Positions 1 through 64,000 of a stretch of 64,000 nt of DNA are shown in pieces. Position numbers and translations under genes: made by a program. Where the stretch lies: positions 62,001 through 126,000 of the forward strand of contig WFMF01000106.1 of the NCBI GenBank assembly GCA_011033025.1, read 5' to 3'. The notes beneath the pieces were generated by a model. It saw only the letters and a program-made list of their open reading frames with translations, was not told where the DNA came from and searched no databases. Position 1 is the first letter of the stretch; every line of letters begins with the position of its first letter. The stretch is from Beroe forskalii (Eukaryota > Ctenophora > Nuda > Beroida > Beroidae).

Positions 1-169
1 AAAACTGCCCATTTTGGTAGAAAATGGAAACTATTCAGTTACACTCCATTCATGAAGTAACTTTCAATCATGATAAAAACACCACTTATTCCGATGAAAC
101 AATTGCAATTTTTCACTCAATGATTGGAATAACTCCCTTTTAACTCTACTGAGTGTTTCCCTTTTCCAG

Positions 170-405
170 GTATGCTAACGCTAAGATCTACAAGTGCAAC
201 AGTCCCAAGTGTCCCCGTCCGACCTGCTACAGGTCAGCGTCGAGTGTCAAGGAGGACACCTTTCCCTGTGACAGGCTCAACTGCACGGGGAAGTTCGAGC
301 TGCTCCGACATGTCAGCTTCGTCGATTGTCCTGGTCACGACATTCTTATGGCAACCATGCTGAACGGAGCTGCTATCATGGACGCTGCGCTGCTACTCAT
401 AGCAG
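170..405 (+). CDS. EIF2S3: eIF2-gamma exon: cysteine knuckle and G3 motif
   Basis: Follows the acceptor cttttccag. Encodes YANAKIYK, the four-cysteine knuckle and [18 protein letters not shown] to LLIAG. Ends in phase 1 at a GC donor (CAG then gcaatg); reading on gives an early stop, so the exon must end here. Confidence 0.9.
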
Positions 406-3400
406 GCAATGATATGATCTATTCTTGGATATATTTTTGTGGTCTATAGTCCTTATCCATAAACGTGCCTTCAACAATCCGAATTTTCACTGTATACCAA
501 GAAAACATCACATTTTAAATTATAGTACTGTCTATGTCACAACTCACAACATGGGTATTGCATAGTTATGAAAAACATTCCGTAGTATTATGACAATTCC
601 GTTCTTTGTGCTGTTTAGACTCAGTAATCACATTATTGTCGCGGTACAATACACTTGTTAGTACCGCATTTGAAAGCCTAGATTACACGATCCATGAAGT
701 TTCATATGGCTACCGACTACCTATACCTTTTGAACATAAGAAGCAGGACAGTTTACCTCGCGATAGTTCACCCCAGGCTCTTTAGCAACTTTCTATGCCA
801 CGGATAAACTGTCCTAGGTACAACAGCTTACCCGCTACGACAGTTTAACACGAATCGCATGGTCAGGGGCAGTAGGTCATTCACTTGGAATCATCACATA
901 ACATGCGATCCATGTTGTATCATTGTTTTGCTCGGGATTAGGTTGAATGTTGATAGGGATAAACTGTCGAGGGGTAACCTGTCGCCCTCCCAGAATATAT
1001 AGAATGTATATTCTGGGTCGTGTATACGGACGTACGGTGTATTGAAGCCTTCTAATTTTTTTGCAAAACCCAAATTTGTATATCACTGAATTATGAAAAG
1101 GGATAAGGATCATTCGACAACGTTTTAATTCTGGTACCTTGGTAATATGACACCGTGAGTGAATCTATGACATTGTGTGATTACGACCCTTTTACTTTTT
1201 AACTGAGTAGTTATCTAGACGATCAAATACTTGACCTTACTTCAATTGTGAATATCAAAACATGAATTTAAAATTATCAGCGGTGAAACGAATGGAACTC
1301 GTTCTTCTTCAGTCTTGGAATCCTGATATACGCTCAGAGTTGACTTGGGTCTTGGGATGTGCTAATCTCACCTTTTCATTCTTCAGGCAATGAAACGTGC
1401 CCTCAACCGCAGACCTCGGAACATATGGCTGCCATTGAGGTCATGGAACTCAAGCACATCATCATCCTACAGAACAAGATAGATCTCATCAAAGAACAAC
1501 AGGTTTATTATCGTCATATCATATGAGTATTCTAGTATTCTACGAACATTTTTACAAATTCTAACTAGAATTTCGTTTCTCAATGATATCAATATCGACG
1601 GTTGTTTCACTCTACGATAACTCGCAAGAAGAAGTGATCGTCCTCCTACCTCCACCCAATTCCAGGCCACAGAACAGCACAGAGACATAGTCGAGTTCGT
1701 GAAGAGCACAGCTGCAGAGAACGCTCCAATCATCCCGATATCAGCTCAGTTGAAGTATAACATAGAAGTTCTCTCGGAGTATATCGTCAAGAAAATACCA
1801 ATTCCACTTCGAGATTTCACTTCAGATCCTAGGTTTGTACGATGTACACTGCTTGTTTCTTGATTGATAAAAGAATGGATATATGATCAGAGATAATTCT
1901 CCTTGTTTTTGCTATTGACTAGACTTCTTGTCAAAGCAGCAGTCAATGTTTTATTTTCATTTTCTCAGGACTCATAATATATTTTCAGATCCTAGGTTGA
2001 TAGTAATCAGATCGTTTGATGTGAACAAGCCTGGTAGCGAAGTAGAAAGTCTCAAAGGTGGAGTTGCCGGGGGGTCTCTTCTGAAAGGTGTTTTAAAAGT
2101 CGGCCAGGAAATCGAGGTCAGAATCCAATGCCGAGAGGTAAGAATACAATCCTGAGGGGGTGATGATGCAATGCTGGGGGGGGGCCAACCCCCATAAACC
2201 CCCGGTGGATATCGAAAAATGGCAAATGGGGGTTTAATTTTAGGGGTTTATGGGGGCTTAATTTAGTTAAATTTTGCTGTTTTATGACTGATTTTGTTCA
2301 CGATTTTTGGCATTTTACGGAATGGTACCATTTTTTGTTGACGATTTTTTGGCCTTTTTTGAAATGGTACCATTTTTGTTGATGAATTTCGGCCCTTTTC
2401 TGAAATGGTACCATTTTTTTTCAGCGATTTTCAAGCCTTTTTGAAATGGTACCATTTTCTGTTGCGCATTTTCGAACCTTTCCTAAAATGGTACCATTTC
2501 CGGCCATTTTTGAAATGGTACTATTTTTGTTGACAATCTTAGACCCTTTTTGAAATGGTACCATTTTTTGTTGGCGATTTTCAAGCCTTTTCTGAAATGG
2601 TACCATTTTTTGTTGACGATTTTTGGCCCTATTTTGAAATGGTACCAATTTTCATTGAAGATTTTCGACCTTTTTCTGGAAAATTAAGCCCCCATAAACC
2701 CCCAAGTGGATATCGAAAAAGGCAAATGGGGGTTAAATTTTTGGGGGTTTATGGGGGTTTATGGGGGTTGGCCCCCCCAATGCTGAGAGGTGAGAATCCA
2801 TTGCTGAGAGGTGAGAATCCAATGCTGAGAGGTGAGAATCCAATGCTGAGAGGTGAGAATCCAATGCTGAGAGGTGAGAATGCAATGCTGAGAGGTGAGA
2901 ATCCATTGCTGAGAGGTGAGAATCCATTGCTGAGAGGTGAGAATCCAATGCTGAGAGGTGAGAATCCAATGCTGAGAGGTGAAAATGCAATGCTGAGAGG
3001 CGAGAATGCAATGCTGAGATGTGAAAATGCAATGCTGAGAGGTGAAAATGCAATGCTGAGAGGTGAGAATCCATTGCTGAGAGGTGAGAATCCATTGCTG
3101 TGAGATGAGAATCCTAAGCTGAGAGGTGAGAATCCAATGCTGAGAGGTGAGAATCCAATGCTGAGAAGTGAGAATCAAATGCTGAGAGGTGAGAATCCAA
3201 TGCTGAGAGGTGAGAATCCAATGCTGAGAGGTGAGAATCCATTGCTGAGAGGTGAGAATCCAATGCTGAGAGATAAGAATCCAATGCTGAGAGTTGAGAA
3301 TCCATTGCTGAGAGGTGAGAATCCATTGCTTAAAGACGAGGAGGTTCATAAGAATTATAACCTTCTCTTTTCTTCTTTTTCTTCCATTTCATCTTATCGT

Positions 3401-6400
3401 ACACATCATTGCTCAATGTATCTCACCTCACGGCTCACACTACGGAAATGTTCACTGTACAAAACGTTGTCTGCTCTCGAGGTCAGGCCTGGTATCCAGA
3501 CGAAGGATGAAGAAGGAAATCTGCACTGTGTGCCCATCCGGTCTCGTGTCCTTTCCATGTTTGCAGAACACAACGATCTCCAATATGCGGTACCAGGAGG
3601 TCTCATTGGAGTTGGCACGAAGATAGACCCAACCTTGTGTATCGGAGACAGACTGGTCGGTCATGTAAGTACACACTACACATTTGATCTTGTGATGTTT
3701 AAAGAGGAAAGATTCTAAGCGCTAAAGGATTTCTCAGCGCTATTCAAATCCAGAATCGGAAGTTATTCTTCTGCAAGGAGGCAGTGTTCAATCGATTTGT
3801 GATAACCACTGAATACGCCCAGTCTTTTTAGCTGAAAAACTTTAAGAAATTTATCGGGGTTTTCATTTCGATTCTCAGCCAAAAATATTTTTCATTATTT
3901 CCAAAAACCTACAAACAAAAAGATATTGGGGTTTTTCCTTGTGTCGGGCAGGTTTCAGTTCATCATTGCACAGTTTTGTTTTGTCCCTCCTAACACAGTG
4001 CTCTGACGAACTGGTGTCAGTTCGTCGTCGTACAGTGTTGTTATAACTTTATAAGCAGTTTGTAATGACAAAGTGCTGTGACGAACCGGTGTCAGTTCCT
4101 AGTTCGTCATAGTGCAGTGTTGTGACGAATAGGTTTCAGTTCGTCATGACAATGTGTTGTGACGAACTGGTGTCCGTTCGTCCGCGTCATAACAGAGTGT
4201 CTTGACGAACTGGTGTCAGTTCGTCATGACAGAGTGCTGTGACGAACAGGATTAAACAGGATTAAACAGGATTAAACAAATTATGATCAAATTACAATCG
4301 TAATGTCTGATCCCTATATAAAAGAAACGTTAAAATTATATCAAGGTGATCAATTTAAAACAAACGTAAATGAGTAAAGGTGAAACAAATTTAAAAAAAT
4401 GATAATGACGCAAAAATTTAAGTGAAAATCAACATCTAGACTCTAAATTAACAAGGCAACGTCACACTCAGATAAAAAACGTACAATAACCCAGTTAAGT
4501 AATAAAGTGAATCAAAATTAAAAGTAATAAGTTAGACATATAAAGCAAACACAAATCATTCAAAAAATGCTCAAAGAATTTACACTGAAGAAAAGCCTTA
4601 AAAAGTCCATTAGTTCATGTAACATTACACATACAATATACATAAGTACATAAAGAAGAGTCTGAATTCTGGTGATTTTGGCAATAATTCAATTGGTGTT
4701 TTCGGCAGAATCATCCTTCGGGAATCGTAGTTTGTGACACCGGTGCAGGAATCTTGCCAGTTCTTTTACATGAAGGGGGTGTGAGAAGATATCTTTGTAG
4801 TGACGATTCTTGATGAGGTTCTGAGTCACATCCCATAAGGTGTTCCTTGGCTCATCATAGAGTGAACAAACATTGAGAAGGTGGTTTCATCTTCTATGAT
4901 TGGCTCAAAGAAGGGCAGTTTGCTGAGGAGGAAAACATCTTCGGTACAGCAATGAGGGCATGTTCTGTTGGCAATGTCCTGCCTTAGGGAGCCGTACCTT
5001 CCGGTTTCTACTCTGAGTTGATGGGAGCTTGAGCGGAGCTGGGCTATGCGCCGGGTTTCATTTCTTGACAGCCAAATGTTTAAGTAGCATTCGATTTCGA
5101 ACTTTTCTTTGAAATTGTTGTAGAAAGTCAATTTGGCATTTGTTTCTTTCTCACGTTTCCAGGTAGCAATGAAGAATGCTCTAAGATTACTCCTAATTTG
5201 ACTAGGGTAGACATTTTCTGCTCTTCTGGATGTGGCAACTTGTCCCTTGACAGTATCGATGTTTTTGTACCAGCTCAGTCCAAGGTTTCTTTGCTCACAG
5301 AAAGCATGTCTGGCAAGTGCAGGACAATCTTCAGTGTCCATTAGTTGCAGGCGATTGAAGTAAGAGAAGACTTGCTTTGAGAGCTCAATTCCGAGTGGAT
5401 ACCTTCCACTGTCTCCCCAAAGAGGGCTGTTTGAAGTCTTCTTGTGGACACCAACGGACCATTTCAGGAAAGCCAGGTGTACGTTTTCAAGAGGGTCTTT
5501 GCCAACTGATTTCAGGACTTCCATCTTGTTGCTGTCCATGCTGGTTAGCTCTTTGAATAGATGGGTCTCAGGCAGCCATACTTGGCATCCATAGCCTACA
5601 ACTGGTACAATCAGTGCATCAAAGAGTTTGTACAAGATGGTTCTTCTCAGAGATCCCACATCTATCATTTTCTTTAGGGCGAAATAGCTCCTGAGGCCTT
5701 TCTGGCGCAGCTTGTTGTGCATTATTGAATGATCCTGTCAGAGTGAATGTTATTCCAAGATAACAGTATTCACGCACTGATTGGATGCTGGTTTCTCCAT
5801 ACATGAAGTCACAACTTTCTTTGAGGATTCTGCCGGACTTGTTAAAGACCATGATTGCAGTTTTGTCCATGTTCACCATGAGACCCCATTGGTAGCAGTA
5901 TTCATGCAGGACAGAGAGCATTGATTGAAGACTGGCTTTGTCTTCAACACCATTAAGCAAAGGGACTTTACTTGCGGCTTTATTCTTGAAGCACTCGTTG
6001 AGTTGCTCAGACATTGCCTGGATGTAGCATTTGAACAGCTCTGGGGAGAGAGGGTGTCCCTGTTCAGTCCCACAAAGAATGTCAATTTTGTAAGAGAGCT
6101 TGTTCAGTAGCTTGATTTTTGCACTTGAGTTGTTGTACATGTGTTGTAGGCACGTGAAGAAGCGACCTTTTAATCCCATCTGCCATAGCTTGTAGAGTAA
6201 GGCCTCACGGCTCACTGTATCAAATGCTTTAGCAAAATCTACAAAGCATGTATAAAGTCGGCCTTTTTTAATGACTTTAACATATTTGTTGATGCAGGTT
6301 GACAGTGTCAAGATGTGATCTGCCGTCTGAGCATTTTTGCAGAAGCCAAGCTGGTTTTTGGTGTCTGGGCAGAATGCTGATCTAAACTTCAAGAGTCTTT

Positions 6401-8544
6401 CAAGTAAAATACTGGAGAACAACTTTCCAACATTACTAGCGACAGCTATAGCCCTGTAGTTGTTTGGATCATAAACAGTTCCTTTTTTGTGAAGTGGCGT
6501 GACATAGGAAATGTTCCAAGGGTAGCAGCCTAGCCGAAGGCATTCATTGAAAAGATGCAGAAGCAAATGTCTCAGGAGAGGTCCACTATTTCTCAGAAAT
6601 TCGTTCGCAACAAGGTCTTCTGATACTGCTTTTCCTGCTTTTGTTTTCTGGATGGCATTGCTGAGTTCATCTAAAGTGATTTCCTGGTCGAGAATTTCTT
6701 CAATTTCAGCGCCATTGGCGGTGTTAGTGCCAGCTTTTGAGATTGTTTCATTGCCTTTGCATATCAACTGATCTTGCTTTATTGGAACATCCTTCTTCTT
6801 GTAGAGGTTTTTGAAGAATCTACTGAAGTTCAGGAGGTCAAAAACATCAAGTTGCGTAGTTTTAGTCCCAGCTGACTTAAGTTTTTTAAACCTAGCCCAT
6901 TGAATGTTATCTCCACTTTCGATGTCTCGGGTCAGGTTGCTGATGAAGCTACTCTTTTTTGAGTTCACCAGCTTCTTGTGTTCCTTTCGGTTACTGTAAT
7001 ACAGCAACCGGATCACTGAGTCTAATGGGTTCCTGCCATACTTAAGTGCCAGTCGATTTAAGTTTTTCTTGGAGTTAATACATTCAGCATCAAACCAGGG
7101 TAATTTTGGTTTCATTCTTCCCCTTTTCTTCTTATGCTTTGTGCATTTCTGAGCTACTCTCTCAGTTCTAACTTTTGGAGGAGTTATTTTGCTGGCTAAC
7201 TCATGGTATACTTCAATGAGCTCTTTATTGAGATGGTTGATGTCACTCTCATTGGAACACGAGATCGAAGCTAGTTGAAGCAGCTTATCCCTTACACTTT
7301 CCTGGCTGTCTAGGAATGCTTTTCCTAAGAGGGGGTTGGTGTTATCCCATTTAAAACGGACAGGGGAATCTTCTAGCGATGCAAGAAGCTCATCACTTGA
7401 TAGAAGATCATGCCTTAGGTTGAGAGTGCAATAGCATGGTTTGTGGTCTGAGAATTTGTTCAGGTCACCGACTTGGAAGCTGGTGTCGTTTCGTCATAAC
7501 AGAGTGTCGTGACGAACTGGTGTCAGTTCGTCAAGACAGAGTCCTGTGACGAACAGGTGTCATTTCGTCATAACAGAGTGTCGTGACGAACTGGTGTCAG
7601 TTCGTCATGGCAGAGTGTTGTGACGAACAGGTGCCAGTTCGTCATGACAGAGTGTTGTGACGAACAGGCGTCAGTTCGTCATGACAGAGTGTTGTGACGA
7701 ACAGGTACCAGTTCGTCATAGCGTAGAGTCGTGACGAACAGGTGTCCGTTCGTCATGACAATATTTTGTGACGAACAGCTGTCAGTTCGTCATAAAATAG
7801 TGTTGTGACGAACAGGTGTCAGTTCGTCATAAAATAGTGTTGTGACGAACAGGTTTCAGTTCGTCATAACTTCACTTCAAACTTTCAAGTCCATGCAATT
7901 GGTATCTGTGCCACAGCCTGAAAGTACGAAGCCCCCAAAAACTGCAGAACTTTTATGAAAACTATTTTCTTCAATAGGATTATTGAATTAAAATTTTAGA
8001 ATGCCAGATAAACATTTCTTTATTTTTCATTGCTTTTTAAGTTCCAAGTTGAGTTTTTATGGACATTTTCTTATGAAAACTGAAAGCACAGCATGTATAA
8101 TTGATGATTATCAGAACATAGGATAAATCATTAAATCATAGTTATTTTTGGAAAAAAACAGAAAGTCATGAGTTCTATTTTCATGTAATTGGATCAGAAG
8201 GATCGCTTCCTCCCATCTATACGACCATAGAACTGCAGTACAATTTGATGAGACGTTTACTTGGAGTGAGGACCGAAGGAAAGTCCAAAGGTGCTAAAGT
8301 TGAGAATCTGGCTAAGAACGAAGTTTTGCTCGTCAATATTGGATCCTTGTCGGCAGGGGGTCGTGTTTCTGCGATTCGAGATACAAAGAAAGATCAAGGC
8401 ACCGATAAGAGGGCCAAAGTTGTACTTAATAGTGCAGTTTGTACTGAAGTTGGTGAGAAGGTTGCTATAAGCCGTAAAATTAACAAACATTGGCGTCTCA
8501 TTGGGTGGGGAACGATCAAAGGAGGAATCAAGATGGCAGTTTGA
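170..8544 (+). CDS. EIF2S3: Translation initiation factor eIF2 gamma subunit (5' end outside the window)
   Basis: GTP-binding subunit of eIF2, which carries Met-tRNAi to the 40S ribosome in the cytosol. Six exons join in frame: 170-405, 1387-1502, 1666-1832, 1996-2116, 3482-3664 and 8185-8544. Visible are a cysteine knuckle (KCNSPKC, CPRPTC, CDRLNC), G3 [16 protein letters not shown]4 [46 protein letters not shown] and the C-terminal [10 protein letters not shown]-like [10 protein letters not shown]. The G1 P-loop exon lies left of the window. Exons 2 and 3 are separated by an ordinary 163-bp intron; the other four introns carry direct repeats across both junctions. An AATAAA lies about 20 bases after the stop. 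Orthology is clear from memory of the fly, yeast and human proteins; the last intron's ends are inferred from protein continuity. Confidence 0.95.
1387..1502 (+). CDS. EIF2S3: eIF2-gamma exon: G4 motif
   Basis: 116 bp from ttcag to CAG/gtttat. Encodes [13 protein letters not shown] and [12 protein letters not shown]. It enters in phase 1 and leaves in phase 0. Confidence 0.92.
1666..1832 (+). CDS. EIF2S3: eIF2-gamma exon: G5 motif
   Basis: Follows the acceptor ttccag. Encodes [17 protein letters not shown] and [19 protein letters not shown], then a donor AG/gtttgt in phase 2. The last 12 coding bases are repeated at the end of the following intron. Confidence 0.92.
1996..2116 (+). CDS. EIF2S3: eIF2-gamma exon: start of domain II
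   Basis: Encodes [33 protein letters not shown] and KVGQEIE. Family alignment (IEVRPGI) puts the donor at GAG/gtcaga. A stronger donor-like sequence (GAG/gtaaga) lies 21 bases downstream and would add seven residues in frame. Confidence 0.88.
2117..3350 (+). repeat. 21-bp minisatellite filling eIF2-gamma intron 4
   Basis: About 27 units of a 21-bp repeat (ATGCTGAGAGGTGAGAATCC plus one base) run from about 2779 to 3345. Diverged units also lie right after the donor (2117-2176). The array is interrupted by an inverted-repeat element at 2177-2777. Each unit contains AG/GTGAGA, a good 5' splice-site match, and is open in one + frame as a seven-residue repeat (MLRGENP). The long open frames here are a by-product of the 21-bp period, not genes. 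Confidence 0.9.
2177..2777. mobile_element. Non-autonomous inverted-repeat element (MITE-like)
   Basis: The ends are inverted copies: GGGGGGCCAACCCCCATAAA on the left and its complement on the right, followed inward on both sides by a shared GGTGGATATCGAAAAA-type block. CAATGCTG flanks both sides and could be an 8-bp target duplication, but it is also part of the surrounding 21-bp array. The core (about 2320-2650) is a 37-40 bp tandem repeat built round the palindrome AATGGTACCATT. No coding capacity. Confidence 0.75.
3482..3664 (+). CDS. EIF2S3: eIF2-gamma exon: domain II
   Basis: Encodes [38 protein letters not shown] and [16 protein letters not shown]. The acceptor is ctcgag; the donor CAT/gtaagt is strong. 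61 whole codons. Confidence 0.9.
3990..4247. repeat. 37-bp hairpin satellite, left part
   Basis: Roughly seven units of about 37 bp containing GACGAAC, an 8-base spacer and GTTCGTC, so each unit can fold on itself. The same array resumes at 7481 on the far side of the LINE. Confidence 0.88.
4248..7480 (-). mobile_element. LINE copy A, 5'-truncated (minus strand)
   Basis: Non-LTR retrotransposon with an apurinic-type endonuclease end (SDHKPCY, about 7440) and a reverse transcriptase ([50 protein letters not shown]) on the minus strand. The C-terminal ORF2 region is at about 4693-5722. The 3' end is three copies of a 10-bp unit (TTTAATCCTG on the minus strand), a tail type seen in the CR1/L2/Rex group; the clade is not certain. 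It sits inside the 37-bp satellite. ORF2 is in overlapping frames (5619-7115, 4826-5722), so it is frameshifted. Compared with copy C it lacks 15 residues that include the catalytic ADD. Confidence 0.9.
5619..7115 (-). pseudogene. LINE reverse transcriptase ORF (copy A)
   Basis: 498-codon open frame covering the post-endonuclease linker ([10 protein letters not shown]) and most of the reverse transcriptase. The ADD-box segment is missing: GVE runs straight into DKASL near 5943, whereas copy C reads GVEVSHLLWADDLVLMAQ before DKASL. The frame is lost near 5720. The coding sequence is otherwise well kept and closely matches copies B and C, so the insertion is young, but this copy should be catalytically dead. 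Confidence 0.85.
7481..7872. repeat. 37-bp hairpin satellite, right part
   Basis: About ten more units of the GACGAAC...GTTCGTC satellite, continuing in register with the left part: the LINE breaks the unit between GACGAAC and TGGTGTC. Confidence 0.9.
8185..8544 (+). CDS. EIF2S3: eIF2-gamma terminal exon
   Basis: Encodes [66 protein letters not shown] and [12 protein letters not shown], then TGA. The start was chosen so that [12 protein letters not shown] aligns without a gap to the family's VGQ-VLGAVGALP. The bases just before it are ttttcat, so no AG acceptor is present at that point. Confidence 0.85.
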
Positions 8545-9265
8545 ATGTGTTTTTACCATTGTGTTAATAAATATTTGCATTTCATCTTGCTTTCAATCAA
8601 ATGGTTTTAATGCATGTTAAAGTTGATTAATTTGAGGAGCTCCCACTTAAATTGGCCCACTTTGTCACAAATTTTGAAGAACAAATTGGTTTGCGTAAGG
8701 CGCGATGACATTTTACCATAGTGACATTCGGAAAATTGCGCAAACGACAGTTCTTTCTACGCAAATTGTAGAATTCAAGGAAATACGGATTACAAAATTG
8801 CGTAAACAGTACAACCCGATCAGGTTTCAAGTGTCCAGATAATTTTCGTGTAATTCCTGAAATTTGTCATTTGACTATTTTCCCCAAAAATTTTGCTGCG
8901 AAACATAAATGACGAGCTTGATGAAGGAGTAGAAACTGAAAAGTTTTCATAATCGTGACGCAAAAAGTTGTTTTGTTTCGATTTCCAATACATGTGAAGT
9001 GGCATGTATCAAACAATAGGAAACTTGGCAATGCTGCAATTATAGTTGCATAGTTCCATGGCAGACGATTTTCGTTTCAATCTTATCAAGATGTGGCATT
9101 TTATGTTTTAGTTACTCTCTTCAAACACGTGTAACTTTTAAATACTGATATGGGCATTTCACTATGTGAGTAGCTTCATTATTTTCTTCTTATCTCTGAT
9201 ATGAAAATTATGCCAGTTATAATACTCTATTTTAAACATTCTGGGAGCCTGACTTATAACTTCAG
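8545..9265. other. 3' UTR of eIF2-gamma and intergenic DNA
   Basis: AATAAA at about 8562 serves the eIF2-gamma transcript. The rest is AT-rich without recognisable coding or repeat structure. Confidence 0.6.
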
Positions 9266-9446
9266 ACATTTTACCTCACAGCTGCAGCACTTAATCTCTC
9301 TCCCCTGACTAAACAATGACTACCCTAACCTAACCCAGGCCCTTGACTCTAGCCTTGTCAGACAACTCTAGCCCTAACCCAAACCACATCTCTTACCCAG
9401 ATCCAAACCTTTGAAATATCATGTGGTAAGGTGTGAGGTAAAATGT
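9266..9446. mobile_element. Short MITE with a telomere-like interior
   Basis: A perfect 15-bp terminal inverted repeat, ACATTTTACCTCACA at 9266-9280 and its complement at 9432-9446, encloses about 150 bp of degenerate CCCTAA/CCTAACC sequence. No target duplication was recognised. Confidence 0.6.
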
Positions 9447-9599
9447 TTGTTACCCGAAAATTTGCGGACGTCCGTCGTCCAAGGGGAGGGGAGTAGTTGG
9501 GGTTTTAGACGTTTGCAGACGGGGAAGGAGTTTAAAATGTCCGGAATTTTGCGAATCCTTTAATGGAAAGTCCCTAATGGAATCATTGTAAAATGGCGA

Positions 9600-10370
9600 A
9601 ATAAAAATGGTACCGTAGACCCGAACCCTCACTTGCAGCGACAAAATGTGGCAATCCCCAGGTATCCAATGGCAATATTCCAATGTCGATCGCGACTTTT
9701 TGTCGCAATCGAGTGGCCATGGCACCATTTTCGCCATTTAATTGTTGACAATGATTGTCAATGTTTCGATGAAGATCGACAATTTGCTATCAAGATTGTG
9801 ATTGACGAAAATACAGGGCGTTTTGCGTTGTCTTAACACGCACGTATAATGTATCACCCTGTAAGTGTATCCACTGTCGAAAACGAATTCTTTATTCATT
9901 TCGACTGCGATGGATGAAATGGATTCATTCCAGTTGATATGGACAAAGAATTTGTTGACAATTACATATCGTTATGGATATGATTTTATATTGTCATAAA
10001 TAAAGGGATGTACGTGTTTAGCAATCACAAACGTGTTTAGATTGACTAAACACACTGTCGCCGATTGTCGAATGTCGACAATGGCGATTGTTTATCGACA
10101 ATGGGACCATTTTCCACGATTGTTTCATGGTCGATAATTGCGTTTCCATGTCGACAATGGCGATTCATTTTCAAAAATGTCGACAGTGGACCCAATGTCG
10201 ACAATTGCGAGTCATTATCGACAGTGGCGCTTCTATATCGACAATGATTATTCAATGTCGACAACGATTATTCTTTGTCGGCAATGGCGATAATGAATAA
10301 ATTATGGACATTTGATCGCCATTGAATCGTCAATGGTGATTTCCAATCCGGACATTTTTATAAAAATGGT
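9600..10370. repeat. Degenerate TGTCGACAATGG minisatellite
   Basis: Many short units built on the palindrome TGTCGACA followed by ATGG, clearest at 10066-10300. The unit spacing is irregular. Overlapping open frames on both strands here come from the repeat and are not genes. It lies just 5' of arginase. Confidence 0.7.
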
Positions 10371-10547
10371 GCCATTCTCTATCTACTATGTACTATGGAT
10401 CCAAGGCTGCCACGTGTAGCGAACCCTGGTCGACAATGGTGAACATGGATCATATCGCAGCAATGACAGTATTGTACAGTTGCAAAATACATTTCAGGTG
10501 GCTGTTTTTCGAGAAAGAAAAGAGAAAGACGAAGCCGAAAATACTCT

Positions 10548-10980
10548 ATGCCTTCGGAGGCTAGTCCTGCAGAACGATCAAGATCAAAGGAAGAGCACAC
10601 AATTTACATCAATCTTTTACCACTATGGAGAGGTCAGAAGAAGCAAGGAGTTAGATACAGCGCAGCAATCATGAACTCCATGGCAAACGAGGCTTCAGAA
10701 TCTGACAAAACCATCATAACCAACTACTACAAAGACGAGCTGATGAACGATATGGAGAGTTTATCTGAGGAGGAATACACCCATCACATGAACAAACTGT
10801 GTAAGAAACTATCCCAGAATTTGAAGGGGCTTAGAGCTGGAGATACAGTCCTGAACTTCGGGGGAGATCATTCTATTTCCATGGCAACGGTACAGAAAAT
10901 GTACCACATACACCCAGATCTGAGGGTTATCTGGATTGACGCCCATGCTGACATCAACTCTCCGGAAACCTCGTTGTCAG
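10548..10980 (+). CDS. Arginase exon 1
   Basis: Starts at the first ATG giving a full arginase N-terminus. The same frame is open a little further upstream (basic and serine-rich), so translation could begin earlier. Ends TCA G/gtgcc, phase 1. Confidence 0.8.
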
Positions 10981-12120
10981 GTGCCAACTTATCATTATGG
11001 CTTTTCATTGGTAATCTATTTCACTCAGAGAAATGGGTATGTCTCCCATATAAACGGCTCTGAGTGACGTCACAGATCTGAACGTCAATTTTTCTGTATC
11101 CTAAACCTAACCATTGCCCTAACGAAAACCCTAACCTTAATCCTTATCCTAAACCTGACAAATCCTGACCCTTACCAGAACCCTAACCTTACTGCTTAAA
11201 GCGCTAGATGCGCTTAATTATATTTTCTGAGTGACGTCATTATCATAATTCGAAATGCACATATATAAATAATTTGTCTTTTTTGCAAGAAAACAGGAAA
11301 ATTCAACCAAATCAAGCCGATTTTATTCTAAATACAAACTGTCTGATGTTCATGGCATTGCATGGGTCCTGTTTCCCTGCCCGTCGAATTAATTCCATCA
11401 AATATCAAAAAAAATAAAGTCATTGTCAACTAAAATGGTTCAGTAATACAATGTCTGCAGGTAACTACCACGGAATGCCGGTGTACTACATCAGCAACCT
11501 GTCCGACTTGCACAAGAACAGCAGTCGAGTGGGGCTGGAGAACATAGCCTACATCGGAGTGAGGGATGTCGACGTGGCCGAGATCAAGATCCTGAAGGAG
11601 CACAACGTGAGGAACTACACGAGGGACGAGATCATCAGACGAGGTGAGGACGAGGAAGCGAGGAGGTGGAAATTGATCATTATCTGATCCCACTCGCCAG
11701 CATATCAATCATGGCATTCATAGTAAAATAGTCATTAGATTAGCTCTTACATCTTAAAAGTTGACTCTTAAAATTTGACTCTTACATCATTATCATAGCT
11801 TATTCCGTAACCACCTCTCAAACAGGATCGAGCACTATAATCAGTGAGCTGATAGAGGAGAAGCAGCTACTGCGCTACCCAGTGCACATCTCCTTCGACA
11901 TAGACGCGGTAGATCCCTCGGAGTGCCCAAGCACTGGGACCACAGCCCCCGAGGGGATTACCATCTCCCACGTGGTGAAGCTGATCCGGAGGATCAAGGA
12001 AACCGGGAACCTGGTCTCCATGGACATTGTGGAGTTCAATCCACTGGTGGGGGACGAGAAAGGGATGTGGAGAAAACGGTGGAGTCTATCATGAAGGTCA
12101 TGAGAGAAATAGTGTCATAA
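10548..12120 (+). CDS. Arginase (three exons)
   Basis: Ureohydrolase family; hydrolyses arginine to ornithine and urea at a di-manganese centre. Exons 10548-10980, 11461-11643 and 11826-12120 join in frame through AG/gt...ag borders. The N-terminus (IYINLLPLWRGQKKQGV) aligns without gaps to the arginase GxPFxxGQxxxGV start. Metal ligands are present: GGDHS (His108, with Asp107), DAHAD (Asp131, His133, Asp135) and SFDIDAVDP (Asp230, Asp232). SGNYHGMP matches the substrate loop. About 300 residues is normal for the family. Near 12062 the frame shifts: one frame ends in a junk tail, while the other continues with the expected DVEKTVESIMKVMREIVS and stop at 12120. That is either a real one-base indel or a sequencing error. 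The 3' end is repeated downstream. Mitochondrial or cytosolic location cannot be told. Confidence 0.9.
11461..11643 (+). CDS. Arginase exon 2
   Basis: Acceptor tctgcag. Encodes NYHGMPVYYISNLSDLH through IAYIGVRDVDVAEIK to EIIRRG. Donor GAG/gtgagg. The intron before it holds a CCCTAA-like degenerate patch at about 11100-11200. Confidence 0.9.
11826..12120 (+). CDS. Arginase exon 3
   Basis: Acceptor aaacag. Encodes SSTIISELIEEKQLL, HISFDIDAVDPSECPST, VSMDIVEFNPLVGDEK, then a frameshift into DVEKTVESIMKV and REIVS plus TAA. Confidence 0.85.
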
Positions 12121-12275
12121 CCAGGGAGAAAATAGTGGAGTTTCATGAGAGAAATCGTTTCGTAGCCAGGGGGAAACAGTGAGGTCTATCATGAGGGTCA
12201 TGAGAGAAATAGTGCCTTAGAAAGGGAGAAAACGGTGGATTCTATCATGAGAGAAATAGTGTCCAAGCCAGTGCA
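12062..12275 (+). repeat. Tandem copies of the arginase C-terminal coding end
   Basis: The last roughly 60 bp of the coding sequence (GGGAGAAAACGGTGG...ATGAGAGAAATAGTG) recurs about three more times after the stop codon, with deletions and substitutions. The later copies lie in the 3' UTR. Confidence 0.85.
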
Positions 12276-13442
12276 GCGTTAATTCATACTGAAACTTCGA
12301 ACTTCAAGTTTTGATTAGTGTCAAGTCTAAAAAGGATGTAGATCTAGAGACAAGAGGCAGATCTAGAGATTAGATGCAGCTCCTAGGCCAATGGGGAATA
12401 GAGATTAGAGGATGCATTGACTAAGACTGATTTTATGACTGATTTTAACGAACTTTCTTTAAATTTACAGCTGATTTTTATTACTTATTCGTAGAGGGTA
12501 ACCCACTTATGACGAATGTTTTCTAAATTGTTAAATTGAGATAATAAACATCATTACGCATGCCTATAATTGGCATGACAGGCAAACATTGAACGCGAGA
12601 CATCATCTTAAAACAAGGAATATTAAATAGAATTGGCGGTGCAGAAATTGGTGAAATTCGAAATAGAACCGATCTGATCAAATCGAAAATATTACTCTGA
12701 TTGCTTGAACATTCGCCAATCCTATTTAGAGGTGGATAAAGCATACATGTAGCGAAACAAATATACTGATTTTGCCATTCTAATCAACTATTAAAATCAT
12801 TGTAATTTTTAATTAGAGTAAGATTATAAAATTGAATATAAGTTGCATAATGTTCTAATAATTTACTTTCGACTACATAGCATAAGAAAGACTGATAAGA
12901 AAGATAAGATAACATTTTGGAATCGAAATCGACCATCTTTAACTCTTGGCATCGTTGATTATTGATACGAGATATAATTGTCTAGATGGATGACAGATAG
13001 GAGATACTCATACTGTCTGTTATCAATCATGATAAAATCTCCAATAAATCAGATCATCATGCTAAAGTGATGTCATTTTGAAAAATAACATTATCGTACA
13101 ATTATTTGATAACTTTTTATATTCAATTTTCATTGCTATACAATAACGTGAAGATTTAGAAAAATTACACAGAATATATCAACATTTTCAAAGTTCATCA
13201 AGTTCAAATGTCAATTTCTATTTTGCAAACAATCAAATAAAGTCTTTTTGAGCGAGTGGTCTAAAACTCGGCCGGGTCGGAATGGTCCATGTGTTTCTTG
13301 AGCGAACTTCCCAAATGTTTGATCTGAAAAATTATAAATTTAGATAGAATAATTTATGATTTCTAGAATGTAAGGTTATTATGAACTCAATAAGTCCATA
13401 ATCCCTCCAATAATCCCTAAATACCCCACTTAGGATGTCAAC
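12276..13442. other. Intergenic region
   Basis: AT-rich. An AATAAA at about 12543 could end the arginase transcript. I see no gene or clear repeat. Confidence 0.5.
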
Positions 13443-15011
13443 ATGTCGAGGCTCACCATCACACTCCTAACCCTGCAATGCCTAGCACCCTCTCTCCTCG
13501 CCCTGACCTACAAACACCGCTTTAGGTTCGATGTCTACAACGACAACACAGCCGGCTACTTGTTCGATGTTCAGGACCGGACCTTCAAGTTCGGGTCGGA
13601 AGGTTCGATCCAGGCGCAGGTGTCGTGTAACTTCCCCGGTAACATCTCATGGGGGCTGAACCCGGCCTTCAACCTCTTCCTGTGCGAGGAAAACACCAAG
13701 ACCCGGTGGCTGTACCTCTACCCTGACTGGGGGATGTGTTTCCAGGACTACCACTACTACCACCACTGTTCCATAGACGAGATGAAGCAGACCGGTCCCA
13801 CTTCCTGGGCCTACAACCGGACTATCTCAGAGCCCCAGAACATCGTGGCCCGGATCAGGACCTGCCCCATCTACACGGCCCCCCAAGTTTCCTTCTCCTT
13901 CCTCGGACAGAACTACGTGGTGCGGACTTACAGATGCGAGTATACCGGCATCTTCCTCAACAACGGCAACCAGTCCCGGCTCTCGGAGGACGAGGTGTGG
14001 AGTCCCCTCGTGTACGGGGTCCTCGTGACGATATACGGCACTCTCGTGGCTAAGGGGCTCTACGAGGTGATACGCTACTGGAGGTACCGCGTGAACTGCA
14101 GCTTCCATGTCTACTCGCTGATCCTCTTCAAGTTCCTGAACATCCTCTCCACAGCGCTCTACTACAAGCAGATAGTGTACGAGGAGGATTTGACGAGGGG
14201 CTACGAAGCTTGGCACTTCTGTATGAGCATGACGCAGGCTGGTAAATTCACTGCCTACTACCTGACCATCCTGGCCATGGCGTCTGGGTACTGCATCTAC
14301 AACAAGAAGTTCCCCATGAACTACCGGGTGCATGCTGTGTTGACCAGCCTGCTGTTCACTGTGTTCTTCTACCTGCATGTTATCAATGACAGTTACGTAG
14401 AGGTTCCGCTGGTTGTCATCGTGTCCGCTGCCTACGCTGCCGTTCTGGCGGTCTTCTGGGCATTCCACCTCAAGCGTCTCATGATGGTCAGGTACCAGTT
14501 CCAAGTGGAAATGGCAAACTTCAACAACAACAATGCAGACAACAACGACAGCGAAGGGAGACAGTTTCTAATCGCCAAGGAGCAGATCAAATACAAGGAA
14601 ATCTTGGTGGGTATCGCCTTTGCCGAGATCCTCTCCTTCCTCGCGTTTATCATTGTCTTCGAGTTCTTCCGGGCAGACAACTACCCTATTCCGGGTACTA
14701 CAGGAGTGATAGTAACGGAGTCCTTGGAGCTGGTCCTGATCCTGCCCCTCGCACTGTTCTACAACATGCGGGACTTATCCCGGTACTACCCCAAACCCCC
14801 TCCACCCCCGCTGATACACGTGATCAAGACACCGGGCGAGGGGTACAAGATATCCCTGACTGAGGGCAGCAGACAGCAGGACATGACCAAGGAGCTGTCT
14901 GTGAATGAGGAGACGAGTGAGATCCACATCATCCACATGCCATCGCGGAGTAGTTCTAGTTCTACGAGTATTCCAAGTAGTGCGGACAGCGGGGAACCAG
15001 TCTACATCTGA
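13443..15011 (+). CDS. Seven-transmembrane protein with luminal domain (GOST / intimal-thickness-receptor type)
   Basis: A single uninterrupted 522-codon frame. It has a signal peptide (about 1-20), a cysteine-containing luminal domain of roughly 160 residues with NIS, NRT and NQS glycosylation sites, then seven hydrophobic segments at about 188-206, 221-241, 265-286, 297-314, 320-341, 387-408 and 420-440. The tail has a KPPPPP stretch and a serine-rich end. This plan (signal peptide, beta-rich luminal domain, 7TM) is that of the GOST/GPR180-TMEM145 type. I place it there by architecture only; no signature residue settles the subfamily. The GC-rich codon use and lack of introns differ from its neighbours, so a retrocopy origin is possible. 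Confidence 0.8.
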   Translation: MSRLTITLLTLQCLAPSLLALTYKHRFRFDVYNDNTAGYLFDVQDRTFKFGSEGSIQAQVSCNFPGNISWGLNPAFNLFLCEENTKTRWLYLYPDWGMCFQDYHYYHHCSIDEMKQTGPTSWAYNRTISEPQNIVARIRTCPIYTAPQVSFSFLGQNYVVRTYRCEYTGIFLNNGNQSRLSEDEVWSPLVYGVLVTIYGTLVAKGLYEVIRYWRYRVNCSFHVYSLILFKFLNILSTALYYKQIVYEEDLTRGYEAWHFCMSMTQAGKFTAYYLTILAMASGYCIYNKKFPMNYRVHAVLTSLLFTVFFYLHVINDSYVEVPLVVIVSAAYAAVLAVFWAFHLKRLMMVRYQFQVEMANFNNNNADNNDSEGRQFLIAKEQIKYKEILVGIAFAEILSFLAFIIVFEFFRADNYPIPGTTGVIVTESLELVLILPLALFYNMRDLSRYYPKPPPPPLIHVIKTPGEGYKISLTEGSRQQDMTKELSVNEETSEIHIIHMPSRSSSSSTSIPSSADSGEPVYI

Positions 15012-15686
15012 TATGCGGCGGTTTTGTTATCAATCTTAAGGGAAATCGATGCAAGGGGACTTGAATATCATTAAACTCGTTTGAAATATGGCGGTTAATA
15101 TTTTGCTTTTATTAAGTTATTGATTAACTGGAATTTTAACATTTATTTATTTAAATTTGATATCTATTTCACCACATTTTAATATTTCGATTCAGGATTT
15201 TATCATTTCGTATTGTGTAGGAAATGTCATCATTTATTTTTGATAACACGCATTGTTTGAGTTGTTTTAAAAACCAAGAACAGAAATGCTGAATTTTCAT
15301 CTTTGAAAATCACAAGAAACTCAAAATTTTGAGATTGCGGAGCGAAAAGTAACCAAAGCTACCATTTCATAAATGCAAAAACCCTACAACCGATCACGAT
15401 TACACAAATTGGTGCATGAAACAGCCCCATCTGGGCATCTGGTGCCACTCACTTGACACTTACATGGCCAACTTAGATTTCTGGATGTCAATGTATCTTG
15501 ATTATAAATGCAGTTTCAAGTTTCAGATGATCACTTCACACTAAGTCGAGACTAATATGTGACTCAGTGGACCCTTTTAACTTCGATTTGCAAAGTTGTA
15601 GCACGATTTCATCGTGTAGTATAGACTTTGTAGACTTTATTCACATTTGAACCTTTGAACGTCTGTTCTGCGATTGTGTATAATGA
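15012..15686. other. 3' UTR and intergenic region
   Basis: AT-rich, with no gene or repeat that I can support. Confidence 0.5.
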
Positions 15687-16894
15687 CAGGGCTGGATCCA
15701 GGGTGAAAAAAGTGGGGGGGTTGTAAATTTCGCCAAGGGAGGTGGCGCGCAGCGCCGCAGAGCGAGCTATGGCAGGGGTCTGGGGGCGCAGCCCCCAGCG
15801 GGGTCCAGGGGCAGAGCCGCTGGTGGGGGGTTAGGGGGCGAAGCCTCCCGGAAAATTTTTCAGTAAATTAAGTCATTTTGCTAAAATCTCCTTCATATTT
15901 TTCCATAGAAACCTGGGAATTAAGACTTTCAGTAATTAAATAGACAATATGAGCTAAATTAGGATTCAGGAAACACCTCACATCCATGATTTTTCATATT
16001 TCCTCTGAGACTCATTTTTATTGTTTTTTGTGGTTCGCTCACTTCAGTCGCAAAATTGGAAAATGACCACAAATGAATGCGAATTGCAAGGTATATCAGT
16101 ACTATGCGATTTATAGTCTTAGGTCCTTACTGATTTTTCTGAGCACTGCAAGCGGAAATTTTGAAAGTTCCACATTGAACACAACTAAGGACTACCAATT
16201 TAGCCACATAGATGATAATGAATCACAACATTATATAACAGCCCGCTGCAGACGATAATTTTCAGTGTTTTGGACCCCTGATTGAGTGTCTGACTGTGTC
16301 TACACCAGTTGTGTAACAGCTCGCAACAGCTCACTGCAATCAAAATTTTCATGGGTTTTTCGCATTTGAATCTACCTCCAAAGTCAATTTGGTGCCGGCT
16401 GTTTCGGACTGGCTCTGTCTTGACCAGTGCAGCAAGCAGTTGTTTAAAATAATTTGATCAAAACAGCCCACCGCAGGTGAAAATTTTAGGGTTTTTTGCG
16501 TCCAAATATTGAAAATTATGTGTTACCCCAGTTAGCAAGTTTTCAGTTTCAAATACATAATTTTCAATATTTGGATGCAAAAACCCTAAAATTTTCACCT
16601 GCGGTGGGCTGTTTTGATCAAATTATTTTAAACAACTGCTTGCTGCACTGGTCAAGACAGAGCCAGTCCGAAACAGCCGGCACCAAATTGACTTTGGAGG
16701 TAGATTCAAATGCGAAATGGGGTTAGAACTGGCTAAAGAATAATGAAGTCAATGAACTCTCCGTGTACATAAAACATAACAAATATTACAACCCCACTCT
16801 AAAACCAACAACCCCACAACCCCACTACAACCCCACTCAAGAAAAAGTGGGGGGGTTGCAACCCCTCCAAAACCCCATTGTAGATCCATCCCTG
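15687..16894. mobile_element. hAT-like non-autonomous DNA transposon
   Basis: Flanked by the exact 8-bp duplication TATAATGA (15679-15686 and 16895-16902). The ends are inverted: CAGGGCTGGATCCA on the left, and CAGGGATGGATCTA on the complement of the right end. An 8-bp duplication with CAGGG ends is typical of hAT elements. No transposase frame. Next to the left end is a GC-rich block (15730-15855); inside is a long hairpin at about 16355-16716. Confidence 0.85.
16355..16716. repeat. Near-perfect inverted repeat (hairpin)
   Basis: Arms of about 165 bp (16355-16520 and 16556-16716) are nearly identical and separated by about 35 bases. It lies inside the hAT-like element. Confidence 0.85.
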
Positions 16895-17039
16895 TATAAT
16901 GATAACATCTTCAATCTTCATCACAAGTCTTTCATCTGAAGAAAAACAGCGTAGATACTTAGTGCGTCAACTGTCAGTGTAATGATAGCATCACACCTAC
17001 TGCAGCTCATTGATATGCTGTACACGACAGTAGAGAGGG

Positions 17040-17240
17040 ACAGCAGCTTTGAGCAAAGGGACGGTAGGGTACAGCATGGGGACAGTAGGAGGGGACAGGA
17101 GGAGGGGACAGTGGGAGGGGACAGGAGGAGGGGACAGGAAGAGGGGACAGGAGGGGGTCAGCATGGTGACAGTAGGGGAGACAGCATGGGGTCAGCATGG
17201 GGTCAGCATGGGGAAAGTAGGGGTCAACATGGGATAGTAG
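17040..17240 (+). repeat. GGGGACAGGAGGA minisatellite
   Basis: Purine-rich tandem units of about 13-15 bp (GGGGACAGGAGGA, GGGGTCAGCAT). The short open frames over it are repeat artefacts. Confidence 0.75.
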
Positions 17241-18729
17241 GAGTAAGGAAGGTCAGGGGACACCAAATTATATCCTCGGAGAGATGGTGGACATCCTTAC
17301 CTTCACTTGCCTCAATACAGCTATGATATAATAGATGAAATCTCATGAATCACTTTTCAGCCAATAGCAATTCAACTAACTTTTAACAGTATCCAATCAC
17401 CAGGCTTACAGTTGAAGTAGAGAGCCACTTTAGCGCTCTCTATTATACATGGAATTCGGACATGAAGTGATGGTGTTTTATATTGAGTGGTAGTTCCGAC
17501 CTCTTTATTTCCACGTACACTGTACATTTACAGTGTATAGTGTGCATTGAAACATCGCGACCCCAGTGCCCCATTGTGTTGCTGTTTGTTTCGATGAGTT
17601 AGGTATTTATATCTTGGGAGCGTTATTGTATGGTTCCCTTGTTTGCCTTTGATTGTGATTTGTGCAATGATAGAACAATAGACCACTCTCTTTCACGGTA
17701 ATCCTGTGCTCTCGTTATATCATTCGCTTCTCATTCTATGGACTATTGATATTCCTCGTTTGGATCCGAATCCCGAATTGAAGCCATATTTCTGAATTAT
17801 TATGTTCATGAGGAATGATTTTGGGTATTCAGTGTAGCGATTAGGATCACCCTTCTGAAATTCATCAACCCTCAATTTGCTAATTTGATTCACAGTTCGC
17901 GCCCACTGCAAAGCCTCTTGTAAAGGCATGGTGTAGCTGACTTTGCAACTTTCTTAGAACCACATTAATTTCATTACCCAAACATCTTTCCATGAGCTGG
18001 GAAATTTCTAAAATAATCAGAATTAGATTGATTTTACCGTTGAGAGTGTCGGGTTACTGTCGGATTTTATCGTTGCTATTGCTAAAATTAGAAGATATTA
18101 CGCATGAAATTATCCAGAACAAGTTTGATGCCTATGAAATGCGTTCTGCTTTAAATTTGTATGTGTTTCTCTGCTCTAACCCTCTTGTTCCATGGCCAAA
18201 TAATTCACTGAAATAATATGGCCATACTTTTTCTGAAAAATATATTTTTCAGCTCAACCTGTTCCATGCCCATATAATTTTTGCGCCGCGCAAATTACGT
18301 AATTAAATCACTGTCCAAGCATTGAAACATTAACCCCTCAGTATTCAGTCAACTGATGATTGGTGCATTAACCAATCAGATTGAGCAATATGAGTGTGTT
18401 ATCCATATAGCATTTTATTTCTATTCAATGCACGTAAAGTTGGCCTTGTCTTCATTCCGATTCACCTAGACCCTATAGTGCACACAGCACAGTCGAAATG
18501 ACAAGGCCTACTACAGCAGTACAGCCTATATGAACTTATAAAGGGTAAAGTATACACGGCCAACGCCCAAAGAAGCAGCAAACTGGGATGTGTTTTTGTC
18601 GAGAGTGAAAAATCGCGTGGCCTTGTCCCCTACTTGCATATTCCAAAATCAAATCTTACTACTTATAATTCTTCCTCATATATAAATTAATAAATATATA
18701 TCTGTCTGTCCGGTCTTCCTTATATAAAC
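17241..18729. other. Intergenic region
   Basis: No gene recognised. A short minus-strand frame at 17720-17929 has no family match that I know. Confidence 0.45.
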
Positions 18730-19710
18730 AGGATTAAACAGGATTAAACAGGATTAAACAAATTATGATCAAATTACAATCGTAATGTCTGATCCCTATA
18801 TAAAAGAAACGTTAAAATTATATCAAGGTGATCAATTTAAAACAAACGTAAATGAGTAAAAGTGAAACAAATTTAAATTAAATGATAATGACGCAAAAAT
18901 TTAAGTGAAAAACAACATCTAGACTCTAAATTAACAAGGCAACGTCACACTCAGATAAAAAAAACGTACAATAACCCAATTAAATAATAAAGTGAATCAA
19001 AATTAAAAGTAATAAGTTAGACATATAAAGCAAACACAAATCATTCAAAAAATGCTCAAAGAATTTACACTGAAGAAAAGCCTTAAAAAGTCCATTAGTT
19101 CATGTAACATTACACATACATAAGTACATAAAGAAGAGTCTCAATTCTGGTGATTTTGGCAATAATTCAATTGGTGTTTTCGGCAGAATCATCCTTCGGG
19201 AATCTTAGTTTGTGACACCGGTGCAGGAATCTTGCCAGTTCTTTTACATGAAGGGGGTGTGAGAAGATATCTTTGTAGTGATGATTCTTGATGAGGTTCT
19301 GAGTCACATCCCATAAGGTGTTCCTTGGCTTATCATAGAGTGAACAAACATTGAGAAGGTGGTTTTCATCTTCTATGATTGGCTCAAAGAAGGGCAGTTT
19401 GCTGAGGAGGAAAACATCTTCGGTACAGCAATGAGGGCATGTTCTGTTGGCAATGTCCTGCCTTTGGGAGCCGTACCTTCCGGTTTCTACTCTGAGTTGA
19501 TGGGAGCTTGAACGAAGCTGGGCTATGCGCCGGGTTTCATTTCTTGACAGCCAAATGGTTAAGTAGCATTCGATTTCGAACTTTTCTTTGAAATTGTTGT
19601 AGAAAGTCAATTTGGCATTTGTTTCTTTCTCACGTTTCCAGGTAGCAATGAAGAATGCTCTAAGATTACTCCTAATTTGACTAGGGTAGACATTTTCTGC
19701 TCTTCTGGAT
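18730..19710 (-). mobile_element. LINE copy B, 3' fragment (minus strand)
   Basis: The same family as copy A: the 3' tail of TTTAATCCTG units, then the 3' UTR and the C-terminal ORF2 ([45 protein letters not shown]). It breaks off at about 19710, where copy A continues. The ORF at 19167-19610 preserves the reading frame that copy A has lost. Confidence 0.9.
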
Positions 19711-21643
19711 AGTCACAGACCTCTCTGACACCACTCAGTACCCAATCAAGCATACCGATGATCGGAAGTACCAGTGACGTTTGACACCACCAGATATATA
19801 GACATCACTTAGAGGAGTAGGCACACCCGATTAAAATATGATAAGAACTACAGTACTACATTGTACTGTACGAATTGCTGAAGCGAATGTTGAACGGTGG
19901 CCGGAGGCCACGGGCCCTGCTAGTTTAATTATTAAAGAGAGAACCGGTCAGTCATGGATCGGCAACACTTTTAAATGCCCCGGCACCTTGCTGCCACTAC
20001 ATTACACATCTGTTGCGGAGAGCGAACACGTTTGCAACTTACCTTCGTGCCTGTTCACCGCTAACCCTAATGTGGGGCTGTACAGTGCAAGTGTAGATAC
20101 CTTCATGGCGTTAAAGAGGCTGAAACAAGGCAAAAGGTTACCTACACCATCACCATCTGCAGCGACTTCTGCTATGATGTGTGTGTCTACTGAATTCTTT
20201 CAATACTTCAATAGCTTTCAAAGGCAGACTCCATAGATACCATAGACCAGTAGTGATGTGTTTTAAGTCTGGGCACGCCTTCACTGGGCTTTTTACCGAT
20301 TCCCTGTCAAAGCTCACTAGTTCCAAAGTTATAATCCTAAACCTTTACCCTTACTACGCTAGCCCTAATTCTAACTCTAACTCTTATCTTAACTTTATGT
20401 TTGATTGTTTGCGCCTAATCTAAACACTGATTTTAGAGTAGGCCGTAAACACTAGATTTAGAGGACAGTTTTATCAGACAAATTTTTGCTCGCTCACTAT
20501 GTTACCTTCACCGAATGAGCGATTGAGTGAATGGGATAGGTACCAAGTAGGTACAAATCTCATTGAATAATGAATATAGGTAGGCGTCCATATGCGGCTC
20601 AAATTGGCGGATTCTACCGTTCCAGTGCCGTTGGCCAATACCAAATAGTAATGATCACGGTAATGATGTAGTCAATGCAAACAATTCGGATTGTATGTAT
20701 ATGCTGATATGGCCTGAGACCTGTGGTGGGCTCACAAAATTACATGAATGGCTGTGTTCACTGTTCTGCATAAAGCTTTAATCAATGCGTTTAAGGCCAG
20801 AAGTGGCCTATGCAGACACTGAGTGAGGCTTTATAATAAAGCCTAACAAAGTATCAGCGGCCAAAAATGATAAAATGACTTCATTGAATTGATTGAGTAT
20901 GACCTGCATGGGTCAGTACACGGCCTCATTAGTCTGATCACGGCCTCATTAGCAGTTTCTCCGAGGCCGTGGTTCACAAATTATCAAGTTAAATTATTGT
21001 CTTTAACATGGCCTATATACAATGACCTAAATATGATTTGATTGTTCTTATTCAATGAACTTTTTTAGTTTCATATTTCCCAATTGCGAAATCAAGAGTT
21101 TTTATTTCCTCGATCCGCCTTGATCAAGGTCAATGCTGAACGAGCCTGAAGTCGGGTGTAGAGTGTTGAATGTAAACAATTACCTCATTAACACACAAGA
21201 ATACCCGGGTACATGTCAAAATTCAATTAAGCGTATCAATTAGAACGCGATCTAGGTGCCCACTACCCATATATATGAGTAAAAAAATTTAATATGTGCC
21301 GGCTCGCACATATTTTTTCGACCGAATTATATCAGTAAAATCGTAAAAATATGGGTAAAAAATATCAGAAAATAAATATCACTGATATATATGAGTGGAA
21401 ATATGGCCATGGAACATAGGGGTTAATCCGATTGGCTGCCCCAATCGCTCTGCACGAGAGCATTCTGAACTTATACACAGAATCGAGATGATTAAGGGCC
21501 AAAATCCACCAGAAATTTTAATTCAAATCGTATGGAGGACGCCGTCCCCCCCCCCCCATACGATCACCAGTCGGGGTGAACGTCAAATGGCAATAAAAGT
21601 AAAACTTTTACAAATCACAAGGGGATCTTAAATTGTAAACTCA
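19711..21643. other. Intergenic / intronic region
   Basis: Contains a degenerate CCCTAA-like patch at about 20335-20400. No gene recognised. The last syntenin exon would be expected on the minus strand to the left of 21644, but I could not find it. Confidence 0.4.
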
Positions 21644-21809
21644 CCATGTGATCGTACACGAACTTCGGCATGACAGTGACCGTGACAGTTTGCCCGACTT
21701 CCTGGATAACTTTGAGGATTTTCTTGTCGCTCAGCCCGACCACGTTCCGTGCGTCAATCTCGACGATGTAGTGGTCTGTGAGCATGCCGTTACGAGCTGC
21801 AGACGAGTC
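21644..21809 (-). CDS. SDCBP: Syntenin PDZ2 exon (partial gene)
   Basis: On the minus strand this reads DSSAARNGMLTDHYIVEID, ARNVVGLSDKKILKVIQE, then VGQTVTVTVMPKFVYDHM, ending at a consensus donor ATG/gtgagt. It matches the second half of syntenin PDZ2 (human: IVKDSSAARNGLLTEHNICE and on to TITIMPAFIFEHI). Syntenin is a PDZ adaptor that binds syndecan tails and ALIX. The bases just before the acceptor AG also encode IVK, the residues expected just upstream. No other syntenin exon was found here, so it could be an isolated exon between long introns or a fragment. Confidence 0.82.
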
Positions 21810-21814
21810 CTTGA

Positions 21815-22140
21815 CGATAGAAGAATGTGTTAGAGGGTGAGAGAGGAGAGGTGGGGGTGATAGGTACAGAATACGGGGTTTGCAATGTGTGGAGGAGTAG
21901 GGGTGACAAGATGTGAAGGAGTAAAGCGTGTGAGAGAGTAGAGGTATGACTTGTGAAAGAGTAGGGTATGGTTGGAGTAGGGTGTGACAAGATGTGACGA
22001 ATTAGAGGGGGTGACAAGGCGTGAGCGAAAACGGGTGTGTGATAGGAATCCAGGGAGTAGGGGGCATGGGGCCCTAACGGGTGTTACAGAATGAGAGATA
22101 TTGGGGAAGGTATTAGATAGGTTGTGGATATGAAAATCAA
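21815..22140. repeat. Degenerate GTGA/AGAGTAGGGG repeat
   Basis: Purine-rich sequence with loosely repeated GTGACAAGATGTGA and AGAGTAGGG units. Open frames on the minus strand follow from the bias. Confidence 0.45.
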
Positions 22141-22189
22141 TATTTCTCATTCAGTAAGCAAAAGTTGGATTATCTGAAGGAGGAAAGAC

Positions 22190-22235
22190 ATGACAAGTTA
22201 TGAGCCAGTTGGACACGCCGGTGAAGGATGGTGAG
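22190..22235 (+). CDS. Possible short 5' coding exon
   Basis: ATG with MTSYEPVGHAGEG, followed by a consensus donor (TG/gtgagt). It looks like a first coding exon but has no partner in the window. Weak. Confidence 0.2.
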
Positions 22236-23949
22236 TAACATACTATTACTAATTTTGATTAAGAAAATTAGATTTGGTAGTTTTTTGTCAAATTCAGTAG
22301 TTCATTGACGTGAAATTGTCGCTGATTATGGCCCTTATGATCATATATCATAGAATTTCATCTATATCAGCATATCAAGGGGGATTATGTATTTTGATTG
22401 TGTCATTTCATTAATTGACCACTTTTAGCCATGATCATGACATCTTCTTACATCACACTTCATATGTCTGCGTATGTACCTATATTGATTGCGTGCAATA
22501 CAGTAGTGTACATAAACAGTAAACTGGCTACTAGCATTTCAAGGCCATGGTTACATGCGGTGTACCAGTATTCTTTTTTCAGTTACTCATTAACATGATA
22601 TCATTAAGTGTGATTGTATACAACACAGTTTACTTGATCACAGATACAGAATAATAAACTAGAGAGAGTGATCTGCCAAAACTGCCGAGTCTGGAATATG
22701 AGTTGAAGAGTTTTGTTTGAGTTAACCAAAGTTAATCTAGTAATACCTAGACATTTCTCTGAATTGACCATTTACAAGATGCGTTTTCCTCATTTGAAAA
22801 TTTATTCACTAGTCCGCTGAGACATGTAGGTGCCAACACATTAGGCATTTTCATTCTTTTGTCAACATTATCTTTATGCCAACATTGATTATTTAGTTTG
22901 AATCTATTTCAACAGAAAAATAAACTATTACAATATTTCCATGAATGTATCGTGAAGTTCTGAAGCTTTTCTTGTTGAATGTGATAGTTTATTCTCCGTG
23001 ACACATGACTGCACACTGAAATATAGTGTATTCTTCATGTATAGTGTATAGATGTGTATCTTCCTACGCTGTGTAGTGACAAGTACATACTTTGAAGGAC
23101 GATATCAATGGCAGCACCCTGTACCTACCTCAGTCCTGAATTTCAAGTTTTCTAGACAATCCAGACTACCGTCGTTTGATCCTCCCGAGCACATTTAATC
23201 AATTTAACATCGAATTACCACGTAATTTAAAACTTGTTTTCTCACTCACACTGCTACAGTGCTACTGCAGCGGTGAGTGTAGGTGTTCTTTCAACATGCT
23301 ACTATGCACATTGTACACTCTTCACTAGATCTGGCGGGATCTGGATATAAAAGTGTTGTTGTTTGAGGTTTCGTGTGTCCGCAGTCCGTATCTGCTTATC
23401 TGCTAGACATGGCTTCTGTAAACCTACGCTGGAAAGTAGTAGTACTGTCTTCCAAAATTGGAAGTTAATTATTGGCGATTGATAATTGTTTATTTATATC
23501 TTTTTTGATGAAAATTTAACTACAAATATTACTATGGCGATACAACAATACAGTGCTGCATCAGAAGCGTGCAAAAAGTGCATGTCAAAAGTCGTACGAG
23601 TTTACTATTCTTGCAGAAGTACTACGTAACAGTTGATCATCAGCTGTTTAACCGACCACTTCTGGCTTATTTTGCACCTGCATCCGTAAAATCGATTGTT
23701 GGCATTGTTGCATAACGTTTACATAGATTATGCTTTGATTGCATAGCTATCAATTATGTTCTTTGACCAACTGTCATTTTCGCATTTGCTCGTATCGGTG
23801 TGAACTCTTGAAATATTTTGTTTAGATGGATGATCCATGGGTTCTTTAGTTATAAGCAAAAGCCGATATGAATTAAAGATGATACCAGCATATTGTTATT
23901 AATTTCTCAGAGTGTAGTTCTAAATGAGTCCATTCGTTCTTAGCCATCA

Positions 23950-25044
23950 TCATAAGTGGTGTTCCCCAGGAGAACCGTCTTAGGCCCTATCCTTTTCATC
24001 ATTTTCATAAATGATATGGAATGGCATCATACACTCCAAAATCAGTTTCTTTGCTGATGACACATGTATCCAAGCAGATATCTTCTGAACAGATGTCCAT
24101 CTGCTTCAAGAGGATCTAGACTATGTCATTGACTGGTCGAAATCAACAATATGATGCTCCATGAAGACAAATTTGAACTCATAATCCATAAAAATAAGCC
24201 TAAATCAGCTATCTATGAGTTACCATTCATGCCAGAAGTCATGTCATACAATGTCTCCACTGGGGAAACCATCACACCAGTTGAACAACTCAAAGACCTA
24301 GGTGTTATTGTTTTCAAAGCATCCCTCTCTTAAGCGCCCTCACCTGAGTAGTATTGTCCAGCGAGCTCGCTCTGTTGCATCTTGGGTCCTTAGTGCTTTT
24401 AGAGCAAGGGATTCAACAACAATGGTAACTCTACAAGTCTCTTGTCCGCTGCCACTTAGAATACTGCTGTCCTTTGGCATCCGTCAGCAATCCAAGACAT
24501 AAAGCTCATTGAGGGGGTACAGCGATCATTCACCTCTAAGATCAACGGTGTTCAACATCTCACCACTGGCAGCGGCTTAAATGTCTTGGTCTCATGTCAC
24601 TTCAACGCAGACGTGAGCGATACATCATAATCCAAATGTGGAAAATACTCCATGGCCTCTGTCAAAATGATGTTAAAGTACAGTTCTCAGCACCATCCCG
24701 TAATGGCATCAAGGCTAAGATCCCTAGTCTTTCGAGGCACAGCAGTCAGCATAATCAGTCCCTGTATGATTCTTCCTTCGCTGTGATCGGCCCAAATTAT
24801 GGAACTGCCTCCCTAGCAGCTGCCACAAATAGCAGACCTGAGCAGTTTAAGCAAAAATTAACAAATTTTTGCTTACATTCCCAGACAACCCGCCAACGGG
24901 AGACTACACAACAGTGAATAATAATTCGCTGTTAGATTGGTGCATGAACAAAGCAGAGGCGAATCTGCTAGGGCAGTCGCGGACACATGTGATGACCCAG
25001 TAGAAGTTCTACGAAACAGACGCAAGTGACGCAAGTAAGTAAGT
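23950..25044 (+). mobile_element. Decayed L2/CR1-like LINE, 3' half
   Basis: Broken frames with reverse transcriptase remnants (a GVPQ-like motif, FFADDT), then QLKDLGVIVF, LEYCCPLWH, IEGVQRSFTSKI, a LKCLGLMSLQRRRERYII-like stretch and MWKILHGL, the usual order at the ORF2 C-terminus of CR1/L2 LINEs. It ends in a short AAGT/GTAA repeat. Several frameshifts and stops make it older than the LINE that follows directly. Confidence 0.75.
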
Positions 25045-25889
25045 AACCTGACCCGAGACATCGAAAGTGGAGATAACATTCAATGGGCTAGGTTTAAAAA
25101 ACTTAAGTCAGCTGGAACTAAAACTACGCAACTTGATGTTTTTGACCTCCTGAACTTCAGTAGATTCTTCAAAAACCTCTACAAGAAGAAGGATATTCCA
25201 ATAAAGCAAGGTCAGTTGATATGCAAAGGCAATGAAACTATCTCAAAAGCTGGCACTAACACCGCCAATGGCGCTGAAATTGAAGAAATTCTCGACCAGG
25301 AAATCACTTTAGATGAACTCAGCAATGCCATCCAGAAAACAAAAGCAGGAAAAGCAGTATCAGAAGACCTTATTGCGAACGAATTTCTGAGAAATAGTGG
25401 ACCTCTCCTGAGACATTTGCTTCTGCATCTTTTCAATGAATGCCTTCGGCTAGGCAGCTACCCTTGGAATATTTCCCATGTCACGCCACTTCACAAAAAA
25501 GGAACTGTTTATGATCCAAACAACTACAGGGCTATAGCTGTCGCTAGTAATGTTGGAAAGTTGTTCTCCAGTATTTTACTTGAAAGACTCTTGAAGTTAA
25601 GATCAGCATTCTGCCCAGACACCAAATAGTAAGGGATGGACTGTAACCTAGTGTGAAGTAAATAGTATAGTAGGTCTGAGAACGTTTTTCGGTCGCTTAT
25701 GGGTCATAGATTCACCAGAAAAAAACACTCCAACTTCTGAATTGGGGAAACCCCTTTTTTGGACCCCTTTTCTTCCTAAATGGGGCAAAAACTTTGATTG
25801 GCAATATCTCAGCCTCTGATTGAGATACGAAGCCAATCTTTGCACCAAACTATGCAGAATGAGCACATTATGGGGGGCGGAGCATAGTT

Positions 25890-26620
25890 TTAAAGTCGTA
25901 CCCCCTTTCGTTTTCGAGTTATGGACGAAAAACCCCTTTTTATTCCTTCGCGTATGACCAAAAATGCCCCTTTGTAATAAATGAAAACTGAAGGTCGTAG
26001 AGAACTCAACAAGTACACTAGGGTATGCAGAATGAGCACATTATGGGGGGCGGAGCATAGTTTTTAAAGTCGTACCCCCTTTCGTTTTCGAGTTATGGAC
26101 CTTTTATTCCTTCGAATGACCAAAAATGCCCCTTTGTAATAAATGAAAACTGAAGGTCGTAGAACTCAACAAGTACACTAGGGTACGCAGAATGAGCACA
26201 TTATGGGGGTAGAGCATAGTTTCAAAGCCGTACCCCCTTTCGTTTTCGAGTTATGGACGAAAAACCCCTTTTTATTCCTTCATACATGACCAAAATGCCC
26301 CTTTGTAATAGATAAAACTGAAGGTCGTACAGAACTCAACAAGTACACTAGGGTATGCAGAATAAGCACATTATGGGGGGGTAGAGCATGGTTTGAAAGC
26401 CGTCCCCCTTTTCGTTTTCGAGTTATGGACGAAAAATCCCTTTTATTCATTCGCGTATGACCAAAAATGCCCCTTTGTAATGAATGAAAACTGAAGGTCG
26501 TACAGAACTCAACAAGTACACTAGGGTATGCAGAATGAGCACATTATGGGGGGTAGAGCATAGTTTCAAAGTCGTACCCCCTTTTGTTTTCGAGTAATGG
26601 ACGAAAAACCCCTTTTCATC
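25890..26620 (-). repeat. Left-arm tandem array of the foldback element
   Basis: About four units of 165-175 bp containing CGTTTTCGAGTTATGGAC, a TTCCTTCG block and TATGCAGAATGAGCACATTA. Inverted with respect to the right arm. Confidence 0.88.
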
Positions 26621-26639
26621 CCTACACATATGTTTATTG

Positions 26640-26745
26640 TTTACTATGTAAACCTGTATCTTCTTTTCTTGCAGAAGAGACAGGTTTACATAAACCTGTC
26701 TCTTCTGCAGGTTTACTACTAGAAGAGACAGGTTAGCCTCAAATA
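26640..26745. repeat. Small inverted repeat
   Basis: AGAAGAGACAGGTTTAC appears in both orientations three or four times; it can form a stem in the centre of the foldback element. Confidence 0.6.
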
Positions 26746-27295
26746 AACCCAGCCAGTCATGTCCAATTTAAAATTTATCAACATGAGTTCCTATGAAGAA
26801 AATCTCTCTGCTTCTCGTGTTTTTATTTGGTGGAAAAATTGTTTCATAAAAATCAATGCGACTTCTGCTATTGACAGACCATCTTAAGGAAAATGGAAAG
26901 ATCCATTGCCGGTTATCTTTTTTTGGACTCCATTCCGGTCTATACTGTGCACACTGTGAGCTGTTGTCAGGAGGATGCCATCATTCATCATGACTGAAGA
27001 CTGCGACATAAAACAATGGGACAAAATCGTTTGGCAGCAAGTTTGGGATACATTAAATAAGCAAGATATGTAAACTGAAGCAATTTTATCAATGCAGATG
27101 TCTGATTGACATGTTAATTCATAAGACAATCCACTTTTTGGGGCTAAGGATTTTGGTAGATCTAATTTCAAGCATGGGCCTCCAGTTTTACGGGACGAAG
27201 CCAATCTGGTGTAAATTGTAGACAGGAATAGTATTTTTTGGTAAGCCCAGGGAATTCCAATGCTTAGGGACATACTCACGATGTTGAATTGTGTG

Positions 27296-27390
27296 TCGAA
27301 CATAGCTGCCAATTTGCCCTTCTTTCGCAGGGTAGCCTGCTTTGCCCTGCTCTGCAAGGCAAGCCCTGCTTTTGCAGGGCAAATCGGAAA
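27296..27390. repeat. CAGGGCAAA hairpin, copy 1
   Basis: TTTGCCCTTCTTTCGCAGGG, several CCCTGC runs, then a closing GCAGGGCAAATC. Near-identical to the block at 54647-54735. Confidence 0.75.
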
Positions 27391-27759
27391 AGGTATCAGT
27401 AATACTACTGTCAAAAAAAATTGTCGACAGATGGAAAATAAATCCCAGGTGTGGACGAGGGAGTGCTCCTTGAAGCCAGTGGTAGGGTTTTTCGTCACAG
27501 CCTCGTACTGTGTCTTGTAACCGAGAGATTTACCGTATGAGCAACGTGATAGGATAGTGGCGCCGACCTCGCATCCACCCTGTGGGGATTCGTCGTCCTT
27601 ACGTCCACCCTGGTTTTACGCCGCCGACCTCGCATTCCCCGACCTCATACTTATCCGGTTCCCTCAAGTAGCAAGCAGCAGCTAAAGTATACCGGTATAA
27701 ACCCCATTGGAATGACAAGCCGTGCTTTATACTATGAAAGGTGACTCAAGTATGATGGA

Positions 27760-27905
27760 TTGAAACTTGGTGTTTCAGAAAGGTACATGAGTGAAGTTGG
27801 TTCAGAAAGGTACCTATATTGATGGATGAAGTGAAATGATGGTTCACAAAATACCTATAGTGAAGTGGATTGGAGTGGTGGTTCAGAAAGGCACGGTCTA
27901 TAGTG
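27760..27905. repeat. GGTTCAGAAAGGTAC minisatellite, copy 1
   Basis: Four diverged units of 35-40 bp with TGGTTCAGAAAGGTAC. The same minisatellite is at 55085-55440. Confidence 0.7.
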
Positions 27906-28129
27906 AGACTGCGATGAATATTATTCACGAAATTAACGAACGTGTCATCTGAAAGATAAATCGTTACCAAGGTCGTCCTCCTGTTTGCCGCCGTTATTGT
28001 AAGAGTCCACCCTGGTTTGCCGCCCATTGGCCAGAGTCCCCCGACCTAGAGTCCCCGACCTAGAGTCCGTTCCCCAATTATACATTTTTTTGTAATGAAT
28101 GACCTTTCGTTTTTATTTATGAAAAACGG

Positions 28130-29760
28130 GTAATTATGATCTGATGCATGTGGCTAAAAAGGAGGTTTTTGTCCATAAATCGAAAACGAACGGGGTACGA
28201 CTTTCAAACCATGCTCTACCCCCATAATGTGCTTATTTTGCACACCCTAGTGTACTTGTTGAGTTCTGTGCACCTTCAGTTTTCATTCATTACAAAGGGG
28301 CATTATTGGTCATACGTGAAGGAATAAAAAGGGTTTTTTCGTCCCTAACTCGAAAACGAAAGGGGGTACGGCTTTGAAACTATGCTCTACCCCCCATAAT
28401 GTGCTCATTCTGCATACCTATGTACTTGTTGAGTTCTGTGCGACCTTCAGTTTTCATTTATTACAAAGGGGCATTTTGGTCATACTCGAAGGAATAAAAA
28501 AAGGGTTTTCGTCCATAACTCGAAAAACGAAAAAAGGGGTACGGCTTTCAACCATGCTCTACCCCCCCCTAATGTGCTCATTCTGCATACCCTAGTGTAC
28601 TTGTTGAGTTCTGTACGACCTTCAGTTTTCATTTATTACAAAGGGGCATTTTTGGTCATACGCTAAGGAATAAAAAGGGGTTTTTCGTCCATAACTCGAA
28701 AACGAAAGGGGGTACGGCTTTGAAACTAGGCTCTACCCCCCATAATGTGTTTCTACATACCCTATGTCTTGTTGAGTTCTCTACGACCTTCAGTTTTCAT
28801 TTATTTCAAGGGGGCATTTTTGGTCATACGTGAAGGAATAAAGGGGTTTTCGTCCATAATTCGAAACGAAGAAATTTTGAAACTATGCTCTACCCTATAA
28901 TGTGCTCATTCTGCATACCCTAGTGTACTTGTTGAGTTCTCTACGACCTTCAGTTTCATTTATTACAAAGGGCATTTTTGGTCATACTGAAGAATAAAAA
29001 AGGGTTTTTCGTCCATAACTCGAAAACGAAAATTTTGACTTTAAAACTATGCTCTACCCCCCATAATGTGCTCATTCTGCATACCCTAGTGTACTTGTTG
29101 AGTTCTGTGCGACCTTCAGTTTTCATTTATTACAAAGGGGCATTTTTGGTCATACTCGAAGGAATAAAAAGAGGTTTTTCGTCCATAACTCGAAAACGAA
29201 AGGGGGTACGGCTTTCTAACCATGCTCTACCCCCCCTAATGTGCTCATTCTGCATACCCTAGTGTACTTGTTGAGTTCTGTACGACCTTCAGTTTTCATT
29301 TATTACAAAGGGGCATTTTTTGGTCATACAGCGAAGGAATAAAAAGGGGTTTTTCGTCCATAACTCGAAAACGAAAGGGGTACAGCTTTGAAACTAGGCT
29401 CTACCCCCCATAATGTGCTCATTCTGCATACCCTAGTGTACTTGTTGAGTTCTCTACGACCTTCAGTTTTCATTTATTTCAAAGGGGCATTTTTGGTCAT
29501 ACGTGAAGGAATAAAAAGGGGTTTTTCGTCCATAATTCGAAAACGAAAGGGGGTACGGCTTTGAAACTATGCTTTCTACCCTATAATGTGCTCATTCTGC
29601 ATACCCTAGTGTACTTGTTGAGTTCTCTACGACCTTCAGTTTTCATTTATTACAAAGGGGCATTTTTGGTCATAATGCGAGAAGGAATAAAAAGGGGTTT
29701 TTCGTCCATAACTCGAAAACGAAAGGGGGTACGACTTTAAAACTATGCTCCGCCCACCAT
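28130..29760 (+). repeat. Right-arm tandem array of the foldback element
   Basis: About nine units of 165-180 bp (CGTCCATAACTCGAAAACGA, TAATGTGCTCATTCTGCATA, GTACTTGTTGAGTTCT). Longer than the left array, so the two arms have expanded unequally. Confidence 0.9.
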
Positions 29761-30418
29761 AATTTGCTCATTCTGCATAGTTTGGTGCAAAGATTGGCTT
29801 CGTATCTCAATCAGAGGCTGAGATATTGCCAATCGAAGTTTTTGCCCCATTTAAAAAGAAAAGGGGTCCAAAAAAGGGGTTTCCCCAACTCAGAAGTTGG
29901 AGTGTTTTTTTCTGGTGAATCCATGACCCATAAGCGACCGAAAAACGTTCTCAGACCCACTACACTATTTACTTCACACTGGGTTACAGTTCGGGGCACA
30001 TACAGCCCTTACTAAAAAACCAGCTTGGCTTCTGCAAAAATGCTCAGACGGCAGACCACATCCTAACACTGTCAACCTGCATCAACAAATATGTTAAAGT
30101 CAATAAAAAAGGCCGACTATATACATGCTTTGTAGACTTTGCTAAAGCATTTGATACAGTGAGCCGTGAGGCCTTACTCTACAAGCTATGGCAGATGGGA
30201 GTAAAAGGTCGCTTCTTCACGTGCCTACAACACATGTACAACAACTCAAGTGCCAAAATCAAGCTACTGAACAAGCTCTCTTACAAAATTGACATTCTTT
30301 GTGGGACTGAACAAGGACATCCTCTCTCCCCAGAGCTGTTCAAATGCTACATCCAGGCAATGTCTGAGCAACTCAACGAATGCTTCGAGAATAAAGCCGC
30401 AAGTAAAGTCCCTTTGCT

Positions 30419-31765
30419 CCCAGATCGATATCATAATTAATTGGTCGTCCCCAAGAATTTCAAAGGATGTCCTAATTGAATTGACTGCCATTAAATAGCT
30501 AATTTTTTGGAATTTACGAGAGTACAAGATGCATCATATAAATAAAGTAATCGCGTCAAAACAGCAACATTAGCATCTGGTACCAATATAAAATTACAAA
30601 TTATCGTAAGATTCAGTTAATCTGGCGATTTTTGAATAAAAACCAGGATTTTTAAAACAATTTGAACGGAACATTCTTTAGAACAGAACATGCTTGGATG
30701 GTCCCATGTAATAGATATCTTGAGGAAAAAGAAAATATGAAGCATAATATCCACCTAAATTACGTCGTCGATCGATGATATTCAGATTAGGATCTAGTTA
30801 ATTGAAGTACTCATGTACTCAACGACGTAAAATCAATGTGATTGAAATCGAAAATTTATTAACATCCAATTAGTTAGCAGTGCGAAAAAAGGCGACGTGT
30901 AAAGTAACAAAATTAAGTTTTGATATAGCAATGGCTCGGCTTTACAGCTTCCACTTTACAGCTACTGCCAATTGCACAAATTGCGACCTATCATGATAAA
31001 ATTAGATTACATAAGACGCCATCGGAATATTTTTATCTATATACTACAGTACAGAAGTGCTGTAATATGATCAACCATGTCTCTAGTTAGGAAATGAAAA
31101 AATATGGTATATGAATAATATTATCACAATCATTTTAAAGTTTTTGATCCTCCCACATAGCCTTTCATTGCGGTTGAAAAAAATTAAAGTACTACATCGC
31201 ATTATTATACACAAAGCTTGATATCCTGGCCCAATATGCCCACAAAATAAATCGGCGGTTAAAATGTCGTAATTATCATAGAAGGATGTGTTGAGATGAT
31301 TACGTTGAACCTTCACTTTTTCGCAACGAGGTGAGCAGAGGACAACATCAAATTCGATTAATTAAAGACGTCCTCCGATTCCAAAAATCATTAATATCAT
31401 AGCTTGACGTGTGGAAAGTTGCGAACGGCGCGATACCGCGGGGGTAACGCTAGACTTATCGTCGGGAGTCCCAAGTAGAACACAAGAGAGAAAATTAGAG
31501 TACTACATCATATTATTATGTGGCATATTATGCCTTACCACGATCACTGCATCAAGCTCTAAAAATAACGTCATGTTGTGAGATATGGAACGGGGGAAAA
31601 TAGGATGACATGTACCTACCTATCAAGCATGGCGTAGAATTTTCCAAAGAGCGAAAGTGAGTTTTTTTAGAACTTTTTCAATAAATACTCAGTAATATGA
31701 CATAAAATTCTGTGAGATTTTGTCGTCCCCATTTAGACCTTCGTTCCCAATGATATCGATCAGGG
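30419..31765. mobile_element. 1.35-kb DNA transposon inside LINE copy C
   Basis: Exact 8-bp target duplication CCTTTGCT (30411-30418 and 31766-31773); copies A and C together show the empty site. The inverted ends are CCCAGATCGATATCAT and, on the complement of the right end, CCCTGATCGATATCAT. The duplication size suits hAT (or P or Merlin). No transposase recognised; the short frames inside have no known domain. Confidence 0.85.
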
Positions 31766-33526
31766 CCTTTGCTTAATGGTGTTGAAGTCTCCCATCTACT
31801 CTGGGCAGATGACCTGGTGCTCATGGCCCAAGACAAAGCTAGTCTTCAATCAATGCTCTCTGTCCTGCATGAATACTGCTACCAATGGGGTCTCATGGTG
31901 AACATGGACAAAACTGCAATCATGGTCTTTAACAAGTCCGGCAGAATCCTCAAAGAAAGTTGTGACTTCATGTATGGAGAAACCAGCATCCAATCAGTGC
32001 GTGAATACTGTTATCTTGAATAACATTCACTCTGACAGGATCATTCAATAACGCACAACAGAAGCTGCGCCAGAAAGGCCTCAGGAGCTATTTCGCCCTA
32101 AAGAAAATGATAGATGTGGGATCTCTGAGAAGAACCATCTTGTACAAACTCTTTGATGCACTGATTGTACCAGTTGTAGGCTATGGATGCCAAGTATGGC
32201 TGCCTGAGACCCATCTATTCAAGGAGCTAACCAGCATGAACAGCAACAAGATGGAAGTCCTGAAATCAGTTGGCAAAGACCATCTTGAAAAACCTACACC
32301 TGGCATTCCTGAAATGGTCCGTTGGTGTCCACAAGAAGACTTCAAACAGCCCTCTTTGGGGAGACAGTGGAAGGTACCCACTCGGAATTGAGCTCTCAAA
32401 GCAAGTCTTCTCTTACTTCAATCGCCTGCAACTAATGGACACTGAAGATTGTCCTGCACTTGCCAGACATGCTTTCTGTGAGCAAAGAAACCTTGGACTG
32501 AGCTGGTACAAAAACATCGATACTGTCAAGGACAGGTTGCCACATCCAGAAGAGCAGAAAATGTCTACCCTAGTCAAATTAGGAGTAATCTTAGAGCATT
32601 CTTCATTGCTACCTGGAAACGTGAGAAAGAAACAAATGCCAAATTGACTTTCTACAACAATTTCAAAGAAAAGTTCGAAATCGAATGCTACTTAAACATT
32701 TGGCTGTCAAGAAATGAAACCCGGCGCATAGCCCAGCTTCGTTCAAGCTCCCATCAACTCAGAGTAGAAACCGAAGGTACGGCTCCCCTAAGGCAGGACA
32801 TTGCCAACAGAACATGCCCTCATTGCTGTACCGAAGATGTTTTCCTCCTCAGCAAACTGCCCTTCTTTTGAGCCAATCATAGAAGATGAAAACCACCTTC
32901 TCAATGTTTGTTCACTCTATGATGAGCCAAGGAACACCTTATGGGATGTGACTCAGAACCTCATCAAGAATCGTCACTACAAAGATATCTTCACACCCCT
33001 TCATGTAAAAGAACTGGCAAGATTCCTGCACCGGTGTCACAAACTAAGATTCCCGGCGATGATTCTGCCGAAAACACCAATTGAATTATTGCCAAAATCA
33101 CCAGAATTGAGACTCTTCTTTATGTACTAATGTATGTGTAATGTTACATGAACTAATGGACTTTTTAAGGCTTTTCTTCAGTAAAATTCTTTGAGCATTT
33201 TTGAATGATTTGTGTTGCTTTATATGTCTAACTTATTACTTTTAATTTTGATTCACTTTATTAGTTAATTGGGTTATTGCACGTTTTTTATCTGAGTGTG
33301 ACGTTGCCTTGTTAATTTAGAGTCTAGATGTTGTTTTTCACTTAAATTTTTGCGTCATTATCATTTGTTTAAATTTGTTTCACTTTTACTCATTTACGTT
33401 TGTTTTAAATTGATCACCTTGATATAATTTTAACGTTTCTTTTATATAGGGATCAGACATTACGATTGTAATTTGATCATAATTTGTTTAATCCTGTTTA
33501 ATCCTGTTTAATCCTGTTTAATCCTG

Positions 33527-34997
33527 TTTTACCTTAAGGTTCAAGAAGTATTTAATGTATATTAAATGAATCCCAAATAATAATGAAATAATTTACTTAC
33601 AATATAACATAATCATGGGCTTCAAGCTCAAACAGACAGCACAGCTCTTCAATTTGTAGGTATTCATAAACACCACACATTTTACTAAGAGTATAGCAAG
33701 AGTATGGCAACTTAGTAAATTCATTGTTCATCACATTTAACTGAAACTAGATCATCAATACTTTGTCACTGTCAATTGCCAGGTTTCACAACACTTTAAT
33801 GAGACACACGAGCTGATTGTAAAATGGCAAAGTACTTTCAGAACATCATAGTGCTACAATCATATTTGAGGCCCCCATTGCCTATCGAAATGTCAAAAGT
33901 TAGTGTGTTATCATCAATGATCAAGCCCATTATGGAGTTATACACTTAAAAAAGTATAGCAATGACTTTATTATGCAGCCATTGATATTATTTGATAATG
34001 AAATGAGACCAAAATAAAGCATATCCACTGTTATGTCGGCATGGACATGGCATGAAAGTCAGTTGTATTCAGATTTAACACAAATATTTTTACATAGCGT
34101 CCTAGCGCTCAAATATTGTAACACTTTCACGTCAAGTAAAATCGCAACTTTTGTGCGCGGCGTATCCAAAAATCTGAAATCTTGTGGTATAGGTACCAAT
34201 TATAAATTTAATTTTGAACTGTATCTTATGTAAAAAATGCGGAAAAACGATGATATAAAATTTTCAGCATAAAAATGAGATTAAACATTAAATGTACGTA
34301 ATGACCCAATTTCAGCTGTCGCGCGCACTCGCGCTTCTGAGCCACGCACGCGCACTTTACGCGTAAAATCACGAATGAGTCCAGTCAATTTTGTAATCTA
34401 CTCAACAAGAGCTTTCTTTTGGTACCAAAATTGCTAAACGCGTATATCCCTGTTGCCCTAACCAGGACCTTGGTTACGCGCACGGAGTGCGCGGCGCGAC
34501 GCCCCTGGTTAGGGAAAATATCCCTGTTATCGTCGCGCGGCGCGCTTCCCGTAGGGCGCGTACACACACCTATGCGGGCTTAGGAAGTACCAAAATTGTC
34601 AATTTTAAAGAAATTTTCTCTTTTTGCATTTCATGTCCCTAAGACCCTAATAAAAAAGTGTCCCTATTTTTTTAAGTGTCCCTATTTTTTAAGTGTCCCT
34701 ATTTTGATAAACTTTGGGACCAAAGGCAGACTGCAGAGCTCTTTCCAACAGGTCCTGTTGGAAAGAGGTCTGCCTGGCCTTTCGTGGCTTGGTGCGGTGG
34801 CCTTTATTGCAAATAAGCCCCTGGCTGTCTGATCACCCAAGCAGCAGCATTTAACAGCACCGGCACCGCCGATGTACTTTCCCTAGCCAGGGGTTTCGAT
34901 AGGGTTAAAGGGTTTGCTGCACTGTACACTCTGTGTGTGAAACTAGGGCACTGGTTAGAGCAAACAGTGCTAAGGACCAGGATTATGTACAAAGTCA
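33527..34997. other. Intergenic region
   Basis: AT-rich. Holds a GC-rich palindromic patch (34480-34600) and a small hairpin (34725-34775, CTCTTTCCAACAGG and its complement). No gene recognised. Confidence 0.45.
34480..34600. repeat. GC-rich repeat shared with 62.2 kb
   Basis: GGCGCGCTTCCC, then GTACACACACCTATGCGGGC and TTAGGAA. The same sequence ends at 62306. A copy of a dispersed element whose limits I cannot set. Confidence 0.6.
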
Positions 34998-35144
34998 TCA
35001 ATTTAGCACTTTGAGCATTGCAGTTGTTGCATATACAATTGCATCATCAGTTATATTCTTGATGTCCTGATGGATATCTAGGCGGATGCCATGATCACTA
35101 TCTTGGTCACTGTCATCCTCTCCGTTATTCAGAAAAAGTGTCAT
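34998..35144 (-). CDS. Possible small coding exon, unrecognised
   Basis: Minus-strand frame of 48 residues with an acidic start (NNGEDDSDQDSDHG), then LDIHQDIKNITDDAIV and TTAMLKVLN before a stop. The upstream bases read ttctcattcag, a plausible acceptor. The composition is protein-like, but I know no family for it and no partner exon was found. Confidence 0.25.
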   Translation of the reverse strand: MTLFLNNGEDDSDQDSDHGIRLDIHQDIKNITDDAIVYATTAMLKVLN

Positions 35145-35699
35145 CCTGAATGAGAAAGCCCAGAATTCGGTTAAGTGACTGAGCTGGGGTTTCTCAGTAA
35201 GTCAATTTAAGGAAACGAAAGATTTTTTTAAAGGAAACGAAAGATTTTATTTCACTCAAACAATATACAATAATAATATCAAATATATCATGAATCTTCT
35301 GAATTCAATTACAATTTTCCTGATTGTTACTTCATTATTGTATTGGAATTCCTTCAGTGGCATTTCATGTAAAAATTAATCAATATCAGATTTCAAACAA
35401 ATACTTCATCTAGTTGGACATGTTCTGCTGTGGCTATTGAAATGTTTTATTGGGCTCCATATCATGGAGTTAGTAAGATGGCAGAAAATACCCATTTCAC
35501 TATTAGATTCTATACTTCTATAATACAGATCATAAAATGTTATTAGCATTTTATTTATTCTACTTTTTTTTTTTTTTTTTTTTTTGAAAACCCACGGTGG
35601 GGCACCCATAAGCAACCCAGGAACGCGAGGTAGCGCTGCTGCTAGTTGTTTGTGCGCAGTTTTGCGAAACGCAGCAATTCTGCAACAATATTGCCCGAT

Positions 35700-38600
35700 T
35701 TCATAGGCTGAACTTCAGATAGAGTAATTTTGAAGGTGGCCATTCGATAGAGCACAGCATAGGGAGTTCAGTAACAACAACACCCTCCAACACACCCACC
35801 AACCCAACCCCAGCCCAACCCACACCTGCCCAAACGGCACCACCGCCCCCCATGCGGCCTAACCGGTCCCCTGTGGAGGTCTACGGAGGGGTGGGCCGCT
35901 CGCGGTTCACCCTGACGGCGACCCCTACCGGGGTCGAGGAGGAGAGGCCAGGATGGCGATCCTGGACGCCCTGCTCCATTCGGGGGAGGAGTACACGGTG
36001 GGCATCCCCACGCTGGTGCCCGGCGGGTTTGCCTTCCGGTTGACGAGGACGACTCGATAAGAGTCGCCAGGGGCGCCCTGGAGGCCAATGGGGTGACGGT
36101 GACCCTCACACGCACATGGAACAGGTACACCCTGCATGTTCGCGAGGGAGTACCATTTGTTCCCACTTGAACGCCTGATCTCAGGCATCAATCAAAAAGG
36201 AACAGCCGGACGTCCGCGGACCAACCGGCATTCCTGACAACGCACTTCGTGGTGTCAACGTGATGGAGGAGGGGAGGGAGGGGAGGCCAGCCAGCGGAGG
36301 GTACGGGCCTGGATAGATATGTCACCAGAGGCGAGGAGTATCTCCGAGCTAATGACATGCTACTCAGGACCGTGTCCTCGGCGATTCGGCTCTGGCCGGC
36401 CGCCAGTAGCCGCCCAGCCCCAGACAGGTCGTAAGACCTGTAGGGGGTTGGGTGGGCCCCCGACTCTTTTCTCCGCCGCACCAACAAGCCCCCACAACCC
36501 CCGACCCCAAACCAAACCTTAACTTCTCCCCAACGCGGGGTGGGGCCCCTCTGCACGACCAACAGAGGAGCTACAAGTAAAGGTAAGCAAAATCTTCTAT
36601 CAGTTACCCAAATCAACCTCAAGAAAAAGAAGAATGCATGGGACACGTTAATCGCGTTTAATAAGAACAAAATTAACCCCATAATTCTTGCCACGGAGCC
36701 ATACTCGAACTCCAACAACATCATCCCCAAAATCAATCCTCACCTGAAAACATACTACAGCACAGATAGGTCTAACAAACCACGAAGCGGCTGTAGTAGT
36801 ACACAAAGATTTAGATAACCATTGCCGAGAGCTGACACAGTTTACCACCCCAGACCTCATAGCAGTGCTTCTGAAACATGAGGACAAAGAAATCATCTTC
36901 GTGTCATCCTACATGGACATAACACACAACATACCCCCCACCAACTTCATACCTCTGGTTAACTACGCAAATAACAACAAACTTCCTATCATTATAGGCT
37001 CTGACACTAATGCACAGCACACACCCTTTGGGGTAACAAAACCTGCAATAACCGGGGAGAAAGCCTTGTTGATCTCCTCAGCAGCCTCGGCCTAAACTGG
37101 GTCAATAAGGGCACTACCCCAACTTTTCTTAACTCCAGAGGCCATGAATCTGTTATTGACCTCACCATCACTAACAACACTGGTAACGACCAGGTCGAGA
37201 ATTGAAGGTTGATCTTAGCTACTCTAATTCCGATCATCACTACATTACATTCAACATAACTTCAAGAGACTCAACAAGCCTCGGCAAGTCCGGCTTACCA
37301 AAAACACAGACTGGGATGTATTTGATACCTTCCTGACAAATAACCCCACTCCCATCCAGGACATTAACTCAAACAAAGACTTGGACACTGCTGCAACCAA
37401 ACTCAACGAGCATCTAATTAAGGCTTTCAATAAAAGCATGCCCAATTACACACATCGCGAGCACCATCAAAAACCACCCTGGCTGACCGCTGAGGTGGAA
37501 CAGGCACACCGCGACATGAAGCGGAAACTCATGACTGCACGTTCCAGTAAACCCAAGAACACTGGGAATCCCTCAGACAGAGCAACAGAACTTACAACAA
37601 ACTTCACACCAAAAACAAAACAGGACGAATGGAGGAAATTCTGTGCCGACACTGAGACAGTCAAGGAGTCGGCCAGAATGAACAAAATTCTCAAAATTGC
37701 AATGACAAGACAGAGAAGCTAGAATCTGTCTACAAATCAGATGGCACCCTCACGACCACACCGGAAGAGACATTCGAGGTTATGGAGAGAAGTCATTTCA
37801 AAGATGATGCTACCTCTAATCCTCATACAGACCATACTATCCCAGACACACATCTTCTAGACAATATTTACAGTGACACAAGAATGAAGGAAGCAATAAT
37901 GTCCTTCGACCCCCTCAAAGCAGCTGGACCAGACACACTTCAGCCAATCACAATTCAACAAGCGTGGAAGCACATCAATATCATCGCTATGAAGTCAATC
38001 ATGATCAAAAGTCATGAAATGCAGCATGTTCCCAAACCTTGGACCGAATCCAACGGCATCTTCATCCCCAAACCTGGAAAGACTGACTATAACAAACCCA
38101 ACGCTTTCCACTATTACACTCTCACCCACTCTCCTCAAGCTACAGGAAAAGATAATCCTTTGGCATATGCAGCATGACCTCGGCATGGAGGACAAACTTA
38201 GCAAAAAAGCAGTTTGGCTTCAAGAAAGGCACCTCAACTGAAACAGCTCTCCACAAAGTCATCCACAAGATCGAGAAGAGAATAGCCAACAAGGGATATG
38301 TTCTAGGCACCTTCCTTGACATCGAAGGGGCCTTCGACAATGTGTCCTTCAAAGCTATCTCGGAAGCCATCGACAAGTCCCCCCTAGACCCAAGCACAGC
38401 CGGTTGGATCAAGGGAATGGTAACTAACAGAAATGTTACAATTTCACTCAAAAACTCCTCAAGAAGGATCAGAATTAAAAGAGGCTGCCCCCAAGGAGGC
38501 ATTCTCTCACCCTTCCTCTGGAATCTTGTACTGGATGACCTCCTCCAGTACACAGCAAAGCACATTCCAGGATATCTGCAGGCTTTTGCTGATGACTTAA

Positions 38601-40520
38601 TGTCACTAGCAGAAGGGGATGACCTCGATGTCATCTGGCAGAGAACACAGACCACCATCAAGACTATAGAGACATGGTGTGAGTCGAAGGGACTCAACAT
38701 CAGCGCTCTCAAAACCAAACTAGTCATGTTCATGGAACAGAAAGTGGACCTTACGCCCAATCAAAGTAATGGGCTCAATTATTGAGCTCAGTAAAGAAGC
38801 AAAGCTTCTTGGAGTAACACTGGACAACAAACTCAACTTTTAACTCACACATCGACAACATTACCAAAAATGCATAGGACTATCTTCAATGCAAGCGAGC
38901 CATAGGCCCCACATGGGGACTTACTCCTAAAGTATGCAAGTGGATTTACACCTCCATTGTTAGACCGGCGCTGGCATACAGCGCTGTTGTCTGGATCAAG
39001 GCAACTGACAACAAATCCAATACCAAGAAACTCGAAAGAGTTCAAGGACTCTCACTCAGGTATATGACTGGAGCCCCTACCTTCCACACCTTACAACACT
39101 CTTAACTATCTCACTAGTATACCTCACATTACCGACTACCTCAAAGGTGAAGCTGCCAAGGGAGCAGTCAGGCTCATGGGGTACGGGAGATTGGACCCTA
39201 GAAACAGCCCCCACCGGCAAAGGAATCATCAAAGCTCATAGCACCATATCGAACAACCTAATTTCTGAGCTCAAAGTCCCAGGGCACAACCAATGGGACA
39301 CTATTAAACCCCATCTTATTCTTTGACCGCAACTATAACATCACATACCCTCAAGACGCTCACTCTGACAACTACACCAACAACCTGGACAAAGATATCG
39401 CTTATCAGCGTCAACAACATTTGCTGCTACACAGATGGCTCTAAAACAGACCACGGGTGGGCGGCGGCTACGTCATCAGGACCCCCACAACGAGAACACA
39501 ACCGAGTACCACTTCAAGATGAAAGATCACTGCACGGTCTTTCAGGCCGAAATAGCAGCACTTATGCATGCTGCTGACAGACTTAAACACTACAACAACA
39601 AGCTTATCACCTTTCTGAGCGACAGCCTATCGGCACTCGAAGCTCTTTCCAACAGAATCCACAGGAACAAATCAGTTGCAGACTGTCACAAGTCACTCAC
39701 CTCCCCTAGCTCATGACAACACAGTCCAAGTCAGATGGATAAAAGCCCACATCGGACACTGGGAAACGAGAAAGCAGACCAGCTTGCCAAGGCTGGCACC
39801 AAAGATGGTAACCCCCCACACCAGCCTTTGTCCCTCATTTCATTCATCAAACACTTAATCAATACCACAAGGTAACAACCTTCAGCCACGACAGGTGGAT
39901 CACCAACAAACATGCTCACACTGACATGATCATAGGTAACCATCAGAAGAAGGTTTTTCGCACACTTAACAACACTGGCAAATCAGATCCGGTACCGAAC
40001 TGCTATCTCCATTATTACAGGACACATAGACTGAACAAACACTTTTGCACAGAATAACACGCTGACACACCAAACTGCCCTTACTGCACTGACACTGAGG
40101 GAGACAGTGGCACACTTCATTGGACAATGCCCTGCTTTATGAGAATCAGAGGCAACACACTCGGGACATACTATGACTCCATTAATAACGACATCATGGA
40201 CAACAACAGTATGGACGCACTGATCAATTACACACTCCAAACCAAAAGACTACAGCGAACAGAGGGAGGAGGCCGGACAACAGGGGGTGACATAGCATCT
40301 ACTACATCTCTCCGATAGCTCTGAAGTATCTGGTATTGTATTGGTAAAGGTATCCTCCCCTTCGCCACACCCTCATTTCACCCCTCCACCACTCCATCAC
40401 CTTCCTTCACCCCCCGTCGCCTCGGCGACTAGAGGTAGGCACAGTCCCACTCCGGGACTATCCTCTTGCGGACCCTCGGGTCCGGCCTCTCTTTTGATGA
40501 TGAGGGAGTTCAGTGGTGAA
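35700..40520 (+). mobile_element. Decayed I/Jockey-group LINE with RNase H
   Basis: From 5' to 3': ORF1-like remnants (VYGGVGRSRFTLT near 35880; EEYTVGIPTLVPGGFAF near 35985), endonuclease (INPIILATEPYSNSNNI; IIIGSDTNAQH near 36990), reverse transcriptase (KAAGPDTLQP; QFGFKKGTSTETAL; FLDIEGAFDNVS; GCPQGGILSPFLWNLVLDDL; AFADDL) and RNase H (CYTDGSKT; FQAEIAALMHAADRL; FLSDSLSALEAL). At least ten frame breaks, so it is old and inactive. Nimb, Ingi and LOA are alternative clades. The 5' limit is uncertain; the 3' UTR is C-rich. Confidence 0.82.
38174..38785 (+). pseudogene. Reverse transcriptase fragment of the I-like LINE
   Basis: The longest intact part of the old LINE: fingers and palm, including the catalytic FADD (AFADDLMSLAEG). 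The upstream palm motif (FLDIEGAF) is in the same frame. Confidence 0.85.
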
Positions 40521-41854
40521 GAGATCATTTGAATACGCCTTTCATGTCAGAAGTTATGATCAATAACACCTCGCGGCAGAAAACGAGGTTTTCCAGTAGT
40601 GGCGTGTTCAACGATTCTATTGTGAAGCTTCAGGAACATGATATCGAAAATCTATGATCAACTAACAATGTAGAATTTTATCCTCTATCGATTCTCTGAA
40701 GGTCCCAAGTCTCTATCTTCAAAAATGTGGATTTCTTTATAAAAAGAAACCATGAGATGGTGTAAAAAGTACATTACTGTCTACTTAATGAGGTACCGCT
40801 GTTTGTAGGTACCGCTGCTCCATCATACAAGTGATTCGACAGCGCAAATCAAGTTCCCAGTTTATTTCTGTGTACTAGGTCGTGCGTGAGCTTTTCCCGT
40901 TACCTATTTTGCATGGCTTTAGCCTTCCTTTCAACTTACACGTGACTTTTTTGATTAAATCATGCTGTGTACTAGTTCAGTAATCCCTGTATAGTATAGA
41001 CATTCAACTGATGTACTATTTTGGTACCTGCAAAATAACATTTTGACTAAACTATAGTGACTAACTATAGTAAATGAAGAAGGCTGAAGCTTGAGTATTC
41101 ATTCAATATTTTGATTAAGATCTAGAAATGCTTTAAATGTGTTTATGGGCGCTGTGTCATTGTGTGTATAGGATTCGCATCTTTTTGTGTGTTTTGTAAT
41201 TGGGCACGTGTGAAGGGGGTATGATTATGGTATCGAGATTACCAAGGCTACGATAATACAGTTCTGACTATATTATCTAAGCCTTGGTATTCTTGATACC
41301 CATAAGCGATAGCAGAACAACTCGTATTGCAAATCATCTAAAGTATGATTTGAACACAATAAGGTACCCTATACACAGATACGAGTGCCAACCACGTAGG
41401 TACCGACACAAAGTCTAGCGTAAATACTAAATAGGTACACCGACACGAACCCAATACCCAATTACTAAATTATAATTAGAAGGTGTTATATTAATTAAAA
41501 CCCGTCAATTGGATGTATGATCAATCGGAAGAAATAAAAAAGTTAAAGTTTGGTAAGCCAGTACTAATTGGGTAAGCATGATTGACAACAGCGAAAAGTG
41601 TGGTTGACACCAGAATAAATGTTCAATGTTTACTTGAACTATAGTTGACACAAAGTATAGTAAGTTGACACCAAGTATAGTTGACGCCAAGTATGATGAT
41701 TGACACCAACTACCAAGTATCGTAATTTACAGCAAGTATTTTTGATTAATGTATTTATTTATTGACACCAAATTCAATGTGTCAATTTATCAATTAATTC
41801 TACATATGGCATTTTGGTACATTAACTTAATATAATCTGTTAGGTGTGCCAGCT

Positions 41855-42270
41855 TGACTTTTTTTTTTTTTGATCATTCGAATAGCAGATATTGATATTC
41901 TGCAAAAAAGTTTCTCTTAATAAACCAAAGGGATTCCTGGATTTTTTAGTTAGTTTGCTATGACAACCATAGCAACCACATGGGGTGTCCATAGCAATCG
42001 ACTTAAAAATTGAAGATTTTTGGCATTTTTGACATTTAGATCTACTGTTGACCAAATTTCTGTTTTGATTACCTCCGGATTTATATGTCAAAACGCCAAA
42101 AATCTTCAATGTTTAGGTCGGTTGCTATGGGACTCGTGTGGTTGCTATGGTTGTCATAGCAACCTAAAAATCTCAGAATCCGCCATTCTTTGGTTATATT
42201 TAAAGAAACTTTTTACAGAATCGAAATATCTGGCTGTATTTTTCGAATTATCAAAAAAGTAAAAGGGGTC
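41855..42270. repeat. Inner foldback repeat
   Basis: Arms of about 180 bp: TTGCTATGACAACCATAGCA on the left and its complement near 42160, plus TTGAAGATTTTTGGC and its complement near 42100. MITE-like, with a short loop. Confidence 0.75.
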
Positions 42271-42519
42271 AAGACTTTTGTACAGTGTACAATACGGGAT
42301 ATACCGGCATTCAAAACCAATGCGGTTAGCGAGTATGGAAGCCTGGGAATAGGGGGAGACATTATGACCCAAGAATAACATCGACTGGTAACCTTATCCT
42401 AACCATAAACAGTTAGGTTTTGGTCGATGGTTAGGGTTATGGTTATGATTCGGAATAGTGTTTCCACTTATACTTCCATGTTTTGAAAATCGGTGTTTTC
42501 CCAGTCTGCCCTAATTTGA

Positions 42520-42990
42520 GCCCAAGAATGTGGTGGAGCCCGAGTTTGTATAGGGGCCGTGTTTGTAATTGTATGGAGATCTCAAATAGTGTGGGGACTT
42601 GGGGAGCCTAAATTAGTACGGGGAGCCCACGTTAGTACTACGGGGACCTAATGTTAGTGTGGGGAAGCCCAAGCTAAGGGGGAGCCTGGTATGGGTGATG
42701 CCATGTTTGAGCCCAGAACATCAGTGAAGCCCGAGGTTCGGTGGAGCGTGGTATGGTGAAGCCCAAGGTAAGGGTGAGTCTGGTGAGGGTGAGCCCCTGT
42801 ATCGGGGCGGGGTTATCCCAAGGCATTGGTGAAGCCCAAGGGGTTCGGTGGAGCCTGGTAAGGTGGAAGCCCTGCAATGAGGGTGAGTCTGGTCCGGGTT
42901 AGCCCCTGTATCGGGGTTATCCCGGCGCATTGGTGAAGCTTCCAACGTTAGGTGGAGCTGGGCATGGTGAAGCCCGGCAATGAGGTGAGT
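42520..42990. repeat. Degenerate G-rich tandem repeat
   Basis: Units of roughly 120 bp with GGTGAAGCCC, GGGTGAGTCTGGT and GCCCCTGTATCGGGG. Open frames on the minus strand are artefacts. Confidence 0.65.
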
Positions 42991-43708
42991 CTTTTGGGAA
43001 TATTACGATGTTAACGTATGATGATGACTTCATTTTAAAATTTTGTGGGGAATGAAAATATGGGGATATTTATAAAAATCCCCAAATTTCATACCTTTAT
43101 AAATTTTCTCATTTAAACTGGCTAACAGGCCTCCTTAAAAACCGGAGAGGAATAGCGAGAAACCATGCAAAATCGGTAACGGCCAAACACACGCACGATC
43201 AAGTATACAGAAATACACCATGGGAACTTGATTTGCGCTGTCGAATCACGCTGTAAGCAATGGAGCAGCGGTACCTACAGAGCAGCGGTACCTCATTCGT
43301 AGACAGTAATGTACTTTACACCATCTCATGGTTTCTTTTTTATAGAAATCCACATTTTTGAAGATAGAGACTTGGGACCTTCGAGAATCGATAGAGGATA
43401 AAATTCTACATTGTTAGTTGATCATAGATTTTCGGTATCATGTTCCTGAGCTTCACAATGAATTAAGGGCTTTGAAAGTAAATATAATTAGGACAATAAA
43501 AATCATTAAAAAACCACATTGACATTGAGATGGCTGTAAGCCATGTGTTCGCAGTACAGTGCGGCCTGATTGCCACAGTTCAAAGCTTATTCACACATCA
43601 AATCAGCACTCTGAAAATCTGAAAGCAAAACACACTCAAACATTAAAATGGGGGATGGGGACTTGGCGGAGGGTTCGCAGCTAGTCCCGTCCGGCGCGAG
43701 GCAGGTCC

Positions 43709-44756
43709 TTATACGATTCGAATGTTTGATGTTGGAACGTGGGTTGACCGTGGCGTAGTCTGAGGGACGACTGAGGGAGGCTGAGATGGGTGCGATGTAG
43801 TCCGAGGAGAGGGAGTTGAAGTTGCTGCAGCTGAATGGGAAGATACTGCCACCTTGTCTCTGCTACACACCTGACCATTGCTGATATAATGGTACTGCTC
43901 GGGATTACTATTGATTTTCTCCTTCATCTGTCGCACAAGTCCCTTTCTTTGTTCTCGCTCCTCCCGCGTTCTGTCTGGAGAAATGAATACCCTTCTGAAG
44001 CGAGTGTCCCGTAGACTCCTAGCACTCCTCAATACCATCGCTGCTCCTTCGCTGCTCTGGAACACCACCTTCACTGGGCGCTGAACCCCTGCTCTAACGG
44101 TACCAACTCGGAAGCAATCGCTAACAGTGGGTCTTTCTGTCACACAGCTGATTCTGATCATCTCTTCCACCTTCTGCTGCACATCTTCATTGGATCTCTC
44201 CTCGAGACCGAAGACCATCACAGTTCTCCTCCTGTCATCGTCCATCACTGCTGACTTGACTGCAGCTTTTTACTTGAGTCGCCGTGATCCTCTCGTCGCA
44301 GCCCTGCTTCACCACGTCGCTGAAACTTCTCATCTCCTTCTCCACTGTCGTCTGCAGCGATACAATCTGATCGGAGTTACTCTTCAGCAGGCTCTCCTGG
44401 AGTTTAGATCTGAGAAGTGTTCTCTGAATCTCAATCTGCTCCTTGTTCATTCCTTCCACGCACACAGCTGCTGATCTAAGCATAGCCTTACTCTTTCCCA
44501 GCACACTCACAGCTGATAAGACAAGGGTTGACAGAGACGACTTGTCAAGCTTCATGACTGCAGTCTTGGTGATCTCCTCCCACTTAGCTCCAAACAAACC
44601 ACTGAACACAGAGTCAACATCTTTTTCCAATTTGTACAGATTGTCCAATGAAAAGTCCATTTTGTGTACAGTGTGTACACGGTGATGCACAATGAAATGT
44701 TGCTGAGTGCGAGTTACTGTGTACTGATAACAGAGCACTGAATTTAACACGCACAA
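43709..44756 (-). pseudogene. LINE ORF1-type protein (coiled coil plus RRM-like domain), frameshifted
   Basis: Minus strand. First part (44235-44756): a helical region with a coiled-coil look (MNKEQIEIQRTLLRSKLQ, IVSLQTTVEKEMRSFSDVV). Second part (43709-44248), in another frame overlapping by 14 bases: RTVMVFGLEERSNEDVQQ, VSDCFRVGTVRAG, RPVKVVFQSSEGAA and RRVFISPDRTREEREQR, the RRM-like nucleic-acid-binding core common in ORF1 proteins of CR1/L2-type LINEs. A single frameshift joins the parts. A serine/proline-rich tail follows. No ORF2 lies downstream, which is unusual because LINE fragments normally keep their 3' end. Confidence 0.7.
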
Positions 44757-45649
44757 GAAAACTGATAAAATGCAATACCTACTATACCTAATTATTTATT
44801 AATAAAGTTGAAAACTATGCAACTTTACACAGATGGGAGGAGCCAAAATATTTTAATCCAGTGGAAGCCTAATAGCCAATAGAACTTTATTCGAGATATT
44901 AGTTCATGGGGTTGTGAAATCATTTGCACATTGCCAATTCCTCGTAGAATGAGATTTATGTTCAGTGCTGGAAGAACAGTCTGTCATCTTGAAAGTTCAC
45001 ATGATCTACCACTAGATTAGTTTGCTCATGATTTATGTAAAATATTAAGTGGTAGGGGAAAAAAGTTATAATTACATGCTTTGCCAATCAAAGTGTTGAG
45101 TATGGAGAATACGGGTAATTTCTTACCTTCTGTACCCACCAGTGCACCTTGCAATTGGTTACTTAGCTCATGGCTTCAAGATTCATTTGTACATATAAGA
45201 CTATACAATATTAACGAGTCCAGGAATTATGGTGAGATGACTAAATATATTTTGGTATATTAAATTCTTCACAGGTTCCACCAGCACTGGCAAGTCTATT
45301 GTTGTTTTTGTTTTTCATGTTTTTATAAAATACTTTAAAAAAGAAATAATTATCATGATAATAAAACTCACTGGTAAACAATGAGTAAGTTCATCATGAT
45401 ATCAAAACTCACTGGTAAACAATGAGTAAGCATATAATTAGAATTAATATAAAGCAAAAAATGTAATGTGTTGTGTTCTAAGTTAAAGCTTCAATATGTT
45501 TGGTTGTCAGGCATTGCCTGAACCCCATTTGAAATAATTGGTCTGACAACAAGTGACAAATGTTTGCTATGATTGCTGTAAAATATAAATCTTAATCATC
45601 CTGGAGTGACAAATCTGTATCATCTAATTTGTATACTAACTGAGGATTC
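44757..45649. other. Intergenic region upstream of the HELLS-like gene
   Basis: AT-rich; contains a duplicated 30-base segment with ACTCACTGGTAAACAATGAG (45365-45430). The promoter of the + gene should lie here, but I see no clear core element. Confidence 0.4.
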
Positions 45650-45922
45650 ATGGAGCAAAGTCTTCATCATTTTCCTTTATTGAAAGATGGAGATGATAAG
45701 AGCAATGAATCTCAGATAAAATCAGGTCAAATTGCTGTTCCTGACACAATACTATCTCCACCCACATCAAGATCAAATACGCCAGTGTCTGACATGAAAT
45801 TTGAGAAAATCAATGATGGTGGAGAGAGTGATTTGTCAAATGAAGATGAACTTGAGCTCCATGAGGATGACCTTAAGTTAAAAGAAGAACAAGCCAATAA
45901 GGAACAAAAGGCACGTGATGAG
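45650..45922 (+). CDS. HELLS: HELLS-like exon 1
   Basis: Encodes an acidic, disordered start (SPPTSRSNTPVSDMKF, ESDLSNEDELELHEDD) and ends KARDE at the donor GAG/gttagt. Confidence 0.65.
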
Positions 45923-48900
45923 GTTAGTGTATTAATCTTTAATATGATTTCGAAACTTCTGTAATATTATTTTTTGTGTCTGTCAGGTTTTTTGTCCTTT
46001 TGTGGACACATTTTGGTGTGCCCACCTGCAGTATGGATATATGTGTGTGCATTGCTATGGTCTTAGTAGTAGTAGTCTTAGTAAAACGGCCACAGTCGGT
46101 TTAATCAACCAGGCCAGTGGCAGCCATGCTGAGCATGGAGACTATCCCTAGTACACTAGGCGAAGGGTGTGAACTCCTGGGTGGTTTTTCAGGCCACCCG
46201 ACTGCCGGAGATATCCTGGGCTGAGAGTAGCCTACCCGTCCAGGACCTCACTGGACCAGCAAGCCACCAACGCCCCTGGCTTCAAACAGACTGCAAAACA
46301 AGTCTGTGCTTGCCTGCAGATTAAGTCGGAGATCAGCCGGAGGTGGCTATGTACCACCTCCCTTCATCTGACTGAGCCACAGGGGAGGTCTGACCCAACC
46401 AGACTGTGTAAATAATATTCCCATTGATTGGAGTTATGCTGGGATCAATGGGCAAAAGCCCAGCTATGGGGTACTACCTGGAAAAGAAGAGGGAAACTGA
46501 TTGTTAGTTTTGTGATATTTTTGGTGATTTTTTTGGTGTTGTATAATTGTTCATTAATCTTGGCAATGTTGCTAAATCTGATTTATTGGGATGGAACATC
46601 CTTTCGAAATTGGCTGCAGTTTGTACTGTAGTATTTATTTCTATGGGTCTAGATGTACAGAAATTTGTTGCCTGACGGAAGTGGTGAGGTAATGGGACTT
46701 AGCTGATTTGAAGTACAGAGTACCCAGCAGGTGAGGGTGATGAAAGTGGGAGAGATAAAGAAATAAAATGTTGTTTACTAATTGGATATAATATGGGAAA
46801 ATTGGACAGTGGGCTTAGTTTTAAAGCAGTAAGAGGGTTGATAATGCAGGGGTCGCCAATGTAACTGCTGCTTCCAGAATGAGACAAAAATTATTCTATC
46901 ATGGTGCTGAGGAACCTTGGAGGGATCTGAACTTTGGGGGATCTGGAGAAAATCAGGAGTTCTTGAGTGGCCTTTGAGAGTTTGAGGGAGGAAGCCATAT
47001 TGTTTTTTTGTAGTACAAAGTGAGAACTGACTACCGGGCTGTGCCCATGTTGTTACAGTATATAATTATATGTATTTATGGGTTGATCATTCCCTTTGAG
47101 GACAGTCTTCAAGTTAGTGTACCTGAATTATAGTCAATTAAGTAAAAAGATAAAAGAATAGTATAGATATAGAAAGAGGGGGCTAGGGTGGTTATAATGT
47201 AAAATCAAAAGTTAATATACCGTGAGGGGCTGGATAGTGAAGTTATGATACTTAGCTGGTGGGTGGTACTAGAGAGTACCCAGCAGGTGGAAGGTGTGGA
47301 TGATACCAACTGCATGGGGAAGTGCAGTTGGCACACTCGGGAGGGGGAGGTGCATGAAGCCCCAACTGGAAAGAACCAGGTCCCTGCCCCAGCATTGCTA
47401 TGGTCACATATTGCGCACCCTCATTTCTGTTTAATGCTGTTTTGAATATGTTGATCCGTAACTTTTGATCTGATTGGAATTTTTTGATGCCATACAAAGT
47501 ATTGAGTTGATTTGAATTTTGTGAACAAGGTGCTGCGTAGCAGTGCCGAGTGAGCTGTGTATTTGCAGGCCTGCTATTAATAATAATAATCTAAACTTTT
47601 AAATTATAGTGGCACATCAACTTAAGAACTTGCACAGCTGTGCCACAAAAACAATTCAACAAAGTGCATTAGGAAAAGCATTCAGAAAAACAGCATACGG
47701 AAAAACAGCATTCAGAAAAACAGCATTTGGAAAAACAGCATTCGGAAAAATAGCATTTGGAAAAACAGCTGTGGGGAGTGACTTTTTGATGTGATATTCG
47801 ATTTTATTCAAACATTTTTGGATGAAGATAATTGGACCTTACCAATAACTAAGTTTCCTTAACCCATTGTACAGCAGATTCAAATTTCTTATTATTTAAT
47901 CCCCTGTACGAAACTGACCATAAATTTTGTTGTCACAGAAAATATGCTATCAAAGGACCCAGGAAGTGGGGGATGATCAGAATGAGGCTGTTGCAACTTG
48001 TAGCACACATGGATGCTCACCGGAACAAATGAAATGTTTATCATAGAGTTGAAATAATTTTTTCCCTCCCCAACGCCTTTTTGTTCTACAAAAAGGCATT
48101 GAAGAGGGTTAGCAGAGATCGTGGTTTGGGAAGGCAATAAATAGGATATGTGCATAGCAGGTCAGGTTTGCAATACAACTACTGTAATTTCTGAAAAGTG
48201 CCCGGAAAATGATTGTGGTGTAAAAACGTCATAAAAGTGGTGTAAAAACGTCATAAAAGTGGCGTAAAAACGTCATAAAAGTGGCGTAAAAACGTCATAC
48301 AGACGAGTCTCCTAGCAACTCATACATTTGCGCGCGCACAACGCGCGCAATTGAACGCTTGCGGAGATCATGTATTGTTGATGTATGTTCATGCGTGGCG
48401 CAGAATGAGTCAAAATATATCAAAGTGCGCCGCAGTAGGTATATATGCAACTAGTAACGATTACAGTGGAATGAATATCAATAAGGTAGAGCGTCCATTG
48501 TCCAAGAGCTGTTTAATGTTTATTGAGAAGGCAAACATGAAAGTTTTCGTCAAATTGAAATAATTGTTTCCATCTTCAATCAAGTCGAAGTCCGAAGGTG
48601 CGCAGGGCCCTCTGAAAAGTTTGACAGGGTTTGTCAAATAATAACTGTTTGACTGATGTTAATGTGTTATGCGTCAACCCATGTTGATATTTCACGTTAT
48701 AGATGATAGCGCCACATTGAAATTTCATGTGATATAGATACGAAAATATTTGGATCTCTTACGCACCAGCCTTTTTGCAATAAATGCAACATTATAACTA
48801 CGCTCCGTTAGATTAGCTAAGGTTATACTCTCACTAGAAGTAGGACAGCATGCACGTGTTGTATCATCAACTTGCAAATATCAACTTCAAGCACCACGGG

Positions 48901-51900
48901 GGAGGGAAATTAAGCGCCTGCATACAGGAACAATGGACAAACAAGAGTTATGCTGGCAGGCGCAATTCTTGTTTTCAATTGAACAGGGTTAAATTTTACT
49001 AGGATTTTCCTAAAACTTTGAACATCAAAATCCAATGTCTTATCTATAAAGGTGTATGGGTATACTACAAACATAACAAATTACTGAATATCGATTTTCT
49101 AATTCAAAGATTGACATAAGAGGCGGAAGAGACTAAACTGTGAATCATCAGCGGTTACCCTACAGTTGTAAGGTCTCCCTGCCATCTGCGATGTAGATGT
49201 ACCATCAGCAGGTGACAAGGGAAACAGAGGGGTTTCGGCCCACGTACCCCTCACAGCTTACAACTGCAAGGCTGGGCCACCCAGGACTCCGGATTCCTTA
49301 GCAACACAGTTTAGAGGGAAGGGTGAGGAAAAGGAAAGAGTTCAAAAGAAAGCTAAAAATTAAGTCTAGTTAGACAGAAATTTATCATGAAATTCACCTT
49401 TTTTAAAGTTAAATAAATCAAAAAACATGATTTTAGTTGTAAATTTATGCAAAATAATGAAAATTAGAACTATGAAAATAAAAATTTGCTGATGTAAATT
49501 TTGGAGCCCCCTTAGTTTTAAAAAGTCCCCCCCCTAGTAAAAATATAGGGGGAGGGGGAGGGGGTTTGCCCTCCCTAGCTCAAAAAAGTGTGTAATGGCA
49601 TGGCTTCTTAATGTGAATGGTGAAGGTATATTGGAAAAATACCCAACTTAAATTTTTCTGAAAGAATTGGCTTGGCCCTCCCGGCCTCCCACACCCAAAA
49701 TTTTGACATCTTATATATAAAGTAGGTAATTCACACGTGAATAATGTTTGTCTGTACTCTGTACGGGCACACACCATTAAATTTGAGCTTGCCAAGAAAT
49801 TATCAAGAGAAAGGAAAGAGGTGTCGTTGCTATGGAAACCAAGTTTGTGCACGTGCAGATTATAATCAGTTCTATGCAAGTGCTTTCTATTATGCTATGA
49901 CTCTTAAATGCTGTGCTACATAGTTTTTGAAAATTTGATGGTTTTTTACTTCAACGTCAAGATATATCAAGATGGAGCATAGTTTGAATAACGGGGGATA
50001 ATCCAGATAGATTGTTGTCAAAAATTATTACGGACATTACATTCACGCTGAGCACCTCAGCGTGAATATTAATGTCCGCGATACTTATGTCCATGATTTT
50101 CAGGTCCGTGAAAATTAAGTCCGGTATTTCCTCCTAAAATTTCAACGATAGAGATGCAAAATTTCTGACTGAAAGCACAAAGAATAAAATTTTGAACGAA
50201 ATTATACTTCTTTTTCATGATTTGTACCTGCAATATGGAAATTTATCATATTAATTAGTAAGAAATATTCAAGTATTCAAATCGTGGAAGAAAATGGGGA
50301 AAATCAAGCCGATAATTTTGAAGTTTTCTTGAATTTTAAAGTGGCTGGATGGAGCATGAATACTGAATATTAATGTCCATGAAGTTTTAGGTCCGTGAAA
50401 CTAAAGTCTGTGATAATTATGTCCTATAAGATTGGGGGGGGGATGAAGCCCAAAAAAAACCAAGCCCCACCCTACTTTTCCGATTCTTGGGCTAGGTTTT
50501 TTTTGGTTTTTTTTAGGTTTTTTTTGGTTTTTTTGGGTTACATTTTATTAATTTCTAGCACCTTTCCAAACGATTTTTAGGTTAAAATTCGATTGTTTTA
50601 TGATGTCTACCATAAAACTGTAGATCCACAGGAGCTTGGTATGTAGCCTAAACAACCTATAATTGTGTAAGTTACTGAATATAATTGAATATTTTCACTC
50701 ATCTAATCGTTCTGAAATTGGTCCTTAACTCCTTACACTGGAGTCTGGTGGGTACTTTTTCCAGGTCAGGTCCAATCGAGCTTAGTCTAAGGGGTCATAT
50801 TACTGTTCTAGGACATAAATGTTTATCAAAAGCTGTTTGAACATGGTCCTTATTATAGAGTTATGAGCTTATCTGAGCTTCTTGTCAATTGTATTTTATG
50901 TACATACTTAGGCTGATCCTCAGGTTTATTGTTCCTGCTTTATTGAGTCCTGGAAGACCTTTTTTGGGCCTAACATTCCTCCCTGCTGAACCAAGACAAT
51001 CATATCCTAACACTACCTGACTGAGTGAGACCCTAACCCCTGGGGATACTTTACAGAACCTTTTCTGGCCCTTAATTTTGAGCATATTATAACTAAAGGC
51101 ATATACATCGCAACATTATTACCAGAAGGTGCAGCGCTAGCCCTGTATGGAGCCCTACGGTTTTCAGTTCCTTGTTTAATGAGCCATGCTGCTAGGACAT
51201 CCACCACATTCAGCCAGGCAAGAGTCTTGCCTGGCTGAATGTGGTGGATGTCCTAGCTGCATGGCTCTCTCCACTCCAGCATGGTTCTCTCCACTCCAGC
51301 ATGGACATAAGTCGCATATTATATACCGCCAGTACACAGGAAATATTTCTTTTTGCTTTGGAGGGTAGGTGAATCAAGGGCAAAACTGCACTTGGCAAAC
51401 CCTTACCAACCCCAGAGAAAATTTGACTGACCTTTTCCTGATACCTATTTGACGTTTCACTTACCCCTAGCAAAGAAGTTAAAACCTGGTGACCTTCTTG
51501 CCTCTTCTGACTTCTGCAATAGTGGTCCTTCATGACCATTGGCTGACTTCATGCTGAACCTTGGCTGTCCCTTAATAACAACTGAATGAGTGATTATCTG
51601 ATGTCTTGATTGTCCTCACTCAACTTCTTCCCTCAAAAGCCTTTTGATCCCATAGTAGCATGGCGACCCGTTGCTTAACCTTGTCTAACTCCTGGATCCT
51701 TCTGACCATTACAGTACCTTGATATTGGACAATAATAAGTGACTGTCTCCCTGGCGACCCTTGGCTATCCTTTGAAATGGTGACTTTTCCAAAACACCTT
51801 GTTGATCTCAGATGACACTAGTCTGAACTTTATCAGCCATGAGCAAACCAGTGAGCCCTAAGAAACCCCCTGGTTCACTAGCACTTGGCAGTTTGCAGGG

Positions 51901-54537
51901 CCCTATGTCCTTATTTCAGCACTGAGTGGCCCCCCTGGCCTGAAGTGATTCAAGTCTGACCACTATTAACCCCCTGCTGATCATGCTGGCTGACCCTCGG
52001 CAACTCTTGAGCAGTGCTTTGCTGATAGTTCACCAAAACAATGCCTTAATGTACTGATTATGTCATATAAAACACCACAAATCCACCCAAAACATCGATA
52101 AAAACTAACGAATATTGTTTGAAACTATAGTAATATCAATAACAACACATTAATAGCATCAACAATCCATATTGGCATGAAAAAGTCAAAATTTTTGAAA
52201 AAAACCTAACCCAAAAAAAACCAAAAAATACCAAAAAAAACCAAAAAATACCAAAAAAAACCAAAAAAAAACCAAGGCCCACCCTACTTTTCCGATTCTT
52301 GGGCTAGGTTTTTTTGGTTTTTTTTGGGCTTCATCCCCCCCAAGATTAAGGTATGTATCCATTTATATATTATTCTAGCAGGCCCAACGGGCCTGCTAGT
52401 TATTTCATAATAAATTTTGGTCATACTAGTTGATGATGATCCAACACCAGCAAAAACTTTATAATTGTATAGTGTATTATATATATCTCAAGTGTCAAAA
52501 TCAAACATCATTAATAAGGGAAATTATAGGGGTAACTGACAAGGGATCGTTCACATATTAAGCGGTTACATGTCGAAGTGGTGACCGTATACCGCAACTT
52601 ACATGGTCGAGGCGACAGCCGAGACTGTGTAAGTTGGATAATGGACGAGGCGTGCCGAGTTCATTATCGAAGGTATACAATCACAGCTGAGATCATGGAA
52701 CCGGATTATACCCCGACCGGAAACAGCTGGGACCTACTATTTTCTGACCAAACAACAGTATTTCTTCCCACTCGGGTCTGACGACCCTCGTCCGGATTCA
52801 TCGCTTAAATAGATTTTTGAGTGCTCCTTTATAAAATCAAATTTCATTTTAAGCTTTTTTGCACTGCTATTCAGTGGAGACCGTATAACCAAACTTACAC
52901 GGTCGCTAAAACAAGCTCGGGAGGGGTATAATATTACGTAATCAATTTTTGGCCATTTTCAACCCCCCTCCCTCCCCCTCGTGATCAAACGTAATCAAAG
53001 CCCAACCCCCCTCTCTTGAGGAGAATATTACGTAATCATGGCTAACCACCCCCCCACCTTTTTGAGTACTAGAAAATGAAGAAAATGGACAGTGTCAATA
53101 CTTTAAAATTGACTATGTTTCAACTTTGGAAAAATTTTCGAAGATATTAAGGTAATTTTTAAAAAAATAGTACTGAAAAATGGTGCTTTTGAGTAATGGT
53201 TATCTGAAAATTTTGCTAAAAATACCGAGAATTCGTGGCAAAAAATCTCAAAAATTGTGTCAAAAATTGTAAATTTTGATTACATAATCAACCACCAAAC
53301 CCCCCTCCCCCTCCCCGTAATCAAACGTAATCATTTGAAAACGAGTTAGAGATCGTTGGTCCAGCCCCCGGCTAAATATTTCACAATGTTTAACTTGGCA
53401 ACCCTGTGACCTCTTTCGCCAGAACCGGTTTCAGATAGGAAGTCAGATCAAGTGGTCTAGCCAGCCCTTGGTGCAATTTTATTTGTTAATGCCTGTTACC
53501 TTTCGCCAGAGGTAAGAGTGTTTTTTAACACTCGAGTGTCCTAGTAGAGTTCGAACGGCACATGAAGAGAGTGTTTCTAAACACTCGTGCGAAGTAGAGT
53601 TCGAAAAGCACCTTTCATGCCCCCGACAAGCCTTCTGAACCGGTACTCAATTCTTTTCAGAGCTAGCTAGTATTTTGGAATTAAACCCTTCATTCATTAT
53701 TTCGTTGTTTGTTAAATCGTTAGTTGAACAGATGCTATGTCAGTGATGGCCTAGACGGTTTAGTATTATCATGGACGCTAACTAAGCTTACCAGGTCCCA
53801 TCTGTTCTTGTCCATACTTTCGGCATTCATAGTTTCCTGACTTTAAGGCCATTTTACGTAAGCGTTATGCAATGATGATTTGATATTGAGTTAGAGATCG
53901 TTGGTCCAGCCCCCGGCTAAATATTTCACAACTCCCCCTCCCCCTAGGTGATTACGTAAAATGTGAACGATCCCCAACTGTAAAATCTTAAAATCAATCA
54001 TATGTTGGTTGACTTTTTGCAAAAAGTCTACCTAACAATATCAGGGACCAAAAAAGTTTAGGTTTGAAAGCCTTAAAATTGGTCAGCATTGACAAAAGTA
54101 TTTAAATGAAATTACAATTATGGTACTTGAGCCCTATCCCAGTTTAATATTAGTTACTTCAAAATGCAAGCTTTTTCAAACACTTGAATATTTTGAAATA
54201 CTTTATGTAATGCTATGCAATTTACATAAACGTTATCTCATTCAGTTACAAAGGTCAACCTTCATAATTTCAGAAAGTATGTGAATTGGATCATCTTGAC
54301 CAGAGCATAAGGTATCAACAGTTGATGCACCTGCTAGAGAAAAGTTCAATTTACACTGGTTTTCTTCTTGAAAGAATTAAGGCTGAAGAGGAAGCAAAAA
54401 AACGCAATGATGAAAAAATCATATCCAAATCTAACCCATCTACAGCTAATGAAACTGCTGATCAAAGCACTGGTAAAAGAAGGGGTCGCTCAAGCAAACG
54501 AAAAAAGCCTGATATATCTGATGTTATAGATAAAGAG
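45650..54537 (+). CDS. HELLS: LSH/HELLS-like chromatin helicase, N-terminal exons only
   Basis: Exons 45650-45922 (91 codons, with an in-frame TGA shortly upstream of the ATG) and 54274-54537 (88 codons) join in phase 0. The second reads HLDQSIRYQQLMHLLEKSS, YTGFLLERIKAEEEAKKR and RRGRSSKRKKPDISDVI, which aligns with human HELLS [20 protein letters not shown] and its basic RKRGRE...NISEVMSKE segment. HELLS is a SNF2 remodeller acting in DNA methylation and heterochromatin. No helicase motif (RWYQVEG, DEMGLGKT) is found before the next gene, so either the rest is elsewhere, this is a partial duplicate, or the assembly joins two loci. Confidence 0.72.
47655..47775 (+). repeat. 15-bp tandem repeat
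   Basis: Seven or eight units of AGCATTCGGAAAAAC with small changes. Gives a short open frame (GKTAF repeats) that need not be coding. Confidence 0.7.
48215..48300 (+). repeat. 22-bp repeat with ACGTCA in each unit
   Basis: Four units of GTGGTGTAAAAACGTCATAA plus AA. Each holds the cAMP-response-element-like core ACGTCA. Confidence 0.85.
50434..52341. mobile_element. 1.9-kb non-autonomous DNA transposon
   Basis: Ends are GGGGGGGATGAAGCCCAAA on the left and the complement on the right, bordered by AAGATT on both sides. Next to each end is a block with CTTTTCCGATTCTTGGGCTA. No transposase. Contains the 87-bp palindrome at 51181-51267. Confidence 0.75.
51181..51267. repeat. 87-bp near-perfect palindrome
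   Basis: Arms 51181-51223 and 51225-51267 (43 bp each) are complementary except for one position, round a single central base. It starts GAGCCATGCTGCTAGGACAT. Confidence 0.92.
52542..53975. mobile_element. DNA transposon with GGGATCGTTCACAT ends
   Basis: Left end AGGGATCGTTCACATATTA; the complement of the right end reads GGGGATCGTTCACATTTTA. Flanks AACTGACA and AACTGTAA are an imperfect 8-bp pair. Inside are several TTACGTAATCA motifs and one inserted copy (53343-53936) of the 540-bp repeat. No transposase seen. Confidence 0.65.
53343..53936 (-). repeat. 540-bp repeat, single unit plus overlap (inverted)
   Basis: Reads as the complement of the tandem array at 59205. It holds one full unit plus about 45 bp, so GAGATCGTTGGTCCAGCCCC occurs at both its ends. 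Confidence 0.88.
54274..54537 (+). CDS. HELLS: HELLS-like exon 2
   Basis: Acceptor atttcag; encodes KVCELDHLDQSIRYQQLM to DVIDKE; donor GAG/gtttgt. This exon carries the recognisable HELLS similarity. Confidence 0.8.
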
Positions 54538-54607
54538 GTTTGTTGTTATCAGAATTGTTTTGTTTTTCTTTGTTAAATTTTCCATTTTTTCGTTGTGCAA
54601 AGAGTGT

Positions 54608-54640
54608 AATAAGCGGTTACATGTCGAAGTGGTGACCGTT
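54608..54640 (+). repeat. Short repeat shared with 52558
   Basis: AAGCGGTTACATGTCGAAGT plus GGTGACCGT is identical at 52558-52588 and here, then the sequences diverge. Confidence 0.7.
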
Positions 54641-54646
54641 ACGGTC

Positions 54647-54735
54647 AATTTGCCCTTCTTTCGCAGGGTGCCCTGCTTTGCCCTGCTTTTTGCCCTGCTT
54701 TGCAAACCGAGCCCTGCTTTAGCAGGGCAAATCAG
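54647..54735. repeat. CAGGGCAAA hairpin, copy 2
   Basis: The same CCCTGC-rich hairpin as at 27296-27390. Confidence 0.78.
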
Positions 54736-55084
54736 TCCGAAAGGTACCCATATTTTCATTGGAATAAGATAATCAAATCCATGAGTTGGAAAGATAAATG
54801 CACACTTGATTATTATACCTGTAAGCTGATTCAGTGATTCATTAATCAATCATTGCTTCATTAGGATTACAAGCATCTTCATTGATAGCTTCATTGAATT
54901 GATGCAAAGTTGTGTATTTTTTAAACAAGGAAATGCTGAAGATTCTTGAAGAGGTTGGTATCGGCACTATTTCAATTTTTAAAAAGTACTTATATTGGTA
55001 TGGAAGTTAGTAGAGTTAAAAAAGTATTCTTAGCAGGATGAGCATAAGTGTCTTTTCAAAAACATACCTAATGCCCAAAGTGGT

Positions 55085-55440
55085 TGGTGTAACTGGTGGT
55101 TCAGAAAGGTACCCATAATTGATAAGTGTAACTGTTGGTTCAGAAAGGTGAACCCATAAGTGGATGGTGTAACTGGTGGTTCAGAAAGGTACCAATAATT
55201 GGACGGTGTAACGGGTGGTTCCGAAAAGTACTCATTATTGGTTGGTGTAACTGCTGGTTCAGAAAGATACCCATAATTGGTTGGTGTAACTGGTTGTTTA
55301 GAAATATACCCATAATTGGTTCTAAAAAGGTACTACAGTATAATTGGTTGGTTTAACTGGTGGTTCACAAAGGTACCAATAATTGGTTCGTTTAACTGGT
55401 TGTTCAAAAGTACCCATAAAGCCATAATTGGTTGGTGTAA
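55085..55440. repeat. GGTTCAGAAAGGTACCC minisatellite, copy 2
   Basis: About nine units of 35-40 bp (AATTGGTTGGTGTAACTGGT, then GGTTCAGAAAGGTACCCAT). On the minus strand its left units are read as the C-terminus of the small membrane protein gene. Confidence 0.88.
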
Positions 55441-56079
55441 CTGGTGCATCAAGACTTTCATTCTTAATCTCAAAGTAATCCAATGCTTCAAGAGCTAAAC
55501 ATGCTGTAGAATTGAATCTATATGTCAAGTTTTGAACACTTTCTGCAGCTGATGTATTATGGACCTTCAACTGTAAAATGGATTTACTGGTATAAGTGCT
55601 GGTGCTCACTGCTCATAGGTCAAAAGCTAAATGTCGAAAGGTGCAGCTGCAAATGGCTGGGCATAGATTGAATTTGTAACTAACATTAATAACTTCTTGA
55701 AACAATTCAACTTGGATATTCTTCAATTAACTTCATCAATCTACAGGTATGATATTTGAGCTATTGTATATCAATGAAATTGAGTGAAGAATTTGTACTG
55801 AACTCACATCTCTGAGCCAAGAAGAGAATATCGAAAATTATGCATTCTACTATGGAGCTTATAAACAATCATCTGACACCAACCACCACACCCACACAAT
55901 CCAAAAGCTAAGCAAGGAAAATGAAATTATATTACCTGCTGGAGTGAATCTTCCTGTGCTCTTCTCTCATGTGGAAGTTCAATTGCAGAATACTGCAGTC
56001 TAATCATCATGTACACTACCAGAAGAGAAAATGTAGTCACTAGTGTCACTAACTGGCTCTTATTTTGCACATGATACAT
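55322..56079 (-). CDS. Small type II membrane protein, two exons, family not recognised
   Basis: Minus strand. Exon 1 (55936-56079): MYHVQNKSQ, then a hydrophobic anchor LVTLVTTFSLLVVYMMI and YSAIELPHERRAQEDSLQQ, ending at CAG/gtaata. Exon 2 (55322-55570) after attttacag: LKVHNTSAAESVQNLTYRF, NSTACLALEALDYFEIKNES, then a tail of NYGF/PPVKPTNY repeats encoded by the minisatellite, and a stop. About 130 residues, with a short cytosolic N-terminus, one membrane helix and a luminal part with four N-glycosylation sites (NTS, NLT, NST, NES). I do not know the family. It lies on the opposite strand just after HELLS-like exon 2. Confidence 0.5.
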
Positions 56080-57092
56080 CTTCGAAATTAACAAATATAT
56101 TTAAACACTCTTCACTGTACCTACTTACTTCGTACCCTAAGATAACTTTCCATATTTTCATTCTATCTTTCTCCCAAAAGGCTCTCCATTTACAACATTA
56201 ATAAAAGTAAATAGTAATTCATCATTTTTAATGGGTTCTTTCGTAATATCAAGTGAATGAGATTTTATGAATGAAACTCAATGTTGATATTGACTATAAC
56301 TTTGATATCAAAAATCATACTTTTCAAAAACTCCAATGATAGTCAAATACTTCAAAATATCTCAAAAGTGCGGCAAGCCTTCAAAATAGATCATGTATCA
56401 CAATAAATTAAAAATCAATTAGATCTGAGGCGCATCAAATGGAATTGGTCGATCGATCAACTTCATTTGATCGATGGATGTGTATTAAATAGGAAAGTAA
56501 ACAAAATATTTAAGTAAACAAAATATTTTATTGATCTCCAAAATGTACAATAACACGCACACACAAAGATGGATGAAGACATAACTTTACCCTTAAATAC
56601 TTAAATAGTTATACCAACACAATTTCTTATACTCAGATAAATCTTAAAGTAAAGGATTTGGAATTCATCAAATTTAATAAATTTCATAATTTAATTACTA
56701 ACCTAAAATTTTGACAAGGTAGGGAAAGTTTTAGTAGGATATTGTACTTGTTATTAGAAGTCTGTTGTTTTACGGACAATGTTTCAGTAGGTAGGTTATG
56801 TTCATCAGGCCAGTTGTGGCCTATTTAAATGAAGTTTGACTTGACATATCTGCTTGATGTCATGGTATTGAGAACTCTTGAACTTGGTCTGTTGCACAAA
56901 GGAGAATGAGCCTAGACCCCTTTGTGGGGCACATATCTTATGACGTAGCATTAAAATATGCACCTTGAGGCACACCAAGTGAATAGAGAAATCAATTAAT
57001 GTCACTTACATGAAGTTTATAATGAAGCTATTTAAAACTGGTCTAATGATTTTGACTAACAATCATGGTTGAATTGACCAATTTCCTTTCAG

Positions 57093-57217
57093 AGGACTTT
57101 TCGATAAGTGTTGCAGTATCTGTGGCTGGAGAAAGGACACAGTGGCTATGCTTAAAAGAGTGCCCCAGGGGACCACCTGCAACACCAATCACAGCCCATG
57201 TTTATATCGTCATTTAG
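57093..57217 (+). CDS. Possible coding exon, unrecognised
   Basis: Follows a good acceptor (atttcctttcag). The frame reads EDFSISVAVSVAGERTQWL, CLKECPRGPPATPITAHVYI and V, then a stop at 57215. Protein-like composition, but no known family and no partner exon. Confidence 0.28.
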
Positions 57218-57559
57218 TCATAATATATTTTCAAGAGTATATAATATTAATTTAATAGACATCCATGTCTATAGCTCTCAAATAAAGCCTCATCATGTAC
57301 GACTCATCATATACGACTTTCATGTAAAAACTCTCATAATTCACAACTCCCATTACAACATGAAAGTTGATGTGCTGTTTGTTTTCAAGAGCTTCTTGTT
57401 CGTTCCCTGTACCTTACAACACACTTTAATTGAAACCTATGAAAGTTTGTCTTTCAAGACATAATACAAACTTATTAAGTCACCCCAAGTCACCCAAATC
57501 GTGGTCATTCCTGTATTATAGAACCCTCATTAGCCTAATTTCTGTGGTAGATAGAATTA

Positions 57560-58440
57560 TCTAGAGAATGTAAACGTTGGCGTTGACCTTTGCTCATTCA
57601 GGTTCAATTTCATCAGCGAGAGATTCGGCAAATTCGATAAAGTTACTTTTACACCAATTTTCCAAGTTCTGATCCTGGGCAGACAACAGAGAATTCCTCA
57701 ACAGAGATTTAATGAGATTTTCATCATTCTCAAATCCTATATTTCTAACTGTTTTCCTAAGGTTATTCCACAGCCATGGTGCTTTATATAAAAAGTATAT
57801 AGATGGCTCTGGTGTTAATAAACGGTTATTATTTCGTATTGAAATACTAAGAGCCTGGTATAGAGGACCAGGCTCTTTAGATTGTACTATCTTTACAAGT
57901 TCCATAATAGATCTCAAGCGATATATGTTTTGAACAGTAAGTAGTTTATGTCTCATAAATAGTGGCTTGGATGTTTCTCTACTGTAGAATTCCCCACCAA
58001 GCTTTTGTTCAGCAAAAGGACGAGCACGCACACAGGTACGAAATTTTTCTAAAAAGGCTTCAGTGTCACCAAAAATAATCCGTATGCATTTCTTCTGGGT
58101 ACGAAATATAGATTCTATGTTGCTAAGTGCCACACCACCCCAGACTGAGATTGCATAACTTAGGTGTGACTCAAATAAAGAATGGTAAATTTGCTTATGC
58201 AATTTTTCTGGTAGCGAGTTTACAATGCGGTAAATTCTCCCACAAGCACTTTTAAGAGTTTTGTTGAGTTTAGCAATGTGAGGTTTCCAAGAGAGATTTT
58301 CATCCAAAACCACACCCAAAAATTTTGTCTCATTAACTTTTTTAATTATTTTTCCATTTATAGTAAGATTAAGTTCACCTTGGTCAGGGTTACTCTTTTT
58401 CCTTTGAGCTAGTAGGGTAACAACTAAATATTGCTCATTT
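57560..58440 (-). mobile_element. LINE 3' fragment (minus strand)
   Basis: ORF at 57594-58319 plus in-frame sequence upstream: LNLTINGKIIKKVNETKFLG, VVLDENLSWKPHIAKLNK, SLFESHLSYAISVWGG and PWLWNNLRKTVRNIGF, the post-ADD thumb and C-terminal domain of a Jockey/CR1-type reverse transcriptase. A different family from copies A-C. The 241-codon frame is intact, so the insertion is fairly recent; 5' truncated. Confidence 0.8.
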
Positions 58441-59204
58441 AAACACGATTCAAATCATTAGGTACCAGTCAAACACATCATTCATTTAAATGGAGTTGAT
58501 CGATCGACGAATTCCATTCAATTGACCAACGATCGTTACAGGCGCCTTAAGAAAACATGTCATAAAAACTAAAAAATACAATTCATTTCAGAAAATTTAT
58601 CCTGAGAGTTCCAAACAAAGCAAATGGTTTTGAAAAACTCAATCACGTGTAATGAAGAATCAAAGAAAATCGATTTTGATCATAAGGTCATAACAAAGGT
58701 AGAATAAATAAGAATACTGGCTTCTAAAATCTAATGTTAAATTTCAATTTTGATATAATAGCATTCATAGCAATACAATGAATATCATTCATCAATTTGA
58801 ACACGTATAGCTCATTTTCTTTTCATTGCCCCAATCAGGATGGTCCTGCACCTGGCTGTTTTCTGCGCCGCTTGTGACAAATGTACAATTCTGAATTATG
58901 ACAACTTAAAATTTTAAAAAATCAGATGTTCAAGCTTTGAAAGAATTTCAAATCTTCATCACAATGTTGGTATCTCACCACGTTCTTCCCTAGCTAGTAT
59001 GACATCGGGATAGCTGGGACATCAGGAGGAAGAAGGATTATCGGGACAGTAGTGCGGTAGGCGGAGGAAGGAAGAACACAAGGAGAAACTCTACTTCCAT
59101 TAGAGGAGTTTGTACCCCAGTGGGGTAAGTTAAGTCGTTATCGTGTAAAGTAGTTTGTTCGTCTGTTGGTTATTCCTTGAATCAATGATATTCATATACG
59201 ATAT

Positions 59205-61048
59205 TGTGAAATATTTAGCCGGGGGCTGGACCAACGATCTCTAACTCAATATCAAATCATCATTGCATAACGCTTACATAAAATGGCCTTAAAGTCAGGA
59301 AACTATGAATGCCGAAAGTATGGACAAGAACAGATGGGACCCGGTAAGCTTAGTTAGCGTCCATGATAATACTAAACGTCTATGCCATCACTGACATAGC
59401 ATCTGTTCAACTAACGATTTAACAAACAAAGAAACCATGACTGAAAGGTTGAATTCCAAAATACTAGCTAGCTCTGAAAAGAATTGAGTACCGGTTCAGA
59501 AGGCTTGTCGGGGCATGAAAGGTGCTTTTCGAACTCTACTTCGCACGAGTGTTTAGAAACACTCTCTTCATGTGCCGTTCGAACTCTACTAGGACACTCG
59601 AGTGTTAAAACACTCTTACCTCGGCGAAAGGTAACAGGCATTAACAAATAAAATTGCACCAAGGGCTGGCTAGACCACTTGATCTGACTTCCTATCTGAA
59701 ACCGGTTCTGGCGAAAGAGGTCACAGGGTTGCCAAGTTAAACATTGTGAAATATTTAGCCGGGGCTGGACCAACGATCTCTAACTCAATATCAAATCATC
59801 ATTGCATAACGCTTACGTAAAATGGCCTTAAAGTCAGGAAACTATGAATGCCGAAAGTATGGACAAGAACAGATGGGACCCGGTAAGCTTAGTTAGCGTC
59901 CATGATAATACTAAACCGTCTATGCCATCACTGACATAGCATCTGTTCAACTAACGATTTAACAAACAAAGAAACCATGACTGAAAGGTTTAATTCCAAA
60001 ATACTAGCTAGCTCTGAAAAGAATTGAGTACCGGTTCAGAAGGCTTGTCGGGGGCATGAAAGGTGCTTTTCGAACTCTACTTCGCACGAGTGTTTAGAAA
60101 CACTCTCTTCATGTGCCGTTCGAACTCTACTAGGACACTCGAGTGTTAAAAAACACTCTTACCTCTGGCGAAAGGTAACAGGCATTAACAAATAAAATTG
60201 CACCAAGGGCTGGCTAGACCACTTGATCTGACTTCCTATCTGAAACCGGTTCTGGCGAAAGAGGTCACAGGGTTGCCAAGTTAAACATTGTGAAATATTT
60301 AGCCGGGGGCTGGACCAACGATCTCTAACTCAATATCAAATCATCATTGCATAACGCTTACGTAAAATGGCCTTAAAGTCAGGAAACTATGAATGCCGAA
60401 AGTATGGACAAGAACAGATGGGACCCGGTAAGCTTAGTTAGCGTCCATGATAATACTAAACCGTCTATGCCATCACTGACATAGCATCTGTTCAACTAAC
60501 GATTTAACAAACAAAGAAACCATGACTGAAAGGTTTAATTCCAAAATACTAGCTAGCTCTGAAAAGAATTGAGTACCGGTTCAGAAGGCTTGTCGGGGGC
60601 ATGAAAGGTGCTTTTCGAACTCTACTTCGCACGAGTGTTTAGAAACACTCTCTTCATGTGCCGTTCGAACTCTACTAGGACACTCGAGTGTTAAAAACAC
60701 TCTTACCTCTGGCGAAAGGTAACAGGCATTAACAAATAAAATTGCACCAAGGGCTGGCTAGACCACTTGATCTGACTTCCTATCTGAAACCGGTTCTGGC
60801 GAAAGAGGTCACAGGGTTGCCAAGTTAAACATTGTGAAATATTTAGCCGGGGCTGGACCAACGATCTCTAACTCAATATCAAATCATCATTGCATAACGC
60901 TTACGTAAAATGGCCTTAAGTCAGGAAACTATGAATGCCGAAAGTATGGACAAGAACAGATGGGACCCGGTGTGCTTAGTTAGCGTCCATGATAATACTA
61001 AACCGTCTATGCCATCACTGACATAGCATCTGTTCAACTAACGATTTA
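59205..61048 (+). repeat. Tandem array of a 540-bp unit (3.4 copies)
   Basis: Units start TGTGAAATATTTAGCCGGGG at 59205, 59746, 60290 and 60834; the fourth stops part-way. The units are over 97% alike. Each holds two adjacent hairpins with a GAGTGTT/AACACTC stem. The array is flanked by ACGATAT at both ends (59198-59204 and 61049-61055), as if inserted as one piece. No coding capacity. Confidence 0.92.
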
Positions 61049-61055
61049 ACGATAT

Positions 61056-62191
61056 ACTTTATATCATATTTATATTCTCTTGGTGAGACCGAGTTCGTTT
61101 TGAGAGAGTTATTTATTTACGATCTCAGGTTTTGTTTGGGCGACCGGTGTCGACCCAGTCGGGAGTTTTATTTGGGCGACCGGTGTCGACCCAGTCGGGA
61201 GTTTGAATCAGGAGTACAGTGCCAGCCCAGGGGGCAAGTTACGGTGTTGACTCGGGATAACAGTAGTGCCGAGTTGGGATACTCTCTGTACTAGGACAAT
61301 TCACGGGACTCTTCTCACACGGGACTCTTCTGACACGGAAGTCAGATTTGTACAGGACACTGATCACCACGGAAGCTGATCACTTACCTCTACGGAGATC
61401 GTCATCATCAGGCAACAGCCAGATCACATATATTGATATCGCGTGGTAGCGTAGTGGGAACTGAAGTTTATACATTGATATATTGTGATAGTGAAGTTAC
61501 GAGATATGTTATCTGAGTAGATATCTTGAGTTAGAGAGAGGGAGAGCGAGTACAGCAAGTAGAATATAGATTAGTTTATATACTATATATTCCGCTTTTA
61601 TATATTTTGTGTGATAACCAAGTCTCTTCCTTTGGTACAGGGAACGGGGGTATTAACAGTGGTAGCAGAAGAAAGAGGAGACGGTCCATCGCAGTGAGTA
61701 CTCAGGAAAATACAACTCTAACTCAAATATCAAATTGGAATTCAAAATTCATAGGTAATCATGACATCTTCCTACAAGAGCATTCCAGTGCTGACAGAGG
61801 ACACGGTGTATTCCTCATGGAAGAAGGAGATTGCATTCTGGAAGCATGCAACAAATGTGGATCCAAAGAAGAGGGCTCATACAGTGATCCTGGCTATGAC
61901 TGGCAAGCCAAGGACAGTAGCTGTGCAACTTAATCCAGAGACGTTGGCAGTTGAAGGAGGGCTAGATCTACTTGTCAAGGAGATGGACAAGCTGTTCTTG
62001 AAGGACAACACACAGCAGTTGTTCTGTGCCATTGATGCATTCGAGAAGTTCAAACGCCCCAAGTCCATGTCAATGGACGAGTACATAGCTGAATTCACCA
62101 GACTCTACAAGTGTGTGGTTGAATGTCGTGAGGGGAAGGACAGCTATGAAGATGGAATTCTGGCTTACAAGATGTTGATTGGCGATTGCTA
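61056..62191 (+). mobile_element. LTR retrotransposon fossil, Ty1/copia-like, 5' part
   Basis: Treated as a fossil. Parts seen: a presumed 5' LTR/leader ending near 61661, a primer-binding site like that for initiator Met-tRNA (TGGTAGCAGAAG at about 61664), and a gag-like frame at 61761-62192 (WKKEIAFWKHATNVDPKK, ILAMTGKPRTVAVQLNPE, FEKFKRPKSMSMDEYIAEF). Family assignment rests on the primer site and the gag pattern. Only the 5' portion is here, so it is broken; the gag segment looks well kept, so it is probably not very old. Confidence 0.65.
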
Positions 62192-62214
62192 AACAGTACA
62201 CGCACGTATGTCCC

Positions 62215-62310
62215 AGTTTGGCACGCGCGGCGCGCTTCCCAGCAAAGGGGGGTGTGTCCCGTAGGGAAGCGCGCGGCGCGTACACACACCTATGCGGGCT
62301 TAGGAACATT
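62215..62310. repeat. GC-rich palindromic repeat
   Basis: GCGCGGCGCGCTTCCC with its complement GGGAAGCGCGCGGCGCG, then GTACACACACCTATGCGGGC, shared with 34480-34600. Confidence 0.65.
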
Positions 62311-62597
62311 ACTGATAACGCTTTAATCAAATTCTCATCACCCGGTCGCATGGCCCTTCGGCTTTTGGTTGCTTCTCAGAATTTGTTTCTCAAAATTTGA
62401 TGGATTTCTCCCATCCCTGCGCGCAACACTCGGAGATTTGGAGGGTCGTGGTTGCGAAAAACCTTGCGTGCGCGGCGGAGGGTAGGGTAACATCCTACAA
62501 CTCAAAATTTGTTTCTCAAAATTTGTTTCTCACTCTAATAAAATTGAAAAAAATCAGTTATATCCCAGGAACATATAAGGTGGTTTCATTGTTTTGC

Positions 62598-62723
62598 GTT
62601 GATCAAATGGACTGATCAAATGAAAAACGCGCACAATACACTTTTGCAATGATGTCTGCGCAAAACAGAAAGTGCGAGCAATTGTGTACATTTTTCATTT
62701 GATCTATCCATTTGATCGATGCG
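62598..62723. repeat. Short inverted repeat (MITE-like)
   Basis: GATCAAATGGACTGATCAAA near the left end pairs with TTTGATCTATCCATTTGATC on the right, enclosing about 60 bp. Confidence 0.6.
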
Positions 62724-63013
62724 AAATGATGCAGGTGCCTAACATGACACATAAACTAGCTATTTATTTAATTTATTAAACTTACAACACAACACATATT
62801 AAATTAACTGACTGAGAATGTTGTGTTGCACTATATGGAGTTCCTGAAGAAGAGATTTTTATAATCTTGAAACTGTCAGTAGAATAGTGGAGTATAGTGT
62901 GTGGGTTAGATTACTTTATATTGAAAGTTGTTTGTTTCACTGTATCAATGATCAATCACATCAAACATATTTAATTTATTAAATTATTAATTCATTGCTT
63001 ATCTTCTTTGTAG

Positions 63014-63130
63014 AACAAATACAGCCATATTGTAGGCAAGCCACAGAGCTCTCCAACAGCTCCAACTGTAGTCTTAGATGGGATCCATGAAGGAAGTGCC
63101 TTCATCAGAGAGCTAGGCAGATCCAAATAA
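63014..63130 (+). CDS. Possible terminal coding exon
   Basis: After ttctttgtag the + frame reads NKYSHIVGKPQSSPTAPTVV and LDGIHEGSAFIRELGRSK, then TAA, which overlaps an AATAAA. It could end a + strand transcript upstream of the ARHGAP39-like gene. The minus strand is also open here, so the call is tentative. Confidence 0.3.
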   Translation, partial: NKYSHIVGKPQSSPTAPTVVLDGIHEGSAFIRELGRSK

Positions 63131-63474
63131 AGCATGAGACACCAATAATGATATGGTGTAATGAAAGCTAACAGACTTGTGGCACACAGACTTGTGATCA
63201 AGAGATGAAGTTGACTGTTTTATCTTGTAAACATGAATCAGGCTGCTTAATATTTTTAATGTAACCTCTGTGTGAGGTTTATCAGCCATTTTCAAGCATA
63301 GGTTCTATGCTCATAAGTTCAGTTACTTGTAATTGCTATTTCACTGAAAGTAAGTTAGTGCCTAAGATAAGAGGCAGGATAATGTTATTGTAATGTTATC
63401 TAATCCTTGAGATTATAATAATTATAAAAATCAACACATTAGTCACTTACCTATTTTTTAACAGCTTCTATGAC

Positions 63475-63916
<442 letters not shown>

Positions 63917-64000
63917 TAATCCTCTAAACTTTAAAAAAAGGAAAAACTATTGCTTTCTGGGGTCATTTTATTGCTCTATCACCCTGATAATGATAAACAT

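Follow-up and report, generated by a model that had tools for sequence, protein, structure and literature searches.

Direct repeats across the splice junctions of four eIF2-gamma introns suggest intron gain with short target duplication

The 64-kb window (the whole stretch of Beroe forskalii DNA analyzed) contains an eIF2-gamma gene with five introns, two fully visible introns of an arginase gene and a syntenin exon. The five eIF2-gamma introns are all on the + strand: intron 1 (406-1386; 981 nt) is GC-AG, introns 2 (1503-1665; 163 nt), 3 (1833-1995; 163 nt) and 4 (2117-3481; 1365 nt) are GT-AG, and intron 5 (3665-8184; 4520 nt) has GT-AT as its best register. The register that preserves the protein is GT-AG or GC-AG for introns 1-4, but not for intron 5.

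Four of these introns (1, 3, 4 and 5) carry identical 8-15 bp copies across both junctions. For intron 1, CAGGCAATGA lies across the donor CAG/GCAATGA (403-412) and again across the acceptor CAG/GCAATGA (1384-1393). For intron 3, TTCAGATCCTAGGTT is found at the donor (1821-1835) and at the acceptor (1984-1998), where a competing CAG precedes the TAG in use by 7 nt, and for intron 4, TCGAGGTCAG occupies 2112-2121 at the donor and 3477-3486 at the acceptor. The copies of TCATGTAA that bound intron 5 lie at the donor CAT/GTAAGT (3661-3668) and at the acceptor TTTTCAT/GTAA (8181-8188), which has no AG in register. All copies are on the + strand, and the repeat lengths (10, 15, 10 and 8 bp, respectively) are not constant. 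Joining the exons within the repeats gave a 393-codon eIF2-gamma frame with no internal stops, and alignment with PDB EIF2S3 chains was gapless at all five junctions.

These four pairs had been reported by a sequence-only reading of the window, and all proved exact and maximal at these coordinates. Its further claim, that the repeats are in register with donor and acceptor, held for introns 1, 3 and 4, but for intron 5 only at the donor, GTAAGT. We found no GT-AG, GC-AG or AT-AC register inside the intron 5 repeat, and no register with AT-AC (U12) ends in any of the four repeats. We also confirmed that intron 2, which serves as an internal control, shares only CAGG between its ends, as the same reading had stated. 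Outside the four repeats, flanking bases matched at 8 of 40 positions, which is chance level. Three repeats contain AGGY (introns 1, as AGGC, 3 and 4), while intron 5 has ATGT instead. For a random 8-15 bp stretch of the eIF2-gamma coding sequence, the probability of containing AGGY is 0.06-0.14, and for at least three of four repeats it is 0.0025.

The similarity could reflect old, conserved introns whose borders resemble one another through splice consensus and luck. Consensus does account for 3-5 matching bases, as seen in eIF2-gamma intron 2 and in the two arginase introns. We compared match lengths across the seven placeable introns wholly visible in the window, which were 10, 4, 15, 10 and 8 for eIF2-gamma and 5 and 3 for arginase. 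True junction pairs matched over at least 8 bases in four of seven introns, while none of 42 wrong donor/acceptor pairings, which reuse the same intron ends and are therefore not independent, exceeded 6. Since a window-wide null is inflated by repeats, we restricted the null to the repeat-poor part of the window, where 8029 AG/GY x AG/G pairs gave probabilities of 0.0047 for at least 8 bases, 0.0004 for at least 10 and 0.0001 for at least 15; the lone 15-bp match is probably intron 3's own pair read backwards. GT-anchored pairs in the same null reached at least 8 at a rate of 0.0024. The junction matches in eIF2-gamma are beyond chance and splice consensus, and null rates this low for four introns of one gene make old introns with fortuitous border similarity extremely improbable.

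The sequence-only reading had proposed that several of these introns were gained recently, by a mechanism active in the lineage. Gain through short target duplication is well supported by the sequence, since the repeats are in register, the match is lost past their ends, and AGGY is present in three of the four. We lean toward a model in which introns 1, 3, 4 and 5 each arose when DNA entered the coding sequence and 8-15 bp of the target were duplicated, most likely through staggered-break repair. Foreign or filler DNA would have entered the gene, leaving a left copy that forms the exon end and 5′ splice site and a right copy that forms the 3′ splice site and exon start; splicing between the two copies would restore the original codons. 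A staggered double-strand break repaired with filler DNA would be the likeliest route, because repeat lengths vary (8, 10, 10 and 15 bp) and the inserts are mutually unrelated. LINE-type target-primed insertion is also compatible with repeats of variable length. Against an origin by insertion, three of the seven visible introns (eIF2-gamma intron 2 and both arginase introns) have no repeats. The earlier proposal is partly supported; that the gain was recent is at most weakly suggested, for although the 43 nt of repeat sequence carry no mismatch, exactness is what set their lengths. We infer the gain, the break repair, the order of events and the splicing of all four introns.

Transposable elements or introners could instead have inserted with a target site duplication, with both splice sites co-opted from the duplicated target. 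One survey describes introner families in which both splice sites come from the insertion site; terminal inverted repeats were counted in 72 of 177 families and duplications in 49 of 130 (PMC9860276). Because many of the families counted there have no inverted ends, the lack of such ends does not exclude introners (PMC9860276). Mobile DNA is also plentiful in the region, where pieces matching the LINE of intron 5 recur at other places in the window with 97-98% identity. However, the repeats are unequal in length, the duplications named for earlier introner families measure 3-9 bp (PMC9860276), and the four repeat-bearing introns have no sequence in common, as no pair of them matched in the window at E 1e-3. 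At the same threshold, introns 1 and 3 matched nothing else in the 64 kb. Complementary intron ends of the type seen in Amoebophrya were not found in introns 1, 3 and 5; for intron 4, only 3 of 500 shuffles equaled the observed pairing, but the stretch involved is located at the end of its array. Moreover, the two mobile elements in these introns, an inverted-ended element and a LINE, lie inside minisatellites and not at intron ends. We consider an introner origin unlikely: the variable repeat length and unrelated inserts favor, without proving, staggered-break repair over a single introner family. A 29-bp similarity between arginase intron 1 (11290-11318) and intron 4 on its minus strand (2283-2255; 86%, E 6e-4) was taken as chance.

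We also compared the inserts with the neighboring exons. Tandem duplication has been proposed for some Drosophila introns (PMC2891723), and lancelet genes carry "mirages", duplicated intron-exon borders proposed as an intron source (PMC3087553, PMC3902484). Here, both the repeats and the introns would have come from an AGGT-containing exon segment duplicated in tandem, or from an intron-exon border that was duplicated repeatedly. Intron 1 retains a stretch (461-475, + strand) that agrees with bases 7-21 of exon 2 at 14 of 15 positions, collinear with the repeat and ~49 nt after it; this match was equaled in 1 of 300 shuffles (32 tests run); the best 21-nt match of intron 1 to the exon was 14/21, with 3 of 100 shuffles equally good. 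Templated filler or repeated breakage would be expected to produce a collinear copy of this kind.

Intron 4 begins with a 21-bp minisatellite (GAGAGGTGAGAATCCAATGCT, + strand), the left end of which (2114-2176) starts on the donor itself and the main block of which (2777-3330) holds 26.4 copies with 92% matches. Between these blocks lies an inverted-ended element (2177-2779; outer limits approximate) with perfect 26-bp arms (2178-2203 and 2753-2778). Similarity to the array starts at exon base 2114 and takes in the donor, and a 32-nt window on the exon-intron border recurs in the array at 20/32, with none of 100 shuffles equally good. However, a 21-nt border window scored 13/21, which 39 of 100 shuffles equaled, the units and the exon have only the GAG beside the donor in common, and the acceptor copy agrees with the exon and not with the array consensus. 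For these reasons, the array looks secondary. In introns 3 and 5 (the latter over its whole length), fixed-length tests detected no exon copy that outscored shuffles, the one exception being the intron 3 repeat itself. A weak match to exon 6 in intron 5 (3951-3980; 1 of 300 shuffles equally good) came from a test that covered only the outer pieces of that intron (3665-3990 and 7871-8184), and we took it as chance among the 32 tests. Overall, tandem or border duplication appears a rather improbable source. Under the insertion and break-repair model, the minisatellite would have spread from the 5′ splice site during later growth of intron 4 and then been split by the inverted-ended element. A second donor, GAG/GTAAGA, lies 21 nt into the intron (GT at 2138); it is in frame and would add seven residues.

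Intron 5 may have grown in a similar way. Its 37-bp minisatellite (+ strand) lies in two blocks (3993-4250 and, with 10.5 copies, 7482-7870), which would have been split by a LINE-like retrotransposon on the minus strand (4245-7493, limits approximate; reverse transcriptase ORF 5619-7493). Every canonical GT-AG alternative identified for this intron by eye, without scoring, would alter the protein: for example, the acceptor CATGAG/TTC would add FYFH, and ACAG/AAAG would give a longer insert. The lack of a usable in-register acceptor in intron 5, together with the GC-AG ends of intron 1, could indicate a non-functional or partly processed eIF2-gamma copy in which the insertions are not spliced. 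We regard this as very unlikely, given the 393 stop-free codons aligned gaplessly to EIF2S3 across five junctions, the enrichment of AGGY in the repeats and the ordinary intron 2. Splicing as drawn is putative, since intron 5 has no accepted splice-site pair in register and intron 3 has a competing CAG.

We also examined the other genes in the window. Neither arginase intron has a long junction repeat; these junctions were set by eye, and the joined frame is open. In the syntenin exon (21645-21821, minus strand), the conserved codons S-I-V-K (21821-21810) lie directly before the nearest AG (AAG/GAC), making a fifth repeat-flanked intron at 21.8 kb possible. In that case, the upstream exon could end in ATCGTCAAG before GT. 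Another AG lies 128 nt upstream; as acceptor it would add ~43 residues, and we consider its use unlikely. Since tblastn and a few patterns recognized no upstream or other syntenin exon, this fifth case is a one-sided inference. A mechanism active across the lineage would be read from one gene and one possible case in a second, versus neither of two arginase introns. A broader reading appears rather improbable: the lineage would be actively gaining introns, any coding target duplicated over 8-15 bp could supply both splice sites even without a 3′ AG (the GT-AT intron 5), 3′ splice-site recognition would be relaxed, essential genes would tolerate new introns, and syntenin would be a further case. 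An Rfam search of the window gave no matches at gathering scores. Searches for relatives with eIF2-gamma, the protein at 13.4-15.0 kb and both minisatellite units among viral contigs, and with the LINE reverse transcriptase among viral and genome contigs, found none.

The origin of spliceosomal introns is a long-standing question, and few species are known to show clear footprints of intron gain. The pattern of repeat-flanked introns described here is real, and its kind is already known. Four footprints lie in one conserved, essential translation gene, with repeats of up to 15 bp, compared to 4-12 bp in the Daphnia set described in PMC4202315. This genome would be well suited to distinguishing break repair from introners and from tandem duplication, and intron 5 would bear on whether a duplicated target without an AG can splice.

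As in Daphnia pulex neointrons, for which a break-repair model has been proposed, short direct repeats are shared between one end of an exon and the opposite end of the intron, and the introns contain internal repeats with no repeated insert family in this window. That report lists 33 exon-intron repeats of 4-12 bp and GT-AG ends in 118 of 120 derived introns (PMC4202315). In contrast, the repeats described here are 8-15 bp, four occur in one gene, one intron is GC-AG and one has no AG; the 15-bp repeat, which exceeds the Daphnia range, counts against a Daphnia-type origin. The intron 4 minisatellite, which takes in the donor, recalls the amphioxus mirages, minisatellites built from exon-intron borders and their splice sites, in which units are given as 10-72 bp (Adh3) and ~150-160 bp (globins) and globin units hold real exon pieces (PMC3087553). 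Unlike in mirages, GAG is all that the units here have in common with the exon, and they do not account for the repeat at the acceptor. As in introners that use target duplication, the duplicated target contains both splice sites; unlike them, the four introns show no common family or fixed duplication length within the 64 kb, and introns 1, 3 and 5 have non-complementary ends. The direct repeats across the borders also recall Amoebophrya introners, although those are described as 3-5 nt long with pairing inverted repeats (PMC7789003), while no such pairing was found in introns 1, 3 and 5. Lastly, deviations from GT-AG are shared with both Amoebophrya and Fritillaria, but whereas the Fritillaria study reports that 95% of introns depart from GT/AG (PMC13326754), five of the seven visible here are GT-AG.

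The sequenced window (64,000 bases, 40.7% GC, no N) begins within the eIF2-gamma gene, and six plus-strand exons (170-405, the first visible, 1387-1502, 1666-1832, 1996-2116, 3482-3664, and 8185-8544) join in a single frame of 393 codons followed by a stop, with no internal stops. The translation scored above the NCBIfam NF003077 cut-off (IF-2 subunit gamma) and matched PDB chains of Eukaryotic translation initiation factor 2 subunit 3 (best 28zu_E, presumably the human chain, E 7e-188), with no alignment gaps at any of the five junctions. The intron upstream of the first visible exon (160-175) stops one base short of the TAT of YANAK, in phase 2 of the codon before it, presumably a glycine; this end would lie near, not at, the pancrustacean 81-1 position.

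A sequence-only reading had proposed that four of the five introns carry 8-15 bp direct repeats spanning both splice junctions. All four repeats were exact and maximal, at 403-412/1384-1393 (intron 1), 1821-1835/1984-1998 (intron 3), 2112-2121/3477-3486 (intron 4), and 3661-3668/8181-8188 (intron 5), and intron 2 had, as that reading held, a consensus-level match alone. Junction match lengths for introns 1-5 were 10, 4, 15, 10, and 8, while two introns of arginase (first exon by Pfam match, junctions placed by eye, joined frame open) gave 5 and 3. Wrong donor/acceptor pairings of these seven introns, the set that could be placed in full, yielded matches of 1-6 (n=42; the pairings share the same ends and so are not independent). 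For 8029 proto-splice pairs drawn where the window is poor in repeats, the probabilities of matches of at least 8, 10, and 15 were 0.0047, 0.0004, and 0.0001, and GT-anchored null pairs matched over at least 8 bases at 0.0024. Bases flanking the four repeats matched at chance level (8/40). AGGY was found in three of the four repeats; since a random same-length stretch of the coding sequence contains AGGY with probability 0.06-0.14, its presence in at least three has P 0.0025. The repeat pattern holds up and departs strongly from chance. All 43 repeated bases are exact, but because exactness itself set the lengths, it gives no date for the repeats. By eye, both borders of arginase intron 1 (10960-11480) contain TGTC-AGGT, interrupted by 3 nt (TTGTCAGGT / ATGTCTGCAGGT), and this may be a decayed repeat.

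Intron 1 has GC-AG ends and introns 2-4 have GT-AG ends. The intron 5 repeat, TCATGTAA, allows nine registers, none giving GT-AG, GC-AG, or AT-AC; in the register with the strong donor GTAAGT, the 3′ end is AT. In intron 3, an extra CAG lies seven bases upstream of the frame-keeping TAG. The repeat-bearing introns start with duplicates of downstream exon bases and end with duplicates of upstream exon bases. The target therefore appears to have dictated the splice sites of these introns, without refinement.

A minus-strand exon, with Syntenin-1 as its best PDB match (E 9e-23), is a possible fifth case. Its codons S-I-V-K (21821-21810) are conserved with the Syntenin-1 chain, the preceding pyrimidine-rich stretch lacks AG for 128 nt, and the nearest AG is the end of the K codon (AAG|GAC). 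If this AG is the acceptor, the intron would end in a copy of exon codons, like eIF2-gamma intron 3. The evidence is one-sided; neither tblastn nor pattern searches recognised an upstream syntenin exon in the window.

An insertion that duplicates a short target as it occurs accounts for the repeats, for where they end, and for the restored codons. The route to such duplication that we favor, with modest confidence, is repair of a staggered break with filler. About 49 nt past the repeat and collinear with it, intron 1 contains a 14/15 match to exon 2 bases 7-21 (equalled in 1/300 shuffles, among 32 tests; 3/100 in a 21-nt test), which could be templated filler or the remnant of a longer duplication. 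Insertion of mobile elements is an unlikely source of the duplications. At E 1e-3, no sequence was common to any two of the four repeat-bearing introns, and introns 1 and 3 had no other matches in the 64-kb window. Complementary ends were not found in introns 1, 3, and 5, which, together with the differing repeat lengths, disfavors a single DNA-transposon or introner (mobile intron-making element) family. However, many introner families lack inverted ends, weakening the end-pairing objection (PMC9860276).

Less probable still is that the repeats arose by tandem duplication or as in mirages, the amphioxus minisatellites made of exon-intron borders. Intron 4 opens on a 21-bp minisatellite that takes the intron's own 5′ splice site as its first unit, with similarity to the array starting at exon base 2114; the main block has 26.4 copies, and AGGTGA occurs in 20 of the 26 listed units. 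Against the array, a 32-nt border window had a best recurrence of 20/32 (0/100 shuffles equal), while a 21-nt window reached 13/21 (39/100 equal), unremarkable because the units have only GAG in common with the exon. 

An element whose inverted arms are perfect over 26 bp interrupts the intron 4 array, and a LINE interrupts a 37-bp minisatellite in intron 5. As arrays and elements are nested, we infer that they enlarged the introns after these originated.

Over 2112-3330, the donor region of intron 4 recurs about 28 times in the 21-bp minisatellite. Most main-block units (18/26) read AGGTGAGA, by eye a better fit to the donor consensus than the actual GTCAGA. Use of a candidate in-frame donor at 2138 would add seven residues. 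The intron 5 LINE family is young; pieces at 18727-19710, 25042-25626, 30015-30418, and 31830-33518 are 97-98% identical. Adjoining such pieces are tandem arrays of 172-173 bp units (25851-26623 and 28155-29779), by eye one unit on opposite strands. A perfect inverted repeat at 16358-16717 (139-nt arms, 82 nt apart) is likely a foldback element. At 13437-15008, a long open frame of 524 codons has the look of a membrane-receptor gene free of introns and presumably resembles TMEM145/GPR180; it had no match in Pfam at E 0.01.

The further proposal of the sequence-only reading, a mechanism of intron gain active in this lineage, is a hypothesis here; searches of contig collections for relatives found none. 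No title among the literature matches listed concerned these particular introns. The mechanism of their origin is of a known kind. Among standing proposals for intron gain, transposons duplicate AGGT, segments are duplicated in tandem, or breaks are repaired, and 43% of gained Daphnia introns are flanked by short direct repeats (PMC3443670). Daphnia neointrons show 33 repeats of 4-12 bp, with GT-AG ends in 118/120 and GC-AG in one (PMC4202315). Some Drosophila introns have been attributed to tandem duplication (PMC2891723), and some introner families draw both splice sites from the target (PMC9860276). Amphioxus mirages (PMC3087553, PMC3902484), Amoebophrya introns (PMC7789003), and non-canonical larvacean introns (PMC13326754) are further comparisons. 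Rogers and Bendich reported direct repeats, most imperfect, near 213/213 introns examined, but their criterion (within 40 bp either side of a border) is far looser than the exact register required here (PMC11782384).
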